Assembly (NCBI RefSeq): GCF_003390325.1
Contig: NZ_QUOK01000001.1
Coordinates: 372,001-436,000, forward strand
Length of the DNA: 64,000 nt
Direction: 5' to 3'
Source of the DNA: Rhodohalobacter sp. SW132
Lineage (GTDB): Bacteria > Bacteroidota > Rhodothermia > Balneolales > Balneolaceae
Position numbers and translations under genes: made by a program. Positions 1 to 64,000 of this stretch are shown here, in pieces. Position 1 is the first letter of the stretch. Each line of letters begins with the position of its first letter. Below the pieces are notes generated by a model that saw only the letters and a list, made by a program, of their open reading frames with translations, had not been told where the DNA came from and did not search any database.

Positions 1-450
1 GTTAACGGAGCTTCCGGTAATTCCCATCACCCAGATTTCGTTATTAATCTCTACAATTTTAAGCTGGGCCCCCTGCCCAAGCGGATGTCCGCCGATTTCA
101 TTAAAACCGGATTGTTTTGTCGATTTCCCTGATCCGTTTGTTCTCGACCAGAACCAGACCAGCGCAAGCATCCCGATGAGAATTACGAATGTTGTGAAGG
201 CGTTAAAAAAGATGCTCGGGCGCTCGGATTCGGTTCGCTGAGGCCGGCCTTCATTTTGTGTAATTGCGGGCCGAAGTGAGTCGGACTGGGTATGCACCGC
301 TTGTCCGGGACCTTCCATATCCCCGCGGAAATCCATCCGGGAGACCATGATCAGCCACAGTACGAGTAATACGGCGGCAAAAATGAGTACAATTTTGAGA
401 ATCTGTTTGGGATCTGTCGATGAGGACGACAGATAGTTTTTTATATCCAT
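1..450 (-). CDS. fliO: Flagellar biosynthetic protein FliO (partial, 3' end outside window)
   Basis: Reading leftward from an ATG at 450, the frame is open to base 1 (150 codons, no stop), so the C-terminus lies outside the window. FliO is a membrane protein that helps assemble the FliPQR core of the flagellar type III export gate. The translation shows a hydrophobic helix at about residues 18-36 and a second at about 86-102 (FFNAFTTFVILIGMLALVWF), followed by a short soluble part (GAQLKIVEINNEIWVMGIT) that resembles the FliO cytoplasmic domain. Two predicted helices is more than the single helix of many FliO proteins. Its ATG shares one base with the fliN stop codon (TAATG), so it is co-translated at the end of the motA-fliN unit; fliPQR-flhBA would be expected just beyond the window. 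Confidence 0.75.
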   Translation of the reverse strand, partial: MDIKNYLSSSSTDPKQILKIVLIFAAVLLVLWLIMVSRMDFRGDMEGPGQAVHTQSDSLRPAITQNEGRPQRTESERPSIFFNAFTTFVILIGMLALVWFWSRTNGSGKSTKQSGFNEIGGHPLGQGAQLKIVEINNEIWVMGITGSSVN

Positions 451-1445
451 TATTGTAATTTGGCTATTCGCTGTCGTGTGGTCACCAGGTTTGCAATTCG
501 AACTCCAAAATGTTCATCGATCACCACCACTTCGCCCTGGGCTATGCAGTGACCGTTCACGAGAATATCCACCGGTTCACCGGCCAGTTTTTCAAGCTCA
601 ATTACCGATCCTTTTGCAAGCTGCAGAACTTTACCGAGCGGCAGTTCGATACGGCCCAATTCCACAGACACATCCATCTCCACATCTTTCAGGAGATCCA
701 TACTTCGGCTGTCGCCATTATGGTGGCCATTTCCGTTGGATGATTCATCAAAATCTTCGAACTCAATATGGCTTCCGGAAATCACATCTTCCATGGAGCC
801 TATCTCCTCCATCTCTTTGGCTTCTACGGGAGAAAAATCTTTTTCTAAAGGATCCGGTTTTTCTGCAGGAGCTTTTTTATCGGCTTTGGCGGATTCTTCC
901 TGTTTTGGAGCCTCTTCTTCCGCCTCCGGCTCTTCTTCTGCCTCGATAGCTTCCGGATTTCCAACCAGGAAAGCGGCCCGCACATTTTCATCGGCAACAC
1001 CTTCAATCTCCATTTTAGCGAAGAAATACTCGGTGTGGGCCAGCAGTTTTTCAACTTGTGGATGTGTGAGTACCTGCATCTCCCCGGGCTCAGCTTTCTG
1101 CCCGTTCTGTTCAATTCTCTTGATAAGAGTTGCCGACAATTCCGATGAGAATTTTTTCAGCAGGTCCCGGGTAATCTCGTTGTTTTTTTTCTCCTCAACA
1201 CCAAGCATAATACTGGAAAGCAGTCCGTACCACTCCTCTTCGAGTACAATCAGGCAGTCTGCATTATTTTCCTGGTCTCGGGTAAACAGGAAAATATCGG
1301 TTTTTTGTGCGGTATCGAGTACCGATTGTTTCTCCAGCACTTCGGAGGATACGATCTCAATGTGTGTCTCTTCAAGAAGCACAGACGTCAAAAATTTCTC
1401 AACGTCCGGCAAATATTTCTGAAATTCTTCTTTCCAGTTTTCCAT
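450..1445 (-). CDS. fliN: Flagellar motor switch protein FliN/FliY with long N-terminal region
   Basis: C-ring switch component. The last 80 residues are a clear SpoA/FliN domain (DVEMDVSVELGRIELPLGKV through GVRIANLVT). At 331 aa it is much longer than a typical FliN (about 100-140 aa). Residues 1-165 form a separate, mostly helical region that looks FliY/CheC-like in position but has no obvious phosphatase motif, followed by a very acidic, Lys/Glu/Pro-rich linker at about 165-240. Its start lies two bases from the fliM stop, and its own stop overlaps fliO. The SpoA domain is certain; the role of the N-terminal half (CheY docking, FliM-like middle domain or other) is inference. Confidence 0.9.
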   Translation of the reverse strand: MENWKEEFQKYLPDVEKFLTSVLLEETHIEIVSSEVLEKQSVLDTAQKTDIFLFTRDQENNADCLIVLEEEWYGLLSSIMLGVEEKKNNEITRDLLKKFSSELSATLIKRIEQNGQKAEPGEMQVLTHPQVEKLLAHTEYFFAKMEIEGVADENVRAAFLVGNPEAIEAEEEPEAEEEAPKQEESAKADKKAPAEKPDPLEKDFSPVEAKEMEEIGSMEDVISGSHIEFEDFDESSNGNGHHNGDSRSMDLLKDVEMDVSVELGRIELPLGKVLQLAKGSVIELEKLAGEPVDILVNGHCIAQGEVVVIDEHFGVRIANLVTTRQRIAKLQ

Positions 1446-1447
1446 AT

Positions 1448-2383
1448 CTATACTAATTCCTGTTCGTTAATTTCTTCTATGATTTCAAATATTTTAATAG
1501 CTTTTCTTCCCTGAATTAACCCGGGATATGCGACCATTTTCTGAACGTTATTGATTCGAACTTCCAGGGGCTTATCGGTTCGCTGGTTCAGTGGAATGGT
1601 ATCCCCTTCTTTCAGATCGATGATCTCATTGATCGTTAGCCGTGTGGTTCCGAGCAGTGGCTGAACCCGGACTTTTGCGCTCATTAATGTTCGCTGGTAC
1701 GATTCGAATTCTTTGGGATTGAGTTTTTCCGTGCTTCCCTGGCTTCCTTTCCGTAAAACAGATTCCTGCATTGCATCTTTCAGAAGGCTGTAGGGATAGG
1801 AGATCTGGAATTCCGTTTGTGCCGTACCATTATCGATGATGAATTTTGCGACTATGGTCGGATCAACCGACATCAAATGGATATTTTCCGGCTTGCTCTC
1901 GTAGGTGGCTGAATTGATGTGAAAGTCCATGTAGGGTTCCCATGCCGTAACAATCTCGCGATTCACATTTTTCATGATCCGGGAAATGATTTTCTCCTCG
2001 ATAGTGGTAAGTGTTCGCCTCTCAGACATGTCATCTCCCCGGCCGCCGCTCTGGCGTTCAATAAGATGGATACAGAATCCGGGCGGAATTACCTTAATTA
2101 CATCACCACCAAGCTCTTTTACCGAAAGGAGATAAATTACACTTGGGCTTTCAATTTTATGAATAAACTCACTAGTTGAAATCTGATCGATTTTCTGCAG
2201 GTATACATCTACTTTTTGCCGGAGCGCACTGCTGTAGACCCTGCTCAGATTTCGGGCAAGAACATCATGAAGAGTACGCAGAGTGCGCATTATCTCTTTA
2301 CTAAAAAGCTTGGGCTGCCTGAAATCGTATGGAGCTACATACTTACGCTTCCCGGGCTTCTGCTTTTGGGGCACTGAGTTCAT
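1448..2383 (-). CDS. fliM: Flagellar motor switch protein FliM
   Basis: FliM joins the FliG torque ring to the FliN ring and normally receives CheY-P. The middle domain (GGDVIKVIPPGF, LTTIEEKIISRIMKNV, EFQISYPYSLL) and the C-terminal SpoA domain (KVRVQPLLGTTRLTINEIIDLKEGDTI) are both present and the length (311 aa) is normal. The N-terminus is unusual: the usual LSQxEIDALL helix that binds CheY-P is missing, and the protein instead opens with a basic stretch (KQKPGKRKYVAPYDFRQP). The reading frame offers no better upstream start. The gene follows fliL by 27 bases and is two bases from fliN. Confidence 0.93.
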   Translation of the reverse strand: MNSVPQKQKPGKRKYVAPYDFRQPKLFSKEIMRTLRTLHDVLARNLSRVYSSALRQKVDVYLQKIDQISTSEFIHKIESPSVIYLLSVKELGGDVIKVIPPGFCIHLIERQSGGRGDDMSERRTLTTIEEKIISRIMKNVNREIVTAWEPYMDFHINSATYESKPENIHLMSVDPTIVAKFIIDNGTAQTEFQISYPYSLLKDAMQESVLRKGSQGSTEKLNPKEFESYQRTLMSAKVRVQPLLGTTRLTINEIIDLKEGDTIPLNQRTDKPLEVRINNVQKMVAYPGLIQGRKAIKIFEIIEEINEQELV

Positions 2384-2410
2384 AGAGGTTATGTCGTTCG
2401 GTTGTTTGCA

Positions 2411-2902
2411 TCATTGCATTACATATCTGATGTAATACAAATTGCGTACCGAATGCACACCTATCGCATTATTTGTTACCTCTGCCAGTTCACTGCGCAG
2501 AATTTCTCTCTCTTCGAAGGTATTTAACTGATATACTGTCCGGGATGAAAGCACTTCGATCATTCCATGCTTCACTTTCTGAATATTCTTTTCAATCAGC
2601 TCTGCATGCTTCTCATCACGTAATTCAAGGTTTACCTGTACAACAAGGAACCTCTGGCCGTTTGATCCGGCGGGATTCACAACTAACTCTTCCATGGTAT
2701 ATGAGCCCGGTGTGGGTGCAAAAAGCCCATCCACAAGCTGATAAACATTTCCGTAATTGTGATCAACAATCTGGTAAGCAAGCACCACCTGTGATGCCAG
2801 TACCAGCAGAATCAGGAAATATTTTCCTAAAGGAAGAAATTTTGATCTGCTTTTCTTTTTACTTTTTGCTTCGCCTGTCGGCTTCTTTTTCTTTACAGCC
2901 AT
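2411..2902 (-). CDS. fliL: Flagellar basal body-associated protein FliL
   Basis: This 163-aa protein has a very basic cytoplasmic tail (residues 1-26), one transmembrane helix (about 27-45, FLILLVLASQVVLAYQIV) and a periplasmic domain with the FliL-type core (RFLVVQVNLELRDEKHAELI) and its C-terminal helix (REILRSELAEVTNNAIG). FliL forms a ring round the stator and supports MotAB engagement. Its place between motB and fliM, eight bases after motB, agrees with this. Confidence 0.85.
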   Translation of the reverse strand: MAVKKKKPTGEAKSKKKSRSKFLPLGKYFLILLVLASQVVLAYQIVDHNYGNVYQLVDGLFAPTPGSYTMEELVVNPAGSNGQRFLVVQVNLELRDEKHAELIEKNIQKVKHGMIEVLSSRTVYQLNTFEEREILRSELAEVTNNAIGVHSVRNLYYIRYVMQ

Positions 2903-2909
2903 AGTAGTA

Positions 2910-3665
2910 TTAATCCATTTGATTCAGGCCTTCATGAATTTCCCGGAGTTCACTCTCGGAAAACATGATCGCCGGGTCCTGTGCATCTTGCATCAGACCT
3001 TTGTATCGTACATAAATTTCAACGCGGCGATTCAGGCGCCTGCCGCTTGCAGTTTCATTATTTGCAACCGGCCGGTATTCCCCAAAACTGCTCGATTTAT
3101 ACCGTTCCGGCTCCATATCAGACCGCTCCTGGATAAATTTGAGCACAGATACGCTTCGTGCTGCACCCAGGTGCCAATTCGACCGGTAGTAAGAGCTTGC
3201 TGCTACCGGTACGGTATCAGTATGCCCCTGCACTTCAGACTCTTCAACCTCGTCATCAAATACAGAAGCCACCTCCGCAAGCACACGCCTTGCTGCCGGC
3301 AATAATTCCGAAGATCCGCTATTAAATGTGAGTGAATCACTCAGGGTGATTTTCACACCCTCAGAAATCTCCTCAATATGAACCTGGTCTTCCAGACCTT
3401 CACGTTCTAATAAATCCTCCACAACCTGCCACTTCTCCACCACCATCATCCGGTACGAATCTCTGCTTTGTGTATTCTGTTCGAGAACCGAAGTGTTTTC
3501 AATCACACCGATAGACCGCTGGAAGTATGACAGAAAATTATCAAACACAGAAACATCCACTCCCGGGGTGAGCATATAAAGCACCACGAAGAATACCAAT
3601 AACAGAGTGACAAGGTCACTATACGTCATTAACCAGTTTCCAGAACTCTTTTTAGATCGTCCCAT
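2910..3665 (-). CDS. motB: Flagellar motor stator protein MotB
   Basis: Stator subunit that anchors the motor to peptidoglycan. The short N-terminus is followed by the plug/TM helix with the essential proton-binding Asp (WLMTYSDLVTLLLVFFVVLY, Asp17), then a linker and a C-terminal OmpA-like domain (about 115-225: LTFNSGSSELLPAARRVL, EVQGHTDTVPVAASSYYRSN, RSVSVLKFI, NRRVEIYV). The length (251 aa) is usual. The start overlaps the end of motA by 37 bases, a sign of translational coupling. Confidence 0.95.
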   Translation of the reverse strand: MGRSKKSSGNWLMTYSDLVTLLLVFFVVLYMLTPGVDVSVFDNFLSYFQRSIGVIENTSVLEQNTQSRDSYRMMVVEKWQVVEDLLEREGLEDQVHIEEISEGVKITLSDSLTFNSGSSELLPAARRVLAEVASVFDDEVEESEVQGHTDTVPVAASSYYRSNWHLGAARSVSVLKFIQERSDMEPERYKSSSFGEYRPVANNETASGRRLNRRVEIYVRYKGLMQDAQDPAIMFSESELREIHEGLNQMD

Positions 3666-4507
3666 TCCTTATTCTGCTGTTCTATCCAGAGTTTATAGAA
3701 TCTCTCATCTCGTTCCTTGCTGATGCGTATGCCTTCGTGATATTTGATATACTCTGCGCGGCTTTTCGGATCAACATGGATGAGCATTTTTTTCTCCATA
3801 ATCCGGGGATTCTCACCCTCCAGGATGGAGTTAATACCGGTTCGAAACATCTCCTTTCTGTTCAGGTCGAGCTCGCTGAGGTATTCGAGCTTCCCTGCAA
3901 GCGGACCAAAGAACATGTTTGCCAATATGGTACCATAAAGTGTAGTGATAAGCGCAACGGACAAACCGGCTCCGAGCGATTCAGGATCTGAAATATTCTG
4001 CAGCATCAGTACCATTCCAATAACAGTACCGATCATTCCAAAAGCAGGAGCATAATCGGCCATCGAATACATCACGTTGATGGAGGTATCAATCTGCCGT
4101 TCCCGGCTTTTAATTTCATCACGTAAAATACTATCGAGACTCTCCTTTTTGAATCCATCAACCAGAAGCTGCAATCCGTTTTTCAGGTAGGGATCTTCGA
4201 TGTGCTGAATATCACTGTCGAGAACCAGCACTCCATCCGACCGTACCCGCCGGGCAAACATACTTAGGAGCTCCATATCGGTACGGAGGTCAACATCTTT
4301 CGCACCAATCATACTTAATATTGCGGCGAAGCTCGTTTTGATATTCTCAAAACTGTAGTTAATCATTGTAGCCGCAATTATCCCTCCGCCGACAATAAGA
4401 ATGGCGGCAAAGCTGGCGAATACAAGGACACTTCCCTGCGTTATAATGGCAAGAAATATCAGTGAAAACCCAAGCGTAAATCCTATGACTGTCGATTTAT
4501 CTAACAT
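3629..4507 (-). CDS. motA: Flagellar motor stator protein MotA
   Basis: Proton-channel subunit of the stator. Four membrane helices are visible (about 5-25, 29-49, 148-170, 182-202), with the MotA signature in the second half (YAPAFGMIGTVIGMVLMLQN, SVALITTLYGTILANMFFGP) and a long cytoplasmic loop with charged residues between helices 2 and 3 that contacts FliG. First gene of the unit motA-motB-fliL-fliM-fliN-fliO. A sigma-28-type motif (4515-4541) sits so close to the ATG that a transcript from it would be nearly leaderless; read-through from flgE is limited by the terminator at 4603-4659. Confidence 0.95.
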   Translation of the reverse strand: MLDKSTVIGFTLGFSLIFLAIITQGSVLVFASFAAILIVGGGIIAATMINYSFENIKTSFAAILSMIGAKDVDLRTDMELLSMFARRVRSDGVLVLDSDIQHIEDPYLKNGLQLLVDGFKKESLDSILRDEIKSRERQIDTSINVMYSMADYAPAFGMIGTVIGMVLMLQNISDPESLGAGLSVALITTLYGTILANMFFGPLAGKLEYLSELDLNRKEMFRTGINSILEGENPRIMEKKMLIHVDPKSRAEYIKYHEGIRISKERDERFYKLWIEQQNKEWDDLKRVLETG

Positions 4508-4514
4508 ATGAATC

Positions 4515-4541
4515 TTATCGACTCGCCATTTCGAAACTTAA
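4515..4541 (-). promoter_or_regulatory. Candidate sigma-28 promoter of motA
   Basis: On the minus strand TTAA (4541-4538), 15 bases, then GTCGATAA (4522-4515). It is an exact match to the motif shared by the other motility units in this window. Only seven bases separate the -10 box from the motA ATG, so the transcript would start at or near the start codon. Confidence 0.5.
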
Positions 4542-4602
4542 TTTAAAATCAGCCCGATAATATCAGATTTAATGTTAGAGTTTTAAACCGGGTTTAATCC
4601 AT

Positions 4603-4659
4603 AAAAAAAGCGTTCCGCCTTGATATTTCCCTTTCAGGATTCATCAATGCGAAACGCTT
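4603..4659 (-). terminator. Rho-independent terminator after flgE
   Basis: On the minus strand an 11-bp stem (AAGCGTTTCGC with GCGGAACGCTT, one G-U pair; arms 4659-4649 and 4618-4608) closes a loop of about 30 bases and runs into seven T's. It lies 42 bases after the flgE stop and separates the flgB-flgE operon from motA. Confidence 0.75.
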
Positions 4660-4700
4660 CAATAGATTTAACGATGTTTTAATGAGTCAGACTGAAGAGA

Positions 4701-6329
4701 TTACCGCTTCAGGTTAACAGCCTCCATCAGCATCTCATCGGATGTACTGATTACGCGTGCATTGGACTGATACGCCCGCTGCGATGTGATCATTTCGGTA
4801 AACTCTTTGGCGAGATCAACATTCGATCCCTCGAGAGCACCCGAATTGATGTTTGCATCTGCAAAGTTATCGGCAGTATTTATGAATGTTTCACCGGCTG
4901 CGGATGTAGGGCGGAACATGCCGTTCCCTATCATCTCCATACCGTTCTGGTTCTGAACCTGTGCAATGGCCAGCTGTGCAAGCACCATGTTGTTTCCGTT
5001 GTCGTAAATACCCTGTACACGGCCATCTCCGTCAATCGCAATATCTACAAGTTCACCCTGGGTGTATCCATCCTGGTCAACAACCTTAGCGGTGTTGGAA
5101 CCGGCATATTGTGTGAATCGGGTTCCCTGTGAGGAGTTGCCCAGTTCAACTTCAAAACGGGTTGCACTCGCACCGTTGCCCGGCTCAAACGCAATGTCAA
5201 TTGTGTTTCCGGAAGCGAGCTGACCCAGTTCATCAAATTCCACCGTACCGGTGGCACCATCCGTAATCTCCTGACCATCAATGAATTTCGCTTCATACTC
5301 CCATTCATTGTTTGATGTTTGCGTGAATTCCAGAATCATGGAGTGAGCCCGGCCAAGATCATCATATACTGTGGTACTCATGGTACGTGTATTCGACTCA
5401 CCCGCCTGCACAACCTGGAATCCAGGGAAGTTCACATTACCTGTACCGGTAACCGCAACGTCATTAATCTGCAAGCTGCTGTCACCGAGTTGAGATGAAC
5501 GAAGAACCATCAGGCCGTCAATCAATGTCAGCTGTCCTTCATCACCACCTGCATTCAGCTGTGTGTTAAATGCCTGGATCATATCCTCCATGGTGTCACC
5601 GTCATTGTACGTATAATCGAATGTAGAGGCCGTGCCGTCATTCAGTGTAACGTTGAATGAAATTACATCTCCATTTACAAGATCCTCGTTCGTTTGTGCC
5701 AGATTATTGAGTTCGGTATTGAGGTTTGCCATTCCGCCGCCATCAACTGTGAACCCGTTCTGCCCTTGCACAACCTGCGATTTACTTGTGTTTGCATTGA
5801 GGTTACCTGCCAGCTTCACCTGTTCGGTAGCTTTTGGAGGGAGTGCATTTTCGAAATCAATCCGAATGCCGTTTGTAGTACCGCCGCCAAGAACATTCCC
5901 GTTTCTGTCGGCATTGTATCCCTGAACTTGCCGGCCGCCCTGGTCAACAAGAACTCCGTCTTTATTGAAAACAAAGTTTCCTGCACGGGTCATCAGGTTC
6001 TGGCTGCCGTCGTTCACCATAAAATATCCGTTCCCTTCGAGTGCAAGATCGGTTTCCCGGCCGGTTGTCTGCATGACACCCTGGCTAAAATCCCGGTCGA
6101 TGGATGCTACACGCACACCCAGGCCCACTTCGTTACTCAGCTGCGGGGCAGAATCTCCGCCGGCGCCTGAACGTCCGAGCCGCTGGTTCATCATCTCCGA
6201 AAATGAAACTCTTGAAGATTTGAAACCGGCTGTTTCCACGTTCGCGATGTTATTCCCAATAACATCCATTTTGGTTTGAAACGCTTTCAAACCGCTTACG
6301 CCTGAATTTAGTGATCTGATTAAAGACAT
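4701..6329 (-). CDS. flgE: Flagellar hook protein FlgE
   Basis: Hook subunit of 542 aa. The N-terminal rod/hook signature is present (SLNSGVSGLKAFQTKMDVIG, NNIANVETAGFKSSRVSFSE), followed by the FlgE-type inner segment (GVMQTTGRETDLALEGNGYF, MTRAGNFVFNKDGVLVD) and the C-terminal helix (SNVDLAKEFTEMITSQRAYQ then SNARVISTSDEMLMEAVNL). The middle (about 150-420) is the variable surface domain. A good ribosome site (AAGGAG, seven bases before ATG) supports the start. It is the last gene before the terminator at 4603-4659, downstream of fliK and flgD, the usual hook-assembly order. Confidence 0.95.
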   Translation of the reverse strand: MSLIRSLNSGVSGLKAFQTKMDVIGNNIANVETAGFKSSRVSFSEMMNQRLGRSGAGGDSAPQLSNEVGLGVRVASIDRDFSQGVMQTTGRETDLALEGNGYFMVNDGSQNLMTRAGNFVFNKDGVLVDQGGRQVQGYNADRNGNVLGGGTTNGIRIDFENALPPKATEQVKLAGNLNANTSKSQVVQGQNGFTVDGGGMANLNTELNNLAQTNEDLVNGDVISFNVTLNDGTASTFDYTYNDGDTMEDMIQAFNTQLNAGGDEGQLTLIDGLMVLRSSQLGDSSLQINDVAVTGTGNVNFPGFQVVQAGESNTRTMSTTVYDDLGRAHSMILEFTQTSNNEWEYEAKFIDGQEITDGATGTVEFDELGQLASGNTIDIAFEPGNGASATRFEVELGNSSQGTRFTQYAGSNTAKVVDQDGYTQGELVDIAIDGDGRVQGIYDNGNNMVLAQLAIAQVQNQNGMEMIGNGMFRPTSAAGETFINTADNFADANINSGALEGSNVDLAKEFTEMITSQRAYQSNARVISTSDEMLMEAVNLKR

Positions 6330-6425
6330 AGATTACTCCTTGTTTTAATGACGGCTACAGTTGTTTACTGTATGTGTACCACGTTGGCAAGCCGCTGTAT
6401 GTTTTTTGTTTATGTTCTTATTGAT

Positions 6426-7109
6426 TTATTTAGAAATTCCTGAACCCACTTCTTCCACATCCCCAATCGGAACCTGGATGTTGTTGAGTGACAGAAATAC
6501 GCCGCTTCCCGAATAGCGGACTTTATCTACAATTCCTTCGGTATAGACCATAGAATCGACTCTTGAACCTTCATTTGAAGCTCTCACCTCAACGGTGTAA
6601 TTGCCATCGCCCATTCGGTCGCCGGCATTGTTTCGACCGTCCCATTCCCAGCTGCTATCACCTGAAGGGATGCCCTGGAGCACTTCACGACGAACTTCGC
6701 TGCCGTTTGCACCCCGGATAATCACCTCAACTTCAGATGCTGAGTTGTTCAGTTTATAATTGATATTGGCGCTCTCGCCAGATGCAAGATGCACCTCATT
6801 GCTCAGCGCCTTCACATTTTTGCCTGTAAGAGATGCAGCCATTGAGTTCGTCAAGCTGGAACTCATCAGCTCCTGGCTCTCCTGAAGATGTGCCAGTCCA
6901 TTATTCACATTAATCAGCTGCTCCACAGAGTTAAACTGGGCGAGCTGCGAGGCAAACTCTGCACCGTCCAGCGGGTTGATGGGATCCTGATTTCTCATTT
7001 GAGCCACCAACAACTGAAGGAACTCCTGCTGACCAAGATCATTCTTGTTCTTGGAGGTCCGCTCGTTATTTGCCATTGATGTGAAGCTGTTGATATTGTT
7101 GATATCCAT
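6426..7109 (-). CDS. flgD: Flagellar hook-capping protein FlgD
   Basis: Scaffold that caps the growing hook. The N-terminal FlgD signature is clear (LGQQEFLQLLVAQMRNQDPI then NPLDGAEFASQLAQFNSVEQL, about residues 24-65). The C-terminal half contains the FLG-D Ig-like fold (NGSEVRREVLQGIPSGDSSW EWDGRNNAGDRM). The length (227 aa) is typical. It lies between fliK and flgE. Confidence 0.94.
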   Translation of the reverse strand: MDINNINSFTSMANNERTSKNKNDLGQQEFLQLLVAQMRNQDPINPLDGAEFASQLAQFNSVEQLINVNNGLAHLQESQELMSSSLTNSMAASLTGKNVKALSNEVHLASGESANINYKLNNSASEVEVIIRGANGSEVRREVLQGIPSGDSSWEWDGRNNAGDRMGDGNYTVEVRASNEGSRVDSMVYTEGIVDKVRYSGSGVFLSLNNIQVPIGDVEEVGSGISK

Positions 7110-7128
7110 AATTCTACCTGTTATCTGT

Positions 7129-9087
7129 TTAAGCTGACCATTCCATCTGGTTATAGCCGAATTTCCGAACGGCTTTCGGCACCACTTCGTCTACCTGCTG
7201 TTCTTCTGTTTTTCCATTTTCGTAATCAAAAATCTGACTTCCTTGCTGCTCATTTCCATCGCTGCCGCCAAAAAGTCCGGTCATCTGTCCATCACTCTGC
7301 GTATCCAGCTGCAGGTCGATGGTGATATTCACCTCATCTTCGAGATGTTTACGGATTTCGTCCTGGTGATCCATCAGCAGTTTCTGAAGCTCTGAACTTG
7401 AGGAGCTTAGTTTTATCTGAAGCACACCATCAACTTCCCGTGCTGAAAGCTGGATATTTTTGCCATTCTCGAGTGTAAATGTGTGTTTTTGCCACGCTTC
7501 AGCAGCTTTCTTTCCATCTCCGGTTGCCTTCAGAATGGACTGACCCAGGCTCGTTGCAAAATTTCGGCGAACGGATATATTGGTAACCGTTTCCAGGTTC
7601 AGCCGAGAAAATGCCGCTGCCTGATCTGCTGAACTTTTCTCTTTCGATTCAAAATATTCTGCGATATGCTCTTTCCACATGGCAACAGCATCTTCATCCG
7701 GCAACTCTGCCGATACCTGACTACTCTCCGGCACCATTCCGGTAACGGAAACCATGTTCAATTTACCCGGATCAGAACCTGCCATCACACCGCTTCCCGC
7801 TGCTGTTTGAGCGCCGGAATTCAATGCAGCTTCAGGTCTGCCCGCAAAAGCGGCCCTGTAATTTTGATTTCTTATTTCGCGCAGCTGATTCGCTTTAATA
7901 CTTCTTACTTCAGCCGCCTGCTGATCGATATTTCCATTTGCCAGGTCGGCAAACATTTTCTGAATCAGCTCATTTTCGTCTGTATCAAGATCTATTTTTT
8001 TGCTGTCGTTATTTGGCTGGGTTTCAGAAAAAGCTCCGCCTAAAATTCCTCCGCGAAGCTGATTCACAAGCCCGCTGTCGCGTTCAGCCCGGACTGTTTG
8101 TTCAGCTCTCCTGTTTTCCGCTGGAGCTTCTGCTTCCCGTTTTACATTCCCTGCAACGACACGCTCAGCATCACCCTGTGATGCTGCCACATTACCGTTC
8201 TCATTACCAGACGTTTCACCGGATGCTACATGATTAGTTTCATAAGTCTCTTTTTTCTCCACTCCGGCATCGGATGCCATTTCCGGGCTTATCTTTACCT
8301 GTGGGTCGTCACCCGCTGCAGCCTGTGGCTCATCATCTGTCGCCGCTTGCGAATCATCACCTGTTTCTTCGGTTTCATCTGATTCGGAAACAAATTCAAT
8401 GCCGCCCTCTTCAAATTCTCCATCAGTGATTTCATCAGATTGATTTTCACTGTTATCGGTATCTAAACTGAGGGAATTTTCTTCAGCAGAACCTTTTGTA
8501 TCAGATTCTTCACCATTTGCATCAGATTCCTTCAAAACCTCATTTGCATCAGGTTCTTTCAAATTCTCTACTTTCTCGGAATCCCCGCGGTAAAATGGAG
8601 TATCCTCTGCCAGGGGAATCTTCTTGTTTTGATCACTTTCTGCTTTTACATCAGATTTCTCATCCCCGGTCTTTACATCCGTGGAATGATCGGCATTTTC
8701 TTCACTTTTTAACTTTGAACCGTTTTCATTCAATTCTTCTTCTGAAACGGAGCTTTTCATCGCATTTTCCAGTAATTCGGAAATGGTTGAAAGCTCATCA
8801 TTAGAATTTTTTTCCAGTCCGGTCAGGATATCCTTAAGAGATGCATCATCGGATTCATTTTTGCCGGTGATCAAATTCCCCCCAAGTATCCGGCCTGAGG
8901 CAAAATTTTTACCGGTATTTTCATCCTGCCCGCCATCCTTATCTGCGAGCTGAATGCTTCCCATCAGAAATTTGAACAGTCCGCCTTCTGCTTTCTCTTC
9001 GCTTTTCTGTTTTTCACCACCTGCCTGTCCTGTCAGAAGATCGGAGGTTTTACTGTTTCCTGCGGATAGTAGCTGATTATTTATCAT
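7129..9087 (-). CDS. fliK: Flagellar hook-length control protein FliK
   Basis: Secreted molecular ruler for hook length. Only the C-terminal domain (about residues 500-600: KHTFTLENGKNIQLSAREVD, LQIKLSSSSSELQKLLMDHQ DEIRKHLEDEV) is recognisable as the FliK switch domain (Flg_hook). The first 330 residues are a low-complexity, highly acidic Ser/Asp/Glu/Asn-rich region, as expected for the unfolded ruler part. At 652 aa it is long for the family. The ATG overlaps the stop of the preceding motE-like gene by four bases (ATGA). The family call rests on domain, composition and position between fliJ and flgD. Confidence 0.82.
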   Translation of the reverse strand: MINNQLLSAGNSKTSDLLTGQAGGEKQKSEEKAEGGLFKFLMGSIQLADKDGGQDENTGKNFASGRILGGNLITGKNESDDASLKDILTGLEKNSNDELSTISELLENAMKSSVSEEELNENGSKLKSEENADHSTDVKTGDEKSDVKAESDQNKKIPLAEDTPFYRGDSEKVENLKEPDANEVLKESDANGEESDTKGSAEENSLSLDTDNSENQSDEITDGEFEEGGIEFVSESDETEETGDDSQAATDDEPQAAAGDDPQVKISPEMASDAGVEKKETYETNHVASGETSGNENGNVAASQGDAERVVAGNVKREAEAPAENRRAEQTVRAERDSGLVNQLRGGILGGAFSETQPNNDSKKIDLDTDENELIQKMFADLANGNIDQQAAEVRSIKANQLREIRNQNYRAAFAGRPEAALNSGAQTAAGSGVMAGSDPGKLNMVSVTGMVPESSQVSAELPDEDAVAMWKEHIAEYFESKEKSSADQAAAFSRLNLETVTNISVRRNFATSLGQSILKATGDGKKAAEAWQKHTFTLENGKNIQLSAREVDGVLQIKLSSSSSELQKLLMDHQDEIRKHLEDEVNITIDLQLDTQSDGQMTGLFGGSDGNEQQGSQIFDYENGKTEEQQVDEVVPKAVRKFGYNQMEWSA

Positions 9088-9722
9088 AGCATAATCTCCC
9101 GCATCAGTTTCGCTGCACGTTCGGGGTTTAGTGACCGAAGTAATTTTTCGCGCTGAATATTTCCAGAGTGCCTGTATATCCGCACCAATTCGTCTTGAGT
9201 CATCTGGTTGGCGATCGGCTTCAATTCTTCTTCATCGAGGTTGAGCAAACTTTTTACCCGCTCTGAAAACTCTTCTGTCGGTTCATCAGCAGCTGCCACC
9301 ATTTCGACATCATTGCCTGAATCTGCATCCTGCCGGTTACCGGCAATCAATCCGCCGCCCTGCTCTATTTGCTCTTTTAAATTTTCCAGTTCTGTAAAAA
9401 GAGAATCCCGTTCCTGCTCAACCGAATTTTGTACCGCTAATACCGAATCAACCCTGTTTTCCCAGTTCCGGTTCTCCTGTTTTTGTCGCAGCAATTCCTG
9501 TTGAAGATAGGCAAACCGACCCGTGCCACTGATGTTGCTTTCCGGCATCAGATCAACATCGGTAAATACCTGCTCATCCACTGAACTCTGCAGGCGCTCG
9601 GTCTGAATCTGTTCATACTTCTGCTCGTTCAGGTACGGAAATAGAAAAAACGTAACGAGAGTTATCACCAGGAATGAGGCGATCAGAATACCGATAATTT
9701 TTAGTAGTACTGACTTATCCAT
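9084..9722 (-). CDS. MotE-like flagellar protein (TM, coiled coil, MgtE-N-like tail)
   Basis: 212 aa. One N-terminal membrane helix (about 6-29, IGILIASFLVITLVTFFLFP), a coiled coil (about 70-125, rich in Gln/Glu/Leu heptads), and a C-terminal helical domain (about 150-210: SLLNLDEEELKPIANQMTQD, LLRSLNPERAAKLMREI) resembling the MgtE N-terminal repeat found in MotE. MotE proteins, encoded between fliJ and fliK in several phyla, act as stator (MotB) chaperones. Position here is identical: eight bases after fliJ, overlapping fliK by four. Function is by analogy. Confidence 0.65.
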   Translation of the reverse strand: MDKSVLLKIIGILIASFLVITLVTFFLFPYLNEQKYEQIQTERLQSSVDEQVFTDVDLMPESNISGTGRFAYLQQELLRQKQENRNWENRVDSVLAVQNSVEQERDSLFTELENLKEQIEQGGGLIAGNRQDADSGNDVEMVAAADEPTEEFSERVKSLLNLDEEELKPIANQMTQDELVRIYRHSGNIQREKLLRSLNPERAAKLMREIML

Positions 9723-9730
9723 TTCGTTAA

Positions 9731-10159
9731 CTATCTGCTAAATGATTGTGTAGCGATTTCGTCCATCGTTTTCTGCTCACTGCGCTGAATTTTCTTTGAA
9801 AACATCTGCTGTTCCACCTCTTTAAGCTTCTCCAGTATATGGCACTCTTTATGAGCATCTGCCAGTGAATTCCGAACTTCAGAAACTGACTTATCTGCCT
9901 CCTGTGATTCAGATCCCAGTTTGCGGATCAGTTCATGGGTTTGGAGAACATGCCTTCCGTGGCGTTTAATTGTTTGAATATTTGCGGCTGTCTGTACGGA
10001 ATCGGTTTCCAGGTAGTGGTTCAGCTTGTTTTGCACCTCAACCTTCACATCATCAATTTTTTTCTTCTTCATCAGTTCTTCAGCCAGTTTCTGCTTCTGA
10101 ACTTTTTCCTGATGCTTGCGAACCTTCAATACCGATTCCAGCGAAAATTTAAAAGCCAT
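9731..10159 (-). CDS. fliJ: Flagellar export protein FliJ
   Basis: 142-aa all-helical, highly charged coiled-coil protein with the FliJ N-terminal pattern (MAFKFSLESVLKVRKHQEKV QKQKLAEEL). FliJ is the central stalk of the FliHIJ ATPase complex, like the gamma subunit of F1. It follows fliI by 13 bases. Sequence identity in this family is low, so the call uses length, composition, the F-x-L-x2-VL-x-VR start and position. Confidence 0.85.
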   Translation of the reverse strand: MAFKFSLESVLKVRKHQEKVQKQKLAEELMKKKKIDDVKVEVQNKLNHYLETDSVQTAANIQTIKRHGRHVLQTHELIRKLGSESQEADKSVSEVRNSLADAHKECHILEKLKEVEQQMFSKKIQRSEQKTMDEIATQSFSR

Positions 10160-10172
10160 GTAATCTGCCGAT

Positions 10173-11507
10173 TTAACTAACGATTTTTTTCAGCGCACCC
10201 CAGAGATCATCCCTGAAGTCAGCTTCGTTCATATCCTGTATCAAAAATGATTCCAAATTGGGATGTTTTTTGATCGCTTCGTCAATTTTTTGATTAGAAC
10301 CTTTCACATATGCCCCGATGTTCACCAAATCTTCCGCTTCGCGATAGGTAGCCAGAAGTTCACGGGCTTTCATAGCCACCGCGCGCTGCTCATCCGATAC
10401 AATATTCGGCATCACCCGGGAAATACTTTCCAGTATATCGATGGCGGGATAGTGATTTTTATGGGCCAAACGCCTGGAAAGCACGATATGCCCATCCAAA
10501 ATAGAACGCACGGCATCGGCTATCGGCTCATTCATATCGTCGTTATCCACAAGAACTGTATAGATTCCGGTGATGCTTCCTTCCCCTGTTTTCCCTGCCC
10601 GTTCCAGCAGTTTCGGGAGGATCGCAAACACGCTGGGGGTATATCCTTTTGTGGTTGGCGGTTCGCCGGATGCCAGGCCAATTTCCCGCTGGGCCATCGC
10701 AACACGGGTAACAGAATCCATCATCAAAAGGACATTTTTTCCCTGGTCGCGGAAATATTCTGCAATTGCGGTAGCCGTAAACGCTCCTTTGATCCGGCTC
10801 ATCGCAGCCATGTCTGATGTAACAGCAACTACAACCGATCGTTTCAGCCCTTCTTCGCCAAGAGTGTCTTCAATAAATTCCTGCACCTCCCGGCCCCGCT
10901 CCCCGATAAGAGCGATCACGTTCACATCCGCTTCCGAATGTTTGGCAATCATTCCCAGGAGAACACTTTTTCCCACACCCGAACCGGCGAAAAGCCCCAC
11001 ACGCTGACCAGATCCAATTGTATTCAGTGCATCAAGAGCCCGAACGCCGGTAAACATAATATCTTCAATACGGTTTCGATCGAGCGGTGCCGGGGGATCA
11101 CCGTGCACGTCCTGGTGGCCACTTCGCATTACTGGGCCATTTTTGTCAATCGGCATGGCGTTGGCATCGAGCACGCGGCCCAGCATATCATCACCTACCG
11201 GAATGGTAAGTGCCTGACCAAAACTCTCTACCAGGCAGCCCGATTTCATTCCCTCTACCCGGTCGTACGGCATCAAAAGTGTTCGTTCATCTTTCAGGCC
11301 TACCACTTCGGCTTCAACAATTTTTCCGGTAATCGTGTGTATTCCGTAGATCTCTCCCACACAGGCTTCCAGCCCGGTACATTCGATAATGGTTCCAATC
11401 ACGGAAGATACCTTACCAAAGCGTTTTGAGCGTACACGATTCGACCGCAGGTGTTTCCTGATGTGATTGAAATGTTTCGTAATATCTTTGGCAGCTATGG
11501 CTTCCAT
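10173..11507 (-). CDS. fliI: Flagellum-specific ATPase FliI
   Basis: Export ATPase, F1-beta-like. Walker A is GSGVGKS (residues 175-181); Walker B ends at Asp264 (NVLLMMDS); the family motif GEPPTTKGYTPSVF is present. The length is 444 aa. The gene overlaps fliH by 13 bases, so the ATPase and its stator/regulator are translationally coupled. Confidence 0.97.
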   Translation of the reverse strand: MEAIAAKDITKHFNHIRKHLRSNRVRSKRFGKVSSVIGTIIECTGLEACVGEIYGIHTITGKIVEAEVVGLKDERTLLMPYDRVEGMKSGCLVESFGQALTIPVGDDMLGRVLDANAMPIDKNGPVMRSGHQDVHGDPPAPLDRNRIEDIMFTGVRALDALNTIGSGQRVGLFAGSGVGKSVLLGMIAKHSEADVNVIALIGERGREVQEFIEDTLGEEGLKRSVVVAVTSDMAAMSRIKGAFTATAIAEYFRDQGKNVLLMMDSVTRVAMAQREIGLASGEPPTTKGYTPSVFAILPKLLERAGKTGEGSITGIYTVLVDNDDMNEPIADAVRSILDGHIVLSRRLAHKNHYPAIDILESISRVMPNIVSDEQRAVAMKARELLATYREAEDLVNIGAYVKGSNQKIDEAIKKHPNLESFLIQDMNEADFRDDLWGALKKIVS

Positions 11508-12175
11508 GTGGGGAGTGTGAGTGATTTTTTCAGGTCAGCCAGCATAGTTTTAAAGGTGTGAACCACCGTTTCGCGATTACTTTCCAGCTTGTATTCCCCT
11601 GGATTGAACGATTTATCCGTTCGGATATAAATAGTTGTTCCGGGTGCATACTCCTCCTTTAGCCGGTTGATATACTCGCGGTCTGATTCTGAAATCCACA
11701 GTACCGGTTTAGTCGTTTCCTCTATTCTTTGCAAAATCGGCCCGAGTTCAGCTTCCATGCTGTTTCTGATCTCCGGATTTTCGACCGGAATTTCGAGAAT
11801 CGACTCCGCAAGTTCGAAGGCGAGGTCGATGACACCCGGATCGAGAAGTTTCTGCCTCTCCTGCCATTCACCGTGTGCTTCTTTCAGGGTCGAGTCTAAC
11901 CGCTGAACCTTAAAATCAATCTCTTCGGCAGCCTGTTTGTAGCCTTGTTCCAATCCTTCCTGCAGGGCTGCTTCGTAAACATCCTTTCGCGCGCGCCGGA
12001 GCCTCTCTTCCCACTGGCGGTTATTTTCAGCTAATAACTCTTCAATATCAGGCTGCTCCTCACTCCCGGAAATCTCTTCCGGCGTGCGCTCATCAAAAAG
12101 CATTTTGTAGCTGAGTGTAGCCTGATCTTTTTGGTCCCAGCTGATATTGTTGTTGTTAATAATTCTGCGGCTCAT
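11495..12175 (-). CDS. fliH: Flagellar assembly protein FliH
   Basis: 226 aa. FliH regulates FliI and links it to the C-ring. Features are a central charged helix rich in Glu/Arg/Gln (about 45-110: ENNRQWEERLRRARKDVYEA, QEGLEQGYKQAAEEIDFKVQ), where FliH glycine-repeat helices usually lie, and a C-terminal V-ATPase-E/FliH-like domain (VIDLAFELAESIL, EYINRLKEEYAPGTTIYI). It sits seven bases after fliG and overlaps fliI. Confidence 0.85.
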   Translation of the reverse strand: MSRRIINNNNISWDQKDQATLSYKMLFDERTPEEISGSEEQPDIEELLAENNRQWEERLRRARKDVYEAALQEGLEQGYKQAAEEIDFKVQRLDSTLKEAHGEWQERQKLLDPGVIDLAFELAESILEIPVENPEIRNSMEAELGPILQRIEETTKPVLWISESDREYINRLKEEYAPGTTIYIRTDKSFNPGEYKLESNRETVVHTFKTMLADLKKSLTLPTWKP

Positions 12176-12181
12176 AATGGA

Positions 12182-13225
12182 TTACTCAACAATCTCTTCT
12201 TCTTCCATCTTACGTGTACTGATCTGTCCGCTCTCTTCAAGGGCCTTGATCTTCTTAATAATGCTAGACTGGGCCTCCTTCACATCTTTAAGCGGCACAG
12301 GACCAAGGGCTTCCATATCTTCTTTGAGCATATCTGCTGCCCGGTTCGACATGTTTCTGAGAAACTTTTCGGCAAGTTGCTCTTCCACACCTTTCAGACC
12401 CATAACAAGATCCGCTTTTTCCATTTCGTTGATGATGAGCTGAACAGTTCTGTCGTCGAAGTGAATGATATCTTCGAAAAGGAACATTTGCTCTTTAATC
12501 TCATCTGCCATCTTATTATCTCGTGCGGTAATACTGTCGAGAACGGCGCGTTCAACCGAAATTTCAGCTTCATTAAGAATATGAGCAACGGTAGCCGTAC
12601 CACTTTTTACGCGATCGCCCATCGAATCCATTCCTCCCATATGCTCTTTGATTACCTCTTCGATCTCTTCGATCACCTCTGAGGAAATTTTGTCCATCGA
12701 TGCCAGGCGAAACATAATCTCTCCCTGCATCTCCGGTTCGAGGTGGGTAAGAATTTCGGCTGCTTTATCCATTTGAAGCTGCGAAAAAATCAGTGCCGCA
12801 ACCTGTGGATGCTCATTCTGGATAAAGTTCGCAATCTGCGTAATTTTTGTATCCTGAAATTCATCAAATACAGTGGTTCCGGATTGTGCTTTCAGTTTCC
12901 GCAGCATTTTTTCGGAATTCGCATTTCCGCCGAGCTCACCAAGAAGTTCTGTTGCATAATCATAGCCACCCTCGAGAATGTACTGCTTGGCCTCCATCAT
13001 CTGGTAAAACTGCCGAAGAATATCGTCTACAACATCCGTTTTTACGTTCTGTATTTTTGCCACTTCCAGCATAATCTCTTCTACCTCATTGGATTTAAGA
13101 GATTTCATCATCTCGGAGGCCGTTTTTGAACCTACCGTTATGATAAACACAGCAGCTTTTTGTGCTCCCGTTAGCTTACTAACATCGTCAACCAGGTCCG
13201 ATTTCTTTTTCGTTTTTATAGCCAT
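12182..13225 (-). CDS. fliG: Flagellar motor switch protein FliG
   Basis: Torque-generating C-ring protein, 347 aa. The N-terminal domain (LTGAQKAAVFIITVGSKTAS), middle armadillo part with the EHPQ motif (IQNEHPQVAALIFSQL) and C-terminal domain with the charged torque helix (DDRTVQLIINEMEKADLVMG LKGVEEQLAEKFLRNMSNRA) are all present. It starts two bases after fliF, as the FliF-FliG partners usually do. Confidence 0.97.
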   Translation of the reverse strand: MAIKTKKKSDLVDDVSKLTGAQKAAVFIITVGSKTASEMMKSLKSNEVEEIMLEVAKIQNVKTDVVDDILRQFYQMMEAKQYILEGGYDYATELLGELGGNANSEKMLRKLKAQSGTTVFDEFQDTKITQIANFIQNEHPQVAALIFSQLQMDKAAEILTHLEPEMQGEIMFRLASMDKISSEVIEEIEEVIKEHMGGMDSMGDRVKSGTATVAHILNEAEISVERAVLDSITARDNKMADEIKEQMFLFEDIIHFDDRTVQLIINEMEKADLVMGLKGVEEQLAEKFLRNMSNRAADMLKEDMEALGPVPLKDVKEAQSSIIKKIKALEESGQISTRKMEEEEIVE

Positions 13226-13227
13226 AA

Positions 13228-14889
13228 TTACGCTTCATCCTCCAAAGTCATCATTGCGCGGATTACATGTGCTGCTTCAGCAGGTTTCAGTTCAACAAAA
13301 TCTTTGATTTCTTCCATCACATAGGCTTTCTGTTCAAGCTGTTTCCGTGATTTTGCTGTGAGTTTCTTATCCACAAAGTCTTCGATCTCAACGTCACTCA
13401 TTCCTTCGAGGCTCAGCTTCTCCTCATCTGTAAGATCCAGTTGTTCAATATCCGTCTTCTCTTTTGGAGCAGGAAGACTTACAGCAACTCCCGTATCTTC
13501 ATCCTCGCCCATCCGTTTCCTGATATTCATAATCAGCGCAACAATTGTCAGGAAGGTTGCAAGGATCAGTACCCATCGGAAAATATCACCCCATGGCGTG
13601 GGCTGATCGGTAAAGTATCCGTAGTTGTCTGTTGCCGTAGGATCGTGAAATTGTATTTGTGTGATAGTAAGTTCATCACCCCGGGCGGGTGACATTCCCA
13701 GTGCCAGACGAACAACTTCGCGAAACTCTTCAATTTCTTCCTGTGCATAAGGCTGCGCTACCAGCACCTCCTCTCCGGCATCGTTTACCTCTGTACCCAT
13801 TTTGTAATTCAGTAAAACGGATGCAGAAAGCCGCTTGATTTCACCCTGTGTTTTCTCAAAAATTTCGCGGGTTTTGTTTACTTCATAATTTCGTGTCTGC
13901 GACGTGGTTTCCTGATTCCTTTGGGATGTGACTACCGATTCACCTCTCTGTGCGACCGGGGTAAACTCGTCGATCGGCACAAGCTGTAGGTTCTCTTCGT
14001 TATTGGCCTCGGTTCGGCGGTCTTCAGAAATAATCAACCGGCTGTCCGGGTCGATCAGGTCCGATTCGCGTACCAGCCGGTCAAAATCGTGCTCGGCCGA
14101 TACCCGCAGAATACTGTTTCCGTTTCCAAGCACACGATCCAGCATGCTTTGACCGCGCTCGGTCAGGTACGTTTCGGTAGTTTTCCGAAGCTGCATCTGC
14201 AAATTACCGGATGCAAAGTCCCCCTGGTTATCGGCATTTTCCGTGAGCCGGTTTCCAGCCTGGTCTAATATGGTTACTGATTCGCTGTCGAGCATCTCCA
14301 CACTTCCTGCTATCAGTGAAGTAATACCAGTCACCTGGTCACCTGAAAGTTTTTGCCCTTGTTTGAGTGTAATGATTACCGACGCGCTTGCGCTCACGGA
14401 TGACTGCTGAAAGGGTGTTCGCTCCGGCAGCACAAGATGGACGCGGGAAAACTCAACCTGGTCGAGGCTGTTAATTGATCGAGCCAGTTCGCCTTCAAGA
14501 GCACGTTTTTTATTCACCTGCTGCATGAAGTCGGTCATCCCCAGGGAGTTGGCATCAAAAAGTTCATATCCCTGAACATCTGACCGGGAGGAGCTGACCG
14601 TTGCCAGTTTCATCCTCATTTCGTGAACCTGGGCATTCGGCACATAAATGGATCTTCCGTCGTTTTCCACCCGGTAATTAACGCCTTGTTCTTCCAGCTG
14701 AGCCACAACTTCCTGGGCGGCTTCGGGCTGAAGAGAACCAAAAAGAAGAGCGTAATCGGGTTTTAACGCCCAGTAAAAAAGAGCACCGAGAAACACAAAA
14801 ATAGCCACAACCATCCCTACAAAAAGGGTGCGCTGTGCCGGATTCAGGGGGCCAAAAAATTGCTGGAAACTATCTGTAAACTTGTTCAT
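13228..14889 (-). CDS. fliF: Flagellar MS-ring protein FliF
   Basis: 553-aa MS-ring subunit. Membrane helices are at about 21-44 (LFVGMVVAIFVFLGALFYWA) and 435-455 (WVLILATFLTIVALIMNI), bracketing the periplasmic ring-building motifs (YALLFGSLQPEAAQEVVAQL, ALEGELARSINSLDQVEFSR VHLVLPE). The C-terminal FliG-binding tail ends in ELKPAEAAHVIRAMMTLEDE, matching the FliF-C motif. First large gene after fliE. Confidence 0.97.
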   Translation of the reverse strand: MNKFTDSFQQFFGPLNPAQRTLFVGMVVAIFVFLGALFYWALKPDYALLFGSLQPEAAQEVVAQLEEQGVNYRVENDGRSIYVPNAQVHEMRMKLATVSSSRSDVQGYELFDANSLGMTDFMQQVNKKRALEGELARSINSLDQVEFSRVHLVLPERTPFQQSSVSASASVIITLKQGQKLSGDQVTGITSLIAGSVEMLDSESVTILDQAGNRLTENADNQGDFASGNLQMQLRKTTETYLTERGQSMLDRVLGNGNSILRVSAEHDFDRLVRESDLIDPDSRLIISEDRRTEANNEENLQLVPIDEFTPVAQRGESVVTSQRNQETTSQTRNYEVNKTREIFEKTQGEIKRLSASVLLNYKMGTEVNDAGEEVLVAQPYAQEEIEEFREVVRLALGMSPARGDELTITQIQFHDPTATDNYGYFTDQPTPWGDIFRWVLILATFLTIVALIMNIRKRMGEDEDTGVAVSLPAPKEKTDIEQLDLTDEEKLSLEGMSDVEIEDFVDKKLTAKSRKQLEQKAYVMEEIKDFVELKPAEAAHVIRAMMTLEDEA

Positions 14890-14900
14890 TTAGAAGAACC

Positions 14901-15212
14901 TTAAATTTGCATCCGGCTGATTTCATGATAAGCTTCGATCGCCTTATTGCGAACTTCAACCATCATCTGAAAACTGAGTTGGGCACGCTGCATGGAAATC
15001 ATCACATCGTGCACGTTATCGGTTTTACCGGCTACAAAATCCTGAACGTTCTGATCGGATTCTTTCATGGTTTCATCCACGCTGCCAACGGCGCGGATCA
15101 GCATATCCGAAAAAGATTCACCGCCTTGCTGAGGCCGCACACTGCTGCCTCTCTCCGGGGAGATCTCGATCTCTCGGAACGGTCGTATTCCCTGTATATC
15201 AAATGAGTCCAT
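14901..15212 (-). CDS. fliE: Flagellar hook-basal body complex protein FliE
   Basis: 103-aa adaptor between the MS ring and the rod. The C-terminal half carries the family pattern (FSDMLIRAVGSVDETMKESD, VHDVMISMQRAQLSFQMMVE VRNKAIEAYHEISRMQI). The stop is 12 bases before fliF. FliE is the first substrate of the flagellar exporter. Confidence 0.95.
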   Translation of the reverse strand: MDSFDIQGIRPFREIEISPERGSSVRPQQGGESFSDMLIRAVGSVDETMKESDQNVQDFVAGKTDNVHDVMISMQRAQLSFQMMVEVRNKAIEAYHEISRMQI

Positions 15213-15244
15213 AGTCTGAGGTATCCGTAGTAGTTTATTATTCT

Positions 15245-15472
15245 TTACGCTCTTGTATCAACATTCATGCCACGATCTGCAAAGCTGTGCTCGCTTACGC
15301 TCCCCTGCAGATCATAAAGCCTGACCGGTGTGGAAGAGGCAAAATTTTTCTTAATCATGGAGGATTCTTCCACTGTCAGAGATGGCGGCGTTGAAGCAGC
15401 AGCAACTTTTCGAATTCCGTTGTTTCGGATCGACAGATCCTGCTGCTGATTAAAAATAGGTTCCGTTATCAT
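15245..15472 (-). CDS. Unknown 75-aa protein inside the flagellar operon
   Basis: Not recognised. The frame is open, starts with ATG, lies four bases after flgC and 32 bases before fliE, on the same strand, so it is almost surely co-transcribed with rod genes. No signal peptide or membrane helix. The middle has a small helical segment (SLTVEESSMIKKNF) and the end reads PVRLYDLQGSVSEH...VDTRA. The size and position would suit a rod/export accessory, but this is inference only. Confidence 0.65.
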   Translation of the reverse strand: MITEPIFNQQQDLSIRNNGIRKVAAASTPPSLTVEESSMIKKNFASSTPVRLYDLQGSVSEHSFADRGMNVDTRA

Positions 15473-15476
15473 TATT

Positions 15477-15974
15477 TTATATTTCGAGTGAACGTTTAAT
15501 GATCTCTTTCTCAGCTTCTACTGCACTCAGGTTAGCTTCATACAGCCTGTTTGCACTCACAAGCTGAGTCATCTCGCGAACCAAGTCCACATCAGGGTAG
15601 CGTACCATACCGTTCTCATCTGCATCAGGATGATTTGGATCAAACTCATACCGGAATGAATCCTGCTCGGTAACCTCAAATTCGGGACCAAGCCCGGCGG
15701 TTTTCTGAGCGGACTGAATCGGTCCTGCCTGGCTGAAATGTTTAGAATCGGTTCGCTTAAGCGTGGAAATGCTGTCGAGAAGCAGGTTTTTGAAATTATC
15801 CTGGGGAACCGGGCGGGACTGGACCGTTTGCGGACGGTATATTTGATCTGATCCTTTCGGAGCAGATACCCCGGCGTTGGCAATATTTCTGGAAGCCGTG
15901 GCAATTTTTTCCCGCTGCACGGCAAGACCTTTTCCTGCCGTTTGAAATGTTGAAAAAATTCTGTCAGGTAGCAT
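15477..15974 (-). CDS. flgC: Flagellar basal-body rod protein FlgC
   Basis: Proximal rod subunit, 165 aa. The N-terminal rod motif is slightly unusual (IFSTFQTAGKGLAVQREKIA TASRNIANAG), and the FlgC C-terminus is canonical (DPNHPDADENGMVRYPDVDL VREMTQLVSANRLYEANLSA). It is 14 bases after flgB. Confidence 0.95.
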   Translation of the reverse strand: MLPDRIFSTFQTAGKGLAVQREKIATASRNIANAGVSAPKGSDQIYRPQTVQSRPVPQDNFKNLLLDSISTLKRTDSKHFSQAGPIQSAQKTAGLGPEFEVTEQDSFRYEFDPNHPDADENGMVRYPDVDLVREMTQLVSANRLYEANLSAVEAEKEIIKRSLEI

Positions 15975-15988
15975 AGTCTGTTTCTGAA

Positions 15989-16333
15989 TTATCGGTTAAT
16001 GCCTGTGATGCCGTTCTTAAGCATCTCAAAATGGTGGCGGAGTGACCGGGTGACAAGATTTACCCGAACCTGTGTGTCTGCCATTTCAAGAAGCTCATCT
16101 TCCAGTTCAATCGGCTGATCGGTCTCGACGATACTGGGCGTAACCTCTTTCATGCCGCGTGCGCCGGAGCTGTTTTGAACACGCTGCAGTTCTTCCTCAA
16201 AATCAACGCGGTGCTTATTAAAGCCCGGTGTATCGGCATTTGCGATATTTCCCGCCGTCACGCGCTGCCGAAGCGTGTAGGTATCCATGGCACGTGCGAG
16301 CAGCTGAGTGTGGTTGCTGTCAATTAATTTCAT
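15989..16333 (-). CDS. flgB: Flagellar basal-body rod protein FlgB
   Basis: 114-aa proximal rod subunit and first gene of the long flagellar operon. It shows the rod signature (LRQRVTAGNIANADTPGFNK HRVDFEEEL) and the C-terminal helix (QVRVNLVTRSLRHHFEMLKN GITGINR). A sigma-54 promoter lies about 100 bases upstream (16444-16459). Confidence 0.96.
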   Translation of the reverse strand: MKLIDSNHTQLLARAMDTYTLRQRVTAGNIANADTPGFNKHRVDFEEELQRVQNSSGARGMKEVTPSIVETDQPIELEDELLEMADTQVRVNLVTRSLRHHFEMLKNGITGINR

Positions 16334-16443
16334 TGCAATACGATAGTCTGTAGATGATGATCCGGCATGATTTACATCACCAACCGGATTTAATGGAACA
16401 TTTCAATGTTTCTGGAATAGAAGCATTGGTTCGCCAGTTTGTT

Positions 16444-16459
16444 TGCAAACCGCGTGCCA
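16444..16459 (-). promoter_or_regulatory. Sigma-54 (RpoN) promoter of the flgB operon
   Basis: The minus strand reads TGGCACGCGGTTTGCA: a perfect -24 box (TGGCAC), five bases, and a perfect -12 box (TTGCA). Transcription would start near 16433, leaving a leader of about 100 bases before flgB. Sigma-54 control of rod/hook genes is known in many flagellated bacteria and needs an NtrC-type activator, which is not in this window. Confidence 0.85.
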
Positions 16460-16548
16460 ACCGACAATCTCCCAATTTGGCGCTGAAACCTGTACAATCG
16501 GGCTGGCTGATAATATTCAGACAGCAGAAATGACCGCGTATATGGCAA

Positions 16549-16569
16549 ATATTTCCAGATCTGAAATAT
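16549..16569. promoter_or_regulatory. Candidate enhancer palindrome for an NtrC-type activator
   Basis: ATATTTC (16549-16555) and GAAATAT (16563-16569) form a perfect 7-bp inverted repeat with a seven-base spacer. It lies about 125 bases upstream of the predicted sigma-54 start site, in the range used by bacterial enhancer-binding proteins, and just before the sigma-28-like box of the divergent kinase gene. Function is inferred from position only. Confidence 0.3.
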
Positions 16570-16572
16570 CTC

Positions 16573-16599
16573 TTAACCCAACCTTCCCGCTGCTGATAA
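16573..16599 (+). promoter_or_regulatory. Candidate sigma-28 promoter of the FlgS-like kinase
   Basis: TTAA (16573-16576), 15 bases, GCTGATAA (16592-16599). It has one mismatch in the -10 box relative to the motif shared by other motility units here, and lies 84 bases before the kinase ATG. Confidence 0.4.
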
Positions 16600-16682
16600 C
16601 TCGTAAAAGCCACCCAGGGACATCAAATGATTTATTCCGCGGGAGTTTTATCAACCATTGTGAACCTTTAGATTAGATTGGC

Positions 16683-17699
16683 ATGTTAATGGAGATGAAT
16701 ACAAGCACAACAGGTAAACTCAAATTGGAAACCCGTTCGATGAACTCCCTGAGAACCCTAATATCCGGATCAGCAGATCCTGTTTTCCTGCTCAATCCGG
16801 ATGATCAAACTATCGTTGCGGCAAATGATACTGCAATATCAGCCTGCGGTGATGTTGATCTCGTTGGGAAAAAGCTGGATCAGGTGGTTCATTTTGAAAC
16901 TTTATCAGACCAGCCCAATGACGAAATTGCCTATTTTAATAATCAGTGGCTGGTTCCACACTCTCGCAGAATAAAATTGAATCACAAAACGTATAATAAA
17001 TTGGATTTAGCCCCATCATCATCCATTCCGGATGATAACACGCTCTTTACAATCCGTAAAATGATCGCTGTTCTGCTCCACAGACTGCGTTCGCCCATGA
17101 CAGGCATGCAGGGATATCTCGAGATGATCCAGGATGTAAAACACGACAATGATAAACGAAAGCTCGCAAAAGTTGGCGAAGGCCTCGATTATCTCTTTGA
17201 AATTATGGATGAACTTGAACTCCTTCATCACGCTGAAGCTTACCTGGAGGATGAGCCCAATGCAACGGCTTCCGACGCTGAAACCGTAATCCGCCAAATG
17301 CTGATCGAGTACCCGGTGGAGCTGCGGAACCGTGTAAAAATTGAAACACACACGAACCAGCAATTTGAATTTAACAGTGCCGAGCTCAAACAGATTGTTA
17401 CATTACTGCTGAATAACAGTGCCGAACACCAAAGCGGAATAAATAAGCCGGTGAAAATAGACATTCACTCCGGGCGAAAAATCACAGTCACAAATTTTGG
17501 CACTCCCATACCAGATGAAGTGGTGGATAATCTCTATTTCCCGTTTGTAACCACAAAAGCAAACAACCTGGGCATCGGCCTGAGCCTGGCCCAGTTAATT
17601 GCTGGCAGACGGGGAGCCACTATCGTTCTTACCGAAAACAGCCCTGTTCTCGGTATTTCCTTCTCACTGATTTGTAAGCCACAGGAAATATCATCCTGA
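16683..17699 (+). CDS. NtrB/FlgS-like sensor histidine kinase
   Basis: 338-aa soluble kinase, divergent from flgB. It has an N-terminal PAS-like domain (about 20-75, SADPVFLLNPDDQTIVAAND), a DHp segment with phospho-acceptor His (LLHRLRSPMTGMQGYLEMI), and an ATPase domain with N-box (LLLNNSAEH), a changed G1 box (VTNFGTPIP in place of DxGxG), F-box (LYFPFVTTK) and G2 box (LGIGLSLAQ). No membrane helix. NtrB/FlgS kinases activate sigma-54 response regulators; being next to the sigma-54 flagellar promoter makes that role likely, but no FlgR/NtrC partner is present. Several in-frame ATGs (16683, 16689, 16695) make the exact start uncertain. A terminator follows at 17704. Confidence 0.75.
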   Translation: MLMEMNTSTTGKLKLETRSMNSLRTLISGSADPVFLLNPDDQTIVAANDTAISACGDVDLVGKKLDQVVHFETLSDQPNDEIAYFNNQWLVPHSRRIKLNHKTYNKLDLAPSSSIPDDNTLFTIRKMIAVLLHRLRSPMTGMQGYLEMIQDVKHDNDKRKLAKVGEGLDYLFEIMDELELLHHAEAYLEDEPNATASDAETVIRQMLIEYPVELRNRVKIETHTNQQFEFNSAELKQIVTLLLNNSAEHQSGINKPVKIDIHSGRKITVTNFGTPIPDEVVDNLYFPFVTTKANNLGIGLSLAQLIAGRRGATIVLTENSPVLGISFSLICKPQEISS

Positions 17700-17703
17700 T
17701 GTT

Positions 17704-17738
17704 AAATCTGAGTTCGAAGATGAACTCAGATTTTCTTG
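17704..17738 (+). terminator. Rho-independent terminator after the FlgS-like kinase
   Basis: A 12-bp perfect stem (AAATCTGAGTTC / GAACTCAGATTT, arms 17704-17715 and 17722-17733) with a six-base loop and a following T-rich run, five bases after the stop codon. Confidence 0.75.
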
Positions 17739-17907
17739 AATAGTCACGCTGTGCTGCTTATAACTTTTTTTTTAATGCTCCCTTCCAATACCCCGGTTTT
17801 CACAGTTCTATTCTAATTATAAAGTACCTCCAAATTTGACCCCGTTTTTCAGTACTGTATTCCCCGAATTTTGATTGTAAGAATATGAAACAATCAGGGT
17901 GAAAAAC

Positions 17908-17934
17908 TTATCATTATCGTAAATCAACCGATAA
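17908..17934 (+). promoter_or_regulatory. Candidate sigma-28 promoter of the Aer-like gene
   Basis: TTAT (17908-17911), 15 bases, ACCGATAA (17927-17934). One mismatch in the -35 box and one in the -10 box relative to TTAA-N15-GYCGATAA; 187 bases before the ATG at 18121. Confidence 0.4.
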
Positions 17935-18014
17935 TAACGCCTTACAGGCTTTCGAGAAAACATTTTTCAATATGCAATCACAGGGAGTATTTGTCTGCTC
18001 CAGAGTTGCGCTGA

Positions 18015-18058
18015 TTGATGTGAATGTGTGATGCAGTTGATGTGAATATGTGATGCAG
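18015..18058 (+). repeat. 22-bp tandem duplication in the Aer-like leader
   Basis: TTGATGTGAATGTGTGATGCAG is followed directly by the same unit with a single change (G to A at base 12). It lies between the promoter-like motif and the Aer-like start codon, so it would be in the mRNA leader. Confidence 0.6.
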
Positions 18059-18120
18059 AATCACTACGTAGCGATGTTTTCAGAACTCTGTCTAAAATTA
18101 TCACAAATAGATTGAAAAGA

Positions 18121-19575
18121 ATGCAGGATGTAATGGATACAGAAGATCTGAAAATCAAAGATCTGCCCCGGGCCAAAGCCATATCAAAAGAAAGTAATTT
18201 TGAGTTCGATGAACTCTTTTTTTCAATCACGGATGCCAAATCAAAGATTACGTACACCAATGACATTTTTGTGCGGATCAGTAAATACAATCAAGAAGAG
18301 ATTGTAGGGCAGTTACACAAGCTGATCCGCCATCCGGATATGCCCCGTTCTGTTTTTTACGAATTCTGGAACCATCTGAAAGAAAATCGCCCGGTTGCCG
18401 CCTATGTTAAGAACATGGCGAAGGACGGATCGTATTACTGGGTGATGGCGCTCGCATTTCCGTGTGATGGCGGATATCTCTCCATCCGGCTGAAACCCGG
18501 CAGTAAGCTCTTCGCAGAGATAAAAAAGCTCTATAAAACCATACTCGAGCATGAAAAACAGCAGGAGACATTAACCGATAAAAAGTCGGCCATGCTCTCA
18601 TCACACGAGCAGATGCTCCGCTCACTTCAGGAGCTCGGTTTTGCTGATTACGACGAATTCATGTGGAACGCGCTGCAAAGTGAAATGACGCATCGTGAAG
18701 GTATAATTGGCAATAATCCCGGTTTAAACCAGGCTCAGAAAGAATATTTACCGGATGAACTACTTGAACTCGAATCGATTCTTCGGGAACTGGTCATGAC
18801 CCTGGGAGATCTTAAACAGCTGCATGAAAATATCGACAGTCACTCGCAGTATATTCTGAATCTATCAAGATCCGTGCTTCTTCTTTCAAAAAATGCACAG
18901 ATCAGTTCCGCAAAACTCGACTCCCAGGATCGCTCGCTCTCCGTCGTTGCGGAAAAAATGGGTGAACAATCAACCAGCGGCGAAAAACAGCTGATTGAAA
19001 TGCAACAAACTATTTTTCAGCTCAGTGAATTAATTGGCGAACTCAATTTTGACATCATCTCATCGAAACTTCAGACCGAGATGACAAAATTTTTCTTAAC
19101 TGAAATCGAAGAATCTGCAAACTCATCTGCAAATCAGTTGATTTCAAACGAAAAAGCTCTTGATCTTCTTTATCACGCCTTTATACCAAAAATTAAAACT
19201 GTGGCTTCAGGAATTGGAAAACTGCCCGATTTCATGAAAAAACTGAAAACCGGTGTCCGGAGTATTGAACGCTTTCTGCTGGTTCTGCGATTTGTACATA
19301 TCAAGGGAAAAGTGGAAATCGCACGTATGAATGACCAGGCTAAGTCGTTTTCGAACACATTTGAAGAACTCATCAAAGAGGTGGATGCCGCTGAAATTCG
19401 TCTTGAAAAACTGGGAGATGTTATTCGTAAACACGAAAGCACCAGCGATCAGTTTGCCGGATACAGAGGCAAGCTGAATGATTTGTCCCATAAAATTAAC
19501 CGGTGCCACAATACCAATGAAGATTTAGCCGATTTGCGGAATGAGAAAAATGCTCAAAAGGTTGTAGCGGCGTAA
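18121..19575 (+). CDS. Soluble Aer-like PAS protein with degenerate MCP-type coiled coil
   Basis: About 484 aa (an upstream TTG at 18112 would add three). Residues about 20-135 are an Aer-type PAS domain (ITYTNDIFVRISKYNQEEIV, LIRHPDMPRSVFYEFWNHL, KDGSYYWVMALAFP). The rest is helical with no membrane helix. Instead of a normal receptor tip it has LLLSKNAQISSAKLD...LSVVAEKM, which lines up with the MCP hairpin LLALNAAIEAARAGE...FAVVAEEV but has lost most CheA/CheW-contact residues; a second echo is LRFVHIKGKVEIARM. So it looks like an energy-taxis receptor relative that may no longer bind CheA directly. A sigma-28-like motif upstream places it with the motility genes. Confidence 0.7.
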   Translation: MQDVMDTEDLKIKDLPRAKAISKESNFEFDELFFSITDAKSKITYTNDIFVRISKYNQEEIVGQLHKLIRHPDMPRSVFYEFWNHLKENRPVAAYVKNMAKDGSYYWVMALAFPCDGGYLSIRLKPGSKLFAEIKKLYKTILEHEKQQETLTDKKSAMLSSHEQMLRSLQELGFADYDEFMWNALQSEMTHREGIIGNNPGLNQAQKEYLPDELLELESILRELVMTLGDLKQLHENIDSHSQYILNLSRSVLLLSKNAQISSAKLDSQDRSLSVVAEKMGEQSTSGEKQLIEMQQTIFQLSELIGELNFDIISSKLQTEMTKFFLTEIEESANSSANQLISNEKALDLLYHAFIPKIKTVASGIGKLPDFMKKLKTGVRSIERFLLVLRFVHIKGKVEIARMNDQAKSFSNTFEELIKEVDAAEIRLEKLGDVIRKHESTSDQFAGYRGKLNDLSHKINRCHNTNEDLADLRNEKNAQKVVAA

Positions 19576-19591
19576 AACAAAATTCCCGGCC

Positions 19592-21118
19592 TCAGGAAAT
19601 TTTTTCATAGAGTCCGCGCCTGACTCTCGCTACTTTCTTCTCTTCGAGCAGACCGTTCAGATACCGTTTGGCGGTCCGCTCCGGAATTCCCATTTTTTCG
19701 GCCAGTTCGAGTGCCTCGGCAGTTTCAAAGGTTGCTGGCAGCACGTTGTGATATTTCAGGTAGCGATCGCCGCGCGCATCAACATCTTCCTTTCCGGGGA
19801 TAATTTCGTACAGACGAATCGCGTGCTTCAGACAGGTATCGGCAATCCAGAGTGCAGCAATCACATCATCATCAGAAGGCGTCAGGTACTCCCCATCCAC
19901 CGATACCGGGTCATATTCATAAACCCGGAGAACCGCAAAGATGGCGGCCAGTTTCAGCGTATAAATCGCTGCTTTTTGATTGATAACCTGCAACTCTCCT
20001 GAAAGACCCAGCTCCTCAATAATCTCCATTTTTTCAGCAAATGTATCATCAATCATCTGCCACTGGTTATCCGAGAGTTCTACTGTAAGAGGTTCGTCCC
20101 TCTCTTTTAGCCGGCTTTTGATCTCAAAAAGCTCCCCGGAAAGCCGTGCGATATCTTTGCTCAACGCGCGGGTGGATGAGTCGGGCCGGTTGCTTTGCCA
20201 ACCCTCAGACTGATGATTTCCGTAAAGCAAAAACGAAGAAAACAGCCCGGGTCCGGATTTCAACGCCAGGCCGGTGTACTCTTTCGGCTCTGCAATGATT
20301 AAAGAAGATAAATTTCCCTGACCCGGCTGAACCACCGGCACTGCTTGAAATATTTGCTCAAACAGATCATTCAGCGGTCCAGCCTCCCTGAAAACGGAAT
20401 CATTCTGCAGAAGAGTGTTCATATCTGTCTGCAGAAGTGTTCGGGTTTCATTCTGCGACCGCCTTCCGTCTTCCGACCGATTCAGTTCATCTTCAATCGT
20501 AAACAGAGCCCTTTCACTGTTTTTATCAGCCAGATTCAAAACACCATACGACAAGGCCTTCACCTTTACCGATGCCCGTTTTGCAAACCCCGAACCGTCC
20601 ATCAAAAAACAGTTCACGGAGAGCGTGTAATATCCGTCTGCATGTTCCGCGAGTGTTTTGGGCAAATGTGCAGCTATAAACGGCAGCATCGCCAGCAAGA
20701 ACATATCTTTTCTCTCCGCCTCGCCAAGCCGGTCGCAACAGGATCTCACCAGTGATGGCAGAGATTCGTACGCTTCATCCGGCAGCGAAGGGGTATCTTC
20801 CGGGAGTTTAGTCTCTTTCGCTTCCATGCCAAGCTGCAATCGAATGGAATCCATCTCCTGTTTTACCGCTTTCAGGTTTTTCAGATGGATGGAACGCCCG
20901 GATTTTGCTATGCCCGCAGCCTGATCCCCACGTAACTTTTCCATGATGCCAAGCCGCTGGTCCTCCCAATAGCAGAGATCCTCAAGTTTTTGCAGACTTG
21001 CTTCGGTAAGTGAGTCGTCTCTGAGCAGTTTGATTCCCACCTCCAGCCAGATTCGGCGGGCGTCATCACTCAGATGCCGCGGAGGATCGGGCAGGGTACC
21101 AAGTGTTTTTTGGCTCAT
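19592..21118 (-). CDS. Fusion of P27-like terminase small subunit domain with DUF3987-type domain
   Basis: About 508 aa from the ATG at 21118; a TTG at 21169 would extend it but has no better ribosome site. Residues 1-100 resemble the phage P27 small-terminase family (LPDPPRHLSDDARRIWLEVG, LTEASLQKLEDLCYWEDQR, HLKNLKAVKQEMDSIRLQLG). The middle resembles DUF3987 (DMFLLAMLPFIAAHLPKTLA, YYTLSVNCFLMDGSGFAKRA; later KLAAIFAVLRVYE), a primase/helicase-associated ATPase-like domain of mobile elements; its P-loop is degenerate (GSGFAKRAS). The last 60 residues look like a winged helix (LAEKMGIPERTAKRYLNGLL). No other phage or transposon gene is near, so it is either a domesticated relic or a widespread orphan. 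Confidence 0.6.
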   Translation of the reverse strand: MSQKTLGTLPDPPRHLSDDARRIWLEVGIKLLRDDSLTEASLQKLEDLCYWEDQRLGIMEKLRGDQAAGIAKSGRSIHLKNLKAVKQEMDSIRLQLGMEAKETKLPEDTPSLPDEAYESLPSLVRSCCDRLGEAERKDMFLLAMLPFIAAHLPKTLAEHADGYYTLSVNCFLMDGSGFAKRASVKVKALSYGVLNLADKNSERALFTIEDELNRSEDGRRSQNETRTLLQTDMNTLLQNDSVFREAGPLNDLFEQIFQAVPVVQPGQGNLSSLIIAEPKEYTGLALKSGPGLFSSFLLYGNHQSEGWQSNRPDSSTRALSKDIARLSGELFEIKSRLKERDEPLTVELSDNQWQMIDDTFAEKMEIIEELGLSGELQVINQKAAIYTLKLAAIFAVLRVYEYDPVSVDGEYLTPSDDDVIAALWIADTCLKHAIRLYEIIPGKEDVDARGDRYLKYHNVLPATFETAEALELAEKMGIPERTAKRYLNGLLEEKKVARVRRGLYEKIS

Positions 21119-21316
21119 GAAAGAATAATTCAGCGGATTTTTCGTTTTTGCTGCGCTTAAAAGTAACAATAAAACTGCTTCAATTAGAATTCATTTCATC
21201 AGGTTCCGCCGGGTAAGCTGTCTGAACCATTGACACGGCAATTTCAATGATGCAAAGTGTAGAATTGATGAATGATTTGGCCTATCTTAAAACCGATCTA
21301 TTCACCTAACTCAGAT

Positions 21317-22504
21317 ATGAAACTGCGACTGTTCATCACCCTTATTCTTCTCTCACTGCCGCTGGTTGCAAACGGACAGGCTGCGCAGCTTTCCGATCAG
21401 GCAGAAATTTCGCTCATTACGATCCTTCCAGGCGAAACACCCGAGGAACTGTTCGGCCACAGTGCTGTTCGTGTGAACGATCCGGCCAACAATATCGATA
21501 TATCCTACAACTACGGCACATTCCATTTTGATGACTATTTTCTGCTGAAATTTATTTATGGGGACCTCGAATATTTTTTATCAGAAGCACCCTTCCCGCT
21601 CACCGTTCGTCATTATCGCGAAAGGCAGCGCCCGATGTATGAACAGGTTTTAAATCTTACCCAGCAGCAGAAACAGGATCTGCACGAATTTTTAATTGTC
21701 AATATCCAGGAAGAAAACAGATACTACCAGTACGATTTCCTGTATGATAACTGCTCCACCCGCATACAGGATGCCCTCGAAGATGTGCTCGGTGATGATC
21801 TGAGGTTTCACTACACAGAAGGAGAAGAGCGAACATTCCGTGAACTGATCCATCTCTATGCTGATCCGGATTCTTTTAACGGCCTCGGAATCGACCTGCT
21901 GCTCGGAAGCACCATTGACATCCGTGCCACATCGCGTCAGCATATGTTTTTACCCGATTTTTTGATGATGGAATTTGATAACGCAACCGTTTTGGTTGAT
22001 GGAGAGATGCAGCCGCTTGTCGCCACTACCACTCAGCCGCTGCAGCTCGATGATTATGAACAAAATCCGGGCCGCCCCATTGCGCTGATATTCACCTGGA
22101 TTCTGTTTATTGCCGGTGCAATCGTTACATTTTTTCAAATCCGGAAAAACAGATATGTAAACCTCTGGCTGGATCTGCCGCTTTTTGGAACTATCGGTCT
22201 GATCGGATTACTTATCGTATTTCTTTGGTTTTTTTCACTCCATACTGAAACGGTTCGCAATCTGAACCTCTTCTGGGCCTGGCCGTTTCATCTGCTAATC
22301 CTGCCTTTTTTGATCAAACGCACTACGAAAAATGGTGTTATGTCGATCTATTTTACGCTCTATGCCGCAGTCTGTCTTTTGATATTAGCAGGATGGTGGT
22401 TCTGGACCCAGCAATTAAACAGTGCCATTATTCCAATTCTTCTTCTCTTGTCGCTCCGGGCGGGCTGCAATGCCTATAGCCTGTTGCCAAAAAATTGGCG
22501 GTAA
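21317..22504 (+). CDS. Lnb N-terminal domain (DUF4105) membrane protein
   Basis: About 395 aa from the ATG at 21317, which begins a clear signal peptide (MKLRLFITLILLSLPLVANG); the longer frame at 21272 only adds an unlikely tail. The periplasmic part (about 25-230) has DUF4105/Lnb motifs (ISLITILPGETPEELFGHSA, YNYGTFHFD, YYQYDFLYDNCSTRIQDAL). Four membrane helices follow (about 250-390). Family members include Bacteroides Lnb, a lipoprotein N-acyltransferase; whether this one has that activity is unknown. Not obviously in an operon with its neighbours. Confidence 0.7.
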   Translation: MKLRLFITLILLSLPLVANGQAAQLSDQAEISLITILPGETPEELFGHSAVRVNDPANNIDISYNYGTFHFDDYFLLKFIYGDLEYFLSEAPFPLTVRHYRERQRPMYEQVLNLTQQQKQDLHEFLIVNIQEENRYYQYDFLYDNCSTRIQDALEDVLGDDLRFHYTEGEERTFRELIHLYADPDSFNGLGIDLLLGSTIDIRATSRQHMFLPDFLMMEFDNATVLVDGEMQPLVATTTQPLQLDDYEQNPGRPIALIFTWILFIAGAIVTFFQIRKNRYVNLWLDLPLFGTIGLIGLLIVFLWFFSLHTETVRNLNLFWAWPFHLLILPFLIKRTTKNGVMSIYFTLYAAVCLLILAGWWFWTQQLNSAIIPILLLLSLRAGCNAYSLLPKNWR

Positions 22505-22649
22505 AACTGCGGCTGGAAAATACCGGTGTTTTGCCTGTTTAAGATTTTTTGCCAACTCATTCCGTTCCATAACCTTCTCTTAATACAGGCGCAGTATCTT
22601 CGGCATCTTAACTAAGATCATAACTCTAAATGTAAGATCAGCCTGCATT

Positions 22650-23540
22650 ATGGATCCGTTCAATAATTATGTACACCATCATTCGAAGACTGTAGCAATC
22701 AGACCTCTGCTTCTGCTGTTGATATTTCTTGCAGCGGCTGGATGTGCTACGGACCGGAACTTGTTTACGTTTGATGAATTTACCTACAGCGGCAACTCAC
22801 TCGATATCTCAACTGAAACTGAAAATGCCAGGGCAACTACCTGGAGGTCTGACGGATCACAGATCTATGTGACCGGCAGATATACCGAAAATGTAGCAAG
22901 TTATACGCTTACGGAACCGTGGGAACTCAGCACGGCCACATTCAGCAGTGAATTTGATTTATCAAATGAATTCGGCTCGACTTCACAAAACTCGGTTGCG
23001 CACGGCTTGTTTATCCACGAAGATGGAGAATTAATGTGGGTATTTAATCGCACGGAAATGTGGGGATATACGCTTTCCGAACCTTGGGAACTCACATCAA
23101 CAGAACAGTCCTATTTTGTTGATTTGTCCGAATTTGTGCAGCGTGGCCACGATTTCGATTTCAATCCGGATGGAACCCGCCTGTTTATAGATGACAGAGA
23201 CGCACAGTCGGTTCACGAGGTTCACCTATCCACACCCTGGGATATCACAACAATGGAGTGGAGCTATACGCTCGACATCAGCGACCAGGAAAAAGAGGTT
23301 CGCGGGCTGGAAATGGTTTCCGGCGGCCGGATCATGCTGCTGCTCGATACCGTGCGTAAAGAAGTACTTCGGTACCGCCTCGAGGAACCGTACGAACTCC
23401 GAACCGCCCGTTTTCTGGATACATTTTACGTTGGCGGACAGACGGACGATCCGCGCGGACTGAGCGTTCACCCTGCTCTGGAGAGTTTCTATATCACGGG
23501 GCGCGATCGCCAGGCGATTTATCAATATTCCCGCCCGTAA
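22650..23540 (+). CDS. Lipoprotein with beta-propeller-type repeats
   Basis: 296 aa with a lipoprotein signal (LLLLLIFLAAAGC, Cys32). The rest holds about five 45-residue repeats with the pattern YSGNSLDIS...ARATTWRSDGSQIYVTG...YTLTEPWELSTA, e.g. FDFNPDGTRLFIDDRDAQSV and LSVHPALESFYITGRDRQAI. This 'YSG...S.DGt+...V' repeat family forms beta-propellers in many secreted proteins. Partner or ligand unknown. Confidence 0.65.
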   Translation: MDPFNNYVHHHSKTVAIRPLLLLLIFLAAAGCATDRNLFTFDEFTYSGNSLDISTETENARATTWRSDGSQIYVTGRYTENVASYTLTEPWELSTATFSSEFDLSNEFGSTSQNSVAHGLFIHEDGELMWVFNRTEMWGYTLSEPWELTSTEQSYFVDLSEFVQRGHDFDFNPDGTRLFIDDRDAQSVHEVHLSTPWDITTMEWSYTLDISDQEKEVRGLEMVSGGRIMLLLDTVRKEVLRYRLEEPYELRTARFLDTFYVGGQTDDPRGLSVHPALESFYITGRDRQAIYQYSRP

Positions 23541-23550
23541 ATTTTGCAAT

Positions 23551-23664
23551 GTCATCGCGGGCTTGATCCGCGATCTCCCATGTGTGCCATGAGGAAAGGT
23601 AAGCCATTGACGAGATCTTTAAATCGAGCAAGAATGGGAGATGCCGTGTCGGAGCACGGCATGA
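23551..23664. repeat. REP-like palindrome pair (family A, locus 1)
   Basis: Two imperfect hairpins in opposite orientation: GTCATCGCGGGCTTGATCCG...GGGAG-type (minus, 23551-23580) and GGGAGATGCCGTGTCGGAGC...GGCATGAC (plus, 23636-23664). The same pair arrangement recurs at 24423-24507 and 60847-61016, like a BIME built from REP units. Confidence 0.7.
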
Positions 23665-23703
23665 CTTTAATGACCCAAAATCCCTGTCGACGTCATCGTT
23701 AAA

Positions 23704-23743
23704 ACAAAAAAAAAGACGCTGACCGATTAAAGTACAGCGTCTT
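23704..23743 (-). terminator. Rho-independent terminator after the TonB-domain gene
   Basis: On the minus strand a perfect 9-bp stem (AAGACGCTG / CAGCGTCTT; arms 23743-23735 and 23721-23713), 13-base loop, then a run of nine T's. It ends the TonB-domain gene 28 bases after its stop. Confidence 0.85.
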
Positions 23744-23770
23744 GAGGGGTATATTATCTTTAGATTAAAA

Positions 23771-24205
23771 TCAGTTGTTTTCGAGCCTGAAAGTTACAGG
23801 CATTGAAAACTGAACATTTACGACTTCACCGTTCAATCGACCTGGTTTAAACTTCACATCTTTCACGGCTTCAACAGCGGCGTCACCGCATCCCGCACCA
23901 ATATCTCTGAGCACTTTCGGCTCCTGCACATTTCCTTCTTTATCCACAATAAACTGGATAAAAACACGCCCTTCCACACCACTTCGAACTGCTGCTCGCG
24001 GATATGTAATTTTACTGTAAAGTGCCTGGTTTCCGCCGATAATTTCAGGCATTTCATCCACAACGGTATACACTTCATCATTCACATCATTTTCTACTGC
24101 ACCGGCATTTACTGTATTCAGTCCGAAAGCAATGATCAGAACTGCCGTAAAGGCAATTTTAATGAATCGTTTCATGTCGTTTGAGATTGTATTTTTACCA
24201 TCCAT
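23771..24205 (-). CDS. TonB C-terminal domain protein
   Basis: 144 aa. A signal peptide or single anchor follows a short polar start (MKRFIKIAFTAVLIIAFGLN), then a TonB_C domain (about 50-140: ITYPRAAVRSGVEGRVFIQF, DKEGNVQEPKVLRDIGAGCG, VEAVKDVKFKPGRLNGEVV, VTFRLE). It has no proline-rich spacer and no ExbBD partners nearby, so it is a short TonB-domain periplasmic protein of the kind common in Bacteroidota-related lineages rather than a full energy transducer. Confidence 0.8.
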   Translation of the reverse strand: MDGKNTISNDMKRFIKIAFTAVLIIAFGLNTVNAGAVENDVNDEVYTVVDEMPEIIGGNQALYSKITYPRAAVRSGVEGRVFIQFIVDKEGNVQEPKVLRDIGAGCGDAAVEAVKDVKFKPGRLNGEVVNVQFSMPVTFRLENN

Positions 24206-24366
24206 AATTACTCATCCTTATTTTTTTGTTTGAACTACTCTGATGTCAAGCGCATCGACTATTCCCCGAAAGCGCAACTCACATGTTGCTTATCGGTGTC
24301 TTATCCTGCTACTTAATTTCCAACGTTTTTTTCTAATTTTTGTAAACGTTTCAGCCGTAACGTTTT

Positions 24367-24583
24367 AACCTGAGTTCGATTCTTAAATTTATCGCATATC
24401 AACAAAAACAGTCCAAAAAGGGCGTCATCTCGCGTCCCGAAAGCGTTCGGGACGTGATCTCCCGTCCTTAACAAGGCAGGAGATGCCGGATCGGAGTCCG
24501 GCATGACATAATTGTTGACGAATTAACTTAACGAACGCCCTTTTTAGACTGTTTTTGACATTTTTTTTAATAGAACTCAGGTT
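24367..24583. repeat. 217-bp nested inverted-repeat element abutting an MCP stop codon
   Basis: Outer arms AACCTGAGTTCGATT (24367-24381) and AATAGAACTCAGGTT (24569-24583); inner arms of 23 bp with one mismatch (24403-24425 and 24535-24557, core CAGTCCAAAAAGGGCGT). Inside lies a family-A REP pair (24423-24507). It ends one base before the MCP stop codon (minus strand). It looks like a small non-coding MITE or a composite of repeats; no transposase gene is present. Confidence 0.6.
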
Positions 24584-24584
24584 T

Positions 24585-26639
24585 TTAAAAACCGCTGAAG
24601 TCATCATCATCAAGTGGAATCAGCTGATGTGCTTCTGTTGGTTTTTTACCTGGTTTCCCATTTCCGTTTTCGGGTCCGCTTCGATGAGGTCCGTTACCAT
24701 TTCGGTCATTTATTTTTCCAGAGCCATTCCCGTTGCCAAATCTTCTTTTTGCGGAGTTATTTCCGCCATTTTGAGGTGACATTTTAAATGGAATGTTCTT
24801 TACCGAAGGTTTTTTCAGGATGGATCTGTTATTTCTATTTCCATTACTTCCGCCAACCAGGGCTTTCAGACTCGCCACAACATTGGTTAGCTCCATCGCC
24901 TGTGAGGACAACTCTTCCGCAGAACTTGCGGTCTCTTCGGAGTTTGATGCGTTGCCCTGCACGGTTTTATCCATCTCGTGCATAACCGTGCTCATCTCCG
25001 TAATTCCGGTACGCTGTTCATTTGCAGCCGCAGCAATTTCATCCACAAGTGTGCCCACACTGGTTACACTCTCTTCAATTTTCTTCAGGTTTTCAGATAC
25101 TTCAGCCGCCACATTCGTGCCGCGGTCTGATGTAGCCTGTGAACTTTCGATTAGATCAGATGTGTTTTGGGCAGCCTCAGCACTTCGCTGAGCCAGGTTC
25201 CGTACCTCTTCGGCCACCACAGCAAACCCTTTTCCGGCTTCACCTGCACGAGCCGCTTCAACCGCTGCGTTAAGAGCAAGAAGATTGGTTTGAAAGGCGA
25301 TATCATCAATGGTTTTGATGATTTTTGATGTTTCAAGTGAAGACTCTTTAATCTCCTGCATCGCCCGGTTCATACGCTCCATCGCTTCTACACCACTTGC
25401 TACTCGCGGACTGGTCTCCTTCATCGCACGATCGGCTTCACTGGCATTTTCAGCCGTCTGTTTGGTTTGAGAAGCGATCTCCTCAAGTGATGAGGTTGTC
25501 TGCTGCAGACTTGCCGCCTGCTCGCTGGCACTTTCGGCAAGCTCCTGGCTTGAACCGGAAAGTTGATTCGATGATGCGTTTACCTGCTCCGCTCCAGCTG
25601 ATAACCTGTCGATGATATCATTCATTACACTGTTGATGGAGCGGCTCATGGTAAGGCCGAAAATGATTGCACCTGCTACGGCAATCAACACACCAATACT
25701 TAATATGAAAATAAAGCTGGTAACGGCTGTCTGTGTTTGTTCACCTTGCGCAATCGATTCATCACGGGCAATCTGTGCAAGTGTGGACGTATGCCCTAAA
25801 ATTTCCTCGTACGCACGTGCGCGAATGGCTTCCTGTTCATTCACCCGATTCCTGGCAGCAATCATTTGACGGACATTGTTCACATTGTCATTCAGTGATG
25901 CAAGGGCAATTCCGAGATACATCTGTAATTCCGGGTTTGTGGTCCCATCATACAAATCACCGAGATCATCTCTGTATTGATTATAAATGGCCTGAATACC
26001 CTGAAGAGCCTGAACATCATTTAATGCCTCAGCACGCCATAGTGCAGACATCGCACCGGCTACTCCGTTTGCCAGGTCCATAACCTGACCAGAATTCACA
26101 TTCGTTGAAGCCAGGTATTCCTGCATACTCTCCTGAAAATCCACGCTCGACTCATCCGACTGATTGCGATAATTCACAAGCTCACGGCTGGCATCATAAA
26201 ATTCTGTTGCGGAAGTTCTGTACTCGTTGCTCGACGTTTCAATATCATTAATCCGTCGTTCGAGTTCAGGCAAATGGTGATTCTCTAATAGCTGTTGCGC
26301 ACGTGCGATTTCCGTGTCAACATTTGAAAACCGTTCAGATGCAACATCCCAGTGCTGCGTATCAAAAGTTTGAGAATAATTGAGGATATGAATTCCGATT
26401 TCACGAATTTCGGTATCTAAACTTGTAGCTATATTAAGTTCCGGAAGATGTACTTCAACCAGCGCATCCGCATTTCGATCGATCATAAACAGAGATACAA
26501 CAGCAATTAAACCAATTACTAAGGTGATTGCAGCCCCGCCAAGCCCCAAAAGCATGATCCGTTTTCCAATGGTCCATTTAGAATTCGCGGCACCTGATGA
26601 TTGTGCTTCCGAATTAAAGAATTCCTTTAAAAAGTCCAT
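24585..26639 (-). CDS. Methyl-accepting chemotaxis protein with C-terminal CheR-tether-like tail
   Basis: 684-aa transmembrane receptor. TM1 is at about 27-52, a helical periplasmic domain of about 260 residues follows, and TM2 is at about 305-332. There is little or no HAMP: the helix runs directly from [15 protein letters not shown] into the signalling coil. The hairpin tip is canonical ([33 protein letters not shown]). After the coil a 70-residue Asn/Gly-rich linker ends in [17 protein letters not shown] fits the xZxxZ pattern of CheR-binding pentapeptides (Z aromatic/His). A sigma-28-like motif lies at 26748-26774. Confidence 0.95.
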
Positions 26640-26747
26640 ATCGTAGAATTATTATTTTCAATTATGTGCATCTCTTCAAAAAGAATATGCTGCCCGATAC
26701 AATTTTATGGGTATTTACGCAGATACTCCGGGCCATTTGTTATTTCG

Positions 26748-26774
26748 TTATCGACAAAAAAAACCGGTACTGAA
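26748..26774 (-). promoter_or_regulatory. Candidate sigma-28 promoter of the first MCP gene
   Basis: Minus strand TTCA (26774-26771), 15 bases, GTCGATAA (26755-26748). One mismatch in the -35 box; 109 bases before the MCP ATG. Confidence 0.4.
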
Positions 26775-26852
26775 ATTCCATTATAAAAAATCCGTAAAAA
26801 CACCTACACGCCCGCCTCTGCTTACAGATAAAGCCTTCTTTTTTATTAATTT

Positions 26853-26886
26853 CAAAAAAAAAGCTCCGGATGACCATCCGAAGCTT
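26853..26886 (-). terminator. Rho-independent terminator after cheW
   Basis: On the minus strand an 11-bp stem (AAGCTTCGGAT / ATCCGGAGCTT, one G-U pair; arms 26886-26876 and 26871-26861), a four-base loop, then eight or more T's. It is about 80 bases after the cheW stop. Confidence 0.8.
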
Positions 26887-26968
26887 TTAACTGTTTCACC
26901 CGTACAGGTGAGACTTAATACTTGTTGTTCCCCGACTAAACGATGCATTCATCGATGTTTTAAAAATG

Positions 26969-27526
26969 TTATGCAACTGGGCCGGCCGGAGCCGCAGATC
27001 CGTTATTCTCCAGTACCTCATCCGGTACATCAAAGAGAACTTTTTCTACGTCCACAATCATTTTCACCGACTCTTTCACTTTTCCGATACCCGACAGATA
27101 TTCGCTTTGGCGGCCCGAACCGAGAGTTGGCACTTCTTCAATCTGTTCGCCGTCAATGTCCGCCACTTCCGATACTTTATCGACAATCACACCCATCAGG
27201 TACTGGTTTTCCTGTACCACGATGATGCACGTCTCTTCGGTATGCTCAATTTCATTCAACCCGAAACGAGTTCTCAAATCCATAACCGGAACAATTTTTC
27301 CGCGCAGATTTAGCACTCCCTTTATGTATGCCGGCATTCGGGGTACCGGGGTGATCGCCATCAGCCCGATAATTTCCTGTACTTTTAATATTTCAATAGC
27401 ATATTCTTCTTTTCCGAGAAAAAAACTGAGAAACTTTCCGCCTTCAACACGAATGACTTTCTCTTCCGCTACTGATTCCTTTTCGATTGTCTGTTCCATG
27501 ACCTTTATTCCAATTTCGTTTTTCAA
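26969..27526 (-). CDS. cheW: Chemotaxis coupling protein CheW
   Basis: 185 aa. The CheW fold spans about residues 25-165 (FLSFFLGKEEYAIEILKVQE IIGLMAITPVPRMPAYIKGV LNLRGKIVPVMDLRTRF, CIIVVQENQYLMGVIVDKVS EVADI). It joins MCPs to CheA. It lies alone between the two MCP genes, with its own sigma-28-like motif upstream and a terminator downstream; it is not in the main che operon. Confidence 0.96.
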   Translation of the reverse strand: MKNEIGIKVMEQTIEKESVAEEKVIRVEGGKFLSFFLGKEEYAIEILKVQEIIGLMAITPVPRMPAYIKGVLNLRGKIVPVMDLRTRFGLNEIEHTEETCIIVVQENQYLMGVIVDKVSEVADIDGEQIEEVPTLGSGRQSEYLSGIGKVKESVKMIVDVEKVLFDVPDEVLENNGSAAPAGPVA

Positions 27527-27588
27527 TCTTAATACAAACTATTCACCTCAATCACAGCAGTTTTCAGCCGCCGCAGAATGTACCGGAT

Positions 27589-27615
27589 TTATCGACTGTC
27601 CGATTTAAACCTTAA
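27589..27615 (-). promoter_or_regulatory. Candidate sigma-28 promoter of cheW
   Basis: Minus strand TTAA (27615-27612), 15 bases, GTCGATAA (27596-27589). An exact match to the shared motif, 63 bases before the cheW ATG. Confidence 0.55.
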
Positions 27616-27716
27616 ACCATTCACCGCAATGTTAATATTTCTGCAGTATGGCGCAGGCTGACAGGAATCGGAATTTATCCGACTCCCATCCTGCACACTT
27701 GTATTCATCAATCTTA

Positions 27717-29417
27717 TCAAAATCCACTAAAATCGTCATCCTCATCAAACGGAATGAGACTTGCCGCCTGCTTTGGTTTTCCAGATGAGTGCCCGTTTCC
27801 ATTCCGCGGACCGACTGTCCGGGTTGAAAGTTCAATCTTTCGGGCATCAAACCGTGTTGGAACTGATGTTTTTGGCTTGATCAGCTTTGGGCCTTGCCCA
27901 TCTGAACCACCCTGACGGCCAACAAGATCAACAAGGCGGCCTACCATATACTGCAGTTCCGACGCCTGGGAAGAGAGCTCTTCCGCTGCACTGGCCGACT
28001 CCTCTGAATTTGATGCGTTATTCTGCACCACTTTATCCATTTCCGTCATTGCCGTGTTGATCTGCTGAATTCCGGTCGCCTGCTCACCAGCAGCAGCTGA
28101 AATCTCTACGACCAGCGTATTTACATCACCAACGCTGCTTGCAATTTTTTCGAGGTTTTCTGAAACCTCTTGTGCTACCGAAATCCCGCGGTTGCTGCTA
28201 TCCTGCGATCGCTCGATCAGTTCGGATGTATTTTTTGCCGCCTGCGCACTTTTGTAAGCCAGGTTTCTCACCTCTTCGGCTACCACAGCAAACCCTTTCC
28301 CGGCTTCACCTGCACGTGCTGCCTCCACCGCAGCATTCAGCGCCAGAAGGTTGGTCTGAAAGGCAATATCATCAATAGTTTTGATAATTTTTGATGTTTC
28401 CATCGATGCCTCTTTGATCTCTTTCATGGTTTCATCCATTCTCCGCATCGCCTTAACACCCTCTTCCACCATTGGCTGCGTCTCTTTCATAGAGCGTTCA
28501 GCGGTTGCGGCATTCTGTGCACTCTGCTTCGTCTGGGCTGACATCTCCTCCAGGGATGATGTGGTCTGTTGCAGTCCGGCTGCCTGTTCGCTTGCGCCTT
28601 CGGCCATCTCCTGGCTCGCTTCAGAAAGCTGACGAGAAGCGGAATCCACCTGCGACGATCCGCTTGCAAGTCCGGAAATAATTTCGCCAAGCGAACGATT
28701 GATCGACCGGGTAATTCTATACCCCATCAGGAAAGCCAGGCCGGCACCCAGAACCAATCCACCCAAACTCAGATTTCTGAAAATCGCCCCCATTGTTGCC
28801 GCCTTTTCTACCTCGGCAGTTCCAATAATTTCATTCAGCTCCACGAGATCTTCAAGCTCATTTGAAAGGATGTAATTAGCCGGAATACTCACCTGGAACT
28901 GGTGCTGTGTCATATTCGCGAGTACTACATCTCTCTGCTCTTCTGTTGGAAGACGGTCAAACTCGCGGGACATCCCGATATAGCGTTCATGCTCCTGTCG
29001 CCAGTCACGAAATGATTCCAGGAATTCTCTGTACTCAATTGCTGCCTGATCTGTCTGTGGAAGCTCCTCGAATATAGCACGAGCCTCATCAAATTCACTC
29101 CAGTACGATTCGATGGTTCGATACACATTATTCCTGTCATCACCACTTACCTCGCGGCTCAGAAGCATTTTCTCCTGTCCATCAATTGCGCGAAGCGCAT
29201 AATTCATTTCACTGAGGCTTTGTACACTCGGCAAACGCACTAATCCAACCTCTTCCATTGCCTGATTGCTGCTGTATGTTACGTAGACCGCAATGCCGCC
29301 CAGTATGATCGTAATGGCTGTCATTACTGAAAAAGCACCTGTTAACCTTGCCCCGATGGTTTTCTCTTTTTTAGAGTTCCCGATTCCTTCGCGATTGAGA
29401 AAATTTAAGTTTGTCAT
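27717..29417 (-). CDS. Methyl-accepting chemotaxis protein with C-terminal CheR-tether-like tail
   Basis: 566-aa receptor. TM1 is at about 25-50, the periplasmic four-helix-bundle sensor follows ([20 protein letters not shown], 4HB/CHASE3-like pattern), TM2 is at about 212-232, again with almost no HAMP ([19 protein letters not shown]). The signalling tip is canonical ([20 protein letters not shown]). The tail is Gly/Asn/Lys-rich and ends in [13 protein letters not shown], almost the same as the other MCP, so both receptors share a C-terminal xZxxZ docking peptide. A sigma-28-like motif lies far upstream at 29774-29800. Confidence 0.95.
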
Positions 29418-29962
29418 AGTATCTTATTATTCTTGTTTTGTGCAGTTTTTGAGCGGCTGTAGTTGATATACCACTCCCTGTTTTTTTTCGAATCTTCACC
29501 ATTCTACACAAGAGAACACCACGGCAAAAATTCACTACTAATTCTACATTCCTGCAGTTTCTTCGTATGTTTTTGTTTTTATTTCAAGTGATAAGTGAAA
29601 CATTCCAAATGTTGCACTTATTAATTGAACAGATAAAACCTAAAGCTCTTCTTTTTTATCATATGTCGATATGATGCGTGTTTTTTTACGCACCCTGTTA
29701 CATTATTCTCTCTTTGACCGATGTCTTTTTTTTAATGCACTTCAATCAACTTAGAAAACTCTGTTAAACTGAATTATCGGCGAATATAAGCCTGAGATAA
29801 GTATTCAGAGCCCATACCGGGTGTTTATTTTATTTCAAAACGAATTGGCAAACTGCAACTCAAGAAAAATCAGAACCTTAAATTGCAGGTATTTTTTAAA
29901 AATTCTGAGGCATTCTCAGCAGACTGTATTTTTAATCTTTTCTTAGGCGCATAAAATCAAAG
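29418..29962. other. Gene-free leader region of the second MCP gene
   Basis: AT-rich, without a credible coding frame. It holds the sigma-28-like motif at 29774-29800, which would give an mRNA leader of about 350 bases. No clear hairpin or riboswitch was seen. Confidence 0.5.
29774..29800 (-). promoter_or_regulatory. Candidate sigma-28 promoter of the second MCP gene
   Basis: Minus strand TTAT (29800-29797), 15 bases, GCCGATAA (29781-29774). The -10 box equals the enteric FliA consensus. Confidence 0.45.
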
Positions 29963-30243
29963 GAATGTCGAATATCGAACATCAAACGACGAATCTTGAA
30001 GTGACACCTGTTCGAAATTCGGCGTTCAATATTCAGGATTCGATATTTACCACGGCCACTGCCGGTAGCCTCGTTGATTTTTACCCGCAGGTCAGAAGGA
30101 AGGAAGACACCGCTTGAATGTCGAATATCGAACATCAAACGTCGAATATTGAACGGATCCATTCGAAATTCAGCGTTCAGTATTCAGGGTTCGATATTTT
30201 CACCCACGACCATTCCGGTAGTCTCGATGATTTTTGCCCGCAG
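29963..30243. repeat. 153-bp tandem direct repeat covering the 3' end of cheY
   Basis: Two copies (29963-30115 and 30116-30243 plus) share GAATGTCGAATATCGAACAT, CGTTCA(A/G)TATTCAGG and CCGGTAG(C/T)CTCG(T/A)TGATTTTT, all at a constant 153-base offset. The right copy contains the last 20 or so codons of the cheY gene at 30184-30582. Confidence 0.8.
30020..30098 (-). pseudogene. Fossil 3' end of a cheY copy
   Basis: On the minus strand the left repeat copy translates as LRVKINEATGSGRGKYRILN, which aligns with the end of the neighbouring CheY (LRAKIIETTGMVVGENIEP). Nothing of the receiver core is left. It is most simply a decayed remnant of a tandem duplication that included the cheY tail. Confidence 0.55.
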
Positions 30244-30582
30244 GGTTTCTGGTGTGAAAGGCTTGTGTACAAAACCTGCCTGGCGTTCATTGATAATTTT
30301 GATACGCTTTTCGTTGCTCTCCGTTGAAACAATAAGCACGGGCAGATCCCTTGTATCGGGTTTTGAACGGACAGCTTCAAGCATCTGAAGTCCATCCATT
30401 ACCGGCATATTTACATCTATAAACAGCAGATCAATCCAGTTCTGATCAAGCTGCTCCAGTCCATCCTTTCCGTTTTCTGCTTCAAAAATATCGGCAATTT
30501 CCAACCCGCACATTTTAATTGTACGGATAATCATTTTGCGCATTACTGAACTGTCATCAACTACCAGAATATTGAGTGCCAT
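30184..30582 (-). CDS. CheY-like single-domain response regulator
   Basis: 132-aa receiver. Acidic pair Asp10/Asp11-type (LVVDDSSVMRK), phospho-acceptor in LLFIDVNMPVMDG, Ser/Thr switch in LIVSTESN and the conserved Lys in FVHKPFTPE. The VSTES and FxHK(P/E)FT blocks are shared with the two other CheY-like proteins at 32176 and 32604, so the three are recent paralogues, distinct from the canonical CheY at 37616. Last gene of the che operon, 44 bases after cheB. Its final codons fall inside a repeat unit. Confidence 0.92.
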   Translation of the reverse strand: MALNILVVDDSSVMRKMIIRTIKMCGLEIADIFEAENGKDGLEQLDQNWIDLLFIDVNMPVMDGLQMLEAVRSKPDTRDLPVLIVSTESNEKRIKIINERQAGFVHKPFTPETLRAKIIETTGMVVGENIEP

Positions 30583-30626
30583 CTTTGATCTTTACGAAAT
30601 AATAATTCTGCCATGGATTTCTAGGT

Positions 30627-32173
<1,547 letters not shown>

Positions 32174-32175
32174 AC

Positions 32176-32553
32176 TTACTCCGATTTCAGTTTTTCCATG
32201 ATCTGATCTTCCAGCAGCGATGAGGTAAACTCTTTATGCACAAACCCCATTCCTCTTCTCAGGATAGCATCAATTCGTTTTTCATCGTTTTCGGTGGAGA
32301 CAACCACTGCCGGAATATTTCGCCATTCGGGATGTTCAGCTGCGTAATCGAGCATCTCCATTCCATCCATCACAGGCATATAGATATCCACCAGCATAAG
32401 GTCAATATCATACTCCCCGAGCATATCGAGCCCGATTTTTCCATTTTCCGCCTCATAGACTTCACCCAGCTCTATGCTGCTCTCCATAAGTGTTCGTTTC
32501 AGCACGACCCGCATGGTGGGGTCATCTTCAACAATGAGTACATTGCGTTTCAT
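32176..32553 (-). CDS. CheY-like single-domain response regulator
   Basis: 125-aa receiver with VLIVEDDPTMR, phospho-acceptor in LMLVDIYMPVMDG, VVVSTEND and FVHKEFTSS (the Pro after the conserved Lys is Glu here). Paralogue of 30184 and 32604. It is followed after two bases by the CheX-like gene. Confidence 0.92.
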   Translation of the reverse strand: MKRNVLIVEDDPTMRVVLKRTLMESSIELGEVYEAENGKIGLDMLGEYDIDLMLVDIYMPVMDGMEMLDYAAEHPEWRNIPAVVVSTENDEKRIDAILRRGMGFVHKEFTSSLLEDQIMEKLKSE

Positions 32554-32603
32554 ATTCTTATCTAACTTTTGTTACTCGATTCAGGTACAATACGCCCTGC
32601 TCT

Positions 32604-33011
32604 TCAATTCATGCAAATGGATGCATTGAAGGTTAATTGATCGTTTGAAATTTTATATATTTCTTCCCGAAGCTTTTCCGGTGTAAAAGGTTTATGAATG
32701 AATGCTGTGCCCAGCTTTTCAATCTGCTCAATCATACTGCTGTTACTTTCTGTGGATACAATCAGTATGGGGATGTTTTTGGATACAGAACGATTTCGAA
32801 GCGTATCCAGAACTTCCATGCCATCCATTACAGGCATATAGAGGTCGAGGAGAATCAGATCAATTCTTTCTGTATCTACGTAACGCAGGGCCTCTTCTCC
32901 GTCGGCTGCTTCAAAGATCTCTCCCACGGCAATATCACTGAGTTTCAGCGTTCGCTTCATCATCAGTCTCATTACCGAGCAGTCATCAACTATTAATACA
33001 TTCATTTTCAT
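32604..33011 (-). CDS. CheY-like single-domain response regulator
   Basis: 135-aa receiver with VLIVDDCSVMR, LILLDLYMPVMDG, LIVSTESN and FIHKPFTPE. Third member of the paralogue group in this operon. It has a short non-conserved C-terminal tail. It lies between cheD (36 bases) and the second CheY-like gene. Confidence 0.92.
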   Translation of the reverse strand: MKMNVLIVDDCSVMRLMMKRTLKLSDIAVGEIFEAADGEEALRYVDTERIDLILLDLYMPVMDGMEVLDTLRNRSVSKNIPILIVSTESNSSMIEQIEKLGTAFIHKPFTPEKLREEIYKISNDQLTFNASICMN

Positions 33012-33047
33012 AACGCCACCTTCAACTGTTTTCAGTTATCGTTTGCA

Positions 33048-33575
33048 TCAAACCTGACACCCGATTCCGGTTCCGGTACTCCCAACTTTTGGGGTACTGC
33101 CCGAACCAATCGGTTGTTTATTTATCGTTACCAGCCCGTCGGACAACCGAAGAGTCATGGTTCTTGATTTATTTCCGCCCACATCCTGGTGTTCGATCAT
33201 AAACCCGTTCTTCCACAAAAGCTTTCGCAGCGTTGTGAAATTTCTCTTACCGATTTTGAAATAATCGTCTTCATCATTCTTTTTCATACTGGCACCGCCA
33301 GCTACTGAAATCACAAGATTTTTTTTGCTTGCGCCGAGTGCATAACACCGGTCGAGCAGCAGTGAAAGTCCTGTATCCACATACATCGCGGGCTTCATTT
33401 TCGCCTTTTCCGGATCAGATTTTGCCAGCGGAAGCATCACGTGCAGCAGCCCGCCAACTCCGGCGTACGGATCATATACCGCGATTCCCAGGCAGCTGCC
33501 CAGGGCATAGGTTATGATCTCATCTCCAGGATGAGCTGAAACATGTACATCACTTACTCCAACAACTGTTCTCAT
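33048..33575 (-). CDS. cheD: Chemoreceptor glutamine deamidase CheD
   Basis: 175 aa. The catalytic residues fit Cys28 (LGSCLGIAVYDP), His45 (GLLHVMLPL) and Thr22. CheD deamidates MCP glutamines and can bind CheC-type phosphatases, which fits the two CheX-like genes in the same operon. It starts five bases after cheR. Confidence 0.96.
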   Translation of the reverse strand: MRTVVGVSDVHVSAHPGDEIITYALGSCLGIAVYDPYAGVGGLLHVMLPLAKSDPEKAKMKPAMYVDTGLSLLLDRCYALGASKKNLVISVAGGASMKKNDEDDYFKIGKRNFTTLRKLLWKNGFMIEHQDVGGNKSRTMTLRLSDGLVTINKQPIGSGSTPKVGSTGTGIGCQV

Positions 33576-33580
33576 TCAGA

Positions 33581-34423
33581 TTATCTCCCGGGTTTTTGGT
33601 ACACAGCAGGCTTTATATTCACAAATCCGTGATTTTTCCCTGATACACTTTCTGAGTGCCCCAGGAAAAGATATCCGCCCGGCTCGAGCAGATCATGGAA
33701 TTTTGAAACAAGCTCCATTTGTGTTTGTCTGTTAAAATAGATCATTACATTTCTGCACATAATCACCTGGAACGGACCTTTCAGCGGCCACTTTTCCTGC
33801 AGGTTCAATCGGCCATATGTAATCAAATTCTGAACCTGTTCTTTCACCTGGAATCCACTTTCACCCCCGGGTGGATTCTGAAAATATTTCCTCAGATAGT
33901 AATCCGGCAGATCTTTCACTTTTTCCGGTGTATATATGCCGTCTTTAGCGAACCGAAGCACATCACGCGAGAGATCCGTAGCAAGTATTTTCACTTTAAA
34001 ATCCCTCATAAATTCCCTGTGTTCAAACAATGTCATGGCCATTGTAACCGGCTCTTCACCGGACGAGCAGCCGGCCGACCACCATTTGAATTCCCTCCCT
34101 TTCATGGAAGGAATCACCTCTTCATTCAAAAAATCAAAATGCTGCTTTTCCCGGAAAAAGCTGGTTTTATTGGTCGTAAGCACATCCACCAGGGAGAGAA
34201 ATTCTCCTCCGGTCTCATCATTCTCAACATAATCGAGATATTCCAGAAAACTGCTCACACCTACCTTCCGGATGCGTTTCATCAGCCGCGCCCGAACCAG
34301 AGCTTCTTTCCCTTCATGCAGAAAAATTCCACTGTAGTTGTGAAGCAGTGATTTAACTCTTCCAAAATCTTCTTTGGAGAGAGGGATTTGTGTAAGGTGT
34401 TCTGTTGCGGTATTGGTTTTCAT
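33581..34423 (-). CDS. cheR: Chemotaxis protein methyltransferase CheR
   Basis: 280 aa. N-terminal helical domain, then the SAM-binding motif WSAGCSSGEEP (115-125), TNKTSFFRE (84-92) and CRNVMIYF (223-230). CheR methylates MCP glutamates. The MCP tails here carry xZxxZ peptides that could tether it through its beta-subdomain. A 127-base gap separates it from cheA. Confidence 0.97.
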   Translation of the reverse strand: MKTNTATEHLTQIPLSKEDFGRVKSLLHNYSGIFLHEGKEALVRARLMKRIRKVGVSSFLEYLDYVENDETGGEFLSLVDVLTTNKTSFFREKQHFDFLNEEVIPSMKGREFKWWSAGCSSGEEPVTMAMTLFEHREFMRDFKVKILATDLSRDVLRFAKDGIYTPEKVKDLPDYYLRKYFQNPPGGESGFQVKEQVQNLITYGRLNLQEKWPLKGPFQVIMCRNVMIYFNRQTQMELVSKFHDLLEPGGYLFLGHSESVSGKNHGFVNIKPAVYQKPGR

Positions 34424-34550
34424 CTACTCGTTTTCAAATTGATTGATCACCTGCGAATTCTCCGTTTTCAGAGAACCCTCAGTCACAGGTACAAGTGAAT
34501 TTGTCAGGCAATCGTGTTGCCGCAGCTGCAGCCTGCTTTTCAGTATGCAC

Positions 34551-37088
34551 CTACTGTGCCACGGCTGACGTATCCAGGATCAGGCCTACGCGGCCGTCCC
34601 CTAATATTGCACCGCCGGAAATATGCGGCATCTTCACCATCATGTTTATTGATTTACCCACAAGCTGCTGCTGACCAATTACTTCATCCAGCAGGAGAGC
34701 ATATCGTTTGTTATTATTTTTGATAATCAGCATCGTTCCTTCCAGCAGATCCTCTACAGCGTTCTCAATACTGAACAGCCTGTGCAGCCGGATCACCGGA
34801 ACCGATTCTCCGCGGAATGATACGTGCTCTTTACTGCCCAGCATGGTGTAAATATCATCCTCTACAGCGCGGAATGTCATATCAATATTTATGGTGGGAA
34901 TGATAAACCGCTGATCGCCAACTTTCACCAGCATGCCGTCTGTAATGGCAAGCGTAAATGGAATTTCGAGGGATACTTTTGTTCCTTTACCGGGCTGGGA
35001 ACTCACTTCCACTTTCCCCTGGAGCTGTTCGATCGACCGGCGAACCACATCCATTCCAACGCCGCGACCCGACAGATCGGTAACCTGTTCTGCCGATGAA
35101 AATCCGGGCAGGAAAATCAGGCTGAAAATCTCGCTGTCGGTCAGTTTTTTATCCGGATCTACAAGGCCTTTTTCAATCGCTTTGCTGAGAACTTTATCCT
35201 TATTGATCCCCTTGCCGTCATCCTCGATTTCAATCACCACTTTACCGCCTTCCTGGTAAGCACGCAGCCAGATGTTTGCCGTTTCCGACTTCCCTGAACC
35301 GGCACGTTCTTCCGGGGATTCAATCCCGTGATCGAGTGAGTTCCGGAGCATATGCACCAGCGGCTCGTTTATGATATCCACCATATTCCGGTCAATTTCG
35401 GTATCCTCTCCAACTGTGGAAAATTTTACAGATTTACCGGCCTTTCTTGCCAAATCGCGAACCAGGCGATTCATTTTGTGGAACGTAGCACGCAGCGGAA
35501 CCATTCTCAGAATCAAACTGGTATCCTGCAGTTCACGCAATATCTTTGTGGTGTGATTCACCTTCTTCATCAGGTCTGAATCCTCAGAAATGGATTGGTC
35601 CTGTGCAACGACTGAATGTGCAATCACCAGCTCTCCCACCATATCAATCAGGCGATCGAGACGGCTCACATTTACACGCACGGTTGATTCGGCTTCAGAT
35701 TTGCCTGATGATTTATCTGCAGTTCCGTTCTGCCCTGTATCTGCGTCTTCTGCTGCCGGCTCTCCTCCGGGTGTTTCATTAACTACAGGAGCTACCGGTA
35801 CCGGAGCTCCCTCTTTTTTCATTGCATCTGCCGGAGATACTTCGTTGTCAAAAATATTGTTCAGAATTCTCATGATACGTTCGTATCCGGCCGGTTTTGG
35901 AAGCGGATCACCGCAACCAGAGACCTCAACTACAGCGAGCATTTTTTTCAGAATATCGATCGACTCAAGCGTGATATCCGCACACGCCATATCGAAGGAT
36001 AGATCTCCTTCACGAACCATACTGAGGAGCGTCTCCACGGAGTGCGTAAACTCAGAAATCGGATCCAGTCCCATAAAAGCTGATGTTCCTTTTACGGTAT
36101 GAAAAGAACGAAATACGGTGTTGATGAGCTCATCATTATCGGGAGACTCCTCCAAATCCAGAAGCGCCACTTCAGCAGACTCTACAAGATCGGAACACTC
36201 GGTTACAAACTCTCCAAGCATCGCCTCTTCCGAATCCACCGGAATCACAAAAACCTCTTCTTCCTCAGTTTCTTCTGTCGATTTCAGATCTTTTTCTTCA
36301 GCATCACCGGCCGTTGATGTTTCTTCAGCTGCCGGATCCTGAGACTCATCGCCCCACACCTCGTCCTGCTCTGCTTCTATTGCCTCTTCAGCTTTTTGCG
36401 AAATAAACGCCAGCCAGCCATCCACCGGTTTATCTGCTTGTTCCGCTTCAACAGCTTCTTCATAAGCTGCAATAAGCGCCGGTTTTGCCGCATCAGCAGC
36501 TGTTTCACTCAGATGTTTCAAAATTCTCACAAGAAGGCCGAGTTCCCCGGCAGTTACCTTCTCTTCATTCAGCATCATGATGTTTGATGCCAGGTCATTC
36601 AGCGTAACACCTTTAATTTTATCGTCGTCAACACCGTCTGACTCTTTTTTCTTTGATACAGGTTTTTTGGAGTTTTTCGACTTTGATTTCTCAGCCTGTT
36701 TTTTCGCTTCCTCAACCTCAATAATGGAATCGGCAGACTCTTTGCCACCAGACAATGCCTTTTCAAGCTGCTGGCACGACTGTTCAAAATCTTCCACAGC
36801 AATATTACCATCGGAAAGCATATACTCTCTGATCGTGTTAATTCCCTGCATCGTTGAAGTTTTTACGGCCATAAAGAAATCATCCTCTTCATAGAGGTGC
36901 TTCATCCCCTGCCAGGCGAGGTTGATTAATTTTTGCAGCTGTACTCCTTTATCATCAATCCCACCAATAAATTCTTCGAACTTTGCGCCGGCCACCATAA
37001 CGTTATCCCGGTCGCTTGGAAATACATCCGCCAATGCGCGTATGATTTCCTCAAGTTCCCCGATTTTTCCTTCAGCGTTGTCACTCAT
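34551..37088 (-). CDS. cheA: Chemotaxis histidine kinase CheA with long N-terminal extension
   Basis: 845 aa. The active Hpt domain is not at the N-terminus but at about 285-390 (phospho-acceptor His330 in FRSFHTVKGTSAFMG). Before it are a helical region without the Hpt His (1-112), a Lys-rich linker and a very acidic linker (235-280). After it are P3 (VNVSRLDRLIDMVGELVIAH), the ATPase domain (LVHMLRNSLDHGIE, GRGVGMDVVRRSIE) and the CheW-like P5 domain. No clear P2 CheY-binding domain was seen. It is 16 bases after the cheX gene. Confidence 0.96.
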   Translation of the reverse strand: MSDNAEGKIGELEEIIRALADVFPSDRDNVMVAGAKFEEFIGGIDDKGVQLQKLINLAWQGMKHLYEEDDFFMAVKTSTMQGINTIREYMLSDGNIAVEDFEQSCQQLEKALSGGKESADSIIEVEEAKKQAEKSKSKNSKKPVSKKKESDGVDDDKIKGVTLNDLASNIMMLNEEKVTAGELGLLVRILKHLSETAADAAKPALIAAYEEAVEAEQADKPVDGWLAFISQKAEEAIEAEQDEVWGDESQDPAAEETSTAGDAEEKDLKSTEETEEEEVFVIPVDSEEAMLGEFVTECSDLVESAEVALLDLEESPDNDELINTVFRSFHTVKGTSAFMGLDPISEFTHSVETLLSMVREGDLSFDMACADITLESIDILKKMLAVVEVSGCGDPLPKPAGYERIMRILNNIFDNEVSPADAMKKEGAPVPVAPVVNETPGGEPAAEDADTGQNGTADKSSGKSEAESTVRVNVSRLDRLIDMVGELVIAHSVVAQDQSISEDSDLMKKVNHTTKILRELQDTSLILRMVPLRATFHKMNRLVRDLARKAGKSVKFSTVGEDTEIDRNMVDIINEPLVHMLRNSLDHGIESPEERAGSGKSETANIWLRAYQEGGKVVIEIEDDGKGINKDKVLSKAIEKGLVDPDKKLTDSEIFSLIFLPGFSSAEQVTDLSGRGVGMDVVRRSIEQLQGKVEVSSQPGKGTKVSLEIPFTLAITDGMLVKVGDQRFIIPTINIDMTFRAVEDDIYTMLGSKEHVSFRGESVPVIRLHRLFSIENAVEDLLEGTMLIIKNNNKRYALLLDEVIGQQQLVGKSINMMVKMPHISGGAILGDGRVGLILDTSAVAQ

Positions 37089-37104
37089 AATCGTGGTATC
37101 CGTT

Positions 37105-37602
37105 TTACTTTGATTCAGTCAGCGCCATGTTCACCCAGAATTCTCCGGTAGAACCGCTAAATTTCATCTCTTCTGTTGGCGGCTTATTTGGCATGAAAAG
37201 CGTCAGATCGCTTCCGCGAGTTGCCGTTGGCAGTGAAGATTGCCCGCGAAAGCCAACCGTCTCAACATTTGCGGCGACATCGCCGGCCAGAATATTTGAT
37301 ATCTCACCAACGAGATCTCCCATATCATCACTCTCAAATGGGAGTTCCATTCCAACAAAAATTTCTGATAATGATATAGCCGTATCTTTTGGAATAACAA
37401 TCATCAGCGAAAGTGTGTGATCGGGATTAAAAACTGCAATATTTCCGATTACACCATTTACGGGGCCGCTCTTTCCGCTGTCTGGTATGTATACGGGGTT
37501 ATCACCACAAATGGATGTAAATGTATTGATTACTGATTCTTTCACGAGATCCACGATTTCAACGGGAATCTCTTTTACGTCTTCTAAACTTTTGGGGATC
37601 AT
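37105..37602 (-). CDS. CheX-family phosphatase-like protein
   Basis: 165 aa. It has the CheX-type motif ExxN in MGDLVGEISNILAGDVAANV (EISN) and CheX-like strands (GVIGNIAVFNPDHTLSLMIV). It lies between the canonical CheY (13 bases) and CheA (16 bases), so it likely acts as the CheY-P phosphatase in place of CheZ. Second CheX/CheC-type gene of the operon. Confidence 0.78.
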   Translation of the reverse strand: MIPKSLEDVKEIPVEIVDLVKESVINTFTSICGDNPVYIPDSGKSGPVNGVIGNIAVFNPDHTLSLMIVIPKDTAISLSEIFVGMELPFESDDMGDLVGEISNILAGDVAANVETVGFRGQSSLPTATRGSDLTLFMPNKPPTEEMKFSGSTGEFWVNMALTESK

Positions 37603-37615
37603 TTTTTTAAATTAT

Positions 37616-38065
37616 TTAAGATTTCAGGATGCTTTTGAAAAAGCTTTTTTCCTCTTCCTCCTCCTCTTCTCCGACAATATTCCCATCGTCATCAAAGTAT
37701 CGGCTGATCGTCTGGTACATTTTATCGGCTGTAAAAGGTTTTGTGATGTACTCGTTCGCACCTCCCTCATTCAACGCCTTGTCTACTTTCCCCATTGATT
37801 TTTCTGCTGTTACCATAATGATTGGAATGTGGTCATTGTCACCCATTTCCCGAATCGCTTTTGAGAACTCCACACCGGTCATATTTGGCATGTTCCAGTC
37901 CACAAACATAATCTCAATCTCGTTACTGAACTTATCCAGCGCATCCTGGCCGTCCATCGCCTCCACATACTCGAACTCAGCAAGCATAAGCTGATCGAGC
38001 GCACGTTTTACCGCACTTCTCATTATTTTTGAATCATCAACAACAAGTGCCTTCACTTTGCCCAT
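37616..38065 (-). CDS. cheY: Chemotaxis response regulator CheY (canonical)
   Basis: 149 aa from the ATG at 38065, chosen over 38110 because a strong AAGGAG lies seven bases before it. It has the classic CheY pattern (VVDDSKIMRSAVKRAL, MFVDWNMPNMTG, IMVTAEKS, NEYITKPFTADKM). A tail of seven Glu plus KSFFKSILKS follows the receiver and is unusual. First gene of the che operon; a sigma-28-like motif is at 38253-38279. Confidence 0.95.
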   Translation of the reverse strand: MGKVKALVVDDSKIMRSAVKRALDQLMLAEFEYVEAMDGQDALDKFSNEIEIMFVDWNMPNMTGVEFSKAIREMGDNDHIPIIMVTAEKSMGKVDKALNEGGANEYITKPFTADKMYQTISRYFDDDGNIVGEEEEEEEKSFFKSILKS

Positions 38066-38252
38066 TGTTACTCCTTTTTCATTCAATATTGTTAACTCAT
38101 AAAACAGCAAAGCACAGCGGCTTGACCTGCAAATGTATTTTTAATCTGACTTTTGCAGATACTCACCCTAAAGCTGTTACTACAAGAACCGCTCCAACTG
38201 AATCCTTTTTAGCTGAACCTGCCTGAATTATTTTATTCTGTGTCTGGTCTAT

Positions 38253-38279
38253 TATCGGGAAAGATTAGGAATCCTTAAG
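38253..38279 (-). promoter_or_regulatory. Candidate sigma-28 promoter of the che operon
   Basis: Minus strand TTAA (38279-38276), 15 bases, CCCGATAA (38260-38253); 188 bases before the cheY ATG. Confidence 0.5.
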
Positions 38280-38505
38280 CTTTCGTAACTTTTTTAATGT
38301 ACCTCTAAAGCACCTGTAAAGGCATTTTACCAGTATTATTTGATTAGATTTCAGGCAAAGCAGACAAGACTCATTCAATTTATTGACATCTCCATTACCT
38401 GCTTGATATATCTATTGTATGATTGTAAAATCAGCTTCAATTTCCAGGTGTAAGAAAGTTTTTCCTCTGTTTTGTCATTCAATTCCACTCAATTCAACTT
38501 TTCAG

Positions 38506-38532
38506 TTAATTTGAGGTTTACACTGTCGATAA
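38506..38532 (+). promoter_or_regulatory. Candidate sigma-28 promoter of the unknown 154-aa gene
   Basis: TTAA (38506-38509), 15 bases, GTCGATAA (38525-38532). An exact match to the shared motif, 47 bases before the ATG at 38580. Confidence 0.55.
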
Positions 38533-38579
38533 CCACCGAATAATCATTATCCATATTCACCCACTACTCCACTCTACAG

Positions 38580-39044
38580 ATGTTGAATAGTTTTGTACAA
38601 CCGGCGTCCGTCTCTACCGGCCTTGCAGTTGAAGGTGTACAGCCTGTTCAGGGGTATGCACCATACAATCAGCTTACACGGCTGATGCCCGCGTTCAAGC
38701 TTGCTGAAGATGGTGCAAAACCTGAAGATGAAGAGAAAAAAGAACAGGGCTTTGAGCTGCAGCAGGAGCTGGATGAATATCATGATCAGCAGCCCGAAAT
38801 TTTCAGACTTGCAATCAATGTAAGTTTCAGAGAGATGATTCAATATTTTCTCACACCGGAGCATGACAAAATTCTTGATATCCGCAGCCGGCTCCGAAAC
38901 GAGAGAGGACTATCTAATCTAACGATCTTTTCACCGGTGGGACCTGTCCCCCAGGAGTTTGATTTCATCAGGGAAGAACTTTATGAATTTCAGATGCAGC
39001 TTTTCAAATCTCCAAAAGGCCTGCATTGTCACATTATCCTGTGA
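38580..39044 (+). CDS. Unknown 154-aa protein, likely motility-regulon member
   Basis: Not recognised. Codon use looks like real coding sequence and the opposite-strand frame is poorer. No signal peptide or membrane helix. It begins with a flexible stretch (MLNSFVQPASVSTGLAVEGV), has an acidic helix (about 45-75, EDEEKKEQGFELQQELDEYH) and a C-terminal part that looks folded (IFRLAINVSFREMIQYFLTP, EFDFIREELYEFQMQLFKSP). It is divergent from the che operon and preceded by an exact sigma-28-type motif, which suggests a flagellar or chemotaxis accessory protein. No clear Shine-Dalgarno was seen. Confidence 0.6.
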   Translation: MLNSFVQPASVSTGLAVEGVQPVQGYAPYNQLTRLMPAFKLAEDGAKPEDEEKKEQGFELQQELDEYHDQQPEIFRLAINVSFREMIQYFLTPEHDKILDIRSRLRNERGLSNLTIFSPVGPVPQEFDFIREELYEFQMQLFKSPKGLHCHIIL

Positions 39045-39093
39045 TGATGACCTGAACAGAGCCTTGAATTTTATGGGGACAATAGATGATTTA

Positions 39094-39945
39094 TCAAAAT
39101 GAGTTGTCGCTATGGGTAAAAGGTGCTGTAAGAACAAACTGAGGGGTTTTTCCATCCCGCTTATCCATCAGGATATGCCCATTTACCTGATCCGCAATCT
39201 GAGCACAGATTTTTAAACCCAATAGCAGTGAAGAGCCCTCGTCCATATCTTCCGACAGAAGCACTATATCCCCTTTTTTGAATAGGGATTGAACATGAGT
39301 GTTTGCACACTTTCCACCTTTGTTACGAATAATAAGTGCAAATTCCGAGTCATCTTGCTCCACTTCGATCTCTATAATACTTTCCGGTGATGAAAAAGAA
39401 TCAGCGGACACCACCAGGTTATAAATCAACAGTTTCATCTGAAAGAGTTCAGCTTCAACGTAAACAGGTTTCGCAGAAGGCAGGGTTCTGACCTCAGTAG
39501 CGCAAAGGCCTGCAGCACCCGATACAATCTCTTTAACCTCGTTCACCAGCCAGTTTAGCTCAACAATCGGGCTTTCACTCTCATCAGAAAACTGGTGATC
39601 TTCTTTATAAATATCGTGCAGCTGCTCGAGCATAAACCCAATCTCATTCAACCCGCTGCTGATATGTGAACTGTAGCGATCTAGTTTTTCAGAATCCGGA
39701 ACAGAGGACAGTGAATTTGACAGTAGTTCGAGATACCCCGAAACAGCACTCAAGGGCGACATTATGTTGTGCATGAAGTGACGAACCGTTCGGTTCTGGA
39801 GCTCATGCACAGCTTTCAGGTGTTTATATTTGCGCTTGAGTGATTCATGCTCTCCCTGCTTTGTTATATAGCCTGAATGCTGATTTTGGTACAGAGTTGA
39901 ATCTGAATTGGCGCGCCTTTTTTTGTGCCCGTGCGTACTATCCAT
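39094..39945 (-). CDS. Histidine kinase-like protein with degenerate ATP-binding domain
   Basis: 283 aa, no sensor or membrane region. The DHp helix keeps the His (FMHNIMSPLSAVSGYLELL) and closely resembles that of the FlgS-like kinase at 16683 (HxxxSPxxxxxGYLE). The ATPase domain is damaged: N-box LLIYNLVVSA, G1 box IRNKGGK in place of DxGxG, G2 box SSLLLGLKI in place of GxGLG. So it may bind ATP poorly and act as a phosphotransfer or scaffold partner. It converges with the unknown 154-aa gene. Confidence 0.7.
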   Translation of the reverse strand: MDSTHGHKKRRANSDSTLYQNQHSGYITKQGEHESLKRKYKHLKAVHELQNRTVRHFMHNIMSPLSAVSGYLELLSNSLSSVPDSEKLDRYSSHISSGLNEIGFMLEQLHDIYKEDHQFSDESESPIVELNWLVNEVKEIVSGAAGLCATEVRTLPSAKPVYVEAELFQMKLLIYNLVVSADSFSSPESIIEIEVEQDDSEFALIIRNKGGKCANTHVQSLFKKGDIVLLSEDMDEGSSLLLGLKICAQIADQVNGHILMDKRDGKTPQFVLTAPFTHSDNSF

Positions 39946-40461
39946 CTTATCTCAATAGATGATGATTCGTTTATTAAAATTTTCCGTGTACTGAACTACC
40001 TTTTAAATTAGGTTCAGATATCGGATTGTCTTTATCCATAACAATGATATAAAATTATTCTAATATTAAAAAATTTTAATGTATAATTAAGCTGATATTC
40101 CAGCCAGAATACATTTCGAAATACAGTGCATACATATTTCAAAAACCATCATAATCTGCATTTGCCCGAAAACCGATTGGTAACACGCAGAATCAATTTT
40201 TTGCCAACGCGATTGTATATGCAACTATACTTTCGCATAAACCTTTAATTACAGAGCAGTTCCGCATCCGGAGCTTTATACCAACTGGAAAATCGAGGCT
40301 TAATGAATCTGATATCCATTCATATTGATCTTTATACCACCACTTAACCCTTAAAAACAATAAGAATGTTTTCATACCAAGTCATGGTATTTGTAAAACC
40401 ATATATTAGTTTAGAAACAAACGTTAAAACGGAGTACACCTTATTCTGAAGATTTTTGATT
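39946..40461. other. Gene-free AT-rich region between two divergent kinase genes
   Basis: 516 bases without a credible coding frame. A weak sigma-28-like candidate faces the minus-strand kinase (TCCGATAT at 40025-40018 with TTGT 15 bases upstream). A 17-base palindrome, ATACCAAGTCATGGTAT, is at 40374-40390, about 70 bases before the plus-strand kinase. Confidence 0.5.
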
Positions 40462-42504
40462 ATGAGTGAAAATCCAGGAAAACAAACGGATCAGAGATAC
40501 CAGCTGCTATCCGAACTGGCGCACAAAATATTTATAAGTGAATCTTACCATGATTCACTGCGCCTCGTATTGGAATGGATTGCCGGGCAGATTGATCCGG
40601 AGTTCAGTGAGTGCCGTTCCAAACCGGCTGATGACTCTTCCTGGAACCTTACTGTATCTATTCCCCCACAGGACCAGAACTATGATCCGCCTGAAAACGG
40701 GTTTTCTTCCGGGGCTTCAACCGATTTCTTCAAACCCAGTCTGGATGTTGTTGATGAAGTGTGGGTAGCTGACCTCCCATCAACAGATAACACCGTACTG
40801 CCTAATAAACTTCGTAACAGCAATACATTTACGGCGCTATCATTGCAGCTGGCATTTAGCAATGGACGGTATGATCTGTTCCGGTTTTTCTATTCCGGCA
40901 AAAACAGCTCTTTGAACAAACATGTTTCTCTTTTAAAAAAACTGCTGACGGATCTAAAATCTCTTCTCAAAAAAAAGCATGAACAGCACCTTTTGCACAG
41001 TTCGTTTCAAATGTATCGCCGCTTGTTTGATGAAGACATTAATCCCGGATTTATTGCTGATCCGGATGGCAAGATTGTGAACTGTAATCAGGCGTTTGTA
41101 GATCTTTTCCGATTTAAATCAAAAAAAGCTGCACTGCAGAGTAATTTCAGCGATCGGTTCACAAATTACATGCACCAGGTATTTTTCTGGGAGGCATTGC
41201 ACCGGGGCGAAGAGATCAACAACCACGAAATGCCGGCATCAACGGTAGACGGACAAAACGTGTACCTGATGTTAAAAATCACCTGCCGGTATCATGAAGA
41301 GGATCCCAATGAGCTGAAAGAAGTGATTGGCTATATCCAGGATATCACCAGCCGTAAAGAAGTCGAGGATGCTCTTCGAAAAAGCGAAGAGCGGTATCGC
41401 AGCCTGATAGAAACTACAAACGACTGGATCTGGGAAATCGATGAAAATTTCTGTTTTACGTATACCAGCCTTAAAATCCAGACTATCCTGGGCTATGATA
41501 TCAATAGCGTCCTGGGGGAGTCTATTTTCCAGCTGATGCCCGATTCCCGAAGAAAAAATTCAGAATCGCGGTTTCGCGCCCTGGCCCGAGAACAAAATGA
41601 GTTTGTGAGAGAAGAGCACGCATTTAAAGATGCCTCAGGAAATCTTTTTATTTTTGAAACGAGCGGCATCCCTCTATTTAACAACAGCGGGATTTTCCAG
41701 GGTTATCGCGGTATTGCCAAAGATATCACGGAGCGGAAAAAAACGGAAAAACAGATCGCCCGCCTGAATGATGAACTTGAAAATAAAGTGATTGAGCGGA
41801 CAAAAATGCTGCAGATTGCAAACAAAGAACTGGAGGCTTTTAGTTACTCCGTTTCACACGATCTGCGCGCGCCGCTCCGCAGTATCGATGGGTTCAGCCA
41901 GGCGCTCATCGAAGATTATGGCCATTCCCTTGATGACACGGCAAAAAACTACCTGACCCGCGTTCGCAGTGCTGCTCAGCGAATGTCTACCTTAATCGAC
42001 GACATGATTAAACTGGCTAAAGTGTCACGTACTACCATAGAAAAGAAAAATATCAATTTATCTGAGATTGTAGAATCTATTGGCCGGGGACTTCATGAAA
42101 ATGAGAAGGAGCGCGATGCAGAGTTTGTAATTCAGCCGGGCATTAAAGCAATCGGCGATAAAAACCTGCTTCAGGTTGCTCTCCAGAATTTGATGGAAAA
42201 TGCCTGGAAATTCACTTCAAAAAATGAAGAGACCCGGATTGAGTTTGGCAAAACACAAAGAGAGGGCGAGACTCATTATTTCATAAAAGATAACGGCGCC
42301 GGATTCGACATGAACTATGCCGGAAAACTTTTCACACCCTTTCAGCGGTTACATAAAGAGCGCGAATTTCCCGGTACAGGCATCGGCCTATCAACTGTTC
42401 AGAGAATTGTTCACCGGCATCTTGGAAAAATTTTTGCGGAAGGAGAACCGGGGAGTGGGGCTGTATTCTATTTTACCCTGAACTTAAAACCGGGCCCTGA
42501 TTAA
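40462..42504 (+). CDS. PAS-domain sensor histidine kinase
   Basis: 680 aa from the ATG at 40462 (a TTG at 40456 would add two). Residues 1-180 resemble a degenerate GAF domain; two PAS/PAC units follow (about 185-305, 310-430; GYIQDITSRKEVEDALRKSE and GYRGIAKDITERKKTEKQIA), a coiled coil, then DHp with His466 (SYSVSHDLRAPLRSIDGFSQ) and ATPase domain (NLMENAWKFT, KDNGAGFDM, GTGIGLSTVQRIV). The catalytic half resembles phytochrome-type soluble kinases. The single-receiver gene at 42682 follows on the same strand and is its likely target. Confidence 0.9.
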   Translation: MSENPGKQTDQRYQLLSELAHKIFISESYHDSLRLVLEWIAGQIDPEFSECRSKPADDSSWNLTVSIPPQDQNYDPPENGFSSGASTDFFKPSLDVVDEVWVADLPSTDNTVLPNKLRNSNTFTALSLQLAFSNGRYDLFRFFYSGKNSSLNKHVSLLKKLLTDLKSLLKKKHEQHLLHSSFQMYRRLFDEDINPGFIADPDGKIVNCNQAFVDLFRFKSKKAALQSNFSDRFTNYMHQVFFWEALHRGEEINNHEMPASTVDGQNVYLMLKITCRYHEEDPNELKEVIGYIQDITSRKEVEDALRKSEERYRSLIETTNDWIWEIDENFCFTYTSLKIQTILGYDINSVLGESIFQLMPDSRRKNSESRFRALAREQNEFVREEHAFKDASGNLFIFETSGIPLFNNSGIFQGYRGIAKDITERKKTEKQIARLNDELENKVIERTKMLQIANKELEAFSYSVSHDLRAPLRSIDGFSQALIEDYGHSLDDTAKNYLTRVRSAAQRMSTLIDDMIKLAKVSRTTIEKKNINLSEIVESIGRGLHENEKERDAEFVIQPGIKAIGDKNLLQVALQNLMENAWKFTSKNEETRIEFGKTQREGETHYFIKDNGAGFDMNYAGKLFTPFQRLHKEREFPGTGIGLSTVQRIVHRHLGKIFAEGEPGSGAVFYFTLNLKPGPD

Positions 42505-42681
42505 CAACATGCGCAATTTAAAGCCAGTGTACGTTTTTCCTGCCGGACTTTGATTCGCGGCATCATGGATACAACTTGCCTGTCCGTTACGTTAGAATAG
42601 AAAACTTAATTGTTGTATTTGCCCAACTTAAGTAGCTTATAGAAGAAATTAACTCATGATCAAGACGATTTATCACAACTG

Positions 42682-43131
42682 ATGAAACACGCTGACAGAT
42701 CCATTCTTATTATTGAAGACAATCCCGACGATGGACTGCTAACTATTCGTGCTTTAAAAAAGCTCAACTTCAAGAATATTACACTTGCCGAAACGGGTAG
42801 TGACGCGATGGAATATTTGTATGGCGTTCCCGGCAACAAAAGTCAGAAGAGTTTACCAGCTAAACCGGATTTAATCCTGCTCGACCTGAATTTACCGGTA
42901 ATGGATGGATTTTCACTGTTAAAGAAAATTCGCTCTGACCAAAGCACCCGGTACATCCCGATCATTGTGCTAAGCTCATCCGGAGAAGATTCAGACATTG
43001 AAAAAAGCTACGAACTTGGCGCAAACAGCTATATTCGCAAACCGGTGGATTTTTTGGAATTTGAAAAAGCTGCCCTGTTGATCAGTGAATATTGGCTCAC
43101 ACTGAATGTACCATCCGGCAACGAAAACTGA
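42682..43131 (+). CDS. Rcp1-type single-domain response regulator
   Basis: 149 aa, receiver only (ILIIEDNPDDGLLTIRALKK, LILLDLNLPVMDGFSLLKKI, IIVLSSSGED, NSYIRKPVDFLEF). The NPDD start and the insertion near residue 45-60 are typical of Rcp1-like regulators paired with phytochrome-like or PAS kinases. It lies 177 bases after the PAS kinase. Confidence 0.9.
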   Translation: MKHADRSILIIEDNPDDGLLTIRALKKLNFKNITLAETGSDAMEYLYGVPGNKSQKSLPAKPDLILLDLNLPVMDGFSLLKKIRSDQSTRYIPIIVLSSSGEDSDIEKSYELGANSYIRKPVDFLEFEKAALLISEYWLTLNVPSGNEN

Positions 43132-43149
43132 TATCAAACCTGATAATTT

Positions 43150-43554
43150 TTATCCAAAAAAGGCGAGTGCTATCGCAATAATGGAAATCGAAAGCGCAGC
43201 AACCGACAGTGAAAGAGTAAGTTTATACTTTTGGTCTTCTTTTTCAAGATCCGCCAAAACAGACGCTACCAATGGGAAATTCACACTCATTCCTTCAAAT
43301 TTCAGTGATGTGAAAAAGGTAATCCGTTCACCATTTTCATCGCGATAACTGTATTTTTTGTTGAAGTGATAATAAAGCCGCCCGAAAATCATATCTTCAT
43401 CAACACCTACTTCTTCAGCGACCTCATGAATATCAATCGGTACACGAATTCTGGCGATTCTGTCCGGCTCCTCCGTTGCATACGACCGAAATGTATCCAA
43501 ATATTCGTTGTAGATTACTTTAAGAATTTCAAGATCAGAGGGGATTTTTTTCAT
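43150..43554 (-). CDS. Unknown 134-aa tail-anchored protein, likely motility-regulon member
   Basis: Not recognised. Residues 1-75 look helical with a winged-helix-like segment (PIDIHEVAEEVGVDEDMIFG RLYYHFNKKYSY). The last 22 residues are one hydrophobic helix (LTLSLSVAALSISIIAIALA), so the protein is probably tail-anchored in the inner membrane with its body in the cytoplasm. It has the best E. coli-like sigma-28 motif of the window upstream (43646-43672). Convergent with the response regulator gene, 18 bases away. Confidence 0.6.
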   Translation of the reverse strand: MKKIPSDLEILKVIYNEYLDTFRSYATEEPDRIARIRVPIDIHEVAEEVGVDEDMIFGRLYYHFNKKYSYRDENGERITFFTSLKFEGMSVNFPLVASVLADLEKEDQKYKLTLSLSVAALSISIIAIALAFFG

Positions 43555-43944
43555 TTCTTCAACTATTTGCTTTCACTTGTTATATTCCTCCATAAGGCAG
43601 AACAAAATATTCGCTTGAACAGCACACACGCGTATCTGCAATCAGTTATCGGTTATAAATTGTAAATGTTTAATTTATTATGGGTGAAAATCGGACACCA
43701 GTTCCATTCCCCTCAGTATTTAGAACACGTTGTACATCGTATGATACCATGCACACTTACGCAAAAAGCTCAGAACCCGGAATATTATCTTGGGTTTTTA
43801 TGAAGAAATATTCTTCAGTTATTCCCTGTACTTCGTGCCGTTCGTCTTTAGATTACTTTACAAACCACGTTTATCGCTAAAAATATTTATGGCTGACTCT
43901 GTTAAAAATATCTACAGTATGCATCAACCAACACCTTTCTGCAT
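43555..43944. other. Gene-free region between the tail-anchored and hybrid kinase genes
   Basis: Contains the minus-strand sigma-28-like motif at 43646-43672. A 66-codon frame on the plus strand (43680-43880) is rich in Cys/Ser/Arg without coding character and is not accepted. No promoter for the hybrid kinase was identified. Confidence 0.5.
43646..43672 (-). promoter_or_regulatory. Candidate sigma-28 promoter of the tail-anchored protein gene
   Basis: Minus strand TAAA (43672-43669), 15 bases, ACCGATAA (43653-43646). It matches the enteric FliA consensus TAAA-N15-GCCGATAA in all but one position; 92 bases before the ATG. Confidence 0.5.
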
Positions 43945-46752
43945 ATGAGTGAAGTAAGCAGGATACGAGTGCTGCTTGTTGATGATTCTCCTGACGACAG
44001 AGAGCTTATTCTGATGAATCTGCGACGTGGCGGGTACCAACCCATACCCACTGAAGTAGACACAAAAGAGGCATTTGTTGATGCCTTGGATGCTCATACC
44101 TGGGATCTCATCATTTGTGACTACTCCATGCCGGGATTTGACGGACTTACCGCGCTCAAGATCCTGAAAAATCGAAACCGGGACATTCCATTTATCCTTG
44201 TTTCGGGTGCGATTGGAGAAGAACTGGCCGTTAAAGCGATGAAAGCCGGAGCTCACGACTACCTGATGAAGGACAATTTACAACGGCTGATCCCTGCAGT
44301 TGAACGCGAAATCAATGAAGCCCGCAACCGTAAAAAACAGAAAGAGGCGGAACAGGAACGCGACCGCCTGCTGACAGTGATCCAACACAGCCTGAATGAA
44401 ATTTTTATTTTTGATTCCAAAACACTCCGATTTCGTTACCTCAACGAAACTGCGGCCAACAACCTCGGGTATTCCGAAGATGAATTCTCGAAACTTACCC
44501 CCATCGACATTAGTCCTCAGATTGACAACCGTGCCGATTTCGAAAGAATCATTCAGCCGCTGCGGGACGGCAGAATGGAAAAAGAATTTTTTGTAACCAA
44601 ACATACCCGTAAAGATGGATCCACATATCCAATTGAAATCCACATCCAGCTTATTAAACAGGGGAATGATCCTTTTTTTACCGCAATCGGCTTTGATATG
44701 TCCGACCGGGAAAAAGATGCCCGGAGGATAAAAGAACATAAAGATATCGCCAGGGAAATGGCGCTTCACAGTAAATATAAATCTGAGTTTCTGGCAAATA
44801 TGAGCCATGAACTTCGCACTCCGCTCAACTCTATCACATTGCTGAGCAAACTGCTGATGAAGGCAAAAGATAAAAATCTAACCGCTGATCAATCGAATTT
44901 TGTTGATGTAATTCACCAATCCGGTAACAACCTGCTGGAACTGATAAACGAGGTGCTGGATCTCTCAAAGATTGAGTCCGGCGAAATGGAACTTTCACTG
45001 AGCCGTATCAACCGCCAGAACCTGGTGAGCGACATCCGTAATCTCTTTGCACCCCTGGCTGATGAAAAAAAGCTTGTTTTTGATATTTCAGTAGACAACA
45101 CACTGCCCGACCAAATTACAACTGACCGGATGCGCCTGGAACAGGTTTTAAAAAATCTTCTCTCTAACGCTTTCAAGTTCACGGATGAAGGATCCGTAGC
45201 CCTGCGGGTTTTTTCTCCGGAACCAGGTAATCGAGCAGTGCTCAAACAGGAGATGATTGGATTCAGCGTTTCTGATACCGGTATCGGCATACCAAAAGAA
45301 AAACAGTCGCTGGTTTTCGAAAGTTTTCAGCAAGCGGACGGTTCCACGCAGCGCCGTTACGGCGGAACCGGACTCGGTCTCACAATCTGCCGCCAAATTT
45401 CAGAGCTTCTCGGCGGCTCCATTACGCTCGAAAGTCAGGAAGGTGCCGGCAGTACATTTACACTTTTATTACCGGTTGACAGTACTGAATTTGTTGAAAA
45501 ATCAAGAAGCAGCCTGAAGACAACTTCAGACGGAGAACTTCAGAGGGAGTTAAAGTTATCTCCGGCTCCCGTTAAAGATTCGGAACCGATCACACCAAAA
45601 CAGAAATACTCCGCCAAAATTCTTCTGGCAACGGACAGCAGCCGTCTTCAATCTAAAATTAAGTCCATTGCCGGGACGAAAAACATTGAACTCAGTATCG
45701 TAACCAGCGGCGAGAACATTGCACCTGAGGCAGATCGCTTTCAGCCAGATTTCCTCATCCTTGATCCTTACATCACACACATGAGTGGATGGAGCTTTTC
45801 AAAGATGATATCAAGACGATCTAATATCCCGGTGTGGCTGGCGGAAAATCCCGGAAAAGTTTTGCCACCCATGATTCACAATACGGTTCAGGGTGTTATT
45901 TATGATGCATCCGCGGGGCAGGATCTTCAATCCATGCTGGATACGGATCGCAAGACAGCTGATCCAGCCTGTCAGACACTCTTGCTGGTAGATGACAACG
46001 AAATGCATAACACAGCGCTTCGCGAATTCGCCCTGGAGTTTGTAGATCGATGTATTACCGCAACATCTGCCAGGGAAGCTTACGATGTGCTTGAAAATCA
46101 ATCAATAGATTGTGTTGTACTCGATTTATCACTGCCTGATGCCAGCGGGGCTGATGTTCTTAAAAAACTATCTGATGATGACCATCTCTCCAGAATACCC
46201 GTAATCATCTACTCCGGAAAAAGTCTGTCCGCATCTGAAAAATCTTTCCTTATGGAACACGCATCTGATATCATCCTGAAAAATGTAGGTAGTCATTCCA
46301 GGCTTATGAAGAAGATTGGTGAACTCACCGGGAACAGCCTGCCGGATCATAACCTGTCTGACCCATTTGATTTTTCCAGACTCGCCGGCCGATCCGTTCT
46401 GATTGTTGATGATGATCAGCGCAGTTATTTCTCCCTCTCATCACATTTGAAAGAATACAACATCATCACAGAGCATGCAGAATCAGGCAAAGCTGCGCTT
46501 CAAAAACTGAACAACACCTCTTATCATGCTGTACTGTTGGATGTAATGATGCCGGATATGGATGGTCATGAGCTTTTAAAAGAGATTCGAAGAAACTCCC
46601 GATGGAAAGATCTCCCCATCTTTTCAGTAACAGCCCGGGCCATGCGGGGTGACAGGGAAACCTGCCTGGAATTAGGTGCAACCGATTACATAAGCAAGCC
46701 TGTAGATCCTGACATCATTCTTACTTTGCTTTCTATCTGGATTGCTGAATAG
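43945..46752 (+). CDS. Hybrid sensor histidine kinase with four receiver-type domains
   Basis: 935 aa, soluble. Order: receiver 1 (about 5-125, LIICDYSMPGFDG); PAS (about 135-260); DHp with His288 (NMSHELRTPLNSITLLSKLL); ATPase domain (NLLSNAFKFT, DTGIGIP, GTGLGLTICRQISE); a degenerate receiver (about 550-660, LILDPYITHMSGW); receiver 3 (about 675-790, VVLDLSLPDASG); receiver 4 (about 815-935, VLLDVMMPDMDG, YISKPVDPD). With input and output receivers it can both receive and pass on phosphate. Its first receiver is close to that of the double-receiver protein at 47026. Confidence 0.9.
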   Translation: MSEVSRIRVLLVDDSPDDRELILMNLRRGGYQPIPTEVDTKEAFVDALDAHTWDLIICDYSMPGFDGLTALKILKNRNRDIPFILVSGAIGEELAVKAMKAGAHDYLMKDNLQRLIPAVEREINEARNRKKQKEAEQERDRLLTVIQHSLNEIFIFDSKTLRFRYLNETAANNLGYSEDEFSKLTPIDISPQIDNRADFERIIQPLRDGRMEKEFFVTKHTRKDGSTYPIEIHIQLIKQGNDPFFTAIGFDMSDREKDARRIKEHKDIAREMALHSKYKSEFLANMSHELRTPLNSITLLSKLLMKAKDKNLTADQSNFVDVIHQSGNNLLELINEVLDLSKIESGEMELSLSRINRQNLVSDIRNLFAPLADEKKLVFDISVDNTLPDQITTDRMRLEQVLKNLLSNAFKFTDEGSVALRVFSPEPGNRAVLKQEMIGFSVSDTGIGIPKEKQSLVFESFQQADGSTQRRYGGTGLGLTICRQISELLGGSITLESQEGAGSTFTLLLPVDSTEFVEKSRSSLKTTSDGELQRELKLSPAPVKDSEPITPKQKYSAKILLATDSSRLQSKIKSIAGTKNIELSIVTSGENIAPEADRFQPDFLILDPYITHMSGWSFSKMISRRSNIPVWLAENPGKVLPPMIHNTVQGVIYDASAGQDLQSMLDTDRKTADPACQTLLLVDDNEMHNTALREFALEFVDRCITATSAREAYDVLENQSIDCVVLDLSLPDASGADVLKKLSDDDHLSRIPVIIYSGKSLSASEKSFLMEHASDIILKNVGSHSRLMKKIGELTGNSLPDHNLSDPFDFSRLAGRSVLIVDDDQRSYFSLSSHLKEYNIITEHAESGKAALQKLNNTSYHAVLLDVMMPDMDGHELLKEIRRNSRWKDLPIFSVTARAMRGDRETCLELGATDYISKPVDPDIILTLLSIWIAE

Positions 46753-46902
46753 TAGCAACCCAAGCCCGATAATTGTGCACTACAGCCGTATGTAAGGCAA
46801 TAAATTACAATCTTAGTGCATTCCCGGTAAAAGAACTACCCATCCCCGGCACGGTCAGCCGGACCTGAGAATATTAGAAAGCTTTTCTTTTCGGATTTTA
46901 AT

Positions 46903-46929
46903 TTAACTGCCCATTTTTTGTACCGATAA
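46903..46929 (+). promoter_or_regulatory. Candidate sigma-28 promoter of the double-receiver gene
   Basis: TTAA (46903-46906), 15 bases, ACCGATAA (46922-46929); 97 bases before the ATG at 47026. Confidence 0.5.
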
Positions 46930-47025
46930 CATTTCACACAGACGGCGATTAATCTGCCGAATCAAGAGCTGTAATTTCATGCAGCTTGAGAGTTGACGAA
47001 AACAAAGTGACACAAAGGTTTTTAT

Positions 47026-48003
47026 ATGTTGTCAGGAAAAGAACGAACGATCAAAAAAATTGGCCATCCCATCCGGGTTCTCATCGTGGAAGATTCTGAA
47101 GACGATACAGAACTGATGATTCGGTCCCTTCGAAAAGGTGGTTTTTATCCAAGGTTCAAACGAGTACAGACGGCCTCTGGTCTTCGCTCAATGCTCGATC
47201 AGGAGATGTGGGATATTGTGTTGTGTGATCACAACATGCCAGGATTTGACAGCATTTCAGCTTTGAAGATCATCAATGAAAAAAGATCAGATATTCCATT
47301 TATGATTATATCTGACTCAATAACTAACGGTATCGCAGAAGAACTGCTAAGCAATGGAGCGAGCGCCACACTCTCCAAAAGTAACTTAAATGCCCTTGTG
47401 CCGGCAGTAGTTCGTGAACTTAAAAAGAGCCGTGCAAAAAAAGACAACTCCACCCATCAACGTGAAAAAAAACAGAAGACCGGCAAAAACGGCCTGATTG
47501 AAAACGGAAAAATAAGTCTTTTTGCTGCCAAATCGGTTTCAGATGACATGGATAAGCAGAGTAAAAGTTTGGTAAATGGCGAAACCGGTTCTCATTCCGG
47601 GAATGGAAAAGAGAAAAGCGAATCAGTTAAAAATATTCTGATTGTAGAGGATGAGCTGATACAATCCATTCTTCTTGAAAAGCTGATTAAAAGTATGGGC
47701 TACACAGTGATCGGAAAAGCCACAACCGGTGCCGATGCCATCGAAAAAGCGATGCAGCTTAAACCCGACCTTATCACTATGGACATCTCGCTGCAGGATG
47801 ATATTGATGGAATTATGGCTACAAAAACCATCCAGGATAAGAGCATGATCCCGGTAATCTATATTTCCGGAAACAGTGACAAATACAATTTCGAACGGGC
47901 CGAAAAAACCAACTTCATCGACTTTATTCCAAAACCGGTGAGTAAAGAAAGCCTGCAAAAATCGTTTATTAAGGCTGAAAATATCTGCCAGAAAAAAAAC
48001 TGA
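47026..48003 (+). CDS. Double-receiver response regulator without output domain
   Basis: 325 aa. Receiver 1 (about 15-135: VLIVEDSEDDTELMIRSLRK, IVLCDHNMPGFDSISALKII) is paralogous to the first receiver of the hybrid kinase next door. A Lys/Asn/Gly-rich linker (135-205) follows, then receiver 2 (about 205-325: ILIVEDELIQSILLEKLIKS, LITMDISLQDDIDGIMATKT, FIPKPVSKE). There is no DNA-binding, enzyme or Hpt domain. A sigma-28-like motif upstream suggests it links the neighbouring kinases to the motility regulon. Confidence 0.88.
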   Translation: MLSGKERTIKKIGHPIRVLIVEDSEDDTELMIRSLRKGGFYPRFKRVQTASGLRSMLDQEMWDIVLCDHNMPGFDSISALKIINEKRSDIPFMIISDSITNGIAEELLSNGASATLSKSNLNALVPAVVRELKKSRAKKDNSTHQREKKQKTGKNGLIENGKISLFAAKSVSDDMDKQSKSLVNGETGSHSGNGKEKSESVKNILIVEDELIQSILLEKLIKSMGYTVIGKATTGADAIEKAMQLKPDLITMDISLQDDIDGIMATKTIQDKSMIPVIYISGNSDKYNFERAEKTNFIDFIPKPVSKESLQKSFIKAENICQKKN

Positions 48004-48089
48004 CCCATCGAATTTACCGCTCTTCAGCCCGGCGTTTTATAAATGATTTGAGGTGTAAGGAATTCAGTAACATTAGTGAGTTACAAAAT

Positions 48090-48164
48090 GTCATCGGATG
48101 AGGCATCCTTAAAACCTGAGTTCTATTAGACACTGCACGGTTTTTGAAAAACTCATCCCATCAC
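48090..48164. repeat. 75-bp inverted-repeat element (family B, copy 1)
   Basis: Arms GTCATCGGATGAG (48090-48102) and CTCATCCCATCAC (48152-48164, two mismatches). Between them lies AACCTGAGTTCTATTA (48113-48128), the same word as in the outer arms of the element at 24367-24583, and TTTTTGAAAAACTCATC shared with the copy at 53558. Confidence 0.65.
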
Positions 48165-48268
48165 TACGCAACAACGTATTGATGGCATGACACAAGACTT
48201 TCCCGAGGTTGAACTCTATCGAATTTATTGCTTACTTCTTTAAAACAATAAATTCTGATGGCTCTTCA

Positions 48269-49840
48269 ATGAAAAAATCCCTCTTTGTTTTTATTTCCAT
48301 TTTCCTTCTTTTATTCCAGTTTTCCTGTGCCGATGAACCGCAGGAATCCGCTTATGACACCCTCGGTCTTGAAGAAATTACCGTTGACGAACTCCAGGCC
48401 CGGTATGCCGACGGATCGCTCACAGTCCGAGAGGTAGTACAGGCTTATCTTGACAGAATTGATCAAATTGACCGATCTGGCCCGTCTTTGAATTCCATTC
48501 TCACACGAAACGGCAATGCACTTTCTGTTGCTGACCAGCTTGATAATGAACTCCGTGACGGAAACAGCAGAGGCCCGCTTCATGGAATACCCATCTTACT
48601 TAAAGACAATATCGATACTGCAGATATGCCCACAACAGCCGGATCTCTTTTCCTGGAAGGGTCCATGCCGCGACAAAATGCAACCATCGTATCTATGCTC
48701 CGGGAAAAGGGTGCCGTCATTTTAGGTAAAACAAACCTGAGTGAGTGGGCCAACTTTCACAGCAGTTTTTCATCCAGCGGATGGAGTGCATTGGGCGGGC
48801 AGGTTCGAAATCCCTATGAAATATCAAGAAACCCGTGCGGATCGAGTTCGGGGTCAGGTGTGGCTGCATCCGCAAACCTGGCCACGCTTACTATCGGAAC
48901 CGAAACAAACGGCTCTATTGTGTGCCCTGCCAATGCAAATGGCGTTGTTGGTTTTAAACCTACCGTAGGGCTCTGGAGCCGGGCTGGTATCATCCCAATT
49001 TCTTACACAACCGACAGCGCCGGACCGATGACCCGTACCGTACGCGACGCCGCTATTCTGATCGGCGAACTTGCCGGAATGGATGAAAGAGATGAGATGA
49101 CTCAATCAGCCGAAGGCAACATTCATGATGATTACACTCAGTTCCTGAACCGGGACGGTCTGGAAGGAAAACGAATTGGTTTTTTCACTGCACCGATGGA
49201 AAATCATTTCAGGGTAGATACACTCATGAACGAAACGATCCGAACTCTCGAAGAGCTTGGAGCAACGATTGTTGAAATCGACCAGATATCCACGCAAAAT
49301 ATCAGCGGTGATGCGTTCCAGGTACTTCTTTATGAATTTAAGGACGGGCTCGACAAATATCTTGAATCCCTGCAAAACGAAGCGGTAGTTTCTTCCACCG
49401 AAGGTATTGCCACCGAAATACGTAACTCCTCGACAGAGCGGGAACGTTTTGACAGAAATCTTATATTAATGGCCGCTGAAAAAGAGGGACTTGAATCCGA
49501 AGAGTATCAAGCGGCGCTGGAAAATATGCTGCTCTCCAGCCGAGAAGAGGGGATTGACCGTGTAATGGACGAGCATGATCTCGATGCAATTGTATCTCCA
49601 ACAGGTTCACCCGCATGGAAAACCGACCTTACCCTGGGAGATAATTTCAAACTCTCATCAAGTTCACCTTCGGCACGGTCCGGGTACCCGATTATTACGC
49701 TGCCCATGGGCAGTATTGACGACCTGCCGGTTGGGGTCTCGTTTTTCGGCCGCGCCTGGAGTGAGCCAACTCTTCTTGAAATCGCATACTCATTTGAACA
49801 AAACACAGATCATCGTTTGATTCCGCAATTCAAACCGTAA
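48269..49840 (+). CDS. Amidase-signature family lipoprotein
   Basis: 523 aa from the ATG at 48269 (a TTG at 48209 only adds a tail before the signal). Lipoprotein signal with lipobox LFQFSC (Cys20). Amidase signature triad: Lys112 (ILLKDNID), cis-Ser192 (GSSSGSG) and Ser216 (TNGSIVCPA). It hydrolyses an amide bond; the substrate cannot be told from sequence. Being a lipoprotein it acts in the envelope, so it is unlikely to be GatA. Monocistronic. Confidence 0.9.
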   Translation: MKKSLFVFISIFLLLFQFSCADEPQESAYDTLGLEEITVDELQARYADGSLTVREVVQAYLDRIDQIDRSGPSLNSILTRNGNALSVADQLDNELRDGNSRGPLHGIPILLKDNIDTADMPTTAGSLFLEGSMPRQNATIVSMLREKGAVILGKTNLSEWANFHSSFSSSGWSALGGQVRNPYEISRNPCGSSSGSGVAASANLATLTIGTETNGSIVCPANANGVVGFKPTVGLWSRAGIIPISYTTDSAGPMTRTVRDAAILIGELAGMDERDEMTQSAEGNIHDDYTQFLNRDGLEGKRIGFFTAPMENHFRVDTLMNETIRTLEELGATIVEIDQISTQNISGDAFQVLLYEFKDGLDKYLESLQNEAVVSSTEGIATEIRNSSTERERFDRNLILMAAEKEGLESEEYQAALENMLLSSREEGIDRVMDEHDLDAIVSPTGSPAWKTDLTLGDNFKLSSSSPSARSGYPIITLPMGSIDDLPVGVSFFGRAWSEPTLLEIAYSFEQNTDHRLIPQFKP

Positions 49841-49920
49841 AAATGCCGGTGCTAAAGAATGTGGATTGTTTTCTGAATGATGCGATATCCATCAGTCCAC
49901 GGATGAGTTTTTCAAAAATC

Positions 49921-49947
49921 GAGTGACTTCTTATCTAAAAGTCACTC
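49921..49947 (-). terminator. Hairpin after the DUF3127 gene, possible terminator
   Basis: GAGTGACTT (49921-49929) pairs with AAGTCACTC (49939-49947). On the minus strand the stem is followed by GATTTTTG. The flanking GGATGAGTTTTTCAAAAA is shared with the family-B repeats, so this may be a derived repeat serving as a terminator for both convergent genes. Confidence 0.45.
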
Positions 49948-49964
49948 ATTTCTGAAATCTTTTG

Positions 49965-50318
49965 TTAAAACGGTAAACCGTCATCATCCCCGCCCGGACC
50001 CAGATCAATAACATTTTCATCGGGGGATGGTCTCGCGTCTTCACTTTGTGCTCCTTTCTCAATCTTCCACGCTTTCACATCCGTATACCATCGCCCGTTA
50101 TACTCGCGACTCTGGATATCAATAAACGCTGTGATTTCTTCCCCAGCCTCCAGGCTGGTCTGGTCTATTTGTTCTCCCCATTGTGTGACGCACACTTTTC
50201 TCGGGTATTTTCCGGGAGTTTCAAGTATAAAATCTCTTTTTTTCCAGGGTCCATTTTTACTTTCACCAGACTGAACATCCAGTATATCTACAACTTTGCC
50301 GGCTATTTTTAAATCCAT
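49965..50318 (-). CDS. DUF3127 protein with an SSB-like acidic C-terminal tip
   Basis: 117 aa. Residues 1-80 are the DUF3127 domain (MDLKIAGKVVDILDVQSGES, WKKRDFILETPGKYPRKVCV TQWGE, YNGRWYTDVKAWKIEK), a small beta protein family common in Bacteroidota and often annotated near DNA-metabolism genes. After a flexible linker it ends in GDDDGLPF, which copies the acid-acid-acid-x-[IL]-PF tip by which SSB recruits partner proteins. A good AAAGG precedes the ATG. Single gene, converging with the amidase. Confidence 0.85.
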   Translation of the reverse strand: MDLKIAGKVVDILDVQSGESKNGPWKKRDFILETPGKYPRKVCVTQWGEQIDQTSLEAGEEITAFIDIQSREYNGRWYTDVKAWKIEKGAQSEDARPSPDENVIDLGPGGDDDGLPF

Positions 50319-50503
50319 ACTGCTTTACCTTTCTGTTTCAATTATCAAAAACTTCTGTTCAGGTAGATACGGATGAACCGTTCGGTTTTCAAGAAGAAAT
50401 TTTATCCATATTCATTGGATTTTTGCTTTCTATATACTCACATTAATGTAAATGAGATGGATCTGATTTTACCACAATATCCTTCAACCTAAATCCGGTC
50501 ATT

Positions 50504-51073
50504 ATGAAAAAACTCTTTAGTTTTTTATTCCTAATCCTCTTTTTTGCAGCATGCGCGGGTAATGATGGAACAGAATTAACAATCGAAATTGATGCTGAAA
50601 CACCTCAGGATGAGTTTTTCGCCAACCTACTTGAACTTTGCGATAACACATTTGTTGGGGAATCCACCTATCCCGTGGATCCGCCACACGAAGAACTGGG
50701 AGATGTGGAGCTGCGGGCAACAATTGCCACCTGCACCGAAGTGGAAGTTCGTATCCCCTTTCATGCAGGCGAAGATGAGTCCCGCACGTTTGTATTTTCC
50801 CGATCCGACGAAGGCCTGCATTTAAGGCACGATCACCGCTATCCTGATGGCAGCCAGCACGATATAACCGATTATGGCGGATGGGCCAATGACCAAGGAA
50901 CATCAACCCGCCAATATTTTGAAGCCGACGATCAAACCGTGGAGATGATCCCCGAGGCCGAAACCAATGTCTGGATGATTGAACTTCAAATGGAAGAAGG
51001 GATGCTGATCTACAATCTCGAAAGACACGGTGAACCCCGGTTCAGGGCAGAGCTGGAAAAAGTTCAGGATTAA
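50504..51073 (+). CDS. Small lipoprotein of unknown function
   Basis: 189 aa. Lipoprotein signal with Cys17 (SFLFLILFFAACAG). The mature part is acidic and beta-rich; no known domain was recognised. Two Cys (in LELCDNTF and IATCTEVEV) may form a disulphide in the periplasm. It has the His/Asp-rich piece LHLRHDHRYPDGSQHD, which could bind a metal. The PBP gene follows 35 bases later, so the two may be co-transcribed. Confidence 0.7.
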   Translation: MKKLFSFLFLILFFAACAGNDGTELTIEIDAETPQDEFFANLLELCDNTFVGESTYPVDPPHEELGDVELRATIATCTEVEVRIPFHAGEDESRTFVFSRSDEGLHLRHDHRYPDGSQHDITDYGGWANDQGTSTRQYFEADDQTVEMIPEAETNVWMIELQMEEGMLIYNLERHGEPRFRAELEKVQD

Positions 51074-51108
51074 TTATGCCTCTTTATGACGGAACATTTT
51101 CGGTTTGA

Positions 51109-53508
51109 TTGAGTCTGACTACTGCCCAATCAACAAATAAAAAAACGCCTTTTTTGAATCGAAAAAATCGCCGGCCGAACCGCTGGCTCAAAATCACTGT
51201 TTCACTGGCTGCCATTCTGATTGCCGGTTTTCTGCTTTTTATATCGTTAATCTGGTCTGGATTCTTTGGCCCCATACCAAATACGGAAGAACTGAGCTCC
51301 ATTCAGCACCAGCAAGCTACACGCATTCTTTCAGCGGATGGCGAACAGATCGGAACCTATCATCTGCAGAACCGAACAACTGTCTCACTGGATGAGATCG
51401 ATTCCACCATGGTGGATGCACTTCTCGCGATTGAGGATGTCCGTTTCCACCGGCACAACGGGATTGACTACAGGGCACTGGGACGCGTGTTGGTGCGCAC
51501 AATTTTGCTCCGCCAGAATTCCGGCGGAGGAAGCACACTTACGCAGCAGCTTGTCAAAAATCTCTATCCCCGTCAGACAAATGGCGGACTTTCCATAATC
51601 GCAGAAAAATTTCGGGAGATGATGATCGCCCGAAACATAGAATCGATCTACTCTAAAGATGAAATCCTGGAGCTCTACCTGAACACGGTATCATTCGGTG
51701 AGGATACTTTTGGAATTGAGATGGCATCCTATCGTTTTTTCAGTAAACCTCCATCCGACCTGACCCTGCCGGAATCGGCCACGCTTGCTGGTCTGCTCCG
51801 GGCCACCACATTTTATAATCCGCACCGGCATCCCGAGCGCGCCACACTTCGCAGGAATATTGTGATTCGCCAGATGGAGAGATACGGTTTCATTCCATCC
51901 GAAGAGGCAGAAATTGCGATAGCTGATTCCCTCGATCTGAAATATGACCGCAGAGAGCTGAGTGATGGCCCGGCACCCTATTTCAGGGAGCACCTTCGGC
52001 CGATGCTCAGCAGCCTGATCCATACCGAACCTGCACTGGATGGCAAACAGTATAACCTTTACACCGATGGGCTGACAATTCACACCACACTCCAGTCCGA
52101 GATCCAGTTTGCTGCCGAAAAAGCTGTTTCCGCCCAGATGAAACATCTGCAACAAATACTTGACAAAGAAATCCAAGCGCGTCCGATTTTCGGTGAAGAG
52201 GATCCGGACGTTCTCCGCGCCTGGAGACAGAGCGACCGGTACGTTCACCTGAAAAACCGCGGATACAGCGATGACGAACTCCGGGTGTATTTGCATACAC
52301 CGGCAACCCGGGTTCTGTTCACGTGGGACGGCTACGAAGAGACCGAGATCACGCCTTACAATGAACTGCGCTACTACCTGTCGTTTATGAACGCCGGTTT
52401 TGTTGCAATGCAGCCCGGTACGGGACATGTTTTGGCCTGGGTTGGGGGTATTGAACACAAACACTTTCAGTTTGACCAAGTCACTGCAAGCCGTCAGGCG
52501 GGTTCTGCTTTTAAGCCGATACTTTATGCCGCCGCCATCGAAAATGGCCGCACACCTTGCGACTATCAGCGCAATTTCCTGGCAACATATGCCACACACG
52601 ATGACTGGACGCCGAAAAATGTCCGGGATGAATATGGCGGCCGATACTCTCTCCAGGCCGCGCTTTCCCATTCGATCAATACGGTGGCTGTGCAGCTTGC
52701 GGTAGAAACCGGGGTTCCTGCCATCCAAAAAACCGCTGCTGATCTCGGCATTCGGTCCGCCATGCCAGATGCCCCCTCGCTCGCGCTTGGTACAGCAGAA
52801 GTTTCGCTCCTGGAATTAACATCTGCCTACACATCGTTTCTCAATTCGGGGAAACCTGCATCTCCGGTGATGGTAACCCACATCACAAATAACCAGGGAG
52901 ATTTGATTTACGATTTTCGTCAAAAGGACGAGGCTGATCTGGTTTCTGTATCAAACCACTCACATCTGACAACCGTTAAGGATGGCATCGGCGGAATCAC
53001 ACCCGAAACTGCGGCTGCAATAGCGATGATGCTGCAGCGTGCTGTGGATGAAGGCACCGGAACCGCGCTCAAAAATCAATTCGGCATTCAGCAGGTTATC
53101 GGCGGGAAAACAGGCACAACTCAAAATTTTGCCGATGGTTGGTTTGTGGGTTTTACACCTGAGTTTGTGTTCGGCACCCGAATCGGCGGATACAATAACA
53201 GGGTTCGGTTCAGGGAATTTCCCGCGTATGCCTCTCAAACCGCACTGCCTCTTGCAGGACGTTTTCTCCAGAATCTGCCGGACAGGGTTGAGCTTGCTGG
53301 TGATTTTCAGCCGGTACAGTTTTCAGCCGTTGACCTGCCCTACTCCATGGTTTGCGAAGATTACAAAAATGACCGGCTCCGGGATCGTGTGAGTGATTTT
53401 TTCAGAGGCCGCAGCAGCGATGAACCGAGAGTGATTGGCGATGAAGAGGATAAAGACCGAAATATATTCAGGCGGCTGGGGCGCCAGCTTGGGATTTCCG
53501 GGAATTAA
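51109..53508 (+). CDS. Class A penicillin-binding protein (PBP1A family)
   Basis: 799 aa; it starts with TTG at 51109, the only start that keeps the N-terminal anchor. TM helix is at about 28-50. Glycosyltransferase domain with catalytic Glu109 (AIEDVRFHRHNG) and GGSTLTQQLVKN. Transpeptidase motifs are Ser466xxLys469 (GSAFKP), Ser522-x-Asn524 (SIN) and Lys667-Thr-Gly (KTGT). It polymerises and cross-links peptidoglycan at the inner membrane. It has an insert between the two domains (about 345-420) with acidic segments. Confidence 0.95.
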   Translation: MSLTTAQSTNKKTPFLNRKNRRPNRWLKITVSLAAILIAGFLLFISLIWSGFFGPIPNTEELSSIQHQQATRILSADGEQIGTYHLQNRTTVSLDEIDSTMVDALLAIEDVRFHRHNGIDYRALGRVLVRTILLRQNSGGGSTLTQQLVKNLYPRQTNGGLSIIAEKFREMMIARNIESIYSKDEILELYLNTVSFGEDTFGIEMASYRFFSKPPSDLTLPESATLAGLLRATTFYNPHRHPERATLRRNIVIRQMERYGFIPSEEAEIAIADSLDLKYDRRELSDGPAPYFREHLRPMLSSLIHTEPALDGKQYNLYTDGLTIHTTLQSEIQFAAEKAVSAQMKHLQQILDKEIQARPIFGEEDPDVLRAWRQSDRYVHLKNRGYSDDELRVYLHTPATRVLFTWDGYEETEITPYNELRYYLSFMNAGFVAMQPGTGHVLAWVGGIEHKHFQFDQVTASRQAGSAFKPILYAAAIENGRTPCDYQRNFLATYATHDDWTPKNVRDEYGGRYSLQAALSHSINTVAVQLAVETGVPAIQKTAADLGIRSAMPDAPSLALGTAEVSLLELTSAYTSFLNSGKPASPVMVTHITNNQGDLIYDFRQKDEADLVSVSNHSHLTTVKDGIGGITPETAAAIAMMLQRAVDEGTGTALKNQFGIQQVIGGKTGTTQNFADGWFVGFTPEFVFGTRIGGYNNRVRFREFPAYASQTALPLAGRFLQNLPDRVELAGDFQPVQFSAVDLPYSMVCEDYKNDRLRDRVSDFFRGRSSDEPRVIGDEEDKDRNIFRRLGRQLGISGN

Positions 53509-53557
53509 TTGATCAGTGGTGGATGCGAAAAGAAAACTATCGGTGCAGAAAGATTGA

Positions 53558-53632
53558 GTCATCGGATGAGCCATCCATGAATCATATATTGATCCAGTGT
53601 AACTCGATTTTTTGAAAAACTCATCCGATGAC
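53558..53632. repeat. 75-bp inverted-repeat element (family B, copy 2)
   Basis: Arms GTCATCGGATGAG (53558-53570) and CTCATCCGATGAC (53620-53632) are a perfect 13-bp inverted repeat (one arm extends by the same bases). TTTTTTGAAAAACTCATC and the following TATGCGAC resemble the copy at 48090-48164, which has the same length. It lies between the convergent PBP and mgtE genes and may serve as a bidirectional terminator. Confidence 0.65.
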
Positions 53633-53646
53633 TATGCGACATTTTA

Positions 53647-54996
53647 TTAAACCCCCACACCCAGGTACCACGTGGCGATTCCGAAGTAGATCAGCACCCC
53701 GCCGATATCAGCGATGGAGGTAACCAGCGGTGCCGATGCAGTTGCCGGATCAAGGTTAAAGCGCTGCAGCCCGAACGGCAGCGACATTCCCACAAGGCTG
53801 CCGAACAGCACCACAATCATCATCGTTAGCGAAACTACTACAGCCACTTCAATACCGCCCCTGTAAAAGCCGATAAAAGAGACCGCTACGGCCATCAGAA
53901 TACCGATTCCGAGCGCGATGAGTACTTCCTTACCGAGCAGCCGAAACCAATCTTTCATTTTTACAGTGCCAGTAGCCAGGGCACGAACCATCAGCGTAGC
54001 CGCCTGCGAACCTGCATTTCCGCCGCTATCGATCAGCAGCGGCAGGAAGAATACGAGAGCCACAACCGCCTCGATCGTATCCTCGAAATAAGCGATGCCG
54101 GCTCCGGAAAAAATATTCATAAAAACCAGGATCAGCAGCCAGGGAAGGCGTTTTATAATCATCGCACTAATACTTGCATCTGCGAGCGTCATTTTACCGA
54201 GGCTCACCGATCCCATTTTATGGAAGTCATCTGTCGCTTCCTCTTCCAGAACATCCATCACATCATCAAACGTAATGATCCCCAGCAGCCTTCCCGCTTC
54301 ATCCTGAACGGGAATTGCAATCAGGTCATATTTCGAAAGCAAATCAGCAGACTCCTCCTGGGAATCAGTGGCATCCACGCTTACCAGGTCGGTAGTCATC
54401 AGATCTTCCACCTTATCATTCAACGTAGCCAGCATCAACTCTCTAAGAGATACAAACCCAACCAGCTCACGATTCTCGCCCAGCACATAGATCGTGTAAA
54501 TCGTTTCCTTATCAGGGGCTTCTCTCTTAATTTTTTTAATCGCCTCCCGAACAGAATTCTCCTTATAAATCCACACGTAATCGGATGTCATTACGGCGCC
54601 AGCTGTACCTTCCTTGTAATTGCTCAGGCGCAAAATATCTTCCCGTTCTGCCTTTGCCAGTGAGCGGATAACCGTCTCCTTCAAATCGTCATCCAGGCTT
54701 TGCAGAAGATCCACCCTGTCATCGTGCGACATCAGGGAAACCAGCTTTACCAGCCGCTGAAAACGCATGGTTGTGGCCAGGTGCTGCTGGGTTGATTCAC
54801 TCAGATGATGAAAAACAGCTACTTTTTGCTCAAGGTCCAGCGTATTAAAAATCGGCAGGATGTCTTCATCCTCGAACTGATCCATCAGGTCGGCAAGCGT
54901 TGCCGGATGAAGCTCACTTACCTCATCGCGAATGACATCCAGGATTTCATCAGGAGCCTGTGGCTCCAGCAACTCTAACAGTTTTTCCTTTTCCAT
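53647..54996 (-). CDS. mgtE: Magnesium transporter MgtE
   Basis: 449 aa. N-terminal helical repeat domain (LADLMDQFEDEDILPIFNTL, TVIRSLAKAEREDILRLSNY), two CBS domains (about 130-250) and five membrane helices (about 280-449), with the MgtE selectivity motif region LIDSGGNAGSQAATLMVRAL. It is a cytoplasmic-Mg2+-gated channel. No M-box riboswitch was seen upstream. Single gene, with a 534-base gap behind it. Confidence 0.95.
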   Translation of the reverse strand: MEKEKLLELLEPQAPDEILDVIRDEVSELHPATLADLMDQFEDEDILPIFNTLDLEQKVAVFHHLSESTQQHLATTMRFQRLVKLVSLMSHDDRVDLLQSLDDDLKETVIRSLAKAEREDILRLSNYKEGTAGAVMTSDYVWIYKENSVREAIKKIKREAPDKETIYTIYVLGENRELVGFVSLRELMLATLNDKVEDLMTTDLVSVDATDSQEESADLLSKYDLIAIPVQDEAGRLLGIITFDDVMDVLEEEATDDFHKMGSVSLGKMTLADASISAMIIKRLPWLLILVFMNIFSGAGIAYFEDTIEAVVALVFFLPLLIDSGGNAGSQAATLMVRALATGTVKMKDWFRLLGKEVLIALGIGILMAVAVSFIGFYRGGIEVAVVVSLTMMIVVLFGSLVGMSLPFGLQRFNLDPATASAPLVTSIADIGGVLIYFGIATWYLGVGV

Positions 54997-55530
54997 ACTG
55001 AGAACTCCTTATCTATAAGCGGCAGATGGAGTTCAGTAAAAAGCTTTAAACTTAAGAGAGAAGCGTTTTACAAACTACAACTGCCAGATTTGATGTAAAA
55101 CCGGCGGATTGTTTTATAGAGCAATAACTACCGGGTTCGTCCATTTTCTGTTGCAGTTTGTTATCGTTAAGTGCATTCCAATCGGCACCATGAATGCGCT
55201 CAATGATAAACTGAAATCGATCAAATTTCAATAGTCTTAAAAATCGTAATCGCTGACAGAAAATTCTCCTGATGAGTTGGGCCGGATTTCAGATGAAAAT
55301 TCCGGTCGTTCATTCCTATGATAGAAAGGCATCCGGTGAATTGTCAGATAAATACTATCTCAGGAACGGACTGGCTTGGCCAAACATAAAAACGCTTTTC
55401 CATATCATATCGGGATGTTTTTTTTAAAATCCGTTTAATTTTGAGGAACGTTTAGATTGGGTTAAATATTGATCAAGTATACGCATGTATGTTTATGCCT
55501 ATCGCAAATCACAACCCAATCCTCACCTCT
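54997..55530. other. Gene-free region between mgtE and the CHRD protein
   Basis: 534 bases without a credible coding frame, repeat, hairpin or promoter that can be supported by eye. Confidence 0.5.
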
Positions 55531-57837
55531 ATGAAAACAACTACTATTTCACATGTATCAGCGATACTATCTGTATTGTTGTTATTATTTCTAACCACGA
55601 GCAGCTCTCTGTCAGCACAGAATGGAGAAAGCGAACGATATCGTGCATTTTTAAGCGGTGCTAATGAAATTTCACCCGTCTTTACTACAGGAAGCGGTGA
55701 ACTTGAACTTGAACTCATTGGTGATCAACTGACGATCACCGGAGATTTTGAAGGGCTTATCTCTCCGCTGGAACCGGTAGGCGGAACAGGTGCTCATATT
55801 CACCTCGGATTTACAGGTCAAAACGGACCGGTGGAAATTCACCTGGACCCGGAGTTGAGTGACAATGGACACGCTGGATCATTTAACGAAACAGTTACAT
55901 TAAGTACTGAACAATTAGATTATCTACGCCAGCGACAGTTCTATATTAATATTCATTCTGAGCGGTATCCGGCAGGTGAATTAAGGGGACAGATTCTGCC
56001 AGCTGATAAAACATATTTACAAACATATGCTTCCGGCGGGCATGAAGTTCCTGCTACTGTAAGCACTGCCCAGGGCGGACTCTCACTTGAGTGGGATGGG
56101 TCTGATCTTGTAGTCTCCGGATCGTTCAGCGGCCTTTCAAGTGATTACATGGTTGTAGGTGAAACAGGAAGCGGAGCTCATCTGCACACAGGGTACGCAG
56201 GTCAGAATGGTGGTGTTGCGATATCGCTGACCCCAACCCTTGGCGATGATAACAGAAGCGGCACATTCCTTGCTGAGGACAATACATTTACCAATGTTGA
56301 TGCAGAAGTTGTTCAGACACTGACTGATCGCGGCCACTATTTGAACATCCACACAGAAGATTACCCTGCTGGGGAAATCCGCGGGCAAATTGTACCGGAA
56401 GCAAATATTTACTTCTACGCTCCCATTTCCGGTACAAATGAGATTCCACAAAACGCCAGCCAGGGAACCGGAGCTCTGCTTGTGGAGTGGTATGCCGGTG
56501 ACAGCAGTATATCGGTATCCGGCTCATTCAGCGGCCTTGGTTCCGATTATAATACTGAGGTCGGGTCACACCTCCATGCAGGGCTTGCCGGCCAAAACGG
56601 GGGTGTTGAACATGCACTGACACCGGATTTAGACGGAGATCTCCGAAGCGGAACGTACAGTCCCGCTGAGAATGAGTTTACGCTCACTGGAGAGCAAGTT
56701 GATCTTTTAGTGGCTCGCTCACTCTACGCAAACATCCATACCGAGGAATTTGGTGCCGGGGAAATACGTGGTCAGGTTGTACCGCTGTCGCAGCATTACT
56801 TCACGACTTCACTAACAGGCTTGTCCGAAGTTGAGCCTGTAATATCAGGTGCCACGGGTGGTCTTGTGTTTGAGTTCAGAAACGGGATCCTTACAGCGAC
56901 CGGCAGCTTCAGCGGACTTGAAAGTAATAATATCGAATCTCCGGGATCACACATTCACGCAGCAGCTGCAGGTGAAAATGGCGGTGTAGTATACGCATTA
57001 ACTCCGGTTCTGGATGATGAAACAGACGCCCGGGCTGGAACCTACAGTGCTGCTGATAACACCTTCGAACTTTCCGAAGATGAGATCATTCAGCTTGTAA
57101 CAGCCGAACTGTACGTGAATGTGCACTCCGAAGAAAATCCAAACGGCGAGATCAGGGGGCAGATTCTGTTAGCACCAAATGTAGCACCGGAAACTGCACC
57201 GGAAATCACATCGCCTGAGGATGGTGCTGAAATCACTGTTGAGGGCGAAAGCAGCGCTGCATTTGAGCCCATGTGGACATCCTCTGATGATGCTGATGGT
57301 GACCAGGTACTGTATATCTGGCAAATAGCACTCGATTCGGATTTTGAACAGGTTGTCTTTTCCGCAAATGCAGGAATGGATACCTCCCTCCCGCTGACGA
57401 TAGGAATCGTTGATGGTCTGCTTGCAGAGCTCGGCATTGAAGAAGGGTCCAGTGCCACCGTCTGGCACCGTGCCACAGCAACGGACGGAAACGGACTTAA
57501 TATCGGTTCTGGTTCATCCGTTACACTTGAACGGGGAATTGTAACATCCAGCGAAAACATATCGGAAATCGCTGACAGAGTTCAGCTCGAACAGAACTAT
57601 CCAAATCCATTCAACCCGACAACAAATATCAGCTACTCACTCCCTCAGCAAACGGATGTACAGTTAAAAGTATATGATATGGTTGGACGCGAAGTTGCCA
57701 CGCTCATTGACCAGCAGCAACCGGCAGGAGCATATACCGTCAACTTCGATGCATCACAACTTTCAAGCGGAATGTATCTGTACCGGTTGAATACCGGCTC
57801 CAATACCATCACGCGAAAAATGATGCTGATCAAATAA
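55531..57837 (+). CDS. Secreted protein with four CHRD domains and a T9SS-type sorting domain
   Basis: 768 aa from the ATG at 55531, which opens a signal peptide (LSVLLLLFLTTSSSLSAQ). Four CHRD domains of about 125 residues follow (each with GAHIHLGFTGQNGPV-type, NIHSERYPAGELRGQI-type blocks), then a Fn3-like segment (about 550-660) and a C-terminal sorting domain (YPNPFNPTTNISYSLPQQ, VYDMVGREVATL, LSSGMYLYRL). The last is the type A secretion tag used by the T9SS-like route in Balneolota and related phyla. Surface or released; substrate unknown. Confidence 0.9.
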   Translation: MKTTTISHVSAILSVLLLLFLTTSSSLSAQNGESERYRAFLSGANEISPVFTTGSGELELELIGDQLTITGDFEGLISPLEPVGGTGAHIHLGFTGQNGPVEIHLDPELSDNGHAGSFNETVTLSTEQLDYLRQRQFYINIHSERYPAGELRGQILPADKTYLQTYASGGHEVPATVSTAQGGLSLEWDGSDLVVSGSFSGLSSDYMVVGETGSGAHLHTGYAGQNGGVAISLTPTLGDDNRSGTFLAEDNTFTNVDAEVVQTLTDRGHYLNIHTEDYPAGEIRGQIVPEANIYFYAPISGTNEIPQNASQGTGALLVEWYAGDSSISVSGSFSGLGSDYNTEVGSHLHAGLAGQNGGVEHALTPDLDGDLRSGTYSPAENEFTLTGEQVDLLVARSLYANIHTEEFGAGEIRGQVVPLSQHYFTTSLTGLSEVEPVISGATGGLVFEFRNGILTATGSFSGLESNNIESPGSHIHAAAAGENGGVVYALTPVLDDETDARAGTYSAADNTFELSEDEIIQLVTAELYVNVHSEENPNGEIRGQILLAPNVAPETAPEITSPEDGAEITVEGESSAAFEPMWTSSDDADGDQVLYIWQIALDSDFEQVVFSANAGMDTSLPLTIGIVDGLLAELGIEEGSSATVWHRATATDGNGLNIGSGSSVTLERGIVTSSENISEIADRVQLEQNYPNPFNPTTNISYSLPQQTDVQLKVYDMVGREVATLIDQQQPAGAYTVNFDASQLSSGMYLYRLNTGSNTITRKMMLIK

Positions 57838-57916
57838 TCTAACTTTTCTGATCCCAAAACAGCCCGGTTTCGCTGCAGCGCTGTTTTTCAAAACTTATAC
57901 TTACCTTAAATACTTT

Positions 57917-57955
57917 AAAGCCCGGTCGTATACTCAACGACCGGGCTTTTTTTGT
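57917..57955 (+). terminator. Rho-independent terminator after the CHRD gene
   Basis: A 12-bp perfect stem (AAAGCCCGGTCG / CGACCGGGCTTT; arms 57917-57928 and 57938-57949) with a nine-base loop and seven T's. Confidence 0.9.
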
Positions 57956-58041
57956 GTGGTGATCCGCATCTTCAGCTCCGTACATATTTATTTTCGAAAC
58001 GCGGTGAATTAGTTAGCTCATTTTTGTTTATTTATCAGCTT

Positions 58042-59955
58042 ATGCCTTTACGCCACATTTTGCTTGATACAAAATATCGTTCTGCATGGAGGAGGACTCT
58101 TCAGCTCTGGAAACCCCTTGCCATCTGGACCATCGTGGTTTGGCTGATGGTTACCGTCCTGCTTGCTCCGGCAATTACAACCCTCATTTATACCGGCTTT
58201 ATCCGGGGTGATCGGCTGGTCATCAGCAATGAAGAAATCCTCTACTTCCTCATTACACCATCCGGCCTAATCTTTCTGTTTTTGATTGGCGGGATCAGTG
58301 TGATTGCATCCATCATCCGCTACTCCGGGATTTTTCAAATTGTTACCTGCAAGATGAAGCAGTACCCGTTAACCGTACGGGAACTGACCGGTGAAACTAT
58401 TCCTCTATTGCCCCGGCTCTTCAGATTATCTTTGATTGCAATTGGGGTTGCGCTTGCCGCAGGAATTGTTCTTATAATCGGTTTTTTGCTCATTTATACG
58501 GTTTTTCTCTCCGGACAGGATATTAACTATTATCTCTACGAAAAGCCGCCGGAATGGACCTACTCACTCATTGCCGGAGCTATTTGGCTTCTAATTTGCG
58601 GAGCTGCAATTCTTTATGTCATCAGCCGGCTATCACTGGCGCTTCCTGCATTTCTTGACCGCAGGATCACCATTCGCATGGCGGTTCAAAGTTCCTGGCA
58701 TCAGATGGGAAATCAATCCGTAAAACTCTTAAAGATGATAGGAATCACGTTTACGATCTGGTTTCTTCTGCTGATACTGAGTGAAGCCCTGCTTCTTTCC
58801 ACAACCATTTTAGCGATTGAATATATCTCCGGGTGGATATCACATCCCAGGGCGGTCAGTTCTATTGCCGGGGCTTACCTTATTCTGTCTCAAAGCATAT
58901 CTGCAATCATCGGCTTTTTTGGGTTCTCTTTTATTTCTGTTCTCCTCACGAAGTTCTATCACGAGGAGAGCGGATTGAAAAAAATTGCCCCGGAAGCTCC
59001 CCGTTTTACGGAGTTGAGGGCGAAACTCACTTCGCGCATTAATACTATCTTCACGCCGGTAAGGGCAGCCGTTCTTATACTGCTGCTGTTGATTGGGGGA
59101 TTGGGTATGAGTGCGCTCCTGGCGTCACAAATTCCTGAGACCGATTCGGTTAAGATTCTCTCGCATCGCGCCGGGCCACCTCCTGCACCCGAAAACACTA
59201 TTGCCGCACTTGACCTTGCCATCAGCCAGGGTGCAGATATTGCTGAAATTGACGTAATGCGTACCGCTGACGGAACTGTGGTGGTTTTTCATGACCGCGA
59301 TATGATGCGAATGGCTCAGGATCCGCGCAGAATATCCGACGTTACCTACGATAAAATTTCAGGAATTGAACAACTGCCTGCAGGTGATTTTAGCCCGGAA
59401 TCGAGAACGATTACCACACTTGAAGAGATGCTTCTGCACGGTAAAAATCGTATTGAATTTATGGTAGAACTTAAATATTACGGATTTGATCCCGATCTCG
59501 CCAACGATGTAGTGCAGATCATTCGGGAAACCGGTATGGAAGATCAGGCTTCCATCGCTTCCCTGCAGATCGATCCTGTGAGGGAGCTGGCACTATCAAA
59601 CAGTGATCTTTCTGTGGGATATATTTCGGCCATTTCTATCGGCAATCTTGCAAGGCTTCCGGTTGACTACATCGCCGTTCAGCATCAGCAAATAACAGGA
59701 AGTTTAATCAGAGCTGCACATCAAAATGAGATTGAAGTGTATGCCTGGACAGTAAATCAACCGGAACAAGTGGCTGGAATGATCAACATGGGAGTTGACG
59801 GTATCATTACAGATTTTCCTGAAATGGCTGTTCGGGTTTCCGAAGAATTCAGCTCCCTTTCACTTCCAGAGCGTTTTTTACTGTCGATTACAGGCTGGCA
59901 GTCCCAAACGGATCAAGTACACCCTGCAGAGATTGAAGTCTTAAGACCTGAATAA
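58042..59955 (+). CDS. Membrane-anchored glycerophosphodiester phosphodiesterase
   Basis: 637 aa from the ATG at 58042 (a frame start at 57952 would lie inside the terminator). The N-terminal 360 residues hold about six to seven membrane helices of the GDPD membrane-domain family (MPLRHILLDTKYRSAWRRTL, LWLMVTVLLAP-type segments). The last 250 residues are a GDPD domain: the usual HRG is SHRAGPPPAPENT, then EIDVMRTADGTVVVFHDRD and the closing VYAWTVNQPEQVAGMINMGV DGIITDFPE. It hydrolyses glycerophosphodiesters from lipid turnover; the active site probably faces outward. Confidence 0.88.
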   Translation: MPLRHILLDTKYRSAWRRTLQLWKPLAIWTIVVWLMVTVLLAPAITTLIYTGFIRGDRLVISNEEILYFLITPSGLIFLFLIGGISVIASIIRYSGIFQIVTCKMKQYPLTVRELTGETIPLLPRLFRLSLIAIGVALAAGIVLIIGFLLIYTVFLSGQDINYYLYEKPPEWTYSLIAGAIWLLICGAAILYVISRLSLALPAFLDRRITIRMAVQSSWHQMGNQSVKLLKMIGITFTIWFLLLILSEALLLSTTILAIEYISGWISHPRAVSSIAGAYLILSQSISAIIGFFGFSFISVLLTKFYHEESGLKKIAPEAPRFTELRAKLTSRINTIFTPVRAAVLILLLLIGGLGMSALLASQIPETDSVKILSHRAGPPPAPENTIAALDLAISQGADIAEIDVMRTADGTVVVFHDRDMMRMAQDPRRISDVTYDKISGIEQLPAGDFSPESRTITTLEEMLLHGKNRIEFMVELKYYGFDPDLANDVVQIIRETGMEDQASIASLQIDPVRELALSNSDLSVGYISAISIGNLARLPVDYIAVQHQQITGSLIRAAHQNEIEVYAWTVNQPEQVAGMINMGVDGIITDFPEMAVRVSEEFSSLSLPERFLLSITGWQSQTDQVHPAEIEVLRPE

Positions 59956-59967
59956 TCCCCGTGGGAA

Positions 59968-60360
59968 TTAAAAAAATGGCCCCAGAACCATGTAGAGAAA
60001 TGTAATAACCAGCCAGATAAATAGAATGAAAAACAGGATATACGCAGCTGAAAAAATACTGTATACCTTTATCAATTTCGATTGTTGAGACTCCGCATCC
60101 TTTACGGCTTTATTGTGCTCTGAGATAAAACGAATCCCTTTTCCCTTCTCAATTCCAAAAAAACCGGTGAAAGCCCGGTGCACATAATAAAAGAAAAGCT
60201 TCCAAAGGAAGAGTAAAAATTCAAGCGTGGTTTTGGGATTAAACTTTTCTGAATGATTGCGCATCAGCAACACCAAAAGATAGCCGTATGCTGCAAACGC
60301 GACTAAAGCCACGATAAAAGTGACCACAAAGAGGGATAGGAAAATTAATTCAAGAGACAA
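59968..60360 (-). CDS. Small membrane protein of unknown function
   Basis: 130 aa. Two strong membrane helices are at about 5-33 and 105-128, with a basic loop between (about 37-100, FNPKTTLEFLLFLWKLFFYY and EKGKGIRFISEHNKAVKDAE). No family recognised. Converges with the GDPD gene, 12 bases away, without an obvious operon partner. Confidence 0.65.
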   Translation of the reverse strand: MSLELIFLSLFVVTFIVALVAFAAYGYLLVLLMRNHSEKFNPKTTLEFLLFLWKLFFYYVHRAFTGFFGIEKGKGIRFISEHNKAVKDAESQQSKLIKVYSIFSAAYILFFILFIWLVITFLYMVLGPFF

Positions 60361-61042
60361 ATTACCATACTTTTATTTTGAATGAGATTCGGACCCAAGA
60401 AATAATAATCCAACAAGCTGTTATATACAAATTACGTTCCTCTACTCGTCCCGCGATGATGTTGGCAGGTTTATGAGCCAGTTGAAGTCATGAAGGAATC
60501 GGATCGTACCAGACATGGTATTTTTGTTTACGTAAACCCGCGCTGGATATCAAATAACAACGGAGAACAGATTCTGTTCGGACTGGTAGCCATAAAAAAT
60601 ACCATGTCTCAGAAGTTATTTTCAACAATGGCATATCTTTTCCCACCGCACAGATGGAAGATCACCGATCGGGGGCTGAAATATTATAACTTGGCCGTAC
60701 CAGACATGGTATTTTTGAACACTGGTCAACTTAATCAGGTTTGGATCAGTAAATGAATAAATGAAGTGAGCTTGGTTTCAAGCACGAAAAATACCATGTC
60801 TCAGAAGTTATTTCCGACAATGGCATATCTTTTCCCGTTGCACAGATGGGAGATCGCGGGTCAGAGCCCGCGATGACGTTGACAGGATTATGAGTTCACC
60901 ACTATCATGCCGTGCTCCGACACGGCATCTCCCATTCATGCTCGATCTGTAGATTCTACCCGTGGCTACCCTTTACGCATGGCACAGATAGGAGATCCCG
61001 CATCAGGTGCGGAATGACGTTGATTGGGCTTTTTGTGGTCTT
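60361..61042. repeat. Repeat-filled intergenic region (families C and A)
   Basis: About 680 bases made almost wholly of repeats. Two copies of a family-C unit, 191-192 bases apart, each have perfect 15-bp inverted arms AGACATGGTATTTTT and AAAAATACCATGTCT (60511-60525/60595-60609 and 60702-60716/60787-60801), then CAGAAGTTATTTYCRACAAT. Family-A REP hairpins follow at 60847-60877, 60904-60933 and 60990-61016. The piece CCCGCGATGAYGTTGRCAGG occurs twice (near 60450 and 60868). Confidence 0.75.
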
Positions 61043-62287
61043 TTACTCATAACGCAGCGACTCCACAGGGTCAAGGCGGGCGGCTTTAATGGCCGGAAAA
61101 ATCCCTGCAAGAACGCCAATCAAAACCAAAACGCCCGTTGTAACAATCACCGAAACTGCTGAGATCTCCGGCTGACCCAGAAATTCGCCAGCACCCTCAT
61201 TCAGGTTTAATGAAAGAACGAATTCCACGATTCCGATAGAAATTGCCAGTCCGGCGGCGCCACCCAGCAGGGAGATAAAGATCGACTCAAACAGAAACTG
61301 GCTGATGATATGTACTTTCCTCGCCCCGATCGCCTTTTTAAGACCGATCTCACGGGTGCGTTCTTTCACCACCACAAACATGATATTCGCCACACCCACC
61401 CCTGCGATCATCAGCGTGAAAAATCCAACGGTAAAGAGAAAATACTCCAGGCCGACCGCAACTGCACGCGTCATCTTTTCATCCTCGATAAAATCCCACA
61501 TCGGGATCGCCTCGTTATCTTCCGGGTGAAAATTGTATTTGGCCGACAGATAGTTGATCACCCCTTCTTTGACCTGGGGCTGAAGGGATGGATCCCCCGG
61601 CCGGATCAGAATGGAGCCCACGGTTTGGTTGCCGTAAAGGTTCCTGAATGAACTGTACGGAATAATGGCCCGGTTAGCATCCGGTCCGTTATTCATGGAC
61701 GTTTGCATTTTGGGTTCCATCACGCCAATCACCGTAAACGGCACACCGTTCAGTTTTACTTCACCGCCTATCGGGTCTTTATCGCCGAAAAGCGTGACGG
61801 CAATTTCATCCCCGAGAAATAACACCTTCCGGTTCTGTTCGATATCCATCTCGTTGATGAAACGTCCGCCCGAAGCGGGATACATCGTACGCATAATTTC
61901 AAAATCGGGCCCAACCCCCTCCATATAGGTTGTGGTGATATTTCCGTCATGTTCGAGGCGCATGCCCCAGCGCCCATACTGCGGGCTTGAGTACTCAATA
62001 CCCGGAACCGCGCGTCTGATCTGTTCCACATCTGCCTCGGTAAAACGGATCGGCCGGCCCATCGGCAGGCCGTCGTACGCCATACCGGTCTGACCGCCAT
62101 ATACGATGATCACCTGGTTTCCGGCTCCCAGCATTCCATTCAACATGCCGGTACCCAGTCCGCGTCCGAATGCCAATAGAATAATCACAGAAAGTGTACC
62201 CCAGCCGATTGCGATAAGCGTAAGTGAGGAGCGCAGTTTCTGGCGATTCAGATCTGCAAAAAATTCAGATATCAGGTTTCGAAACAT
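61043..62287 (-). CDS. MacB-type ABC transporter permease
   Basis: 414 aa. TM1 is at about 20-45, then a MacB periplasmic core domain (about 50-280: RFINEMDIEQNRKVLFLGDE IAVTLFGDKDPIGGEVKLNG VPFTVIGVMEPK) and the FtsX domain with three membrane helices (about 285-410: GVGVANIMFVVVKERTREIG LKKAIGARKVHI). No ATPase gene is in the window. It forms an operon with a paralogous permease six bases upstream and an RND/MFP adaptor, a tripartite efflux or macrolide/lipid export layout. Confidence 0.93.
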   Translation of the reverse strand: MFRNLISEFFADLNRQKLRSSLTLIAIGWGTLSVIILLAFGRGLGTGMLNGMLGAGNQVIIVYGGQTGMAYDGLPMGRPIRFTEADVEQIRRAVPGIEYSSPQYGRWGMRLEHDGNITTTYMEGVGPDFEIMRTMYPASGGRFINEMDIEQNRKVLFLGDEIAVTLFGDKDPIGGEVKLNGVPFTVIGVMEPKMQTSMNNGPDANRAIIPYSSFRNLYGNQTVGSILIRPGDPSLQPQVKEGVINYLSAKYNFHPEDNEAIPMWDFIEDEKMTRAVAVGLEYFLFTVGFFTLMIAGVGVANIMFVVVKERTREIGLKKAIGARKVHIISQFLFESIFISLLGGAAGLAISIGIVEFVLSLNLNEGAGEFLGQPEISAVSVIVTTGVLVLIGVLAGIFPAIKAARLDPVESLRYE

Positions 62288-62293
62288 ATCAAG

Positions 62294-63520
62294 TTACCTC
62301 AGACAATCTATGATGGTTAGGTTGGCAGCCCGCCAGGCAGGAAGTAAGCCTGCAGCAAACCCGGTAAAGCCGAGTACCGCAAAAGCGATCAATCCAACTT
62401 CGGGTGCAAAGTAGGGCGCGCCTACAAAATCTTTAATCGGAATATTCTGCGTAAGCTCCACCAATCCCCAGCCCAGCATATAGCCGGCTGCGGCACCCAT
62501 CCCAACTATCACGAACGTCTCCAGGAAAAACTGGCTCATGATGCTGAATTTTGTAGCGCCCACAGAGCGGCGGACCCCGATCTCCTTCATCCGTTCCTGA
62601 ACCACTACAAACATGATATTCGCCACACCGATACCGCCCACCGCCAGCGTAAAAAAGCCGATCAGACCAAGAAATCCGTTGATTGCATAAAACATAATAT
62701 CGATGAACTCCCAGAAATCATTGGTATCCCAAAGACCGATTGCGTTGCGGTCGGTGGCATCGAACCGGTGTTTTTTGGCTAGCGTGCTGTACACCTGGTC
62801 CTGGACCGATTTTGCTACGGCCGGGCTCTCCGGACGATAGATGATATTGTTCAGGAACTGAGTGCCCATCATGGCTGAAAACGTTGTGGCGGGAATAAAG
62901 GCCCTGTCGTAATCGCGCTGTGAATAGGAGGAGTTCTGCGTTTTTTCCTCCATCACACCGATCACCGTGAACGGTGTACTTCGCACAAATACCTGCTTCC
63001 CAACCGGGTCTTCATCGCCAAATAAATTCTCAGCGAGTTGATTTCCGAGAAATATCACCCTTCGCTGCTGCTCTACATCAAGTTCATTAAGCCAGCGTCC
63101 GCCCTCCTGTGGAAAAACATTTCGCAGCTCGTTATACACCGGATAAACACCGCCAATCTGTGAATTTCTGCGATTGGTTCCGTTCACGACCGGAAGATTC
63201 TGCATATATTCCGGCGTAACGACTTCAATTTGCGGAATCTCTGCGCGCATCGCCTCCACATCATCCTCCTTGAAGCGGATCGGCCGGCCAATACCATAAC
63301 CTTCGTATGCTTTGGTAGTCTGACCGGGAAACATGATGGCGATCTGATCGCCCATTCCGCGCATATTGAGCACGGTTTGATCGCGGAATCCGAATCCGAA
63401 CGCAAGCAGCAGGATCAGCGTGGCGGTTCCCCACATGATACCGAAGATCGTGAGAAAACTGCGCAAACGCTGCTGGTTCAGGTTGCGGAACAGTTCGGAT
63501 ATGATGGTGATAAGGCGCAT
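62294..63520 (-). CDS. MacB-type ABC transporter permease (paralogue)
   Basis: 408 aa, with the same layout as the neighbouring permease (RWLNELDVEQQRRVIFLGNQ LAENLFGDEDPVGKQVFVRS TPFTVIGVMEEK; GIGVANIMFVVVQERMKEIG VRRSVGATKFSI). The two probably form a heterodimer. The gap to the adaptor gene is 208 bases. Confidence 0.93.
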   Translation of the reverse strand: MRLITIISELFRNLNQQRLRSFLTIFGIMWGTATLILLLAFGFGFRDQTVLNMRGMGDQIAIMFPGQTTKAYEGYGIGRPIRFKEDDVEAMRAEIPQIEVVTPEYMQNLPVVNGTNRRNSQIGGVYPVYNELRNVFPQEGGRWLNELDVEQQRRVIFLGNQLAENLFGDEDPVGKQVFVRSTPFTVIGVMEEKTQNSSYSQRDYDRAFIPATTFSAMMGTQFLNNIIYRPESPAVAKSVQDQVYSTLAKKHRFDATDRNAIGLWDTNDFWEFIDIMFYAINGFLGLIGFFTLAVGGIGVANIMFVVVQERMKEIGVRRSVGATKFSIMSQFFLETFVIVGMGAAAGYMLGWGLVELTQNIPIKDFVGAPYFAPEVGLIAFAVLGFTGFAAGLLPAWRAANLTIIDCLR

Positions 63521-63728
63521 AAAATTAGATTAAACCGTGTTTTGACCCACCCCCGTCCCCTCCCTATCGCGCCCTGAGGGGACTCGATATGGAGGGGAGC
63601 TTCGGAATGAGGTTTTTAACTTAAATCCAATAACTTTTTGGTATAGAATTAGTTCTTTAAGGAGTGTCCCCCTTTTGAAGGGGGACAATTTTTAATTAAT
63701 ATTTTCAGTCTGAGTAACCACTAACAAC
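63521..63728. repeat. Purine/pyrimidine-asymmetric palindromic repeats between adaptor and permease genes
   Basis: GTCCCCCTT (63666-63674) and AAGGGGGAC (63678-63686) form a perfect 9-bp hairpin with a three-base loop; upstream CCCGTCCCCTCCCTATCGCG (63551-63570) and GAGGGGAGCTTC are of the same type. On the plus strand the stem is followed by AATTTTTAATT. Such CCCC/GGGG repeats are common between genes in Bacteroidota-related genomes. Confidence 0.45.
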
Positions 63729-64000
63729 TTACCGGATCGTCAATCTTCTCGGTTCCGGCTCCAGGACGCTGTCACCCACCGCGAGACCGGAAACCACCTC
63801 TATATTAATTGCGTCACTTAACCCAAGCTCTACTTCCCGCTTTTCGCGCTGGCCGGGTTCGGTGCCCGGTATTTCAACCGTTGCCAGGCCATCATTAAAT
63901 TCCACAAGCCGCTCGGGGATGGTTGGCACATCCAATCTGCGGTTGATGATGATATCGGCATTGGCGGAATACCCTGCGCGCAGTCTCACATCACCGGCAT
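63729..64000 (-). CDS. RND/ABC efflux periplasmic adaptor (MFP family), C-terminal part
   Basis: The frame is open from base 64000 to the stop at 63729 and continues beyond the window edge (in-frame GDV before the GTG at 63989), so the N-terminus is missing. The piece reads like the end of an HlyD/MacA-type adaptor: LRAGYSANADIIINRRLDVP, TVEIPGTEPGQREKREVELG, VEVVSGLAVGDSVLEPEP-like. With the two MacB-type permeases it would form the periplasmic bridge of a tripartite exporter. Confidence 0.85.
   Translation of the reverse strand, partial: AGDVRLRAGYSANADIIINRRLDVPTIPERLVEFNDGLATVEIPGTEPGQREKREVELGLSDAINIEVVSGLAVGDSVLEPEPRRLTIR

Follow-up and report, generated by a model that had tools for sequence, protein, structure and literature searches.

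How are the flagellar genes of this genome switched on, and does the sensor kinase gene that lies divergently beside flgB take part? In the stretch of DNA analysed here (64,000 nucleotides, hereafter the window), a preliminary description had placed a full -24/-12 element at the head of a flgB...flgE run, next to an FlgS/NtrB-like kinase with a sigma-28-like motif and a palindrome, and had read these features as a sigma-54-then-sigma-28 hierarchy with feedback through the kinase in a Bacteroidota-related lineage. A search for the kinase across 78 genomes drawn from the same genus, family and order gave a clear relative in 30, the window's genome included. flgB could be placed beside the kinase in 29 of these 30 loci, the exception being genome G003, and 29 is the denominator of the counts upstream of flgB. 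The named relatives belong to the Balneolales (Balneola, Gracilimonas, Fodinibius/Aliifodinibius and MAGs), with 3 of 28 carrying only the name Bacteroidetes; the lineage is therefore Balneolota, in agreement with the placement first proposed. Dinucleotide shuffles of the upstream regions provided the background expectation for motif conservation. The features of the locus are collected in Table 1.

Table 1. Features of the kinase-flgB region (positions in the window).
Feature	Position	Strand	Remarks
flgC, fliE, fliF, fliG, fliH, fliI, fliJ, unnamed gene, fliK, flgD, flgE, motA, motB, fliL, fliM, fliN	450..15974	-	genes named by order and similarity
flgB, first gene of predicted operon	15989..16333	-	TIGR01396 over cut-off
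sigma-54 promoter (-24/-12), flgB operon	16444..16459	-	TGGCACGCGGTTTGCA; kept upstream of flgB in 24/29 relatives
candidate for a second activator half-site, degenerate	16524..16537	-	GCGGTCATTTCTGC; roughly two turns downstream from the site in the next row
upstream activator site (predicted)	16544..16556	-	GGAAATATTTGCC; 13-bp imperfect dyad, consensus GGAAAAATTTGCC; centred 91 nt upstream of the -24 element
palindrome ATATTTC-N7-GAAATAT	16548..16568		present, kept in 1/29
sigma-28-like promoter of kinase	16573..16599	+	TTAAC-N14-GCTGATAA
cytoplasmic PAS-HisKA-HATPase sensor kinase	16683..17699	+	Pfam; HR-x-R-S-P H-box (H133, R134)

We then focused on the -24/-12 element, TGGCACGCGGTTTGCA, which stands on the minus strand, 126 nt ahead of the flgB start codon (ATG, 16333), and holds the GG and GC of the two boxes at their fixed spacing (TGGCAC-N5-TTGCA). 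By itself this motif says little, and it is not rare genome-wide: with at most one mismatch allowed, three matches were found in the window against 1.4 expected, and 127 in the whole genome against 109 for a reversed control. Judging the site from counts in one genome was dropped for want of an excess over the control, and conservation was therefore taken as the test. TGGCAYN5TTGCH was found upstream of flgB in 24 of 29 Balneolales genomes (shuffle mean 0.04), and its relaxed form, TGGCAYN5TTG, in all 29 (shuffle mean 0.14). The element described earlier is thus present and conserved in position, and flgB is indeed the first gene of a co-directional run, which reaches beyond flgE. Judging from this conservation, the site between the kinase and flgB belongs to a real control region that is widespread in Balneolota.

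Reading the kinase-flgB intergenic regions side by side brought to light an additional element, the dyad GGAAAAATTTGCC, which is present in 22 of 29 of them (0.01 in shuffles). The same dyad recurs as GGAAANNNTTTCC in 17 of 28 flgF-flhB intergenic regions (0.03 in shuffles), and GG[CA]AANNNTTNCC dyads occur in each of the eight flgB upstream regions that were read from loci lying mostly in other families of the class. Its centre stands 71, 81-85, 91-94 or 101-104 nt from the -24 element of flgB, and these distances repeat with a period near 10.3 bp (P = 2.5e-4 per genus, two genomes with larger distances, 169 and 233, being excluded from the test), and loci read later share the same phases. 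Moreover, its distance to the sigma-28-like -10 of the kinase is also phased (41-44, 52-53 and 62, with exceptions at 50, 59 and 65; P = 2e-4), while no phase is visible in the distances to the flgF promoter (69-222). The candidate half-site GCGGTCATTTCTGC was noticed by eye in many relatives, where the pattern test is weak (8/29 versus 0.43 in shuffles). As for the palindrome, it exists as described, with its centre some 125 nt upstream from where transcription is expected to start, but it is kept in the window's own genome only, which rules it out as the conserved activator site; the conserved element (16556-16544) overlaps its left arm. Accordingly placed, the newly recognised putative activator-binding site is GGAAAAATTTGCC/GGAAANNNTTTCC.

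Continued by fliO, fliP, fliQ and fliR, mostly outside the window, the flgB run contains the genes of the MS ring, the C ring, the export ATPase and the export core, and a separate run starting at flhB ends in fliA; the gene order of both runs is the same in three relatives. flgF and flhB each have a conserved -24/-12 site of their own, of the TGGCAYN5TTGAW type before flgF (22/28) and of the TGGTACN5TTGAW type before flhB (17/28), and a fourth conserved sigma-54 site precedes fliS-fliD in three relatives, being weak in the window's genome. Further sigma-54 sites had been anticipated, also at flagellin genes; they are found before flgF, flhB and fliS, whereas the flagellins, and cheW, have sigma-28 sites instead. 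With basal body genes in the flgB run and fliA closing the flhB run, sigma-54 would drive both the basal body and sigma-28, if these long runs are transcribed as operons. A sigma-54-like sequence 60 nt before fliE, TGGCATGAATGTTGAT (15272-15257, minus strand), was rejected as a second conserved promoter, as three relatives showed no such site at fliE; it may represent an internal sigma-54 site. Matches inside flhB and flhA were set aside as conserved coding sequence. A small membrane ORF lies directly before fliA (G000 contig C1:365991-366224), in flagellated and FlhA-less relatives alike.

The genome has a complete rpoN (501 aa, RpoN box ARRTVSKYR) and three activators with a strong sigma-54 domain, one of which is an orphan NtrC-type activator inside the flagellar cluster, so that both regulators to be expected from the preliminary description are present. 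The flagellar activator (473 aa; G000 contig C1:349500-350921) follows fliS, fliD and a FlgM-like gene, the latter named by position and C-terminus only and having no Pfam match. It is intact, with a receiver carrying the Asp, an AAA+ domain with GAFTGA and a Fis HTH. Its nearest curated models are NtrC and AtoC, with scores far below the cut-offs, and the Campylobacter FlgR model NF049963 gives 316 bits against a cut-off of 750. Of the 78 genomes, 31 have an ortholog (53-86% identical), and 27 of the 30 kinase-bearing genomes belong to these 31 (Fisher P = 1.5e-13); FlhA marks the same genome set (P = 2e-15); these co-occurrence counts, like the phasing P values, are not fully independent, because the species are related to one another. 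The mismatches comprise three genomes with the kinase and no detected activator and four with the reverse, six of these seven being less than 90% complete (G066, 93%).

Tens of kilobases separate the two genes in Balneolales. In 10 of the 12 loci fetched, which come almost entirely from families of the class other than this one, the kinase gene is followed by the activator gene, adjacent and on the same strand, and flgB lies divergently beside the pair in all seven of these ten loci that hold flgB. The kinase at class level has about 250 aa and lacks the PAS domain. Because they form one apparent operon in other families of the class, the kinase and the flagellar activator are very probably partners. 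A tree of the activators adds weak support, one of its rows (L102) having been wrongly chosen and its paralog branches being long.

Pfam's HisKA model matches the kinase over its cut-off, and no membrane helices were seen in the protein, as judged by eye. Its nearest models are AtoS, PhoR and ZraS, with scores far below their cut-offs, and the NtrB model NF008293 reaches 23 bits against 240. In 39 kinase sequences the phospho-acceptor His and a Ser at H+4 are invariant, and H+1 is R in 38 and L in one, never the E or D usual for HisKA. The N-box Asn and the G2 glycines are invariant in the 38 readable sequences, in all of which the Asp of G1 is replaced by N, H, S or T. An acidic neighbour of the histidine is important for autophosphorylation in HisKA kinases; as both this residue and the G1 Asp are absent, phosphotransfer by the kinase is uncertain. 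The HR box is shared by the class-level relatives, and the H-box pattern of the family was found only in Balneolota-type genomes. Being a cytoplasmic HisKA-HATPase kinase tied to a flagellar sigma-54 regulator, the protein can be grouped with FlgS, FlrB and FleS in type, and the earlier likening to FlgS/NtrB holds for its PAS-HisKA-HATPase architecture; it fails at the histidine, which is followed by R where HE would be expected, and at the NtrB cut-off. Judging from these residues, the divergent kinase represents a family of its own (HR-box) and is at most a candidate FlgS or NtrB. A PAS-domain protein is encoded after the kinase (18112-19575, plus strand), and occupies the same place in several relatives.

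Upstream of the kinase, TTAA[GA]-N14/15-GCYGATAA is present in 18 of 29 relatives (0 in shuffles), and its -10 part, GCTGATAA, in 24 of 29, so that the sigma-28-like motif noticed earlier proves to be conserved across the order; the window's own -35, TTAAC, is one base off the family consensus and weaker. Flagellin promoters of the order read TTTAAG-N16-CGATAA; the motif at the kinase agrees with them in spacing and differs in its -10, TGATAA. Likewise, when compared with a TAA(A/G)-N15-GCCGATAA-like sigma-28 pattern, the spacing is correct and conserved, and the difference lies in the -10. Only 8 of 29 kinase upstream regions scored above all shuffles with a strict matrix derived from flagellin promoters, which is too strict and was dropped as proof of sigma-28 at the kinase. 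Based on spacing and conservation, the kinase promoter is likely read by sigma-28. The exact flagellin-type sequence occurs in the window's genome before three flagellins, before cheW and in one other place; the cheW site (27589-27616, minus strand) lies 63 nt before the gene (26969-27526). The three flagellin genes are near-identical (G000 contig C1:321660-325228, locus L078), and short head-to-tail CCCTGCA repeats lie upstream of at least one of them.

Altogether, we propose, with a probability of roughly three in four for the explanation as a whole, that the kinase-flgB intergenic region works as a two-way control region. The NtrC-type activator would bind the dyad GGAAAAATTTGCC and, with sigma-54, drive the flgB operon from the -24/-12 promoter, and the same activator would also serve flgF, flhB and probably fliS-fliD. 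Sigma-54 activity would raise sigma-28 through fliA, the last gene of the flhB run, and the kinase, as cognate kinase of the flagellar activator, would be transcribed from a sigma-28-type promoter on the far side of the shared activator site. As fliA lies in a putative sigma-54 operon, a closed loop is likely, running from kinase to activator to sigma-54 to fliA and back to the kinase, which would close it if it is sigma-28 dependent. The simplest sign would be positive feedback, released once sigma-28 becomes free. At the level of sequence, the hierarchy first put forward is supported by the sites, rpoN, fliA and the activator, and feedback through the kinase, of either sign, would be implied.

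Other readings were weighed against this one. That the flgB element is a chance match would fit the near-background counts within a single genome; conservation at the homologous place, far above that in shuffles, already refutes it, and it can be dismissed for practical purposes. Nor is it probable that GGAAAAATTTGCC belongs to some other regulator, such as a nucleoid protein or a repressor, and not to the sigma-54 activator: such a regulator would explain why the dyad, upstream of the sigma-28-like promoter of the kinase, is in phase with that promoter too and why G003, where flgB is gone, keeps it at the kinase, but the dyad accompanies sigma-54 promoters (flgB, flgF/flhB and, in the FlhA-less relatives described below, fliA) at distances usual for such activators, which makes this reading very improbable.

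The loop might also have the opposite sign, with a late kinase made by sigma-28 acting mainly as a phosphatase or sink and shutting the sigma-54 genes after hook completion. This we consider unlikely: the late-type promoter and the replaced H+1 and G1 residues are consistent with it, whereas the invariant His, N-box Asn and G2 glycines are those of a working kinase, the Ser at H+4 is not the T or N usual for phosphatase activity, and the activator would need another kinase. Decidedly unlikely is that the activator receives its phosphate from another kinase, or is active unphosphorylated, and that the flgB-linked protein is a non-catalytic sensor binding the activator or the basal body. Its degenerate catalytic residues, as well as the separation of the two genes in Balneolales, would agree with such a role; nevertheless, operon pairing in other families and near-perfect co-occurrence argue for a cognate pair, and the positive loop remains our preferred reading.

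The proposed circuit resembles FlgS/FlgR of Campylobacter and Helicobacter in the presence of FlhF/FlhG and in the use of sigma-28 for flagellins (PMC7064773). In Campylobacter, FlgS senses an MS ring, rotor and export core that have been built beforehand, and the sigma-54 genes start only then (PMC7064773). Here, by contrast, fliF, fliG, fliP-Q-R, flhA and flhB lie within the sigma-54 runs themselves, so that the Campylobacter order cannot hold unchanged unless further promoters exist, and the kinase has a PAS domain, an HR box and a sigma-28-type promoter. FlrB/FlrC of Vibrio and FleS/FleR of Pseudomonas likewise combine a PAS-containing cytoplasmic kinase with a sigma-54 activator near flagellar genes, and a second activator (FlrA/FleQ) drives the early genes and the kinase gene there (PMC7064773), whereas one flagellar activator was found here and the kinase promoter is sigma-28-like. 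The kinase differs from those of the FlgSR and FlrBC systems in lacking the acidic residue after the histidine. NtrB/NtrC, AtoS/AtoC and ZraS/ZraR provide the nearest curated models and share the upstream dyad with a -24/-12 promoter, but differ in their scores far below the cut-offs, the flagellar context and the H-box. In the library searched, no paper turned up on flagellar gene control in the Balneolota lineage and nothing relevant on sigma-54 flagellar control in Rhodothermus, Salinibacter or Balneola. Judging from these comparisons, we are dealing with a new version of the two-component control of flagella by sigma-54, one that suggests a single sigma-54 tier already holding the basal body together with a late-made kinase, unlike the Campylobacter checkpoint. 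Activator site, promoter and partner pair are all defined, which makes it testable in cultured Gracilimonas and Fodinibius/Aliifodinibius.

Most of the control system is also retained in relatives where no flagellar export gene was found. G003, of the window's own genus, had no FlhA, FlgF or flagellin match (the bin is 89% complete, with 7% contamination), and, at a place from which the structural genes are missing, holds a FlgM-like gene, the activator (86%), fliA (81%) and the kinase side by side (contig C166:46988-52498; L033, L147-L150). Its kinase retains the activator site and the sigma-28-like promoter, and its fliA is preceded by a sigma-54 site, TGGCACCAAACTTGTG, and activator-like sites. 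FlhA is absent from all 13 genomes of family f19 of the same class (loci L274, L275, L278, L284-L295), several of them 97-100% complete, and a kinase relative is present in all 13.

The f19 neighbourhood was read in seven of these genomes. Five of the seven clusters (G211, G208, G216, G228 and G230) have, in order, the kinase, the activator, an activator-type dyad (with one mismatch in G208), a sigma-54 site, a small membrane ORF and fliA; fliA is differently arranged in G225, and the contig ends in G227. Both f19 fliA proteins that were checked pass the FliA/WhiG cut-off. The dyad at fliA provides independent support for the activator site. Whether the HR-box kinase, sigma-54 activator, activator site and fliA constitute an independent regulatory module, which would outlive the flagellum and then control something else, we regard as evenly balanced; the survival of these parts outside flagellated bacteria was unexpected, and raises the question of what a "flagellar" sigma-28 does without a flagellum. 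In the f19 clusters a TPR-like gene and an HDOD gene precede the kinase, and in G228 (L278) a short transposase-like ORF lies between the kinase and the activator.
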